From Desulfosarcina sp. (GTDB taxonomy: Bacteria; Desulfobacterota; Desulfobacteria; Desulfobacterales; Desulfosarcinaceae), in contig JAQYWF010000008.1 of the NCBI GenBank assembly GCA_030145105.1, forward strand, positions 1-33,682: a stretch of DNA of 33,682 nt, written 5' to 3'. The notes under the pieces are model-generated. The model saw only the letters and a program-made list of their open reading frames with translations, made no database searches and was not told the DNA's origin. The translations under genes were made by a program, and so were the position numbers. Positions 1-33,682 of the stretch are shown piece by piece; position 1 is the first letter of the stretch; the number at the start of each line of letters is the position of its first letter.

Positions 1-98
1 CCTTGGTTGCCATTCAGATCCTTGCCGGGGTCAATTACGGGGAAGATACCATGGGTAAAGGCGTGCCGCTGCCCGGCGAATTGAGCTACCTGAAATGA
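1..98 (+). CDS. C-terminal tail of an unidentified protein (truncated by window edge)
   Basis: The frame starting at base 3 is open from the window edge to a TGA at 96-98 and encodes the last 31 residues of a protein ending in GELSYLK. Its stop overlaps the ATG of ispD (ATGA arrangement), so the two genes are probably translationally coupled and co-transcribed. I do not recognise the family from so short a tail; no motif is visible. It is called real because the frame joins ispD in a typical operon overlap. Confidence 0.55.
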   Translation, partial: LVAIQILAGVNYGEDTMGKGVPLPGELSYLK

Positions 99-805
99 TC
101 TGTGCCGTCCTTGTTGCCGGTGGAAGCGGTTCCCGCATGAAGGCAGCGGTGAGAAAACAATATCTCAACCTGGGCGGCGTGCCCATTGTCGCCCATACGC
201 TGATGGCCTTTGACCGGCACCCCGATCTGGATCGTATAGTTCTCGTGGTTCCGGAAAATGACCTGGAACGGTGCCGGGCAGACGTGTTGGTGCCGCTTTC
301 CCTGGTGCATGACGTTCAATTGGTGGCCGGTGGGCAACGACGGCAGGATTCGGTATTAAACGGGCTTGGCGCCGTCGGTGTTTCCGACGGCACGGTCATG
401 ATCCATGACGGCGTGCGGCCATTCGTGCGTTTGTCTCTCATGAATGCCTGCCTTGCCGGCGTCAAGGATACCGGTGGTTGCATTCCCGCGATTCCGGCTA
501 CCGACACCTTAAAACAGGTGGATGCAAATGGGGTGATCGTCGGCACGCTGAACCGACAGCAGATCCGTCTTGCCCAGACGCCCCAGACCTTTTCCCTCGA
601 CTTGATCCGATGTGCCCACCAGTCGGCCGCTCAGCGCGGGTTCACCGCCACCGATGACGCTTCCATCGCAGAATTTGTTGGAGAGCGGGTGACCGTTGTG
701 CCCGGTGACCCGGACAACATCAAGATCACCACGCCGGCGGATCTATCCATCGCCAGGGGTATTTTTGCCAGATGGCACGCGAAAACCCCCGGACAGCCGA
801 TTTAG
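95..805 (+). CDS. ispD: 2-C-methyl-D-erythritol 4-phosphate cytidylyltransferase
   Basis: A 236-residue IspD, the usual family length. The enzyme joins CTP and MEP to make CDP-ME in the cytosolic non-mevalonate isoprenoid pathway. The N-terminal nucleotide-binding loop AGGSGSRM is at residues 8-15, with R14 and K21 matching the catalytic Arg/Lys pair of the E. coli enzyme (R20/K27). The MIHDGVRPF motif at about 102-110 carries the metal/substrate Asp (D105), and NIKITTPADL near 209-218 supplies the C-terminal Lys (K210). Oddly, the Pro normally before KQYL is Arg (R20). The start is the ATG that overlaps the upstream stop. It converges with the leftward yvcK-like gene 20 bp away, with no evident terminator hairpin between them. 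Family identification is firm. Confidence 0.96.
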   Translation: MICAVLVAGGSGSRMKAAVRKQYLNLGGVPIVAHTLMAFDRHPDLDRIVLVVPENDLERCRADVLVPLSLVHDVQLVAGGQRRQDSVLNGLGAVGVSDGTVMIHDGVRPFVRLSLMNACLAGVKDTGGCIPAIPATDTLKQVDANGVIVGTLNRQQIRLAQTPQTFSLDLIRCAHQSAAQRGFTATDDASIAEFVGERVTVVPGDPDNIKITTPADLSIARGIFARWHAKTPGQPI

Positions 806-825
806 CAAGGCCTCTTAAATCACCA

Positions 826-1830
826 TCAGGCGGGGAATGGACCGCCAGCAATGATTCTTTCAATCAATCCGGCAAGCTTTTCGGGGTCGTGGCGGATGAC
901 GTCTCCCGATGTTTCGAGAAGGTCTTCCAGAAACAGCTGACAACCTTCATCCGGGTAGCCGATGTTCACGAATTCGGCTTTTTGTTTACGATAAAGGCTC
1001 AGCAGGCGGTCATCGGGTCGTCGTGTATTGACGATGGCGCCGCTGATTTTACGGCCGGTGAAACCTTCTATGGTTGAAATGAAATCGCTTGCCTGAAAGT
1101 GGTTCGTTTCTCCGAATTTGGTCATGATGTTGACCACGTGATAAATCGGTGCGGACACGACACTGAGCTTTTCCCGCAGGCCGGGAACGATGAGGTTGGG
1201 AATGATGCTGGTGAACAGGTCGCCCGGCCCCAAGATGATGATGTCGGCATCGTCGATCGCTTTCAGGACCGGCGGATAAACGGCAATCGCGTCACTGTGG
1301 TGGGGGACCAGGTAGACATCCCGGATGGTTTCGCGTTGATGGCCCCGGGGGGTGTCGATCGCGCTCTCACCGTATATCCGGCTGCCGTCGGTCAGTTCCG
1401 CCACCAGGGTGGCCCGGTCGATGGTGACCGGCAAGATTTCACCCTTGGCATCCAGGATTTCGGCCAGGGCCTGCACACCGGCGGGAAAACTGCCGGTGTA
1501 GCGGGAGAGCATGGTCAGGAGCATATTGCCGGCATTGTGCCCCTTGAGGCGCCTGTCCTTGTTGAACCGCTTTTGAAAGATGACCCGGGCGGTATCCTGG
1601 TGAGGAGACAGGGCCAGGATGCACTTGAGGATGTCACCGGGAGGCAGGGTGCCCAATTCGTCACGTAATCGGCCGGTGCTGCCTCCGCTGTCCATCATTG
1701 AAACGACGGCGCTAATGCGGATGCCTTTCAGCTTTCTCAAGCCGGATAGCAGGGCATACTGGCCGCTGCCGCCGCCGATGGTAACCACATGAACCGTTTC
1801 TTTGTTCGCTTTAGATCGTTTGTCCTTCAC
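826..1830 (-). CDS. YvcK/CofD-family (gluconeogenesis factor-like) protein
   Basis: A 334-residue protein of the YvcK/UPF0052 branch of the CofD-like family. Family members bind nucleotide-sugars or nucleotides and affect carbon flux and cell-wall synthesis; the exact reaction is unsettled. The N-terminal glycine loop TIGGGSGQYALLSGL lies at about 17-31. It is followed by VSMMDSGGSTGRLRDELG (about 43-60), PPGDILKCILAL, the KGHNAGNMLL motif and the ILGPGDLFTSIIPNL motif, all family hallmarks. The start codon is GTG at 1828-1830, preceded by a GGGGG-rich ribosome site seven or eight bases upstream. It is the last gene of the leftward cluster, 43 bp after the SprT-like gene. CofD proper (F420 synthesis) is less likely given the YvcK-type motifs. 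Confidence 0.9.
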   Translation of the reverse strand: MKDKRSKANKETVHVVTIGGGSGQYALLSGLRKLKGIRISAVVSMMDSGGSTGRLRDELGTLPPGDILKCILALSPHQDTARVIFQKRFNKDRRLKGHNAGNMLLTMLSRYTGSFPAGVQALAEILDAKGEILPVTIDRATLVAELTDGSRIYGESAIDTPRGHQRETIRDVYLVPHHSDAIAVYPPVLKAIDDADIIILGPGDLFTSIIPNLIVPGLREKLSVVSAPIYHVVNIMTKFGETNHFQASDFISTIEGFTGRKISGAIVNTRRPDDRLLSLYRKQKAEFVNIGYPDEGCQLFLEDLLETSGDVIRHDPEKLAGLIERIIAGGPFPA

Positions 1831-1873
1831 GGGTTCCCCCTGTATCGGCGTTTTGGCTCCGCGGGCTGGTTTG

Positions 1874-3052
1874 CTAATCGGTTATGTTCTTATAATCCAA
1901 AAACTTATCCTTGAAGCCATCGCGGCGGGTGATGCCTTTGGCAATGATCAACTGGCGGCCGCGCTTTGTTCCGTCCGCCAGAACCCGGGCGTCGTGTCCG
2001 GGGCCCTTTCTTGAAAATGAACGGACATGGGGATAGCGATGGGCCAAGTAACGGCTCAGGGCGTGGTCCTCGATACGTGTGGGCAGATGCGTGTCAACGC
2101 CCTGGAAATCCGTTGCGGATGCCTGCTGCAAGGTGGCCTTGAATCCTTCGATGATGCCGACGGCAAAATCGGTTTTGCGATATCGATTCAGACCTTTTTC
2201 CCGTCGATAATTCACCCAGGCATTGTCGATATAGCGGCATATGGCAGCGTAGATATAATCGGCGATCCGGACATTTTTCTGGGTGCCACTGATTTCCAGC
2301 ACGCGTCCCATCTTTCCCTTTTCGAGCACCCAGGCCTGGATCCACATGCCATGGACGAAGTAATAATCCTGAAGCAGATGGACCAGATGATAGGCCTCCC
2401 GAAAATGCCTGAGGCGGGGTTTCCCCAAAAAAATGCTGTGATAATCCTGATCGGTGCCTTGTGTGATCAAGTCCACGTTATGGCGCGAAATCAGCTCGTG
2501 GGCTTTGAGCATGGCGGCCTGGGCTTCGTTGGGGTTGCTGCTTTCGGCCAAGGCCATTAGCTTGTGAATTCTGACCACGATGCGGTCCCGGTCGTTCAAT
2601 TCCTCCCCCTGGTGCAGGCGAACGTGAAGGGGACGATAGGTGCCGGAGGCCGCCGGGTTAGCGCGCAGCAGGCGACAGGCCTGTCGGAAACGGTCGCCGT
2701 GGTCGGGCTCCGATGTGGCCTGTAACCCTTCGTGAGCCACCTGATGCGCCATCTCGTGAAGCAGCACCTCCTTGACGTCATCCCACGGGTGACTGCTGAT
2801 GATTGCCCGGCTCAGGGTGATTTCACCCTTTTCCCGGCTCCAGCATCCCAGCCTGGTCGACATGTCTCGAATGGCAAAAAGGGGTCGTTTGATGGATTGT
2901 CGAAGGGATTCGGGCAGCAGCCATAAGGCGTTTTCCCATTCGGCCAGAAGACCACGCAGGATTCGGCGATCGAAGGATGACTGGACGGAGGAGCGCCGGC
3001 CGGCGGCAGACCGATCGGCGGTGTTCGACGGTTGTCTGAAGTTGGCGGTCAT
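1874..3052 (-). CDS. SprT-like zinc metallopeptidase domain fused to DUF2786 region
   Basis: A 392-residue protein of unknown role. Residues about 25-150 resemble the SprT-like metallopeptidase fold: the zinc-binding HEMAH is at 99-103, with H118 in PDHGDRF as probable third ligand. Residues about 155-390 match the DUF2786-type region, including IHKLMALAESSNPNEAQAA near 162-180, and end in a basic, probably nucleic-acid-binding tail. No signal peptide is seen, so it should be cytosolic. The ATG start lies 9 bp after aroQ; the ribosome site is weak, suggesting coupling with aroQ. SprT-type domains in eukaryotic SPRTN process DNA-protein crosslinks, but extending that here is only an inference. 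The domain call is fairly firm; the function is unknown. Confidence 0.82.
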   Translation of the reverse strand: MTANFRQPSNTADRSAAGRRSSVQSSFDRRILRGLLAEWENALWLLPESLRQSIKRPLFAIRDMSTRLGCWSREKGEITLSRAIISSHPWDDVKEVLLHEMAHQVAHEGLQATSEPDHGDRFRQACRLLRANPAASGTYRPLHVRLHQGEELNDRDRIVVRIHKLMALAESSNPNEAQAAMLKAHELISRHNVDLITQGTDQDYHSIFLGKPRLRHFREAYHLVHLLQDYYFVHGMWIQAWVLEKGKMGRVLEISGTQKNVRIADYIYAAICRYIDNAWVNYRREKGLNRYRKTDFAVGIIEGFKATLQQASATDFQGVDTHLPTRIEDHALSRYLAHRYPHVRSFSRKGPGHDARVLADGTKRGRQLIIAKGITRRDGFKDKFLDYKNITD

Positions 3053-3061
3053 GGCAAGGCG

Positions 3062-3514
3062 TTAGGTGACCAACTGCGCCAGGGCCTCCAAGGCGTAAAG
3101 ATACCCCGAAGCCCCTAATCCGGAAATTTGCGCGGTGGCAATGTCGGCGATAAAAGATTGTTGCCGGAACGGTTCCCGTTTGTAGATGTTTGACAGATGG
3201 ACTTCGATCGTCGGTACATCCAAGACCAGGACCGCGTCTCGGATGGCCACGCTGGTGTGGGTGAAAGCGGCCGGGTTGATGATCAGGCCCCGTACCTGCC
3301 CGACGGCCTTTTGGATGGACTCGACGATTTCTCCCTCGTGGTTGGACTGGAACGTGGAAACCTGAAGGTCCAGCTCTGCGGCCTTGGTAATCAGGGAGGC
3401 GTTGATCGCTTCCAGGGTCTGACTTCCGTAATGCTCGGGTTCGCGTGTTCCCAGCATGTTGAGGTTCGGGCCATGGACCACGAGAATCAATGGGTTCTGC
3501 CGACTTTCAGCCAC
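3062..3514 (-). CDS. aroQ: Type II 3-dehydroquinate dehydratase
   Basis: About 150 residues, the normal length of the small dodecameric type II enzyme, which converts 3-dehydroquinate to 3-dehydroshikimate in the cytosolic shikimate pathway. Visible hallmarks are the N-terminal [19 protein letters not shown] with the catalytic Arg/Tyr loop, [25 protein letters not shown] with the catalytic His, and [14 protein letters not shown]. Two starts are possible: TTG at 3515-3517 or GTG at 3512-3514. I prefer GTG because the AGGGGG ribosome site is only two bases from TTG but five from GTG. It sits between rpe (12 bp upstream) and the SprT-like gene (9 bp downstream) in the leftward operon. Confidence 0.95.
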
Positions 3515-3526
3515 CAATACCCCCTT

Positions 3527-4177
3527 TTACCATTTTGCCTTGAGTTCCGAGATGGTCTGTGCATAATCGTCACTGCCGAAGATGGCGCTGCCGGCCACGA
3601 ATACATCCACGCCGGCTGAGGAGATGCGGCTGATGGTGCCGGTGTTCACGCCGCCGTCGATCTGGATCAGGGTCGACAAACCACGCTCGCGGATGATTGT
3701 CCTGAGTTGGGCCACCTTGTCCAGCGCCGAGGGGATAAACCGCTGGCCGCCGAATCCGGGATTGACACTCATGATCAGCACGAAGTCCAGGTCATCCAGG
3801 ATCCACTGGAGGGCTTCCACCGGTGTGGCGGGATTCAGGGCCACCCCGGCTTTGGCCCCTTGTTCGCGTATCATTTGAATGGTTCGATGCAGATGGGTGC
3901 ATGCCTCCTGGTGGACAGCGATATAGTCGGCACCGGCATCGGAAAATGCTTTTATATAGCGTTCCGGTCTTTCGATCATCAGGTGGACATCGATGGTCAG
4001 CGCGGTGGACCGGCGGACCGCTTCAACCACCAGTGGGCCCATGGTGATGTTGGGGACGAAACAGCCATCCATGACATCCACATGGATCCAGTCTGCGCCG
4101 GCCGCTTCCACCGCACGAACCTCCTCACCCAGTCGAGAAAAATCAGCCGATAGAATCGACGGCGCAATACATTTCAT
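3527..4177 (-). CDS. rpe: Ribulose-phosphate 3-epimerase
   Basis: A 216-residue TIM-barrel enzyme of standard length that interconverts ribulose-5-phosphate and xylulose-5-phosphate in the pentose phosphate pathway. The beta-1 PSILSADFSRLGEE, the metal/catalytic HVDVMDGCFVPNITMG (about 32-47), the phosphate-binding VNPGFGGQRF and the catalytic QIDGGVN motif are all present. The ATG is preceded by a good GAGGAG ribosome site. It lies 39 bp downstream of the PASTA protein gene; a PASTA-rpe pairing is also found in other deltaproteobacteria. Confidence 0.97.
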   Translation of the reverse strand: MKCIAPSILSADFSRLGEEVRAVEAAGADWIHVDVMDGCFVPNITMGPLVVEAVRRSTALTIDVHLMIERPERYIKAFSDAGADYIAVHQEACTHLHRTIQMIREQGAKAGVALNPATPVEALQWILDDLDFVLIMSVNPGFGGQRFIPSALDKVAQLRTIIRERGLSTLIQIDGGVNTGTISRISSAGVDVFVAGSAIFGSDDYAQTISELKAKW

Positions 4178-4216
4178 CTTTACATCTCCTCATCCGTCAA
4201 CGATTCGCCAGTCCGA

Positions 4217-5224
4217 TCATTGCCCATACATGATCCGGGTTTCCACCAATTGACCATCCACATACACCAGTATCGTGGGGTTACCACTTTTTGGAACCAA
4301 AAGCCAGATTTCTTGGCCCGGTGCCAAGAAATCATCAAACAGGCTGAGCGACATCTGCGGTCGGTTCATTCTGACTTTGACCCGTTTCTTTAAAAAACCG
4401 TTTTCCAGAGAGAACCTGAACAGTTCTACCTGATTGGCGTTTTCGGTCCCGTCCATATACCGGCCCTGATTGGATCGGTTTACCGTAAGGTCCACAAGGT
4501 GGCCCGGCGAAACCCGGTGTCCGGCCGGTGGCATCTGATCCACGATGGTATCCAGCGGCACATCGGTCTGGCGAATGATCCGGATGCTTCCCACGGTCAG
4601 CTGCAGCTGTTCCAACTGACGAATGGCCGATTCCGGGGTAAAGCCGGACAGATCGACCATGGGAAATACCGGAGATGACGGCCCCCGGCTGATCAGCAGA
4701 TCGGCACAGGTGTTTCGGGAAACGATTCGACCGGGCGGCGGATATTGTGCCATGATCTGCCCGGGGTCGAACCGGGGGCTGATCATGGCGGACAACGCCC
4801 CCTGGCACAAACCGTTTTCCGTCAACAGGATCCGGCTCTGCTGGAGGGAAAGGCCGGATAAATTAGGCATTAAAATCGTTTCTGGCCCCCTGGAAACACG
4901 AATTTTTACATCCCGGCCCCGCTTGATGGCAGCCCCGGCATCCGGATCCTGATCGATGACGTGGTTTTTTGGTAGCTGGTCATGATATGCCGTGCCTTTA
5001 ACGCGGGTATTGAGGCCCAGGTCCGAAAGGATTTCGAGACCGTACAGGACGTCCTTGCCAACCAGGTCGGGGACGACGACGGTATCTTCCCCCTTGATGA
5101 TCAGGGTCAGCGACACGTAGGCACCAATCCCTGCCATGGACATGAACAGGGCGACCAGCAGAACGATCCGCAGCGTTTTTTTCGCCAGACGCGTTACCGA
5201 TGAAGCGGGGGGAGGGGATGGCAT
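4217..5224 (-). CDS. Membrane-anchored PASTA-repeat protein
   Basis: 335 residues. A basic N-terminus is followed by one transmembrane segment (about 19-43), then about three PASTA repeats beginning VVPDLVGKDVLYGLEIL (about 50), MPNLSGLSLQQSRILL (about 118) and FPMVDLSGFTPESAI (about 187). The last 75 residues form a separate beta-rich tail. The topology predicts an inner-membrane anchor with a periplasmic domain. PASTA repeats in Gram-positives bind peptidoglycan or muropeptides on PBPs and kinases; here there is no kinase or transpeptidase domain, so a cell-wall-binding or scaffolding role is inference. The gene follows the TPR protein by four bases and precedes rpe. In several deltaproteobacteria a stand-alone PASTA protein lies between rsmB and rpe; here the T2SS genes separate it from rsmB. 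Confidence 0.88.
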   Translation of the reverse strand: MPSPPPASSVTRLAKKTLRIVLLVALFMSMAGIGAYVSLTLIIKGEDTVVVPDLVGKDVLYGLEILSDLGLNTRVKGTAYHDQLPKNHVIDQDPDAGAAIKRGRDVKIRVSRGPETILMPNLSGLSLQQSRILLTENGLCQGALSAMISPRFDPGQIMAQYPPPGRIVSRNTCADLLISRGPSSPVFPMVDLSGFTPESAIRQLEQLQLTVGSIRIIRQTDVPLDTIVDQMPPAGHRVSPGHLVDLTVNRSNQGRYMDGTENANQVELFRFSLENGFLKKRVKVRMNRPQMSLSLFDDFLAPGQEIWLLVPKSGNPTILVYVDGQLVETRIMYGQ

Positions 5225-5228
5225 GGGA

Positions 5229-6176
5229 TTAAAATCTTATGGTCAGGCACAGGGCGGCTCCCTTGGGTGACGGGGCCAGGGATAAGGAGATCTGCCTGCG
5301 CTGGTTTAGACGTTCACGGTACTCGGTAATCCGGTCACGGTTGTACTTGTGGGCACTGGAGACGGCACCGTAGATATTACCGGCATAAAACCCGAACCCC
5401 ACGGCACTGATCACGCTGCCGAGGGCGTATAGCTCGTTGTCAAATGACTCCCAGGCCGCCCAGATCAGACCTGCGTTGATCAAAAAAGCGGTGGCCGCAT
5501 CCTGGTATCTTTTGGTGTAAAGCTGGCCGCCGCCAGGCACGATCGAGAGCATTCCGGCCGTGGTCGGATTCTTGAACGGGATGGCATCGCTGAGTGCCAG
5601 GGCCTGCTCCAGGTCGGCTACCTGGAAGCGGTCCTGATTGTCGGGTGAGATCCGACCGAAGGCTTGTTCGGCTTCGTTCCAGCGGGCTTGATCCACATGG
5701 AGCCATCCCAGTTCGTAGCGGGCCCGATCGATGACATCCGATGCTGAAGACAAAGCCACGAGGTTGTGCAGATCCAAAATGGCCTGTTCGATCATTCCCT
5801 GGCGCGCATGGCTGCGGCTGAGCATGAAAAAGGCCTGGTTGTCCAGCGGTGAGCCGGCGAAACCCATGGTTTGTTGGTTGAAAATGGCCGCTGCTGCTTG
5901 ATAGCGGCCGGCGCTGAAGTGGGCCATGCCGGTCTGGAAGCGAGCCTGAGCAATTCTGGGGTCTGCAGGAAAAAAATGGATAAAGCGGTTGAACTCGGCA
6001 ATCGCCTCGTCGACGGCTCCTGAATCGAGGCGGGACTGGGCAAAACGGTATTGGCTGTCCGCATCGATGGTCAACCGGGCGAAGCCGTTGGCAGGTGCTG
6101 CAATCATCAAAAGGGGCACGCCGATGGCGATAATCAGAAAACGGAGCACGGGTTGAAGCACCTTAACGTATCCCAT
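5229..6176 (-). CDS. Exported TPR protein with C-terminal membrane hairpin
   Basis: 315 residues. An N-terminal signal or anchor segment (about 10-32) precedes TPR-like helices from about 40 to 190, with repeated patterns such as AIAEFNRFIHFFPADPRIAQ and ARYELGWLHVDQARWNEAEQ. From about 205 a GMLSIVPGGGQLYTKRYQDA motif leads into two or more hydrophobic segments (about 228-275) resembling the TM2/DUF5683 style of small membrane modules, then a basic tail. It lies 3 bp after the yidD-like gene. A TPR domain next to a membrane hairpin, beside YidD and a T2SS, suggests an envelope-assembly helper, but this is inference. I know of no assigned function. Confidence 0.78.
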   Translation of the reverse strand: MGYVKVLQPVLRFLIIAIGVPLLMIAAPANGFARLTIDADSQYRFAQSRLDSGAVDEAIAEFNRFIHFFPADPRIAQARFQTGMAHFSAGRYQAAAAIFNQQTMGFAGSPLDNQAFFMLSRSHARQGMIEQAILDLHNLVALSSASDVIDRARYELGWLHVDQARWNEAEQAFGRISPDNQDRFQVADLEQALALSDAIPFKNPTTAGMLSIVPGGGQLYTKRYQDAATAFLINAGLIWAAWESFDNELYALGSVISAVGFGFYAGNIYGAVSSAHKYNRDRITEYRERLNQRRQISLSLAPSPKGAALCLTIRF

Positions 6177-6179
6177 CGG

Positions 6180-6539
6180 TCAGCGCGGCCAGACGTCGTT
6201 GTTGCGAACCGGGTCCTGGCAGCGGATGCCCTCGCGGGTCATCACTGACGGACTAAGCTTCAGTTCGTCGCGGCCGCAGCGCATCAGCCGGTCGCTGGCC
6301 ATGATCCATCCTTTGAGGCTCCCATGGCGCTGCACGGCCTGCAGGGCATAGCTGGAGCACGAGGGGGTCATGGGGCAGCGGTGGCCGTCCGCTCCGGACA
6401 GGTAACGCTGGAAAAAGCGGATGGGTGCCGCCATCACCGGCATGGATTCCCCCGGGGGGGGCAGATCGGATGCCTGAGAATCGGCCCATGCGCCGCCGAC
6501 AAACAGGGAAAACAGTGTTGCCAGGTAAAAGGTTTTCAT
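6180..6539 (-). CDS. YidD-like protein with an apparent signal peptide
   Basis: 119 residues from the ATG at 6537-6539. The core RFFQRYLSGADGHRCPMTPS through CSSYALQAVQRHGSLKGW matches the YidD (membrane protein insertion efficiency factor) family, including the two conserved Cys and a third in RLMRCGRDE. E. coli YidD helps YidC insert inner-membrane proteins and is cytosolic/amphipathic; this one begins MKTFYLATLFSLFVGGAWA, a convincing Sec signal peptide, implying a periplasmic location. A longer frame starts at 6686 and overlaps the gspE stop (ATGA), but its first 49 residues are basic and featureless and would bury the signal peptide, so I prefer 6539. An AAGG about ten bases upstream is a modest ribosome site. 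The family is clear, the role less so. Confidence 0.85.
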   Translation of the reverse strand: MKTFYLATLFSLFVGGAWADSQASDLPPPGESMPVMAAPIRFFQRYLSGADGHRCPMTPSCSSYALQAVQRHGSLKGWIMASDRLMRCGRDELKLSPSVMTREGIRCQDPVRNNDVWPR

Positions 6540-6682
6540 GATGTGCCTTATCGTCAACCGTCGGGCATATCCCGAGGGACGCAGAAAGTTTGGTTTTAAT
6601 GTCGATCGTCGAACGCCCCGCATCGAACGCTGAACGACGGGGTCGCTTCGTTGCGTGATTTTAACCATTGGGGCCGGAAGCT

Positions 6683-8440
6683 TCATTCAAAAGCCGATGG
6701 TACCCGTTCATCCGGTCCTTGTTGGGTCACCCGCAAGACCTCTTCGATGGTGGTCGTTCCGGCCAGCACTTTTTCGATGCCGCTTTGGCGCAGGGTCTTC
6801 ATTTTGTACTGCAGGGCGAATTGTCTGATCTGGGTGGCATCGAAGGTTTTCAGTATCAGGTTTTTCAACCCCTCGCGCATGTGCATGATTTCAAATATGG
6901 CAATGCGGCCGCGGTAGCCGGTGTTAAAGCATTTCTCGCAGCCATTGGCCTGATAGAGGATGTGGTTTCTCAATTGCGTCCTGGAAATGCCGATGCTTTC
7001 CAGGATTACACCCGGGGTGTAGGCTTCTTTGCAGTGGTCACACAACACCCGCACCAGCCGCTGGGCGATAACCGCCACAACGGCGGAGGAGATGAGGAAC
7101 GGCTCGACACCGATGTCCACCAGGCGCGTAATCGCACCGGCCGAATCGTTGGTGTGCAGTGTGGAGAACACCAAGTGGCCGGTCAGTGCCGACTGGACGG
7201 CGATGGTGGCGGTTTCCTTGTCACGGATCTCGCCGATGAGGATCACATCCGGGTCCTGGCGGACGATGGCACGCAGGCCGCGGGCAAAGGTGAGATCAAT
7301 TTTCGGATTCACCTGGATCTGGCTGATGCCTTTGAGCTGGTACTCCACCGGATCTTCGATGGTGATGATGTTGATGTCAGGCTTGATGATGGAGGCCAGC
7401 ACGGAATAGAGGGTGGTGGTCTTGCCGCTTCCGGTGGGACCGGTCACCAGGATGATGCCGTTGGGCTGGGTCACCAGCTGGTTGAACAGGTCGTGATCTT
7501 CGGACGACAGCCCCAGTTCCTTCAGGTTCAGGACCTCCTCTGATTTATTCAACAGCCGCATGACCACTCGCTCGCCGAAGGTGGTGGGCAAGGTGGATAC
7601 CCGCACATCCACATTCTGGCTGCCGATTTTGACTTCAAGGCGTCCGTCCTGGGGCAGCCGCTTTTCAGCGATATTGAGTTTGGCCATGACCTTGATTCGT
7701 GAGATAAGCGACGCCTGAATCCATTTTGGCGGCGTGAGCAGGTCGTAGAGAATTCCGTCCACGCGGTATCGCACCTTGAAGCTGTCCTGATACGGCTCGA
7801 TGTGAATGTCGCTGGCGCGGGCCTTGATGGACTGGGAGATGATATGATTGACCAGTTTGATGATCGGGGCATCACTGGTGTCCTCGAGTAGATCGGCAGT
7901 GTCCTCTATCTCGCTGATGATGGTACTGCCGTCCTCTTCCATGTGCTGAACCAGCTGTTCGGCGGTGCCCCGGCTCATGTCAAAGATCAGGTTGATGGCG
8001 GCAAAAATGGCGCTTTTGGTGGAGAGCACCAGGTTGTAGGACGAAAAGCCGATCATTCGAGCCAGGTCGTCCAGGGGATCAAATGCAGCCGGATCATTGA
8101 CGGCGATGATATTGACCATTTCCTCGGGTAAAACGCTAACCCCGGCAGCCGGGATGTTCTTCAGCACCAGCGGCACCATGGCATAGCGCTTGAGGAAACC
8201 GATGGGTGCACTGCGGGTACGATCCTCACCGAAGCTTTCCAAGGGTAGTTCGGGCCAGAAGGGGATGTCGTACTGCTCGCTCAAGGCATCCAGCAATTGG
8301 GTTTCGGTGAGGACCTTACGCTGCATCAGCACCTCAGACAGGCGGCCTCCTTTTTCGCCGTGCAGTCTGACTGCGTCTGCAAAGTCTTCATCAGAGACGC
8401 CGTATTTGCTCTTTATGATATCTTCCAGGGATTTGTTCAT
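6683..8440 (-). CDS. gspE: Type II secretion system ATPase GspE
   Basis: 585 residues, somewhat longer than the typical ~500. This cytosolic hexameric ATPase powers pseudopilus assembly through GspL/GspF. The N-terminal T2SSE-N domain occupies about 1-150. The ATPase core contains Walker A GPTGSGKTT (334-342), the Asp box IEDPVEY (361-367), Walker B ILIGEIRD (400-407, E404) and the His box STLHTND. The zinc tetracysteine is complete: C467, C470, C501 and C504. Its ATG overlaps the gspD stop (ATGA). GspE and PilB are relatives; the flanking GspC/D/N and pseudopilins make GspE the better call. Confidence 0.96.
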   Translation of the reverse strand: MNKSLEDIIKSKYGVSDEDFADAVRLHGEKGGRLSEVLMQRKVLTETQLLDALSEQYDIPFWPELPLESFGEDRTRSAPIGFLKRYAMVPLVLKNIPAAGVSVLPEEMVNIIAVNDPAAFDPLDDLARMIGFSSYNLVLSTKSAIFAAINLIFDMSRGTAEQLVQHMEEDGSTIISEIEDTADLLEDTSDAPIIKLVNHIISQSIKARASDIHIEPYQDSFKVRYRVDGILYDLLTPPKWIQASLISRIKVMAKLNIAEKRLPQDGRLEVKIGSQNVDVRVSTLPTTFGERVVMRLLNKSEEVLNLKELGLSSEDHDLFNQLVTQPNGIILVTGPTGSGKTTTLYSVLASIIKPDINIITIEDPVEYQLKGISQIQVNPKIDLTFARGLRAIVRQDPDVILIGEIRDKETATIAVQSALTGHLVFSTLHTNDSAGAITRLVDIGVEPFLISSAVVAVIAQRLVRVLCDHCKEAYTPGVILESIGISRTQLRNHILYQANGCEKCFNTGYRGRIAIFEIMHMREGLKNLILKTFDATQIRQFALQYKMKTLRQSGIEKVLAGTTTIEEVLRVTQQGPDERVPSAFE

Positions 8441-10815
8441 GGGTTGTTTTTTATGATCAGCGTGTCCGTCAAACCCTGTCCGGACAGGGTGTCCCGGGCC
8501 GTCTGTGCCGCAACGCGGTCGGGGAAGCCGCCGATTTGCACCCGATACCAGATCTTGCCGTCCACATCCGTTTCGGTAATATGGGCTTGATGCCCCATCT
8601 CTTTTAGTCTCTCCACCGACTCGATAGCCGACAGTTGGTCGCTAAAGGACTGCACTTGGACGAGATAGCCACCGGCCTCACTGCTGCTGCTGGCTGATCC
8701 TGCTGCGAATGGCATGATCTGCATGACGTGGTTGCTGCTTTCGGTCCCAGTTTCACCATTGTCATCGATTTTGGTTTTCGGGACGGTGTCGCTTCCCGGA
8801 CCTGTTTCGATGGGTGGCGTGGTCATCACGTTTTCACCGCCTTGGTACAGCCTTATCTGTGTCTCGCGCATCTCATCGATTGCGTTCTTTTTGGACTCAT
8901 GTATGGTTGATGCTTCCTTGGGGTTCTGGACCACCTTTGGGGTGATGAAGATGAACAGATTGGATTTTTCGCTGCCCTTGGACCGGGTTTTAAAGAGCCA
9001 GCCCAGTCCGGGTATGTCGCCCAGGCAGGGGACCTTGTATTCGGTCTGGGAGAACGTGTCGTCGATAAGCCCGCCGATGACGACGGTGCTGCTGTCCTTG
9101 ACCATCACCGTGGTTTCCACGGTACGCTTCAGCGTCGTCGGCCGATTATCCACACTGCTCTCCAGGGCGGAGACTTCAAGCGACAGGTTCAATCGAACCA
9201 TCCGGTCCTTGTTGATCTGAGGCGTGATCTTGAGGGTCTTGCCCACATCACGGTACTCGAAGGAGTTGAATGTGTCGTTGTTGGTTGTCGATGTGGCGGT
9301 CTGGAAAGGGATGTTCTTGCCCACGGTAATGCTGGCTTCTTGGTTATCGGTGGTAAGCAGTTGGGGTGTCGACAGGATGTTGATATCGCGGTCTTTTTTA
9401 TAGGCCTGCACGATGGCCGCGATGCTGGGAAATGAGACACCTGCAATTTCGATCGCTTGGCCGAACAGGCCTAAGGAGAGACCAGACGTGAGGGCCGGAA
9501 TCAGGCCCCCGGTGGCGGGATTAAATTGTAGGTTCGAGTCGTCCGTGGTGAAACCGCCGCCGATGATCCCTTGTCGGTCTTGGGGCAAGTTCACGTCGTC
9601 GCCCACGACCCATTCGGTGCCCAGGTCGAAGCTTTTTGCCGCATTGACCTCCATGATCAGGGCTTCGATGTAGACCATGGCGCGGGGAATATCGATCTGA
9701 TGGATGATCTCCACCAACGTGGCATAGTCATCCCGATCGGCGGTGATGATCAGGCTGTTGGTGGCCTTGTCGGCCGTAATCGTTACTTTGTCGGAAATCA
9801 CAGGCGCTTCTTTGGCACCTGCGGCTTTGGTCTTGTCCTCTGTGGGGAGATCCTTGAGCACGGCGACGATCTCCTCCGCCGCCGCATATTCCAGGAAGTA
9901 GACGTGGATCTTCTCCTTGCCCTTGGGGGTCTCCTGGTCCAGGGTGTCGATCAGGCTTCGGATCCGATTGGTGTCAACCTCGCTGGCCACCATGATGATG
10001 CTGTTGGTGCGTTCGTCAGCTACGAAGGCGGCGCTGCGATCCGATGAGGCCTTGCCTTTTTTGGCCGCGACCACGGATGTTTTAACAAACACAATTTCCA
10101 GCAGGGACACCAGCTTGGCCGCATCGGCGTTGTGGATCGGAAATATGGTGATTTCGCGGCCCACGCCGGGGATGTCGATGGTTTTCAATATCTTCATCAA
10201 ACGGGCGATATTGGAGTAATTGTCGGTGATGATCAGGGTGTTGGTGGGTGCATAGGAGAGGATGACGCTGCTTTTGGAGACCATGGGGGTGAACAGTCGC
10301 TTGACTTCGTCCGGGTCGGCATAGCGCAGGGGCATCAGTTGGGTGACTACCTGGTCATCGTCTGAATCGCCTTTGGCCTGGGTTCGGGTCTCGATGTTTT
10401 TGGTGCGTGCGTCCGGTGCGGGAATGATCTTGGTCAGCTTACCGGTCTCCACGGTGGCGAAACCGTGGACGTCGAGCACCGATTCGAACACCTTGAAGGC
10501 TTCATCAACAGAGATCTTGGAAGGGGAGATGATGGTCACCTTGCCCTTGACGCGCTGGTCGATGACGAAGTTTTTTCCGGTGAGCTCACTGATGAATTTG
10601 ATGAACACGCTGATATCCACATTGTTGAAATCAATGGAGACAAAGCGCTGTGAACCATTTGCCGCCGTGCTGCCGGCGGCCGCCAGACCTGGATTCTGAC
10701 CCTGATCCTGATTTTGGGCGGCGGTGCTGGCGGCAAGGAGAAAAAATGTCAGCATGGCGATCAGTGCGCCGACCATGCATTTTCTGGTTGCATCCATTGT
10801 GTTTTCAATAGCCAT
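8437..10815 (-). CDS. gspD: Type II secretion system secretin GspD with C-terminal SPOR domain
   Basis: 792 residues: the outer-membrane secretin channel. A signal peptide covers about 1-34 (ending ASTAAQ). The N0 domain follows (FVSIDFNNVDISVFIKFISE), then N1-N3 with repeated RTNSIIMVAS/ATNSLIITAD-type strands, and the secretin domain with VGKNIPFQTAT, VVIGGLIDD and VPCLGDIPGLGWLF. After the secretin core comes a polar linker (about 630-712) and then about 78 residues beginning GGYLVQVQSFSDQLSAIESV and ending in WYRVQIGGFPDRVAAQTA, a clear SPOR domain. SPOR domains bind denuded septal peptidoglycan; they are not part of standard GspD. The ATG at 10813-10815 has AAGAAG just upstream; it follows gspC by 49 bp containing a small stem-loop. 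No outer-membrane pilotin gene is evident. Confidence 0.95.
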   Translation of the reverse strand: MAIENTMDATRKCMVGALIAMLTFFLLAASTAAQNQDQGQNPGLAAAGSTAANGSQRFVSIDFNNVDISVFIKFISELTGKNFVIDQRVKGKVTIISPSKISVDEAFKVFESVLDVHGFATVETGKLTKIIPAPDARTKNIETRTQAKGDSDDDQVVTQLMPLRYADPDEVKRLFTPMVSKSSVILSYAPTNTLIITDNYSNIARLMKILKTIDIPGVGREITIFPIHNADAAKLVSLLEIVFVKTSVVAAKKGKASSDRSAAFVADERTNSIIMVASEVDTNRIRSLIDTLDQETPKGKEKIHVYFLEYAAAEEIVAVLKDLPTEDKTKAAGAKEAPVISDKVTITADKATNSLIITADRDDYATLVEIIHQIDIPRAMVYIEALIMEVNAAKSFDLGTEWVVGDDVNLPQDRQGIIGGGFTTDDSNLQFNPATGGLIPALTSGLSLGLFGQAIEIAGVSFPSIAAIVQAYKKDRDINILSTPQLLTTDNQEASITVGKNIPFQTATSTTNNDTFNSFEYRDVGKTLKITPQINKDRMVRLNLSLEVSALESSVDNRPTTLKRTVETTVMVKDSSTVVIGGLIDDTFSQTEYKVPCLGDIPGLGWLFKTRSKGSEKSNLFIFITPKVVQNPKEASTIHESKKNAIDEMRETQIRLYQGGENVMTTPPIETGPGSDTVPKTKIDDNGETGTESSNHVMQIMPFAAGSASSSSEAGGYLVQVQSFSDQLSAIESVERLKEMGHQAHITETDVDGKIWYRVQIGGFPDRVAAQTARDTLSGQGLTDTLIIKNNP

Positions 10816-10836
10816 ATCTTCTTTTTCCTGTTTCCA

Positions 10837-10851
10837 CCGGCAACGTGCCGG
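10837..10851 (-). other. Stem-loop in the gspC-gspD spacer
   Basis: CCGGCA and TGCCGG form a perfect six-base-pair GC stem around a three-base loop, between the gspC stop (10865) and the gspD ribosome site. No T-run follows in the direction of transcription, so it is not a standard terminator. It might affect mRNA processing or stability between the single-copy GspC and the multimeric secretin; that is inference. Confidence 0.4.
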
Positions 10852-10864
10852 GGCGCCTGGCCGG

Positions 10865-11734
10865 CTATCTGATGTTGTATTCGATGTTCTTTTCCCGTCC
10901 CCTGCGTTTTAACTGTACGGAGAGGGTGGATGCGGATTTAAGACTGTCAACCAGCTTCAACGCATCATCTACCGTTGTGATTTCGGTGCCGTCTACACCG
11001 GCGATGATGTCTCCGTTTCTAAGGCCCATTCTACGGAAAATGGAATTGGGCTTGATGCTGGAGAGCGCCAGGCCCGCCGGCACACCGTTTTCCATGTGTG
11101 GCTGGATCTGCACCTGGGTCATCAGCGATGCCACGTCCGTCATGGACTGCTCGATATAAGATCGCCTCAGGGAAATCCGCTGGGCACGAACCGCACCGGA
11201 GGATGGTGCCGCCGCACGAGCGGGAAGCCCGCCAGGTCGGGAGACGGCTTTTCCGGACACCAGTTCCTGCATCTGGAGCACTTCATCCTTTCCGTTTACC
11301 GTGAGGACGACTTTCTCCCTGTGTATTTCCTTGACCGTGGCCGTCTGGATGGCATCGCCGGCACGATACAGGTTCTGCTCGCGTGCCTTGACATCTTCGA
11401 TGACCGCATAGTCACCGTCGTCGCTGCCGGAAACCGTTCCCCACAGCTTCAGGTTCAGCTTGGTCTCTTCCAGGGATTCGACATCTACTTTTTCCGGCTG
11501 GGGTTCGCTGTCTGAACGTGTATTGAACAGGTTCCGCTCCAAGATTGCCTTGTATGCGGTCAGTGGGCGGCTGTTCGTGCCAGTTTCGCCCACCCGGTAT
11601 ACATTCTGTTGGGTTGATATAGGGGACTGGGACAGCCCAGCAGAAAGGGTCCCGTAAAAACCGTCCACGACCACGTATGCCGAAACGGTGATGCAGAGGA
11701 GGTTGACAAATGTGAAAATGGCTTTTGGTATCAT
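10865..11734 (-). CDS. gspC: Type II secretion system protein GspC (HR + PDZ domains)
   Basis: 289 residues. One N-terminal transmembrane helix (about 5-27) leads to the periplasmic homology region (about 60-150), with the typical ILERNLFNT and LNLKLWGTVSG motifs, a flexible Pro/Ala linker, and a PDZ domain (about 200-285) containing GLALSSIKPNSIFRRMGLRN and GDIIAGVDGTEI. GspC links the inner-membrane platform to the GspD N0 domain and helps select substrates. The gene is 3 bp after gspN and upstream of gspD, the order expected in deltaproteobacterial T2SS loci. Confidence 0.93.
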   Translation of the reverse strand: MIPKAIFTFVNLLCITVSAYVVVDGFYGTLSAGLSQSPISTQQNVYRVGETGTNSRPLTAYKAILERNLFNTRSDSEPQPEKVDVESLEETKLNLKLWGTVSGSDDGDYAVIEDVKAREQNLYRAGDAIQTATVKEIHREKVVLTVNGKDEVLQMQELVSGKAVSRPGGLPARAAAPSSGAVRAQRISLRRSYIEQSMTDVASLMTQVQIQPHMENGVPAGLALSSIKPNSIFRRMGLRNGDIIAGVDGTEITTVDDALKLVDSLKSASTLSVQLKRRGREKNIEYNIR

Positions 11735-11737
11735 CGC

Positions 11738-12607
11738 CTATCTCATGGACATATCGGGGTTGTCAATGGAGCCGCGCACCCGAAAGGTCAGTCCCCGGGT
11801 TCCCAGTGTCTGGGTGTTGACGATCCCCTTGGGGATAGTCTCTTGAAGCCGGGCGACCAACTCCGGCCGGGGTTTCGCATTTCCGGTGAGGTTCAGGCGG
11901 CTCTGCTCGAAGGGATGCCTCAGCTCTATGGTTCCGGTAATTTTACCTTCAAGCATCGGGCCATCGAAAGCCAGGGATTTGAGCCGCAGGTTCCCGCCAC
12001 TGAGTGAAAAGTCCGCATCCGTCTGATCCATCACCAGTTCGGTGATGCCGAAAAAAGGCGCTTTCAGGGTGATGTGCAGATCCGGTACGGTCAACAACCC
12101 GCTGGTCATGCCCAACGGGGAACGCGTCCCGTCGTGTGTCATTCGGCCTTTTAGGGAACCGGTAAGGGTGAAAGGCACATTGGTTTTGATTGCATCGAGC
12201 TTGTCCAGGCGGATTTCAGAGATGTCCGCTTCCACCCGCAAGGGGCCCGATGGGCCGGTGGTTTCCAGGGTTGCTCGGCCATTTATCGTCCCATCGGCGA
12301 TATGTGCCTGGAACCGAACCTGTTTTTTGTCCTGCAGCAGGGTCGCCAGGTCGGGTGAGACACGGGCATCTTCAAAGTGAGCCAGCCGAACGCCGTCGCG
12401 GTTCAGGTCGATGTCGATCATTTTAAGTCCCGGCGGCAGGGACGGTCGAATCGTCTTAGCCACCATACTCAACGACGGGTCGATGGCAGCCAGTCGGCCG
12501 TCCACGTAATCTTTAATCGCCTGGTCGGGAAACAGCAGGATCAAAAAGAGGGCTACCGCCAGCAGGGCGTATAACAGATAAGCGAAAATGGCCTTAACGG
12601 AAATCAT
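11738..12607 (-). CDS. gspN: Type II secretion system protein GspN
   Basis: 289 residues with one N-terminal transmembrane helix (about 7-27) and a long periplasmic beta-rich domain (LTGSLKGRMTHDG, ADFSLSGGNLRLKSLAF, EGKITGTIELRHP), resembling the AsmA-like repeats of the GspN family found in deltaproteobacterial and Leptospira-type T2SS operons. GspN is an accessory inner-membrane component; its exact role is poorly defined. The position between gspM (8 bp) and gspC (3 bp) is the usual one and supports the call. Confidence 0.85.
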   Translation of the reverse strand: MISVKAIFAYLLYALLAVALFLILLFPDQAIKDYVDGRLAAIDPSLSMVAKTIRPSLPPGLKMIDIDLNRDGVRLAHFEDARVSPDLATLLQDKKQVRFQAHIADGTINGRATLETTGPSGPLRVEADISEIRLDKLDAIKTNVPFTLTGSLKGRMTHDGTRSPLGMTSGLLTVPDLHITLKAPFFGITELVMDQTDADFSLSGGNLRLKSLAFDGPMLEGKITGTIELRHPFEQSRLNLTGNAKPRPELVARLQETIPKGIVNTQTLGTRGLTFRVRGSIDNPDMSMR

Positions 12608-12615
12608 AAGAAGCG

Positions 12616-13143
12616 CTACGTCTCCAGTGTTTCGACTTGAAATACCGTATTGATCAGATCAGCCTTCTTCTCTCCTTTAGTAATGGAGAGCCGCTTAATG
12701 GAAATCATGTCCGTGGATGTTTCAATGCCGTGCAGATAGGCCAGAAGCTGCGCCATGGTAATTTCCTGTAACTTCATTTCCACCATGGAAAGCCGGTAAG
12801 GGCTGTCCTTCTGGCTCGTGGTGGTCGGCCTCATATAGGCGATATGGCTTTTGACGCCCGTCTGTCCAGCTAGGGTTTCCAGGAATGAAAAGAGGGTGAA
12901 GCCCTGTTTGCGTCTTTTCAGGTGACGTTGTGCCGCTTGCGCCTTTTCAGCCGTTTTGAGGTATTCTGCCTGAAGCAGCTGAATCTGTTCCCGCTCCTGC
13001 TGCCGTGTGGTCATCGTTCGCGATAGTTGGGCGTTTTTCTCGAACAAGGGGAAAACCAGAACCTGCAATACCAGAAAAATGACAATGGCGGCCGTTGCCG
13101 CAGCCACGCCGATTTTTTCCCGTTTGTTAAGTTTGATGGCCAT
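12616..13143 (-). CDS. gspM: Type II secretion system protein GspM (PilO-like)
   Basis: 175 residues. A short cytosolic basic stretch (KLNKREK), one transmembrane helix (about 10-33), a predicted coiled coil rich in Q/E/K (about 38-75), and a C-terminal ferredoxin-like region (about 85-175). This is the architecture of GspM/PilO bitopic proteins, which dimerise with GspL and stabilise the inner-membrane platform. Sequence similarity is weak, as usual in this family; the identification rests on architecture and on its position between gspL and gspN, six and eight bases away. Confidence 0.83.
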   Translation of the reverse strand: MAIKLNKREKIGVAAATAAIVIFLVLQVLVFPLFEKNAQLSRTMTTRQQEREQIQLLQAEYLKTAEKAQAAQRHLKRRKQGFTLFSFLETLAGQTGVKSHIAYMRPTTTSQKDSPYRLSMVEMKLQEITMAQLLAYLHGIETSTDMISIKRLSITKGEKKADLINTVFQVETLET

Positions 13144-13149
13144 GTTGGG

Positions 13150-14595
13150 TTAAAAATCCAGTTTGAGTTTGAATCTCACCCGGTTTCCCGATTTCTCGAG
13201 GTCGGCCGAGCTGATGGTCACACTTTTAAACAGGTCCGCTTCTTCCAACCGCCCCTTGATGTCGTCAACCGTGTTGAAGTTGTCTGTATCGCCGGACAGC
13301 ACGACGTTGTCGGCGCCGGCAACCATGCGGTTGACCTTGACGTCTGCAGATGATGGGATCTGCTGGCTCAGGGCGTTGAGGATGTCGATGATCCGGACAC
13401 GGGCACCCGTCAGATCGAAGCCGCCGCTGCCGTCACCTGCCGCTTTGATTTTGATCTGCATCTGCTGCAAGGGGTTCACGACACGGGTGACTTCGGGAAA
13501 GGTACTTTTGAAAACCATTTCAATTTGTCGGTCCAGTTCGGCCAGGCGTCCTTCTTTGGCATTCACCGATAGGATTTGGCCGCCCAGAGTAGTCACCAGG
13601 GCAAGGACGACCAGCACCGCGCTCAGGATGATATGTTTGCGATATTCGCTCCAGTAGTGCTGGATCGTTGACCGCTCTGTGGAGAAATTGACGCCGGTGA
13701 CGGTCTCGGTTTCCATTAGTGCTAAGGCCAGGGCGATATCCAGATGTCCGGATTGCCAATCCGGTGTATCCAACGCACCATTCAGCCGGGGAAACGTCCG
13801 TAAGTCGTCGATGGATTTAAGCGGCACACCCAACAATGTGGATGATCCGTTCCCGCTGGTGAGCAGCGGGGACTGGGGACCAGCGGAAAAAATCGCCGAC
13901 GGGTTGACCGCGATTCCTAGGCTCTCCTGAAGGGCGGTGAATGTTCGATTCAGGGTTGTTTCCAGGCTGCGAATGATCGGATTGCCGTCACTGGCAATCG
14001 GAAGGGTGCGGACCATGCGAACGTGCCCTGAACAGACGGCGTAGATCGTGTGATTGCCCTCTCCGGTATCGATGAAGAGAAAATCTCCGTTGACGGCGGT
14101 CATTGTGGAGATGAACCGGGCCGCGGCATATCCGCCGGGCATAATCACAGCCGGCCTTAAATTCACCGTTCCGAGAAGATCCAGGTACCGCTGGATCTCC
14201 ATTTTTTTTACGGAGAAGGTCAGCAGGTCCTGCTCCTTGTCACGTTTTACGGCCTCGAAATCGAAAATCAGTTCCTCCACCGGAATCGGCAGAGCGGGCT
14301 CCAATTCAAAGGGGAGAATCTGCCGGATTTTCTTGATGTCATGGAAGGGAACAGAAAGATTTCTGAAGGAGACGATGGTTGCCGGGATGCCCAGCACACA
14401 GGTGGCACCGGTGGGTTTGAACGTTTCCACGATGGCCTGAAGGGCTTCTTTTATGCCTTCATCGTCCGCTTTCTTGTCCGCCGGGATGGGAAAATACCCC
14501 TGCGACTCCAGCAGGCTGCCTTTGAAACTACTGTCCAGCAGAACGGCTGCGATCGATTCCTCTCGAATTTCCAGGCTGAGAATCTTGCGGCTCAT
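13150..14595 (-). CDS. gspL: Type II secretion system protein GspL (PilM-PilN-type fusion)
   Basis: 481 residues. An N-terminal actin-like cytosolic domain (about 1-310) resembles PilM, with LSLEIREESIAAVLLD, an LPFELEPALPIPVEEL motif and the nucleotide-fold FLFIDTGEGNHTIY. A transmembrane helix follows (about 323-343), then a coiled-coil and PilN/GspL periplasmic domain ending at 481. The protein bridges GspE in the cytosol with GspM and GspC at the membrane. It heads the gspLMNCDE half of the locus after a 420-bp AT-rich gap, so it may have its own promoter. Confidence 0.9.
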   Translation of the reverse strand: MSRKILSLEIREESIAAVLLDSSFKGSLLESQGYFPIPADKKADDEGIKEALQAIVETFKPTGATCVLGIPATIVSFRNLSVPFHDIKKIRQILPFELEPALPIPVEELIFDFEAVKRDKEQDLLTFSVKKMEIQRYLDLLGTVNLRPAVIMPGGYAAARFISTMTAVNGDFLFIDTGEGNHTIYAVCSGHVRMVRTLPIASDGNPIIRSLETTLNRTFTALQESLGIAVNPSAIFSAGPQSPLLTSGNGSSTLLGVPLKSIDDLRTFPRLNGALDTPDWQSGHLDIALALALMETETVTGVNFSTERSTIQHYWSEYRKHIILSAVLVVLALVTTLGGQILSVNAKEGRLAELDRQIEMVFKSTFPEVTRVVNPLQQMQIKIKAAGDGSGGFDLTGARVRIIDILNALSQQIPSSADVKVNRMVAGADNVVLSGDTDNFNTVDDIKGRLEEADLFKSVTISSADLEKSGNRVRFKLKLDF

Positions 14596-15014
14596 GGATG
14601 CTTATTTGTTTTGGGTTTCGTGGCTATCGATCGACAATGCCACGATCGGTTTTAGTGGTGCATATTGAGATTCGAATTTCCTAAAACCTGGCTTCATTCG
14701 GATCGTTTCATCTGACAGATGAAAATTACCTTGCGCAAACTTTTTAAAAATAATTCAATATCGTTCATGTTGGGTTAGATTTTTGGCGCTTTGTCAAAAT
14801 AAATAACTGTCTCCATCGTTATCTGAAAACCCTTAACGGTTGATATTGATTAGAATTTGGATTATACCCCGGCAATCATCACCTACCTGCTTGAGCTTTA
14901 TCAGCAAATTTTATACCGTATCTATTAAAATCATCCTATTCTTTTCGAAAATTAAAAACAATCCAACCCGTGCGCCAACCCGTGCAATGGTTATAAATAA
15001 GGATTATATATATC
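14596..15014. other. 420-bp AT-rich gap between gspK and gspL
   Basis: No credible gene is present; the only long frame is short, AT-biased and lacks a ribosome site. It holds a 19-bp dyad at 14706-14724, the palindrome TTGCGCAA at 14731-14738, a near-palindromic AT-rich segment over the gspK stop (about 14996-15019), and a tandem 12-bp repeat CCAACCCGTGCG/CCAACCCGTGCA (14963-14986). On the minus strand a TTGACA is present near 14790, but I could not pair it with a good -10 box. This is the only large gap within the T2SS genes, so a secondary promoter or regulatory leader for gspL is plausible. Confidence 0.5.
14706..14724. promoter_or_regulatory. 19-bp perfect dyad, candidate operator upstream of gspL
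   Basis: The arms TTTCATCTG and CAGATGAAA are perfect inverted repeats of nine bases around a single central A, about 110 bp upstream of the gspL start and next to a second palindrome, TTGCGCAA. The near-zero loop argues for a DNA-level dyad bound by a dimeric regulator rather than an RNA hairpin. The regulator is unknown. Confidence 0.45.
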
Positions 15015-16079
15015 TTATTCTGCCTGCCACATCAAGGATTCACAAGTCCATCTGCCGGTGTCTTGTTCTTTTACCCGCTGGACCACCACATTGACGGTGG
15101 CGGTTCTTTCATTGCGCGTTGCAGTTGAGACGATGCGGAACAGGTCGCTGGACGCGGTGATCAGATTGGGACTGATGGTGATGCCCCCGGCCCCCGGCAC
15201 ATTTTGGTACCAACCGGCATTGGTGATGGTGTGGGTATACGTCTCATCTGCTTTGGCCACGCGATAGTCGGCCAGGGCTTCCGCAAGATCCGAATTTTCG
15301 GAAGGCAGCAGGGCGGCGAGCACGCCAACCTCGGCCGTTGAGATGTTGACCTTGCCGTCATAGGTGAAGCGCCCGTCACCGGCCGCCGACACACCGTGAA
15401 CCGTCAACAGGGATGAGAGCCCAACTGCACCGCCCGCACCGGCAAACAGTTCCGGGGTAATCCCCTGAACGAGGGCGACTTCTCCCAGGTGATCGAAGGG
15501 ACCGTTTTTACACTGGTATGGCGACTCCAGACCCTCGTAGTAGTCGGACTCAGCGCCGCTCAGACCGGTAATGGCCTCGTCATCCCCGTCATCCATCCAG
15601 TCTTTCAGCGAATTGATAATCATATTGGGGTCGCTGTCCGGCACTTCCTCAAACAGGGAGAACACCTGATCCAGCAATCGCTCCCAGAGGAAGCGCTGGC
15701 TGGCTGAGAACTGCTGGCCCTCGGGAAACTTGACCAGCGCATTCACCTGGATTTTGCCTCGCTCATCGGTGATGCGGACATCGACACGGCCTTCATCATA
15801 GGGGATCAACCCCATTATTTCGGCCACTTTTTCCGGGTTGGCCCAATCCTCCTGTAGTGTATCCGTGTCATTCTCTTTGCGGTCATTGATCAGCATCACC
15901 ATGGCAGCATGGACCCCGGAGGCGGCCATCTCGGAAAGCACCACCCGCTCTCTCGCAAGGAAGGCGCCGGTGACCGAACTGCGGATTCGGCGATTCAGGG
16001 CCAATCCGGCGGTGAGCAGCACGGCCACCACGCCGATGGCGACCAGGATCGCCACCCCCCGGCGGTTTCCCAGAACCAT
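15015..16079 (-). CDS. gspK: Type II secretion minor pseudopilin GspK
   Basis: About 354 residues from the ATG at 16077-16079. GspK is the large tip pseudopilin that, with GspI and GspJ, initiates the pseudopilus. The leader ends NRRG before VAILVAIGVVAVLLTAG, a prepilin-peptidase site; Glu at +5 is absent, as is usual for GspK. The large C-terminal domain contains ITDERGKIQVNALV, and NSLKDWMDDGDDEAITGLSG with acidic residues like the calcium-binding part of GspK. A longer frame starts at 16118, overlapping gspJ by 26 bp; I prefer 16079 because it gives an eight-residue leader, although neither start has a strong ribosome site. The gene ends the gspF-K block. Confidence 0.9.
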   Translation of the reverse strand: MVLGNRRGVAILVAIGVVAVLLTAGLALNRRIRSSVTGAFLARERVVLSEMAASGVHAAMVMLINDRKENDTDTLQEDWANPEKVAEIMGLIPYDEGRVDVRITDERGKIQVNALVKFPEGQQFSASQRFLWERLLDQVFSLFEEVPDSDPNMIINSLKDWMDDGDDEAITGLSGAESDYYEGLESPYQCKNGPFDHLGEVALVQGITPELFAGAGGAVGLSSLLTVHGVSAAGDGRFTYDGKVNISTAEVGVLAALLPSENSDLAEALADYRVAKADETYTHTITNAGWYQNVPGAGGITISPNLITASSDLFRIVSTATRNERTATVNVVVQRVKEQDTGRWTCESLMWQAE

Positions 16080-16092
16080 TTTGCCCGTGGGG

Positions 16093-16797
16093 CTATTCAG
16101 CTGCTTCACGGTACACATGCAGAGGAACCCTTGTGGTGAATGGTTTGGGTCTGGACGGCGTTCCCACCGTCAACCGGATCTCAACCGACCGCGGTGTGGC
16201 GTAATCGGTGTCGGCCGATTCCGAATCCCAACGGTCGCTCGTTTCATCTTCGGCACCCAGGTATGCGAATTCGAGGGCCAGTATGTTTTCGCATAAAATG
16301 GGATCATCCACACTCTCCTCGAACTCGGGAAAGGGATAGAGGTGGTCGGCACGGCGCAGGACCAGCGTCTCGTCAGGCCGCTGATCAACATAGTAGACGA
16401 TGCGGCATACCCCCTGCCGCCGATCCCGATTCATGGCCAGGTGGGCCAGCGATGCGAATCGCAAGCGGCAGAAGCTGCTGCCGGATAGGTCGGTCGTATC
16501 TCCTACCAGACGATAGGGATCTTGCGGGTCATTGAACGCGGGCTTGGTATATCGCGGATAGTCAGAAACGACCAGGCCTCCCAGATCGGCAGCCATGCGC
16601 CCCAGGCTGGTGCGAGCCGACTCGAAGATGGCCACATCGCCGCCGACGGTATCGGCACTGGAGAAAACAACCCGGAACGAGCCGAAAACAGTGGTGATGA
16701 CCACGGCGAAGATAAAGATCGCCACCATGATTTCCAACAGGGTGAACCCGCTGCCGGAGAGCGCTGGCGTGGATGGCCGCCGGTGTGCGCTATTCAT
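16093..16797 (-). CDS. gspJ: Type II secretion minor pseudopilin GspJ
   Basis: 234 residues. The type IV prepilin motif GSG/FTLLEIMVAIFIFAVV starts at about residue 15, with Glu at mature position 5, so it needs a prepilin peptidase. The rest is a pseudopilin domain with SARTSLGRMAADLGGLVVSD and the late YVDQRPDETLVLRRADHLYP region typical of GspJ, a tip component that complexes with GspI and GspK. The start overlaps the end of gspI by 8 bp, and an AGG-type ribosome site lies within gspI. Confidence 0.92.
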   Translation of the reverse strand: MNSAHRRPSTPALSGSGFTLLEIMVAIFIFAVVITTVFGSFRVVFSSADTVGGDVAIFESARTSLGRMAADLGGLVVSDYPRYTKPAFNDPQDPYRLVGDTTDLSGSSFCRLRFASLAHLAMNRDRRQGVCRIVYYVDQRPDETLVLRRADHLYPFPEFEESVDDPILCENILALEFAYLGAEDETSDRWDSESADTDYATPRSVEIRLTVGTPSRPKPFTTRVPLHVYREAAE

Positions 16798-17218
16798 ACA
16801 AGAGCCTGTATGTATCCAGTTTAATTACGGATGCTTCCCCGTCGAGGCTGATGGTCACGGTAATCCGCTTGAGCGTCGGCCCGTCTTCCTTGAGCAGGTC
16901 GGACGAGACGTTCTCCGTTTCGATCTGCCATGCGTAACCGGGGTGGGTGTCGCCGAAATCGCCGCTGTCGCCGGATAGGTCCTTCAGTTCGATCGTGTCG
17001 ATGTCGGCCAGTTTCTGGCCCATCAACAGGGTCGCTACCGTGTCGAACCGTCCCCTGGCATCCATGAACAGGGTCTGGGTATGCATGCGATAAATGGCCA
17101 TCAGCGCAATGGCCACCACGGACAGGGCCACCATCACTTCCATGAGGGTGAAACCGTATTCCGGGTTGCCATTTTGGGTGAGCTCGGTTCGGCGGCAGTC
17201 AGGGTTGTCGGACGCCAT
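16790..17218 (-). CDS. gspI: Type II secretion minor pseudopilin GspI
   Basis: About 142 residues. The prepilin site is YG/FTLMEVMVALSVVAIALMA with Glu at +5; a MGQKLADIDTIEL stretch follows, as in GspI. Two in-frame ATGs occur at 17227 and 17218; GGAAGG directly abuts the first but is nine bases from the second, so I choose 17218, which places the start two bases after the gspH stop. GspI forms the core of the tip complex with GspJ and GspK. It overlaps gspJ by 8 bp. Confidence 0.91.
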   Translation of the reverse strand: MASDNPDCRRTELTQNGNPEYGFTLMEVMVALSVVAIALMAIYRMHTQTLFMDARGRFDTVATLLMGQKLADIDTIELKDLSGDSGDFGDTHPGYAWQIETENVSSDLLKEDGPTLKRITVTISLDGEASVIKLDTYRLLYE

Positions 17219-17220
17219 GG

Positions 17221-17790
17221 TTACCATCCTTCCGGACCCCGGACCAGATTGACCCCGGCCAGAAAGGGTTCGATGACAAAAGCCAGGCGATCGCCGTCAT
17301 TGGTTCGTATACGGATGACGGCTTTGTCGGAATAGCCCTTTGGAAAAAAAGCGATGGGGATGGTCCCGCTGGATACACGCTCGGTCTGGGAAAAGGCCAC
17401 ATGGTCAATGTTTACCCCGCGTGGCAGGGAATAGCCGGCCTCGCGGGCGGCGTCTGCATCGGTATCCGCCATGCCGGCTTCGGTGATCCAGAGCCGCTGG
17501 ACGTCGGGCGACACGTTGAGCACGAAGGTTTTGTTTTCAACAACCGCTTTTTCCTTGAGGCCACGGACAGTGGCAATGATCCAGCGTGCGGTTTCGTCGC
17601 TGCCGTTGGAAAAGAGTCCGCCTTCCAATCGGGGGATGGCCACCACCAGCATGATGCTGATCAGCGCGGTCACGACGATCATTTCAATCAGTGTGAATCC
17701 ACGGCTGCCCAAAAATGGGGGTCCTGTTTTGTTTTCCGGGGGTGCCTGCGTGTGCGAGGCGTGTAGACGGGCAGACTGGCTCGATGTCAT
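17221..17790 (-). CDS. gspH: Type II secretion minor pseudopilin GspH
   Basis: 189 residues. A long 31-residue leader precedes the prepilin site SRG/FTLIEMIVVTALISIMLVV (Glu at +5), and the C-terminal domain has TARWIIATVRGLKEKAVVEN and a GspH-like beta-sandwich region. No in-frame ATG closer to the cleavage site exists, so the long leader is kept. GspH probably joins the GspG fibre to the tip complex. It lies 47 bp after gspG, a spacer that contains a stem-loop. Confidence 0.88.
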   Translation of the reverse strand: MTSSQSARLHASHTQAPPENKTGPPFLGSRGFTLIEMIVVTALISIMLVVAIPRLEGGLFSNGSDETARWIIATVRGLKEKAVVENKTFVLNVSPDVQRLWITEAGMADTDADAAREAGYSLPRGVNIDHVAFSQTERVSSGTIPIAFFPKGYSDKAVIRIRTNDGDRLAFVIEPFLAGVNLVRGPEGW

Positions 17791-17799
17791 GGCATGAGA

Positions 17800-17817
17800 G
17801 ACGGGAATATGCCCGTC
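17800..17817 (-). other. Stem-loop between gspG and gspH
   Basis: GACGGG and CCCGTC form a perfect six-base-pair GC stem with a six-base loop, 20 bases after the gspG stop and 9 bases before the gspH start. There is no T-run, so it is not a typical terminator. Its place just after the most abundant pseudopilin gene suggests an mRNA-stabilising or attenuating element; this is inference. Confidence 0.4.
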
Positions 17818-17837
17818 GGGTGATCGCCGGCGCCGCG

Positions 17838-18293
17838 TTATTCGGACTCCCAGCTGTTAATATCCGCATCTTTGTCCTCACCGCCGGCCGCCCCGTCGGC
17901 GCCGTAAGCGATGATGTCGAAATCATCATGGATGCCAGGACTCAGGTAGATGAAATCATTGCCCCAGGGGTCTTTGGGCACCTTGCCCTTTTCCAGATAG
18001 CCGCCCTTGCGCCAGTTTTTGGGAATGTTGCCGGAGGCGGGCTGCTCCACCAGGGCCTGTATCCCCTGCTCGGTGGATGGATACATGCCATTGTCCAGTT
18101 TGTAAAGCTTGAGGGCCGTGCCAATGCTTTCGATTTGCATTTTGGCCTTGAGTTGCTTGGCCTGCTCCGGACGGCCCATGATGCGCGGGACGATCAGGCC
18201 GGCCAGAATGCCGAGAATGACGATGACCACCATCAGCTCGATCAGGGTGAAACCGCGGCAGTTGCCCACTTTTTGCGGGTGAGACAGCTTCAT
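17838..18293 (-). CDS. gspG: Type II secretion major pseudopilin GspG
   Basis: 151 residues from the ATG at 18291-18293, chosen because a strong GGAGG lies just upstream; the frame could extend to 18347 but without a ribosome site. The leader ends NCRG before [24 protein letters not shown], with Glu at +5. The mature domain has the GspG marks: [41 protein letters not shown] and a Gly/Asp-rich C-terminal calcium loop ([19 protein letters not shown]). GspG polymerises into the pseudopilus that pushes substrates through GspD. It lies between gspF and gspH; the 228-bp spacer to gspF carries heptad repeats. Confidence 0.96.
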
Positions 18294-18443
18294 AATTCCT
18301 CCATCATTCGTTACCCGGTGTTTAACCGGCGCCGTTGAACCCTTCATGTTTCTCGAAAATAAATACTAACCCAATGCGACCCAACAATCAAGCACACAAG
18401 GTCGCAGCTCAAAGCTCGAAGGTGAAAGCCATCAACCAATTCA

Positions 18444-18513
18444 ATTAACCACAAACCACGAACCAGAAACCAAAGACCACGAACCAGAGACCAGAGACGA
18501 TAGACCAGAGACC
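18444..18513 (-). repeat. Ten-unit 7-bp tandem repeat in the gspF-gspG spacer
   Basis: Seventy bases split without gaps into ten 7-mers that nearly all end in ACC on the + strand: ATTAACC, ACAAACC, ACGAACC, AGAAACC, AAAGACC, ACGAACC, AGAGACC, AGAGACG, ATAGACC, AGAGACC. On the transcribed strand the consensus is GGTYTNT/GGTTCGT. Because 7 is not a multiple of 3, the period shifts the reading frame, and the frame across it encodes only a low-complexity Leu/Trp/Arg string, so it is not protein-coding. It lies within the probable gspF-gspG transcript. Confidence 0.85.
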
Positions 18514-18521
18514 ATTGTGCC

Positions 18522-19748
18522 TTACCCAACCAGCTGGTTCATTTCGAAAATGGGCAGACAGATGGAAAGAACGATAAACAGCACGACCACGGCCATAACC
18601 AGGATCATCACCGGCTCCAGCATGGCCATCATGCTCATGATCGATGACTGAACTTCGTTTTCATACACCTCGGCGATTTTGTAGAGCATGGATTCCAATT
18701 CACCGCTTTGCTCACCCACCTGAACCATCTGTACGGCCAAATCGGGAAAGACGTCATCGGCCGCCAGCGACAAACCCAGTCCCTGGCCTTTTTCGACTTC
18801 ACTGGATGCCTTTTCGATGAGGCTGGAGATCACCACATTGCCGGTGACATTTCTGACGATCTCCAGGGCTGGCAGCATAGTCACGCCGTTTTCAAGCAGG
18901 GATGCGAGGGTCCGGGCAAAACGGGCCACGGCGATCTTTTTCAGCAACATGCCCATGACGGGCATGGAAAGCAATATCCGATCTGTGGTAACCAGCCCGC
19001 GTTCCGTTTTTCTAAAGGCCTTTAAGGCTACCAGGCCGGCGACGATCACAACCACGAGCAGCCACCAGAAGCGTTTGAACAGATCGCTGGCCGCGATGAG
19101 AAACCGGGTCGGGGTGGGCAGCGCCTGATTCATGTCCACGAAGATGGTGGTGATGTTGGGGATGACGAAGGTCATCAGAAAAAAAAGCACCAGGGTGCCG
19201 ATGGCGGTCATGAGGATGGGATAGGCCATGGCGGTTTGGATGCGGGCCTTGAGCTCCTGCTGTTTCTCCATAATGTCCGCCAAGCGCTGGAGAACGATTT
19301 CCAGTGTTCCCGAGGTCTCTCCGGCACGCACCATGTTGATGTAAATCTGAGAGAAAACCGACGGGTAAAGCGTCAGGGACGAGGCAAAGCTGTTGCCCTC
19401 TACAATGGAATCCTTGATCCGGGCAACGATCTTGGTGAACCCATGGATTTTGGTCTGGGAGACCAGGGTGGTCAGCGCGGTAACCAGCGGAAATCCGGCA
19501 CCGGTCAGCGTCGCCAGCTGGCGAGTCCACAGGCTGACATGGGCCGGCTTGACACGGCTGAACAGGCTCTGGAAGCTTACGCCTCGGGTCTCCTTGCTGG
19601 TTTCGCCGGCCGTGACCTCTTTGACGGTGACGGGAAAACTGCCCATGGCGCGGATTTTCTGCCGTGCCGCCTGGGCGCCGTCGGCATCGATGATTCCGGT
19701 GACAGTTTTTCCCTTGCTGTCAAGGGCCTCGTAGTCGTAAACGGGCAT
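18522..19748 (-). CDS. gspF: Type II secretion inner-membrane platform protein GspF
   Basis: 408 residues, standard length. Two GspF/PilC cytoplasmic domains (about 70-195 and 270-395) are each followed by membrane segments (about 170-190, 222-240 and 375-398). Motifs include WTRQLATLTGAGFPLVTAL, the mirrored FARTLASLLENGVTMLPALE, and YPILMTAIGTLVLFFLMTF. GspF sits in the inner membrane below the pseudopilus and contacts GspE and GspL. The ATG lies 14 bp after the rsmB stop, with AGGA upstream, placing it in the def-fmt-rsmB transcription unit. Confidence 0.95.
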   Translation of the reverse strand: MPVYDYEALDSKGKTVTGIIDADGAQAARQKIRAMGSFPVTVKEVTAGETSKETRGVSFQSLFSRVKPAHVSLWTRQLATLTGAGFPLVTALTTLVSQTKIHGFTKIVARIKDSIVEGNSFASSLTLYPSVFSQIYINMVRAGETSGTLEIVLQRLADIMEKQQELKARIQTAMAYPILMTAIGTLVLFFLMTFVIPNITTIFVDMNQALPTPTRFLIAASDLFKRFWWLLVVVIVAGLVALKAFRKTERGLVTTDRILLSMPVMGMLLKKIAVARFARTLASLLENGVTMLPALEIVRNVTGNVVISSLIEKASSEVEKGQGLGLSLAADDVFPDLAVQMVQVGEQSGELESMLYKIAEVYENEVQSSIMSMMAMLEPVMILVMAVVVLFIVLSICLPIFEMNQLVG

Positions 19749-19762
19749 GGCGTTTTATCCTG

Positions 19763-21175
19763 TCAGCGCTTGCGTTGTAGCCGTGCTGCGAAAAAGCCGT
19801 CCATATGATCGATGTGGGGAGCGGTTCCGAAAAAGCCTTTTTCTTCCAAAAAAGGAAGCACGGTCTTGTCTTCTATGGATTGCGCACCGGTTATAGCAAA
19901 GTTTGCATGGTTTTTCAAAAAAGTCTTGATTACCCCTTCATTTTCTTCCGGTTCCATGCTGCAGACGGAAAAAACCAGGACCCCGTTCTTTTTGACCAGC
20001 GGGGCGAGACGGTCGAGAAAGCGTGCCTGCCGTTTGGCCAATCGGGCGATATCGGTCTCCTGGGCCGACCATTTGGCATCTGGATTGCGCCGCAGAACGC
20101 CCAGCCCGGAGCAGGGTGCATCCAGTAGGATCCGGTCGAACCGGGGCAGTGATTCCAAGGCGAGCGGCTGGTTCAGGTCCGCGCGTCGGGTGTGAATAAT
20201 GGACACACCCAGGCGGTGTGCCTCGTTTTCCAGACGGGTCAGTTTGGCATCCACGTTGTCCATTGCCACGATGGCGCCCCGGTTGTCCATGAGTTGGGCC
20301 AGGTGGGTCGCCTTTCCACCCAGACCGGCACAGGCGTCTAGAACGGTTTCTCCCGGTTGGGGTGACAGCAGCAGGGAAACCAGCTGGGCAGCCCCATCCT
20401 GGACTGAAAATCGGCCGTCGACAAAGGCCTTCATCTCCGGGATGGGGAGACGGGGGCGGACCAGGTTGACTCCGCCGGGGACGGTGTCCACGATCTCGAT
20501 GGCTTCCACCTGGTCCGACAAGGCCTTGACCAGTTCCGCCAGGTTGTTTCTCAGCCTGTTGCAGCGCAAGGTTATGGGTGGGATGGTGTTCATCGCCGCA
20601 CACAGTCGCTTGCTTTGGGCAAGGCCCATCCGGCCGATCCAGCGCGCAGCCAGCCATTGGGGAAAGGCGTGGGCCACGGCAATGTGATCCACCGGCGAAT
20701 CCACGGCGTCGGGAATACAGAACCGGTCTGGGTCCCGCAGGGCATTTCTCAGCAGGGCATTGACAAAACCGGCCGCGCTTGAGGCCTTGTGGGTCCGTAC
20801 CAGGTTGACCGCCGTGTTGACGGCTGCCGATGCAGGGATGCGGTCCATAAACAGGATCTGGAACAGGCCGATTCTAAGGATGTTCAAAATGGGCGGGGAT
20901 ATCTTCATAATGTGCCGATCGGCGTAGGCCGCCACCACTGCATCCAAGCGCAGTCGCCAACGCAATACGCCGTACACCAGCTGGTTGAACAGGGCTCGAT
21001 CCCGGCGCGAGAGCCCTGTCAGCTTGGGCGCTGAATCATCGAGAACCGCGTCCAGGGTCGTCTTGCCCCTGTCAACAAGCTCCAGCACGGCCAGGGCAGC
21101 GGCCCTGGGGTCGGTGAAGGGCCGGTTCTGTCTTGATCGGTTGCGGGGTGGGTGCTGAGGTGATGATGTGGCCAC
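19763..21175 (-). CDS. rsmB: 16S rRNA (cytosine-C5)-methyltransferase RsmB
   Basis: 470 residues. An N-terminal NusB-like RNA-binding domain (about 22-160) is followed by a SAM-dependent methyltransferase core. The SAM loop is LDACAGLGGKATHLAQ (about 278-293). The PCSGLG motif (ILLDAPCSGLGVLRRNPDAKW) and the catalytic FSVCSMEPEENE carry the two Cys of the RNA m5C enzymes. The enzyme methylates C967 of 16S rRNA (E. coli numbering). The start is GTG at 21173-21175, 6 bp downstream of fmt. The def-fmt-rsmB order is common and supports the call. Confidence 0.95.
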   Translation of the reverse strand: MATSSPQHPPRNRSRQNRPFTDPRAAALAVLELVDRGKTTLDAVLDDSAPKLTGLSRRDRALFNQLVYGVLRWRLRLDAVVAAYADRHIMKISPPILNILRIGLFQILFMDRIPASAAVNTAVNLVRTHKASSAAGFVNALLRNALRDPDRFCIPDAVDSPVDHIAVAHAFPQWLAARWIGRMGLAQSKRLCAAMNTIPPITLRCNRLRNNLAELVKALSDQVEAIEIVDTVPGGVNLVRPRLPIPEMKAFVDGRFSVQDGAAQLVSLLLSPQPGETVLDACAGLGGKATHLAQLMDNRGAIVAMDNVDAKLTRLENEAHRLGVSIIHTRRADLNQPLALESLPRFDRILLDAPCSGLGVLRRNPDAKWSAQETDIARLAKRQARFLDRLAPLVKKNGVLVFSVCSMEPEENEGVIKTFLKNHANFAITGAQSIEDKTVLPFLEEKGFFGTAPHIDHMDGFFAARLQRKR

Positions 21176-21181
21176 GGTCGA

Positions 21182-22123
21182 TTATCCCAGACACGTACCA
21201 TCGGGTAGGCGGCAGCCGCAGAGAAAATCGTCGATGGGCAGGCGTTTGCCCGACTCACCCTGAATTTCCTGGATGGCGATGGCCGATTTGCCGGTGGCCA
21301 CGCGAAGCTCTCCGGCAAAGCACTCGAGGATGGTGCCCGGCGGGACGCTGATCTCCCGTTCCAGAACGCTGGCTTTGAAGATTTTCAGGCGCATGTCGTC
21401 GCTGAAGGTATAGGCGCCCGGCCAGGGGGTCACGCCGCGGATCAGGCATGCGATCCGTTCGGCCGGCATGGACCAGTCGATTTTCCCATCCTTTTTTTTG
21501 AGCATGGGGGCATACGTCGCCTGCGTGTGGTCCTGGGACACGCGCTCCAGGCTGCCGTTTTGCAGCCTTTCCAGCGTCCGGACCAGCGTGCGGGCGCCAA
21601 TCTCGCTGAGGCGGTCGTGTAGCTCGGCGGCGGTTTCGTCGGGTCCGATCTCGGTCTTTTCCATCAGCAGCATATCGCCGGTGTCCATGCCCTTGTCCAT
21701 CATCATGGTCGTGACGCCGGTTTCGCGGTCCCCGCTGATGATGGACCACTGGATGGGTGCTGCACCGCGGTAACGGGGCAGCAGCGATGCGTGGACGTTG
21801 ATGGAGCCGGTGCCGGGAATGTCCAGCAGACGCTGGGGCAGAATCTGGCCGAAGGCCACCACGATGAACAGGTCCGGCGCCAGTCCGGCCATCTGCTCCT
21901 GGAAGGCGTGGGTTCGCACCTTCTCGGGCTGGAGAACCGGGTAACCATATTGCACGGCGGTGTGTTTGACCGGCGGTGGGGTCAGCTTGCGGCCCCGGCC
22001 TTTGGGCCGGTCGGGTTGGGTCACCACGGCCAGCACTTCATGGCCGCTGTCATGCAGGGCCCGAAGCGACGGCACGGCAAAATCCGGCGTGCCCATAAAG
22101 ACTATTTTCAACGGGTGGTTCAA
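21182..22123 (-). CDS. fmt: Methionyl-tRNA formyltransferase
   Basis: 313 residues, standard. It formylates Met-tRNAi using 10-formyl-THF so that translation can start. The N-terminal Rossmann part begins KIVFMGTPDFAVPSL; the catalytic motif SINVHASLLPRYRGAAPIQW holds the conserved Asn/His, and MDTGDMLL supplies the catalytic Asp. The C-terminal OB domain begins near residue 205 with KIDWSMPAERIACLIRG. Its ATG overlaps the def stop (ATGA), coupling it to deformylase. Confidence 0.96.
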   Translation of the reverse strand: MNHPLKIVFMGTPDFAVPSLRALHDSGHEVLAVVTQPDRPKGRGRKLTPPPVKHTAVQYGYPVLQPEKVRTHAFQEQMAGLAPDLFIVVAFGQILPQRLLDIPGTGSINVHASLLPRYRGAAPIQWSIISGDRETGVTTMMMDKGMDTGDMLLMEKTEIGPDETAAELHDRLSEIGARTLVRTLERLQNGSLERVSQDHTQATYAPMLKKKDGKIDWSMPAERIACLIRGVTPWPGAYTFSDDMRLKIFKASVLEREISVPPGTILECFAGELRVATGKSAIAIQEIQGESGKRLPIDDFLCGCRLPDGTCLG

Positions 22124-22629
22124 TGCTGTTTCATCTCCTTTTTGACCCGGCGCTTGTACATCTGCCGCTTCAAGGTACTGATGTGATCGATAAACAGGGT
22201 GCCGTTGAGATGATCCAGTTCGTGCTGGATGACAATGGCCAGAAGGCCGTCTGCCTCAAAGCGCAGGGGGTTGCCGTCCCTGTCGACGCCTTCCACTAGA
22301 ATTCGTTCGGCCCGTTTGACGTCCGCCCTGAAGTCGGGCACACTCAGGCAGCCTTCATTTTCCGAAAGGATTTCGCCCTCGCTGGTGATGATTTTCGGAT
22401 TGACCAGCACATGCAGGTCATGCCCTTCTTCTCTCTGCGCGATGTCGTAAATGATGAAGCTCTGTCCGATGCCCACCTGGGGGGCGGCCAGGCCCACACC
22501 GGGGGCCACATACATGGTCGCGGCCATGTTGTCGAAAACGGTCTGCATGGCCCCGTCGATATCCTCGACGGGTGCCGTCTGCTTTTTCAGGAAACTGTCC
22601 GGATATGTAAGTATGTCTAACACGGTCAC
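22120..22629 (-). CDS. def: Peptide deformylase
   Basis: 169 residues, standard. This metalloenzyme removes the N-formyl group from nascent proteins. The three defining motifs are complete: GVGLAAPQ (about 45-52), EGCLS (metal Cys) and QHELDH (HExxH metal and catalytic residues). The start is GTG at 22627-22629 with an AGAGG ribosome site about nine bases upstream. It is the first gene of the compact def-fmt-rsmB-gsp block; upstream is a 300-bp gap to ribF. Confidence 0.96.
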   Translation of the reverse strand: MTVLDILTYPDSFLKKQTAPVEDIDGAMQTVFDNMAATMYVAPGVGLAAPQVGIGQSFIIYDIAQREEGHDLHVLVNPKIITSEGEILSENEGCLSVPDFRADVKRAERILVEGVDRDGNPLRFEADGLLAIVIQHELDHLNGTLFIDHISTLKRQMYKRRVKKEMKQH

Positions 22630-22931
22630 GGTGTTTAACCTCTTTTTATCGTGTCGTAAACCAACCTGTTAAGTTAATGCATTTTTCGGGATTTTCAAAC
22701 GAAAAAAGATGGGAATGGACCCATGCTGAAATCAATTCTGGTTTACGGGTAGGATTTTGGTCCAGCTTTAACGGAATTCCAAGGCGTTCGAGATTTCACC
22801 GTTAATGCAATCTCCGTGCAGGTGGAGATCCAGTGGTTTTAATTGGCTGTGGACTCCCGCGGGAGGGATTCGGTCGTGTTCTTTTTCTAGAATCGTCGGA
22901 GCGAAGCGACTCATCCTGGCTCCTGGCTCCG
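22630..22931. other. 300-bp gap between ribF and def
   Basis: No gene is seen. It contains a weak AT stem-loop (TTTTTCG/CGAAAAA, 22682-22706), an ATCTCC/GGAGAT stem (22810-22829), the perfect palindrome CTCCCGCGGGAG (22854-22865), and two TCCTGGC heptads followed by TCCGTCA at 22914-22934, just past the ribF stop. It is the likely site of the promoter for def and the leftward operon, but I cannot point to a confident -35/-10 pair. Confidence 0.45.
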
Positions 22932-23879
22932 TCAGCTTTTAAAATGGGGGGCCAGAATCTGACGGGCCTCGGCGATATCCAGATCGATCTGCTCCACCAG
23001 TTCGGCGATGCCGGAAAATTTCTTCTCGTCCCTTAAGCGCTGGACAAAATTGATCATGATTTTCTGGCCGTAAATATCTTTTTCAAAGTCGAGAATGTGT
23101 GCTTCCACGGTAAATACATGATCGTCGAAGGTGGGGCTGTAGCCGATGTTGGCCACTCCCTGATAGCGTTGCCCGTCATAGCGGACAATCACGGCATAGA
23201 CCCCTACCTTGGGGCACAGTTCGTCCTGCAAGTTGATGTTGGCGGTGGGGATGCCCAGCAGTTTGCCGCCCCGGTCACGGCCGTGGGCCACGGTGCCGCG
23301 GATCTGGTAGTTGCGCCCCAGCATCTTGCGCGCTTTTTCGATCTGGCCGTCCATGACCAGTTCCCGGATGGCCGTGCTGCTGATGCGGTCGTTGTCGACG
23401 GTGGACGACTGGATCCAGTCCGCCACGATCACCGTAAAGCCCATCTCCTCGGCATATCGCTTCAGCAGATCCACATTGCCTTCACGATTGTTTCCGAAAG
23501 TATAGTCCTGGCCGACGACGATGGCCTTCATTCCGATGCGTTTCACCAGGATCTCCTCGACGAAGGTTTGCGCCGACAAGGCGGCAAAGTCCATGGTGAA
23601 GGGTATGCAGATCAGCACGTCGATGCCGGCCTTTTCGATCAGTTCCGTTTTCTGTTCATACAGGGTGATCAGGGGCGGGTGGCCGTTTCTAGTGATCACC
23701 CGGATGGGGTGGGGATCGAAGGTCATGGCAATGGCGGTGCCGTCCATGGCCTCGGCCCTTTCGATCACTTCGTGGAAAAGGGCCTGGTGGCCGATGTGAA
23801 CGCCGTCGAAATTGCCGATGGTAATCACGGCGGATTTGAAAGGTTCTTTTATAGTTTCGATGTCTTGTATGATTTGCAT
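22932..23879 (-). CDS. ribF: Bifunctional riboflavin kinase/FAD synthetase
   Basis: 315 residues, normal for the bifunctional prokaryotic enzyme that makes FMN and then FAD. The N-terminal adenylyltransferase domain has GNFDGVHIGHQALF (nucleotidyltransferase HxGH) at about 22-35, VVGQDYTFGNNREGN and SSTAIRE. The C-terminal kinase domain has GTVAHGRDRGGKLLGIPTANI at about 194-214 and the VEAHILDF motif. The ATG has GAAAG upstream. It is leftward and separated from def by 300 bp, so it may be transcribed separately; its start faces the tRNA-Leu promoter. The BLUF protein farther right needs FAD, but no link is implied by position. Confidence 0.95.
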   Translation of the reverse strand: MQIIQDIETIKEPFKSAVITIGNFDGVHIGHQALFHEVIERAEAMDGTAIAMTFDPHPIRVITRNGHPPLITLYEQKTELIEKAGIDVLICIPFTMDFAALSAQTFVEEILVKRIGMKAIVVGQDYTFGNNREGNVDLLKRYAEEMGFTVIVADWIQSSTVDNDRISSTAIRELVMDGQIEKARKMLGRNYQIRGTVAHGRDRGGKLLGIPTANINLQDELCPKVGVYAVIVRYDGQRYQGVANIGYSPTFDDHVFTVEAHILDFEKDIYGQKIMINFVQRLRDEKKFSGIAELVEQIDLDIAEARQILAPHFKS

Positions 23880-23989
23880 GATCTTTCAACTAACCGCAAA
23901 ATGGGCTTGACCTTAACGATGCAACATCCGGAGGTTCCCTGTGACCTGCATTAATTATGCGTTTGAATATTTTTTATGCAACGTTAGGC

Positions 23990-24018
23990 TTGACACAAAA
24001 AACAAAAAAATATAGTTA
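23990..24018 (+). promoter_or_regulatory. Sigma70-type promoter for tRNA-Leu
   Basis: A consensus -35 TTGACA (23990-23995) is followed by an A-rich spacer and either TATAGT (24011-24016, 15-base spacer) or TAGTTA (24013-24018, 17-base spacer) as -10. The tRNA begins about 50 bases downstream. Confidence 0.7.
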
Positions 24019-24066
24019 GTGCATCTTCAGTTTGAAATCAACCTTTTTGAAATCAGGCTGGAACGT

Positions 24067-24153
24067 GCCGAAGTGGCGGAATTGGTAGACGCGCTAGGTT
24101 CAGGGTCTAGTTACCGTTCGGTAGTGGGAGTTCGAGTCTCCCCTTCGGCACCA
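24067..24153 (+). tRNA. tRNA-Leu (anticodon CAG)
   Basis: An 87-base class II tRNA. The acceptor stem GCCGAAG pairs with CTTCGGC, followed by discriminator A and an encoded CCA (24151-24153). The D arm TGGCGGAATTGGTAGACGC is typical of tRNA-Leu. The anticodon loop TTCAGGG gives CAG. The long variable arm TACCG/CGGTA and the T arm with GTTCGAGTC are present. It lies between the compact core region and an AT-rich accessory region, a common integration point, though I found no copy of its 3' end farther right in the window. Confidence 0.97.
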
Positions 24154-24170
24154 TATTTTTACAATGCAAG

Positions 24171-24213
24171 GTGCCGTTTTCTTTGAAAAAGTGCAAAGAG
24201 AGGCGGCATTTTT
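24171..24213 (+). terminator. Rho-independent terminator after tRNA-Leu
   Basis: GTGCCG (24171-24176) pairs with CGGCA/T (24204-24209), with an inner CTTTG/CAAAG helix, and a TTTTT run follows directly (24209-24213). It lies 18 bp after the tRNA on the same strand. Confidence 0.6.
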
Positions 24214-24258
24214 GCGTTTTGATTGTTAATTAAGTTGTTTCAGACAGTTAAGTTGATA

Positions 24259-24288
24259 TTGGGCAATAACGGAAGCGTTATTGGGCAA
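24259..24288. repeat. Nested direct and inverted repeat
   Basis: TTGGGCAA occurs at 24259-24266 and 24281-24288 as a direct repeat. Within them CAATAACG (24264-24271) and CGTTATTG (24276-24283) form a perfect eight-base inverted repeat around GAAG. It could be a protein-binding site or a small hairpin; no T-run follows. Confidence 0.55.
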
Positions 24289-24298
24289 AATACGTGCC

Positions 24299-24334
24299 AA
24301 AAAGAAAGGATCGGCAGGTCCTACTTGCCGATCC
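24299..24334 (-). terminator. Rho-independent terminator, leftward
   Basis: On the minus strand GGATCGGCA pairs with TGCCGATCC over nine bases (plus a G-T pair) with a short loop, and the 3' side runs straight into TTTCTTTTT. This is a textbook terminator for a leftward transcript. No intact leftward gene lies immediately before it; the nearest is the BLUF-EAL gene about 950 bp away, so it may belong to a lost gene. Confidence 0.7.
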
Positions 24335-25283
24335 CATGATTAAAATCCTGAAAGCTTGACGTGGCTTGCAGGCGGTCAATTCATTTTATTCGCACCTTCT
24401 GATCGACATTGATGACTTTCCCTAACCCATACTGACCAAGATCCAGCTTTTCGAGCCATTTTTTGATGCTTTTTGACATTGTTGACGAACCACCCTTGCT
24501 GACTTTTTTCAGTATGCCGAATGAGACTGAATGTAAACATGATCTGGTTAATGTTCAATCAGACCAATTCCAACCTGCATGCGGATACCTCGCAAGGACT
24601 GCCTGTATAGAAAAGATGCCAATCATCATCTGATACTGAATACAGTAGAAGCGAAAATTCTTTTCAAGGCGTTCCAAGCCACTGAAAAATAGACTGGGAA
24701 TTCTTGGCTGGATACCTAGTAGAGGCACCATGAAATAAGGAATCACGGGAAATTGTCTGGGATTGAAGAGTGGGATGGGGGTGTGTATTCTCTTGGTCGA
24801 ATCTTGGGGTTGCGGTAAATGCTGTCCTGGTTGTGGAAAACACAACCGCTATATTTTAATTGATATTGAAGAAACTGAAGAAATGGCTGCGCAGAGGAAA
24901 AGCCTTAGTGTTTGCAATAGTCTCTGGCTTCCGTGGGCCAGTCTTCCGACGAGCAATTTGGCCAACAATGTTCATCTTGCAGTCAATGATTTAAACTACG
25001 GACTATTTTCAGTGTGCCACATGAAAATCTGAGATTGATCAACCGGGAATAGATTCATCAAAAAGGCTGGGTGCAGAAATAGGTTATAGAAAGTATATTT
25101 ATCCACATGGCTTAAGATTTCATGTTACTTGCCATCGAATTTAAGTATCAGGGATCACGCCGAATTTACATTTAGCAAATGGATATCATAGGCTTAAAAA
25201 ATTTGACAATTAGGTTAGTCGATCCAGATTTGATTAATATTCAATTTTTAATGTAGGTATATTCGTTCCGGTTGATCATTCAA

Positions 25284-26516
25284 TCACACAGGACCATAGA
25301 ATGATGATTGTAGCTTTTCGAGGGCCGGTTTGGCGAATAGATGTCCCTGGAATAGCCGTATTCCCTCATCGTGTAACCAGCGGAACTCGTTTTCCGTTTC
25401 AACGCCCTCAGCGATAATCTCTATGCCCAGATCAATGCAGGTACGACGGATCCCTCGTATGATCGCTTGCTTGGGACCTTTTTTTTCAATATCCCGCACA
25501 AGGCGAAGGTCCAATTTAAGAAAGTCGGGCTGAAACTCAGCAAGCAGATTCAATCCGGCATATCCAGCCCCAAAATCATCAATGGCGAAAAGTAGCCCTG
25601 TACTTCTATAATCGCGAAGAGCGGCTGAAAGATCTCTTAATGAGCGGATGACCTCACTTTCAAGGATCTCCAGAATGATTTGCTTTGGAAAAATGTGAAA
25701 CCTTTCCGCAGCTTCCAAGGAGGAGGGTATCGCTGAAGGGGAGGATGATATCACTGAAGGCAAGACGTTTAGATTCAAACGTGTGGTAAGTCCCCGGTAT
25801 GCCGCCCAGTGTAATGCCAGAACGCAATTTTCTTGGTGGAAAATGGGTCTTTCGGTTGAAGGTATTTTTTTAATTACATCAATAGCAGATTCTTCGTTTG
25901 TTCCTCTCAGAAGTGCCTCGTAGGAAAAAATGCAGCATTCCGCGGTGCTTACAATGGGCTGAAAGGCAAATGAATATGATATGTTGGCAGGCGGTTTTTC
26001 GGCTATTGCCGGTGAAAAGTCTGCGTTTAGTCTGTAACGACAGGCAAAGCCTTCTTGATGGATATTGTTGCTGATTCGATCCCGCCATTGGCCTTGCTTG
26101 AACAAATTCAGAAGTTTTTTTGCTCTTCCTTGATCAATTCTTGCAAACGGTTCATCTTGCATGAAAAAGTCGTTGATGCCGACAATTGTGTCGAAATCAA
26201 CCTCTTTTAAATCAGCGTATCCCATTGTCCACTCACCGAATGAGCGCTCAGGTATAGGTTCGCGGATTATGATCGTGATGTTCCGGTGTCTATCATCCTT
26301 TTCTATGGAACTGATAAGCTTTTCGACATTCTTTTTTTCACCTTCGATTACCTGAAGGAAACTCCGACCAGCGCAGAGTAGCATCCCCGTGATACCCAAT
26401 TTTTCGTTCCGTTTTTGAGAAATTTGAAGCAAACTCTCAACTTTTTCACGGGTAAGCTCTTCCGTTGCGGAACTACAATAGACGACTTGAACTAATTGGT
26501 GTGATGGCTCTTTCAT
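25284..26516 (-). CDS. BLUF-EAL blue-light-regulated cyclic-di-GMP phosphodiesterase
   Basis: 410 residues. The N-terminal BLUF domain (about 7-105) binds FAD; the key residues are present: Y13, N37, Q55 (in FLQVIEG), W96 and M98, with the same Gln-Trp spacing as AppA. A linker leads to an EAL domain (about 180-405) with the catalytic set: E200-A-L, an Asn in LNLNV (250), E283, D313-D314 in DDFGAGY, K334, E370 in AEGVE and Q390. The metal and substrate residues suggest an active enzyme that linearises c-di-GMP to pGpG under blue light, as in Klebsiella BlrP1, which has the same layout and about the same length. No signal or membrane segment, so it is cytosolic. The ATG has CAGG four bases upstream. 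It stands alone, with AT-rich flanks. Confidence 0.93.
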   Translation of the reverse strand: MKEPSHQLVQVVYCSSATEELTREKVESLLQISQKRNEKLGITGMLLCAGRSFLQVIEGEKKNVEKLISSIEKDDRHRNITIIIREPIPERSFGEWTMGYADLKEVDFDTIVGINDFFMQDEPFARIDQGRAKKLLNLFKQGQWRDRISNNIHQEGFACRYRLNADFSPAIAEKPPANISYSFAFQPIVSTAECCIFSYEALLRGTNEESAIDVIKKIPSTERPIFHQENCVLALHWAAYRGLTTRLNLNVLPSVISSSPSAIPSSLEAAERFHIFPKQIILEILESEVIRSLRDLSAALRDYRSTGLLFAIDDFGAGYAGLNLLAEFQPDFLKLDLRLVRDIEKKGPKQAIIRGIRRTCIDLGIEIIAEGVETENEFRWLHDEGIRLFQGHLFAKPALEKLQSSFYGPV

Positions 26517-26683
26517 ATGCCTGAATGCAATCTTCCCCTAATTTGATAAATTTTCTCCAAGGCTGTTCAACGATCGAAAACATCCAATGAAATAGCGTTG
26601 GCAAGCGGATACCACATTCCCATGATCGCAATCTTTAACAGGTCGATTTTGGTCCAAACAATGATAAGAAAGGGAATACTTTT

Positions 26684-26929
26684 TTACCAAAAAAAGTAAA
26701 TGAGTATTGCTGCTAATATATCAACTGCTATTAAGATTTGACCGATCATCAAGAGCCTTCTTCCTTCTTTATGCACTGGATATTCGTCAATGGTAGTATT
26801 GTGCAATCCTTCCCGTAGTCCGGCTTTAAAAAATTTTTCCTTATGTAAATATTGTCCACCGCGGATCAGCGCAAAGCCGATTAAAGCCACAAAACAAACT
26901 ACAATTATTGTTAAAATTTTAATTAGCAT
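26684..26929 (-). CDS. Small two-helix membrane protein, unknown function
   Basis: 81 residues from the ATG at 26927-26929 (an in-frame GTG at 26944 would add five). Two hydrophobic segments are evident: IKILTIIVVCFVALIGFALI near the start and LLMIGQILIAVDILAAILIYFF at the end, with a charged loop between. No family is recognised. I favour the ATG because it overlaps by 11 bases the stop of a short upstream frame on the same strand, suggesting translational coupling; neither start has a strong ribosome site. Confidence 0.5.
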   Translation of the reverse strand: MLIKILTIIVVCFVALIGFALIRGGQYLHKEKFFKAGLREGLHNTTIDEYPVHKEGRRLLMIGQILIAVDILAAILIYFFW

Positions 26930-27026
26930 TGGTCGTGTCTTCACAGAAAACTAATTTGATGAAATCATCACAGTCTGCTTTGGGGACGATAACTTTAGGG
27001 TAGCGTTCGAATCGGTTGCTCACCAT
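26919..27026 (-). CDS. Possible 35-residue ORF coupled to the small membrane protein
   Basis: A short frame starting ATG-GTG at 27026 encodes MVSNRFERYPKVIVPKADCD and continues through DDFIKLVFCEDTTNAN to a TAA at 26919-26921. Its amino-acid composition looks like real protein and its stop overlaps the next ATG. No ribosome site is visible, and the open frame extends farther upstream without a start, so it could equally be the end of a decayed gene. Confidence 0.25.
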   Translation of the reverse strand: MVSNRFERYPKVIVPKADCDDFIKLVFCEDTTNAN

Positions 27027-27352
27027 ATGCTGGTCTGATGATGTCAGTTGCCTGCCACTGGATTTTGCCCTGCTGTCATCTGCAAAACAGAAAAATCGTT
27101 TTCATGAAAGCAGCAAAAATATGTACAGGCGAAGCGCTTCACAGGATGATGACTTTGGCCGTTGAACAATTGCGGCAAATAGGAACGTTCTGTGAGAAAA
27201 CTGCTATGACTTTTTTCGATACTGTGATGGCAGCAGCTTTGAAGTACGTCAATTTGTCAAAGAGCAGGCTGATTACCGCCAATGACTAAAGTCGAAAGTT
27301 GAGTTAATTAATCAAAATTGGATCGTTTGAAATTGTAACTTTTAATGCTGCT

Positions 27353-27769
27353 TCATCCCCAACCAAGCTGCTGGAGACTAATCGTATCGTTCCAAATCTT
27401 AGTCATATGTTTGATACGGTCTCCTTCAAAATCCATGTGGTAGACATAATCAGCAGCAACCGTTTTACCAGTCGGTGGTACCGGACCGCCTGGCCCGGTT
27501 TGGGTTCCATGGAAAACCGCAAACGCCGCTACCGAATTTCGGGCGTCATCAGACGCAAAGAACTTTATTTCATAACGCCCATCTGGTATTGGCTTAAGAA
27601 GGCTCTTCATCCATTCGCAGTAACCTTCTAAAGTGGATATGTCAGACAACACTGTTGTTTGAGAAGAAAAAGTGGCTTCAGGTTGACAGAATTCACTACA
27701 AGCTTCCCAGCCTTTGCCTGTTTCACAAGCTTCAAAGAATTGCCTTGCTGAATTGAAATTAGTATTCAT
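27353..27769 (-). CDS. SnoaL-like / NTF2-fold protein
   Basis: 138 residues. The pattern ARQFFEACETGKGWEACSEFC, then LEGYCEWMKSLLKPIPDGRYEI, FHGTQTGPGGPVPPTGKTV and a C-terminal FEGDRIKHMTKIWND resembles SnoaL-like polyketide-cyclase or ester-cyclase-type NTF2-fold proteins. These are small cytosolic cone-shaped barrels with diverse binding or isomerase roles; the substrate cannot be told. The ATG is preceded by a strong AGGAGA ribosome site, so the gene is probably expressed. It stands alone among AT-rich spacers. Confidence 0.75.
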   Translation of the reverse strand: MNTNFNSARQFFEACETGKGWEACSEFCQPEATFSSQTTVLSDISTLEGYCEWMKSLLKPIPDGRYEIKFFASDDARNSVAAFAVFHGTQTGPGGPVPPTGKTVAADYVYHMDFEGDRIKHMTKIWNDTISLQQLGWG

Positions 27770-28050
27770 AGTTCTATCTCCTGTAAATTGCGCACAAATA
27801 TTGTATATTTTCTTTACTACAGCTTCATGGATTTTTGTGTGCTTTCAATAAAATGACCACAAAATTAATTGTATATGGCCGTTTTTTTTAATCAAAATTG
27901 TTAAGTCAATATTTGCCAATTCTCTTAATAATGAATTGTACCGAGCTGCAAACAATGGATAGAATCTATCATCTAAAATTTCGTGTTATAAAGTTGTCTT
28001 CTGATAATTTTATTGTGTCTTTTTCATTTTCCAATGTGGAAATCAAACGC
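27770..28050. other. AT-rich spacer upstream of the SnoaL-like gene
   Basis: Apart from the ribosome site of the SnoaL-like gene I see no gene. A 61-codon plus-strand frame (27898-28083) is AT-driven, lacks a ribosome site and is antisense to the possible small ORF at 28051-28155. A promoter for the SnoaL-like gene should lie here but no clear box pair is seen. Confidence 0.4.
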
Positions 28051-28155
28051 CTATTGGGCCTGAAATTGTGGTCCAACAAATGAGCAGTTTTTTCGTTGTA
28101 AGTGTAACCCTCGTATAAGCTTTTTATACCAACCGTAGAATGTTTTTGGATGCAT
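28051..28155 (-). CDS. Possible 34-residue ORF with a strong ribosome site
   Basis: The ATG at 28153-28155 follows an excellent AAAGGAGG by six bases. The product begins MHPKTFYGWYKKLIRGLHLQ and ends FVGPQFQAQ. It is basic and aromatic, with no recognised domain. The strong ribosome site suggests a real start; whether this is a functional small protein or the beginning of a gene broken after 34 codons is open. A nine-base-pair stem-loop lies about 40 bp upstream. Confidence 0.4.
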   Translation of the reverse strand: MHPKTFYGWYKKLIRGLHLQRKNCSFVGPQFQAQ

Positions 28156-28194
28156 AGTTTCCTCCTTTCAGATTGTTTTGATCCATCTAACGAA

Positions 28195-28218
28195 CGAAAA
28201 GATCACATCATCTTTTCG
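28195..28218. terminator. Candidate stem-loop, possible terminator of the DsrE-like gene
   Basis: CGAAAAGAT (28195-28203) and ATCTTTTCG (28210-28218) are perfect nine-base inverted repeats with a six-base loop, about 195 bp past the DsrE-like stop and just before the small ORF at 28155. On the leftward strand the 3' arm contains TTTT but no long T-run follows, so function as a terminator is uncertain. Confidence 0.4.
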
Positions 28219-28413
28219 GAGGGAACATAGGCTTAGATTGATTTTATCTGTTTGTGGTCCAATACTGCCATCGCTTTATATTCTCATAAGTAATAATAGT
28301 TTGATGGTTCTCATAGCTCTACTGCAAATTGAACTATTACTTTCATAATTGTGTTCGCGAAACGATAGATTCTGTCGCCCGTTAGATTAAATAATTTTCG
28401 TGATCCAGACAGT

Positions 28414-28935
28414 TTAATTGATTGTAATGACCGAATAACCTTGAGCTTGATATCCGGCTATGGAGATGAAGCCATTAGGGACATGGTCAACCTCCGGCAA
28501 TACTGTTTTGGGATCAACCCCCATCACTTTCAGCGCGTAATCGCAGACCTCGAATTTCACCCCGTCCGCTTTCATCTGACGGATAGTATCTGCAAACTTA
28601 TCTAATTCTTCATTATCGGATTCTTTAAATCCGCTTCGATCTGTTGAAATCATTTTTACCGATGGACCATGAAATACAACCGCAACCTGTGGCGGCTGTG
28701 TGAGGGCTCGCACGTTTTTATCATCATTTACATTGTTGACGGCCCAAAAAACTATGTTAGCCGTCTTGGGAGATCCTTGACTGACATCAAAAACGGTTTT
28801 AACGCTTTCGACACCTTCCAAAGCGGTGTAATCGCCAGAAATGGCAGGTAACGCCATTAACGAAACAAATAAAGTAATGATTACGAAAAGATAGATACGA
28901 TGAAATTTTAGTTTTGATTTATAGGTATAGTTCAT
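28414..28935 (-). CDS. Exported DsrE/DsrF-like family protein
   Basis: 173 residues. An N-terminal signal peptide or anchor spans about 11-33 (hydrophobic IYLFVIITLFVSLMALPAIS). The rest is a DsrE-like fold: KTANIVFWAVNN, QVAVVFHGPSVKMIS, VKFEVCDYALKVMGV with the conserved Cys (C131), and a C-terminal NGFISIAGYQAQGYSVI. Cytosolic DsrE proteins relay sulfur via this Cys; exported homologues exist in many sulfur bacteria and their role is unclear. The ATG has a strong AGGAGG ribosome site. No dsr or sulfur-oxidation genes are nearby, so a role in sulfur trafficking is only inference. Confidence 0.82.
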   Translation of the reverse strand: MNYTYKSKLKFHRIYLFVIITLFVSLMALPAISGDYTALEGVESVKTVFDVSQGSPKTANIVFWAVNNVNDDKNVRALTQPPQVAVVFHGPSVKMISTDRSGFKESDNEELDKFADTIRQMKADGVKFEVCDYALKVMGVDPKTVLPEVDHVPNGFISIAGYQAQGYSVITIN

Positions 28936-29569
28936 GATGACCTCCTATCTGAACACTTTATGATCAGTAAATTGCTAAAATGCAGGGACATAGGCTGAAA
29001 AAACCACTATGGCCAGACTTTAAAAGTTAAAAGTCATCGGAATGTATCAAAATAATAATTGTGGCTGCCGCAACTCGGTTCGTGGGAAAGGCGAAAAATA
29101 TGAATAGGTACTTAAGCCAGCCTAAAACCAGAAGTTCGAATAGAGAGCTATAATACTGCGATTTGGTTGAACATGAACGCAAACGCAATAACTGCCATAA
29201 GAGATCGCTTTACGTGGTATGCCTCACCATTTTAAATGCAAACCGATGAACATACCACAATGTAGCACTTTTTTATAAAAATGCAAGATCTCATTGGGTG
29301 CTTGCTAAAAGTTGAAAACCTGTAAAGAGGGGGAGACCTCCAATACTGATCGGCAGGGTACCAACCTTCCGAATCGTACCCTTGTCAAATTTTGATATAT
29401 AAGCTCCTCGGATCAGCGGCAAGAATTTTTATGTCCAAAAAAGAATGTTATGGCTATAGCACGAAAATCAACAATCCAAGAATTCCATGTATCTTGCCAA
29501 TACATTAAACATGCTGAAATAAAAAGATAGCTTCTGATAATCTGTCCCAAATCACACAGGTAGGTTGAC
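28936..29569. other. 634-bp spacer without a defensible gene
   Basis: No frame with a start and ribosome site is convincing. On the minus strand around 29,285-29,410 an open frame reads RGAYISKFDKGTIRKVGTLP followed by ISIGGLPLFTGFQLL and a stop, which looks protein-like but has no clear start; it may be a gene remnant. An inverted repeat GGGTAC/GTACCC sits at 29356-29381. A 70-codon minus-strand frame at 29413-29625 overlaps the PAS gene and is judged a shadow. Confidence 0.4.
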
Positions 29570-29905
29570 TTATTCAGCGTTTTCAAATCGCTCGTAGTAG
29601 CCGATAAGTTCGTCCTTGGCCCCATAAACGCCGACTACAGTAATTTTTTCACCCTTGAATACACCTATACAAACCTCGGTTTCACCCATTGAGAGTCGAG
29701 CATGAATTGCTATGATTTTATTCCTTGATTCGGTGTTGTGGCAATCGAGCAATGATTTGCCTATCAAATCAGAATACCCCCGCTGATCATAATACCGCCT
29801 CTGCGCTGGCGAATTTAAGTATTGTATGATGTGGTCGTTGTCTACAAAAACGATGGGATGCGAAATACGATCAAGTATAGCAAAGCATGTATTTTTTGAA
29901 ATCAC
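29570..29905 (-). CDS. Small PAS-domain protein
   Basis: 111 residues forming essentially one PAS domain: SHPIVFVDNDHIIQYLNSPA, then YSDLIGKSLLDCHNTES with a Cys-His pair, a glycine-turn GETEV and a terminal VVGVYGAKDELIGYYERFE strand. There is no kinase, GGDEF or helix-turn-helix output, so it could act by binding a partner or a ligand or cofactor. The Cys-His in the LLDCHN motif recurs in related stand-alone PAS proteins of anaerobes and might bind heme or metal; that is inference. The start is GTG with AAGGAA upstream. Confidence 0.78.
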   Translation of the reverse strand: MISKNTCFAILDRISHPIVFVDNDHIIQYLNSPAQRRYYDQRGYSDLIGKSLLDCHNTESRNKIIAIHARLSMGETEVCIGVFKGEKITVVGVYGAKDELIGYYERFENAE

Positions 29906-29955
29906 AGTTTTTCCTTACCAGTTGTATGCCTAAACAACCAAATTCTAATCAAATT

Positions 29956-30231
29956 TCACCGATCTACCCGCTCCTTCAATTCCTTCCCCGGCTTAAAAAA
30001 CGGAAGCTTCTTCGGTTTGATCTTGACCTTCTCTCCGGTTTTGGGATTGCGCCCGGTGTATGACCGGTATTCCTTAACGAAGAACGAACACAACCCCCGG
30101 ATTTCCACCCTTTCCCCTTTTACCAGGGCGGCGGTCATTTCATTGAAAAATATATCCACAACGCTGGCAGCTTCTGGCTTGGATAGATCTGTGGCGTCCC
30201 TCAATGCCTGGATAAGTTCGAGCTTGTTCAT
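29956..30231 (-). CDS. IHF/HU-family DNA-binding protein
   Basis: 91 residues, standard for the family. The N-terminal MNKLELIQALRDATDLSKPE and the DNA-binding arm RGLCSFFVKEYRSYTGRNPK with the Pro-containing tip are typical, ending PFFKPGKELKERV as in IHF subunits. It bends DNA in the minor groove and may serve nucleoid structure, transcription or recombination. It resembles the IHF-beta type more than HU. The ATG has AGGAG ten bases upstream. It lies in the accessory region, so it may be an island-borne paralogue of a core gene. Confidence 0.92.
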   Translation of the reverse strand: MNKLELIQALRDATDLSKPEAASVVDIFFNEMTAALVKGERVEIRGLCSFFVKEYRSYTGRNPKTGEKVKIKPKKLPFFKPGKELKERVDR

Positions 30232-30565
30232 TCGCTCACGACTCCTGAAATGTGGTCTGATTAAAATGATAGAAAGACAATCAAAGAGAAGAATGATCCT
30301 GCAGGGTAATTTATATCAAGAAATTAGTTGGTTATCAAGGGTGTTGCAACTCGCGAAATAATATCCACAGAGAACTCGGGTTCGTGCTTTAAAACCGCCC
30401 TTCCGGGTAGCACCCATTTCCCATTCTGAAAAAGCATTTCTGTTTTTCAGCCTCCCAGCATCTATGCCATCCTGTTTAAATCCATTTAACTCACTGAAAC
30501 TATATATATAAATTTATGAATAGGAAGGAATCCTAACAACCATCTTTATTAAAAGGAGGCGCTTA
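30232..30565. other. Divergent spacer between the IHF-like gene and the small membrane protein
   Basis: About 330 bp with no gene seen. It must carry the promoters of two divergent units. One hairpin is clear: CTGAAAAA/TTTTTCAG at 30426-30450, eight base pairs with a nine-base loop; it has no following T-run. No confident promoter boxes were found. Confidence 0.4.
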
Positions 30566-30721
30566 TTGGAAATATTCAAACCGGCATTCACCATAGCAAT
30601 AATCGTATTAACCGTAATCGGCATCGCTTACATCGTTTCCGTCCTACCCCAACCCATCATCTGGGCCGTCGTCATTCTTCTTATCGGCTCGTTCATCTAC
30701 CTATGCAATCGTAGATGCTGA
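30566..30721 (+). CDS. 51-residue membrane protein with TTG start
   Basis: A TTG at 30566-30568 is preceded by an excellent AAAAGGAGG six bases upstream. The product begins MEIFKPAFTIAIIVLTVIGI and is almost entirely hydrophobic, with two membrane helices (about 8-27 and 31-47) split by PQP and a C-terminal NRRC. The GC3-rich codon use differs from the AT-rich flanks, supporting real coding. No family is recognised. A 12-codon frame resembling the start of ssb follows 30 bp later on the same strand; such small hydrophobic genes beside ssb-like genes suggest plasmid or element DNA, an inference. Confidence 0.6.
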   Translation: MEIFKPAFTIAIIVLTVIGIAYIVSVLPQPIIWAVVILLIGSFIYLCNRRC

Positions 30722-30751
30722 AACTTAACAAAAAGAAAGGAAACCAAACCT

Positions 30752-30790
30752 ATGATCAATCAACTCATTCTGACCGGCAACTTATCTTAA
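30752..30790 (+). pseudogene. Truncated 12-codon frame resembling the start of ssb
   Basis: After AAAGAAAGG, an ATG begins MINQLILTGNLS and stops at TAA (30788-30790). The residues resemble the conserved first beta strand of single-stranded DNA-binding proteins (MxNxVxLxGNL). Nothing like the remainder of SSB is seen in any frame downstream, so it would be a truncated gene. Twelve residues are too few for certainty. Confidence 0.35.
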
Positions 30791-30908
30791 ATCTGATCAA
30801 AACGATGATGATCTCAATACATCTCAGATCGCCACATTTCTGTGATAGATTCATTTTCCCGATGTAATCTGCACCGAACTGCCAATTCGGTCGCCCCTAT
30901 ATGTAATG

Positions 30909-30942
30909 GTGCTTCAAATTAAATATAATTTCAAGCACTTTT
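30909..30942 (+). terminator. Terminator-like hairpin after the ssb-like stub
   Basis: GTGCTT (30909-30914) pairs with AAGCAC (30933-30938), extended after one mismatch by AAATT/AATTT, with a six-base loop, and is followed by TTTT. It probably ends the rightward transcript carrying the 51-residue protein. The stem is AT-rich, so strength is modest. Confidence 0.45.
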
Positions 30943-31350
30943 CAGCATATGGAAAGTAATTCCTAAAAAAATAGGGGGTTAAAAAGTACAGGTTACATCA
31001 AAACCATCCATCTATTTACAATTCCAAAATACCTGATGGTCCTCATTATATTCGGCACAAAGAATTAGAAGCTCAATGGAACGATTTGATCGAGTGCTGT
31101 TTCGGAATGTATTGGTATTTAATCATAGTACGCGGTTTTGCCCCTTAAACCTCACAAACAAAAAAACAGACCTGCAATGCTGTCTCCTATCCAATCCAAA
31201 TCACACAAACACTCCTTTTTCAGGTAGCTGCTATTAAGGACCGCATTGGCAAAATGACGGCCGACTACTACATATGGTATTTGACCTTATCCCGTGATTA
31301 GTTGTTTTTTAATTGGATATCACAGGGGAAAATTTTGCCTCAATTTATTG

Positions 31351-31370
31351 GATGTCTCCAACTCATCAAC
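31351..31370 (+). repeat. 20-bp direct repeat, copy upstream of the sulfatase
   Basis: This copy and 33531-33550 share 18 of 20 bases, including an identical 14-base core TCTCCAACTCATCA. They lie on either side of the sulfatase gene in the same orientation. Confidence 0.5.
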
Positions 31371-31513
31371 GGGGATCAACCACAACATGTTGAACACCAC
31401 GCATCTTTGTTGAATCACTCCTTGCCAAATCAGTGTGGAGTCCCTACTTTTACGTATTTGGATTCTTTTTTTTCTTGTAAGTTTCTCCACTTAACAAAAA
31501 AGGAGACTGAATT

Positions 31514-33235
31514 GTGAAAAACAAGATAATTATCCTCTTCGTATCTCTTACATGTCTATTAGGACTATCACTGACTCAAACTAATGCCCAAATTATTTAT
31601 GATGCGGAATATTACATCCTCAAGGCGCAAAACGGAGATAGATGGGCCGCCGAGGATAAGGAGCTTGATGCCAAACTTGCCGAGCTGAAAGCGAAACACG
31701 GCACCCCCCCTAACATTGTCTACATCCTTTGGGATGACCAGCAGTTCGGATCGGCTGGCTTCCCTGGGATTCAAATGAACCTTGGCTACAAGACACCGAA
31801 TCTAAATCGCATGGCCGAAGAAGGAATTAATTTCACCCGTATGTATAGCGAACCATCGTGCACGCCGACGCGGGCAGCGTTTTTGACTGGGCGGCATCCG
31901 GTACGGCATGGAATGGGGGTCGTTGGGATGCCTCATGAGTTTTCTGGAATACGTGGGGACGAGGTCACGATTGCAGAAGTATTGTCTGAAGCCGGCTATG
32001 CCACCGCCCACTACGGGAAGGGGCACCTTGGTGATGTAGAGGAGAGCTACCTGCATAACCAAGGATTTGATGAAGCATTGTTCACTCCGATGAATCAGAT
32101 CACATCTCTTTATGACAAGATGGGCACGGCGGCGAACGCTGTGCTTGGGTTTCACCCGGAGCTTTCTCCACCAGATCCTTACCAGCTCGACAAGCCAGGA
32201 TTGCTGCCAGAGGGTTGGGTTCAGATCATCGAGGGAAAAAAGGGCGAGCAGGGTAAAGAATGGGGACTGCCAGACAATGAGTCCTATGGCAAGATGGATC
32301 CTGAGTCCGAAAAACGTATCCTGGAATTTATTAGACGGAATGCGAAGGCGAAAAAGCCGTTTTTCGTTCAATATTGGCCGAATTGGTTAAATTTTCTCGC
32401 GCCGGATATGAAGAAAGCTACTCAGAATGGGGGGAAAGTCGCGGAAGCCTATGTGAGGCTTGACGCCTATGTCGGAACTGTAATGGAAGAATTGAAGAAC
32501 CAGGGGATAGCAGAGAACACTCTGTTTATTGCGATGGCGGACAACGGCCCAATGGTGCACGATCCACCGGCCGGTTGGGGTATGACAGACATCATGTTCC
32601 GTGGTGGCAAGGGCGATTTCACCGAGGGGGGCGTTCGCGTACCCGCTTTCGCATGGTGGCCGGGAACGATTGCCGAAGGGCAGTTGGTTGGTGACATTGT
32701 GCATGTAACTGATCTCTTCACGACAATTGCACGGCTGGGTGGGGCGACTCAACATATTCCAACAGATCGTGTGATAGACGGCATTGACCAGACCGCCGTA
32801 CTGCTGAATGGAGACACGCATGGGCGCCGAGACTATGTGCACATTTATCAGGGTCACACTCTGGCGGCCACGGTGAAGGGGCGCTACAAGCAACACTGGA
32901 TTTCGGATGATCCAGGAGCATCATCAGGTATTGGGGCAACCTTTTACGATCTCTTTCAGGATCCGCGAGAAAACAATCCTCATTTGGTTCCATTGATTCA
33001 CACTCAGGGCCAGTTTCATCGGATGCGGGCGCGTCACGAACTGATGAAGAAAAAGTATCCGGACAAGCCCAATGCTAAAGGGATACCGCTGACGGGTCTT
33101 TCAAATGCACGTCCTGAAACTAAGGCCATCGGCGAGATGGTAAAACGGTACATTGAGGAAATGCCATTCGATATGAAAGAATACCTGGAGTTCGAAGTTC
33201 CTGGTGGCGATGCCGATTTCGACTGGGGCAAGTAG
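31514..33235 (+). CDS. Periplasmic arylsulfatase-type sulfatase
   Basis: 573 residues of the type I (formylglycine) sulfatase family. A Sec signal peptide covers about 1-25 (ending TNA). Metal ligands D74-D75 lie in ILWDDQQFG, the active-site motif C116-T-P-T-R120 followed by AAFLTGR is the Cys type modified to formylglycine, K169 is in HYGKGHLG, and D343-N344 is in MADNGP. It would cleave a sulfate ester in the periplasm; the substrate is unknown. The start is GTG at 31514 with AGGAGA eight bases upstream. No maturase (FGE or anSME) is in the window. The gene is more GC-rich than its flanks, stands alone, and is bracketed by a 20-bp near-identical repeat, suggesting transfer. Confidence 0.93.
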   Translation: MKNKIIILFVSLTCLLGLSLTQTNAQIIYDAEYYILKAQNGDRWAAEDKELDAKLAELKAKHGTPPNIVYILWDDQQFGSAGFPGIQMNLGYKTPNLNRMAEEGINFTRMYSEPSCTPTRAAFLTGRHPVRHGMGVVGMPHEFSGIRGDEVTIAEVLSEAGYATAHYGKGHLGDVEESYLHNQGFDEALFTPMNQITSLYDKMGTAANAVLGFHPELSPPDPYQLDKPGLLPEGWVQIIEGKKGEQGKEWGLPDNESYGKMDPESEKRILEFIRRNAKAKKPFFVQYWPNWLNFLAPDMKKATQNGGKVAEAYVRLDAYVGTVMEELKNQGIAENTLFIAMADNGPMVHDPPAGWGMTDIMFRGGKGDFTEGGVRVPAFAWWPGTIAEGQLVGDIVHVTDLFTTIARLGGATQHIPTDRVIDGIDQTAVLLNGDTHGRRDYVHIYQGHTLAATVKGRYKQHWISDDPGASSGIGATFYDLFQDPRENNPHLVPLIHTQGQFHRMRARHELMKKKYPDKPNAKGIPLTGLSNARPETKAIGEMVKRYIEEMPFDMKEYLEFEVPGGDADFDWGK

Positions 33236-33682
33236 TCCTGTGTGCTCCAATCGATAGCGAACAAGACGGTGATAACAGTCACTAACCACACCGATGGTTC
33301 GCTTCGCTCTGGTGAGTTTGACGCCGTGCTGGCATACCTTGAAATTGGGATAAGGACTTTGATTATTAGTCTGAGGTCAAAACGGCGTTCGTCATGCGAC
33401 ATGATAGCGAACGTTAGCCTAATGATATTATCAGTCGGAAAGCGTGGATTGGTATTTACAGTCCACGCTTATCATAATTTTGGTCTGTCGTACCAGATGT
33501 TGGGGTAGTGGCTTCGGATGCAAAACTGGGGATTTCTCCAACTCATCAGCAAAAATAGACCTGTTTGAAAAGTTTGATTATCTCATCGCAAAAATTCAGG
33601 TTCAATTATTCAGAATCTGCCGCAAAAAATACGCAGTTAGATGTGCAAAATCGTTTTTCGTTTTAAGCACGAAATTTTAGAA
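33236..33682. other. 450-bp region after the sulfatase
   Basis: No gene is supported. Two plus-strand frames (33242-33508 and 33444 to the edge) lack ribosome sites and known motifs. It contains the second copy of the 20-bp repeat (33531-33550). No clear terminator hairpin is seen for the sulfatase gene. Confidence 0.4.
33531..33550 (+). repeat. 20-bp direct repeat, copy downstream of the sulfatase
   Basis: Partner of the copy at 31351-31370, with 18 of 20 bases identical and the same orientation. The two differ at the fourth and nineteenth bases. Confidence 0.5.

What the first reader, a model, noticed from the sequence alone, without database searches (positions are those of the whole stretch)
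8437..8680. Secretin GspD carries a C-terminal SPOR domain
The last ~78 residues of GspD have the SPOR pattern (YLVQVQSF, then a WYRVQIGGF second strand) after a polar linker. Ordinary GspD ends with the secretin core or an S-domain that binds a pilotin. A SPOR domain binds glycan-stripped septal peptidoglycan, so this secretin might be held to the wall or directed to the division site, perhaps replacing a pilotin or GspAB-type wall passage; no gspS, gspA or gspB is seen here. The fusion is seen; the targeting role is inference.
Basis: partly seen in the sequence, partly recalled or inferred. Interest (0 to 1): 0.66.

Follow-up and report, generated by a model that had tools for sequence, protein, structure and literature searches.

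The report
Secretin with C-terminal wall-binding SPOR tail
The outer-membrane pore of a protein-secretion machine in a family of sulfate-reducing bacteria carries, at its tail end, a small domain of the kind that grips stripped cell-wall sugar chains at division sites, which probably ties the pore to the wall.

Summary
Confirmed: the GspD of this Desulfosarcina-like genome ends in a true SPOR domain (PF05036, E=1.6e-13, residues 714-783), after a conserved post-core segment and a variable polar linker. AlphaFold gives the β-α-β-β-α-β fold (pLDDT 85); its best PDB match is the RlpA SPOR domain with denuded glycan. It is no assembly accident: 24 of the 27 genomes of the family in which any part of this gspD was found have it, as do one genome each of two more families of the order. 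Pfam finds SPOR in 26 of 26 such proteins and 0 of 53 other GspDs. The domain is under purifying selection (dN/dS about 0.19; linker 0.60), and contact residues Q/S/W/R are kept in 24/24/23/25 of 26. Two relatives carry LysM in the same place. Best explanation: an outer-membrane-side, multivalent peptidoglycan clamp for the secretin ring; enrichment at septa is possible but unshown. The only published SPOR secretin found is Legionella LspD, where it is N-terminal. New variant of a known kind.

The parts
8437..10815 (-). gspD, type II secretion secretin, 792 aa; N-terminal Sec-type signal peptide by eye
8446..8676 (-). C-terminal SPOR domain, residues 714-790; Q720, S723, W756, R758 at the glycan-contact positions
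   Evidence: Pfam; model; fold match; residues
8680..8829 (-). polar, fast-evolving linker, residues 663-712
   Evidence: dN/dS 0.60 and 31.5% mean identity within the genus
8830..8901 (-). conserved post-core segment (S-domain-like, residues 639-662), seen in SPOR-tailed and SPOR-less GspDs
   Evidence: tails
8926..9405 (-). secretin core (PF00263), residues 471-630
10426..10635 (-). GspD N0 domain, residues 61-130; no domain match precedes it (in Legionella LspD a SPOR is reported there)
   Evidence: PMC9239104
6683..8440 (-). gspE ATPase, start overlaps gspD stop by 4 bases
10865..11734 (-). gspC (GspC_delta)
11738..12607 (-). gspN (GspN_Lepto type)
12616..13143 (-). gspM
   Evidence: below curated cut-offs
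13150..14595 (-). gspL
15015..16118 (-). gspK
   Evidence: over the Pfam cut-off, under the NCBIfam one
16093..17790 (-). gspJ, gspI, gspH minor pseudopilins
   Evidence: weak, assigned partly by order
17838..18347 (-). gspG major pseudopilin
18522..19748 (-). gspF

Best explanation
The SPOR tail is a covalent peptidoglycan clamp of the T2SS secretin. Each GspD subunit ends, on the periplasmic side next to the outer membrane, in a flexible linker and a SPOR domain. A ring of about 15 subunits would therefore carry about 15 grips for glycan strands stripped of their peptides. This holds the pore in the wall from the outer-membrane side and should enrich secretins where amidases have made denuded glycan, above all at septa and young poles. 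Shown: the domain by profile, its predicted fold, its conserved contact residues, purifying selection, clustering on the GspD tree, and LysM tails at the same place in another lineage. Inferred: periplasmic position and 15-fold stoichiometry (from solved GspDs), glycan binding, anchoring, and any direction of targeting.
For: SPOR E=1.6e-13; four-stranded SPOR model and RlpA-glycan complex as top structural match. Pfam finds SPOR in 26 of 26 tails and in 0 of 53 GspDs chosen as SPOR-less. Of 26 domains Q is kept in 24, S in 24, W in 23, R in 25. These are the FtsN positions Q251, S254, W283 and R285, four of the five whose mutation reduces septal localisation; the fifth, I313, was not compared, and S254A is tolerated. 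The Q and R positions contact glycan in RlpA (PMC6895207, passages). Within the genus, 8 sequences and 28 pairs: SPOR dN/dS 0.19 with 65% identity, linker 0.60 with 32%. Tree of 124 GspDs: the SPOR label needs 5 changes against a mean of 22.2 for shuffles. Two f34 GspDs carry one or two LysM domains in the same place.
Against: No binding or localisation data. The tail is missing in G004 and G006 in an otherwise syntenic cluster, so it is not essential for keeping a T2SS. The contact Q is E in 2 of 26, and the RlpA R311 position is Q in 9 of 26, including this one. SPOR proteins can also act through other proteins (DamX and DedD stimulate PBPs; PMC7642682, abstract). TPR tails, not wall binders, occupy the same place in other lineages. 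The full-length model is useless (pLDDT 35), so the tail's geometry is not modelled.
Confidence: 0.62

Rival explanations
1. Septal targeting is the point: the tail brings secretin monomers to the division site, where the wall is open, so that the 15-mer assembles into new wall, as PilQ AMIN domains do for type IVa pili.
For: SPOR specificity for denuded, septum-enriched glycan (PMC6895207, passages); AMIN-dependent midcell recruitment of the PilQ machine before oligomerisation (PMC5285504, passages); contact residues kept.
Against: No localisation data. LysM, not known as septum-specific (recalled), fills the same place elsewhere. The SPOR is C-terminal, on the outer-membrane side, unlike PilQ AMIN and LspD SPOR, which sit before N0.
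Confidence: 0.3
2. The SPOR tail replaces the pilotin or the GspAB wall-passage complex.
For: No gspS, gspA or gspB among the 20 window genes scanned. PulS/OutS and AspS families 0 of 40 each. G000 and the three g4 genomes gave no GspA match at E<1e-100. Legionella, with an N-terminal SPOR on LspD, also lacks GspAB (PMC9239104, passages).
Against: GspA-like match at E<1e-100 in 20 of 24 SPOR-GspD genomes; in G002 it is AAA_22 + PG_binding_1 with a T2SSB gene directly downstream; PF16537 in 30 of 40 relatives, 22 over cut-off. The two pilotin families are equally absent in SPOR-less relatives. Of 48 tree rows, SPOR with GspA 19 and without 3, SPOR-less with 15 and without 11; only 2 independent pairs, so no statistical power.
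Confidence: 0.07
3. The SPOR tail recruits or activates wall enzymes (PBPs, amidases, lytic transglycosylases) so that the wall is locally remodelled for the secretin, rather than clamping it.
For: DamX and DedD SPOR proteins stimulate PBP1A and PBP1B (PMC7642682, abstract).
Against: The conserved residues are those of the glycan groove; among the cluster genes compared across relatives none is a wall enzyme.
Confidence: 0.12
4. Neutral passenger or annotation/assembly artefact.
For: Two related genomes lack the tail (G004, G006).
Against: 24 of 27 family genomes with this gspD, six genera, dN/dS 0.19, conserved contact residues.
Confidence: 0.03

Closest known systems
Legionella pneumophila LspD (T2SS secretin with predicted SPOR)
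   Same: A T2SS secretin that carries a SPOR domain; no known pilotin. PMC9239104 calls it the only T2SS secretin known to have one (passages; the domain also in PMC6617341, passages).
   Different: There the SPOR is N-terminal, before N0, so at the inner-membrane end of the channel; here it is C-terminal, after the post-core segment, at the outer-membrane end. Legionella lacks GspAB; 20 of 24 SPOR-GspD genomes here encode a GspA-like protein.
PilQ with N-terminal AMIN domains, and TsaP (LysM), of type IVa pili
   Same: Secretin held to, or recruited by, peptidoglycan (PMC5285504 passages; TsaP in PMC9239104 passages).
   Different: Other domain types; N-terminal, or on a separate protein; a pilus machine.
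GspA/GspB (ExeAB, OutB)
   Same: Ties a T2SS secretin to the wall (PMC6532946 passages; PMC9239104 passages).
   Different: Separate inner-membrane proteins; GspB/ExeB acts on N0/N1. Homologues coexist with the SPOR tail in most relatives.
RlpA, FtsN, DamX, DedD SPOR proteins
   Same: Same domain family, predicted fold and contact residues.
   Different: Division or morphogenesis proteins; PMC6895207 (2019, passages) states that all known SPOR proteins are of that kind. A secretion pore is not (nor is LspD, if its predicted SPOR is real).

Membership tests
T2SS secretin GspD | N0, three N domains, secretin core, GspD equivalog score | tested here: met
   (523.7 bits, cut-off 351.35)
T2SS secretin GspD | lies in a gsp gene cluster | tested here: met
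   F, G, H, I, J, K, L, M, N, C, D, E on one strand
SPOR domain (PF05036) | profile score over the curated cut-off | tested here: met
   51.2 bits against 21
SPOR domain (PF05036) | four-stranded RNP-like fold with two helices | tested here: met
   (prediction)
SPOR domain (PF05036) | glycan-contact residues (FtsN Q251, S254, W283, R285) | tested here: met
   Q720, S723, W756, R758; kept in 24, 24, 23, 25 of 26. RlpA R311 position is Q here; FtsN I313 position not compared
SPOR domain (PF05036) | binds denuded glycan; localises to septa | not testable with these tools
   needs protein and cells
SPOR-bearing secretin of the LspD kind | SPOR before N0 | tested here: not met
   no domain match before N0 at residue 61; SPOR at 714-783
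Pilotin-dependent secretin | GspS-type pilotin in the genome | tested here: not met
   PF09691 and PF16549: 0 of 40 genomes, own included; both ring in the E. coli control. Unknown pilotin kinds not excluded; own genome 86.75% complete
Pilotin-dependent secretin | Ala-Phe motif after the core (PMC6532946, passages) | tested here: not met
   no AF pair in residues 639-713, by reading the sequence
GspAB-dependent secretin (ExeD kind) | GspA with PG_binding_1 and GspB in the genome | tested here: inconclusive
   GspA-like match (E<1e-100) in 20 of 24 SPOR-GspD genomes, domain content checked in one, G002; neither gene found in G000

The most novel reading that the evidence does not exclude
A further way of fixing a T2SS secretin to the wall: from the outer-membrane side, by a covalent tail that lineages of this phylum have fitted independently with SPOR or LysM, and that in the SPOR version steers a secretion machine to division sites.
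Probability: 0.3. Interest if true: 0.72.

Novelty: new variant of a known kind. Interest (0 to 1): 0.54.

Why it matters
How a secretin ring too large for the wall's pores is passed through and held in peptidoglycan is still being worked out (PMC10329019, passages). A lineage in which the pore itself carries a glycan grip at its outer-membrane end, with relatives that lack it or carry LysM there, makes the question testable by domain deletion and swap. It would also be, with the predicted SPOR of LspD, a SPOR protein outside division and morphogenesis, where PMC6895207 (passages) places all known ones.

Tried and rejected
Replacement of GspAB or pilotin by SPOR: tested by families and by homologue search, not supported. 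SPOR in place of the S-domain: rejected, since the post-core segment (loosely KK..ID..RE..IKLY, by eye) precedes the tail in SPOR and non-SPOR GspDs.

Origin of the domain inside the genome: of four other SPOR proteins in G000, the ArgS-adjacent membrane SPOR protein is most often the nearest, but identities are only 26-42%; no source is claimed. Full-length structure prediction with three sequences failed (mean pLDDT 35) and is not used. PDB sequence search of the tail gave no significant SPOR match. tblastn against plasmids: 492 records matched and 0 covered at least 80% of the query, so no GspD-SPOR of this kind is seen there at that sensitivity (20 of 492 rows read).

Limits: the genome survey reaches only the window's phylum; other phyla could not be searched. 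In some searches I fetched the GspDs with open frames of about 735 aa or more; shorter ones were mostly judged SPOR-less from frame length alone, 40 of the shorter ones were fetched and read, and gene fragments cut by contig ends (for example G085, G102, G104, G117, G165, G305) remain undetermined. Pfam was run on the 26 SPOR-tailed and 53 SPOR-less proteins and on 10 further long-tailed GspDs, which had no extra domain. The remaining fetched GspDs were judged by my own SPOR profile, built from six of the 26 tails; hence the Pfam check of all 26. The GspA search used my own threshold (E<1e-100) and no tree, so orthology is not shown.
Full report
What is there. Window 8437-10815 (-) encodes a 792-aa GspD in a T2SS cluster (F, G, H, I, J, K, L, M, N, C, D, E on one strand), followed by yidD, a TPR protein and a three-PASTA protein. 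Pfam finds N0 (61-130), Secretin_N three times, Secretin (471-630) and SPOR (714-783, E=1.6e-13). Residues 714-790 are window 8446-8676.

Fold. AlphaFold2 on residues 709-792 with two relatives gives strands 717-724, 745-751, 754-764 and 786-790 and helices 727-739 and 767-779, mean pLDDT 85.3. Foldseek's three matches at E<=0.001 are RlpA SPOR with denuded glycan, RlpA SPOR and CwlC SPOR; DedD and DamX follow lower down, mixed with unrelated ferredoxin-like folds. A full-length model failed.

Who has it. Named relatives are Desulfosarcina sp. SH-MAG93 (85% identical in the best segment) and Desulfobacteraceae bacterium UBA2771 (78%). The window's family holds 30 genomes. This gspD was found, whole or in part, in 27: 26 at E<=1e-80 plus a C-terminal fragment in G011. 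Of these 27, 24 have the SPOR tail; G004 and G006 have only a SPOR-less gspD; G025 is cut by a contig end. G005, G008 and G028 gave none. G009 has a SPOR-tailed gspD in the cluster and a second, SPOR-less gspD elsewhere. In 147 genomes of the class (116 with a match at E<=1e-80) and 148 of the phylum (53 with a match), sets that overlap each other and the earlier one, I fetched the GspDs with long open frames; two more SPOR tails appeared, G169 (f56) and G080 (f40), each the only genome held of its family. Pfam over all 26 SPOR-tailed proteins: SPOR in 26 of 26. Over 53 SPOR-less GspDs, 50 of them outside the family: 0 of 53.

History. A tree of 124 GspDs, built without the tail (quick LG+G4 tree), puts f1 and f56 on one side of a branch (SH-aLRT 97); G080 sits elsewhere with SPOR-less relatives (SH-aLRT 99). 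The SPOR label needs 5 changes, against a mean of 22.2 for shuffled labels. One SPOR-less row inside the clade, L029, is the truncated G025 gene, so one change may be spurious. The simplest reading is one gain before f1+f56, losses within the genus, and a separate gain in f40; the counts cannot tell gain from loss. In G004 and G006 the cluster order is the same and gspE follows gspD directly.

Selection. In eight genus members (28 pairs), dN/dS is 0.10 for the N domains, 0.13 for the core, 0.24 for the post-core segment, 0.60 for the linker and 0.19 for SPOR; mean identities are 87, 83, 64, 32 and 65%. Synonymous differences are high in the short regions (pS about 0.6), so the ratios are rough; 19 of 28 pairs were finite for the linker and 25 of 28 for SPOR. 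Contact residues over 26 domains: Q 24, S 24, W 23, R 25; the RlpA R311 position is R in 17 and Q in 9.

Other tails in the same place. G093 and G141 (f34) end in two and one LysM domains (E=2e-27 and 4.7e-13). TPR tails occur in four f70 genomes and one f89 genome; Pfam was run on one of each, and the other three f70 tails are assigned by eye. G032 has a Fervidolysin_NPro-like tail. Ten other long-tailed GspDs have no further domain. LysM is a wall-binding domain, so two unrelated wall binders at this place argue that the C-terminus meets the wall; the TPR tails show that other functions can sit there too.

Wall-passage and pilotin genes. PF16537 (GspB) is found in 30 of 40 relatives, 22 over cut-off; in some genomes (for example G017, G018, G020, G036) a hit lies beside another, pilus-like secretin (positions). 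In G002 the GspB-like gene follows a 607-aa AAA_22 + PG_binding_1 protein. Matches to that GspA-like protein at E<1e-100 are in 20 of the 24 SPOR-GspD genomes, missing in G000, G015, G019 and G021; two of the 20 are partial (G007 in two pieces, G016 residues 1-292) and the G003 copy holds a stop codon. They are also in SPOR-less G004 and G006 and in 16 of 30 genomes of the order outside the family. Whether this pair serves the T2SS GspD is not shown. PulS/OutS and AspS: 0 of 40 each, E. coli control positive. G000 is 86.75% complete, so its missing genes are uncertain.

How it most likely works. Solved GspDs are 15-subunit rings (15 chains in each of the ten best PDB entries). [quoted passage not shown] The linker plus SPOR therefore most likely hangs from the outer-membrane end of the channel, and 15 copies would grip glycan strands together. 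That gives firm hold and a bias towards glycan made bare by amidases. The binding, stoichiometry, direction and septal bias are inferences.

What is known. Searches for SPOR domain with secretin, GspD and type II secretion returned Legionella LspD as the only T2SS secretin that I saw described with a SPOR; PMC9239104 says so outright (passages), and there it is N-terminal. Of the 10 papers listed I looked into three. The library holds open-licence PMC papers only, and domain databases may list the architecture unremarked. I saw passages of PMC9239104, PMC6617341, PMC5285504, PMC6895207, PMC12274547, PMC6532946 and PMC10329019, and the start of the abstract of PMC7642682 in a listing.

Verdict. 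Observation confirmed; wall anchoring likely, septal targeting open, replacement of GspAB or pilotin not supported. New variant of a known kind.

Noticed in passing
L058 2207-4651 (-); L059 1640-3898 (+): GspDs of two f34 genomes (G093, G141) end in two and one LysM domains instead of SPOR: an independent wall-binding tail.
   Followed up: partly
L075, L076, L078, L079, L080: GspDs of f70 (four genomes) and f89 (one) end in TPR repeats, the fold of PilF/TadD-type pilotins (recalled): possibly a built-in pilotin. Pfam run on L075 and L076 only.
   Followed up: partly
L042 2866-5010 (+): GspD of G032 ends in a Fervidolysin_NPro-like domain (E=1.7e-6), a protease prodomain on a secretin.
   Followed up: no
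L047 4636-6846 (+): G009 has a second, SPOR-less GspD (72% identical to the window's); tblastn found none of the 11 other cluster proteins tried in this 12-kb stretch. Beside it lie a Chlam_PMP/beta-helix protein and a TPR protein.
   Followed up: partly
L139 4984-7643 (-): GspA-like (AAA_22 + PG_binding_1) and GspB-like pair away from the T2SS cluster, next to an M23 peptidase with a Csd3-like domain.
   Followed up: partly
window 4217-6686 (-): yidD, a TPR protein and a three-PASTA protein follow gspE in the same order in G009, G004, G006 and, as far as the fetched stretches go, G023 and G013; PASTA is another wall-linked domain (recalled).
   Followed up: partly
L095, L097, L101 C-termini: Some f34 GspDs end in a conserved short peptide of the form FFSVP.M..N, perhaps a binding tag.
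   Followed up: no
L146 18-1271 (+): Own genome has a protein with an L,D-transpeptidase-like stretch (by eye) and a C-terminal SPOR; the five SPOR matches in G000 also include an RlpA-like and an ArgS-adjacent membrane protein (by eye).
   Followed up: no
window 25284-26516 (-): BLUF-EAL blue-light-sensing phosphodiesterase by its domains.
   Followed up: no
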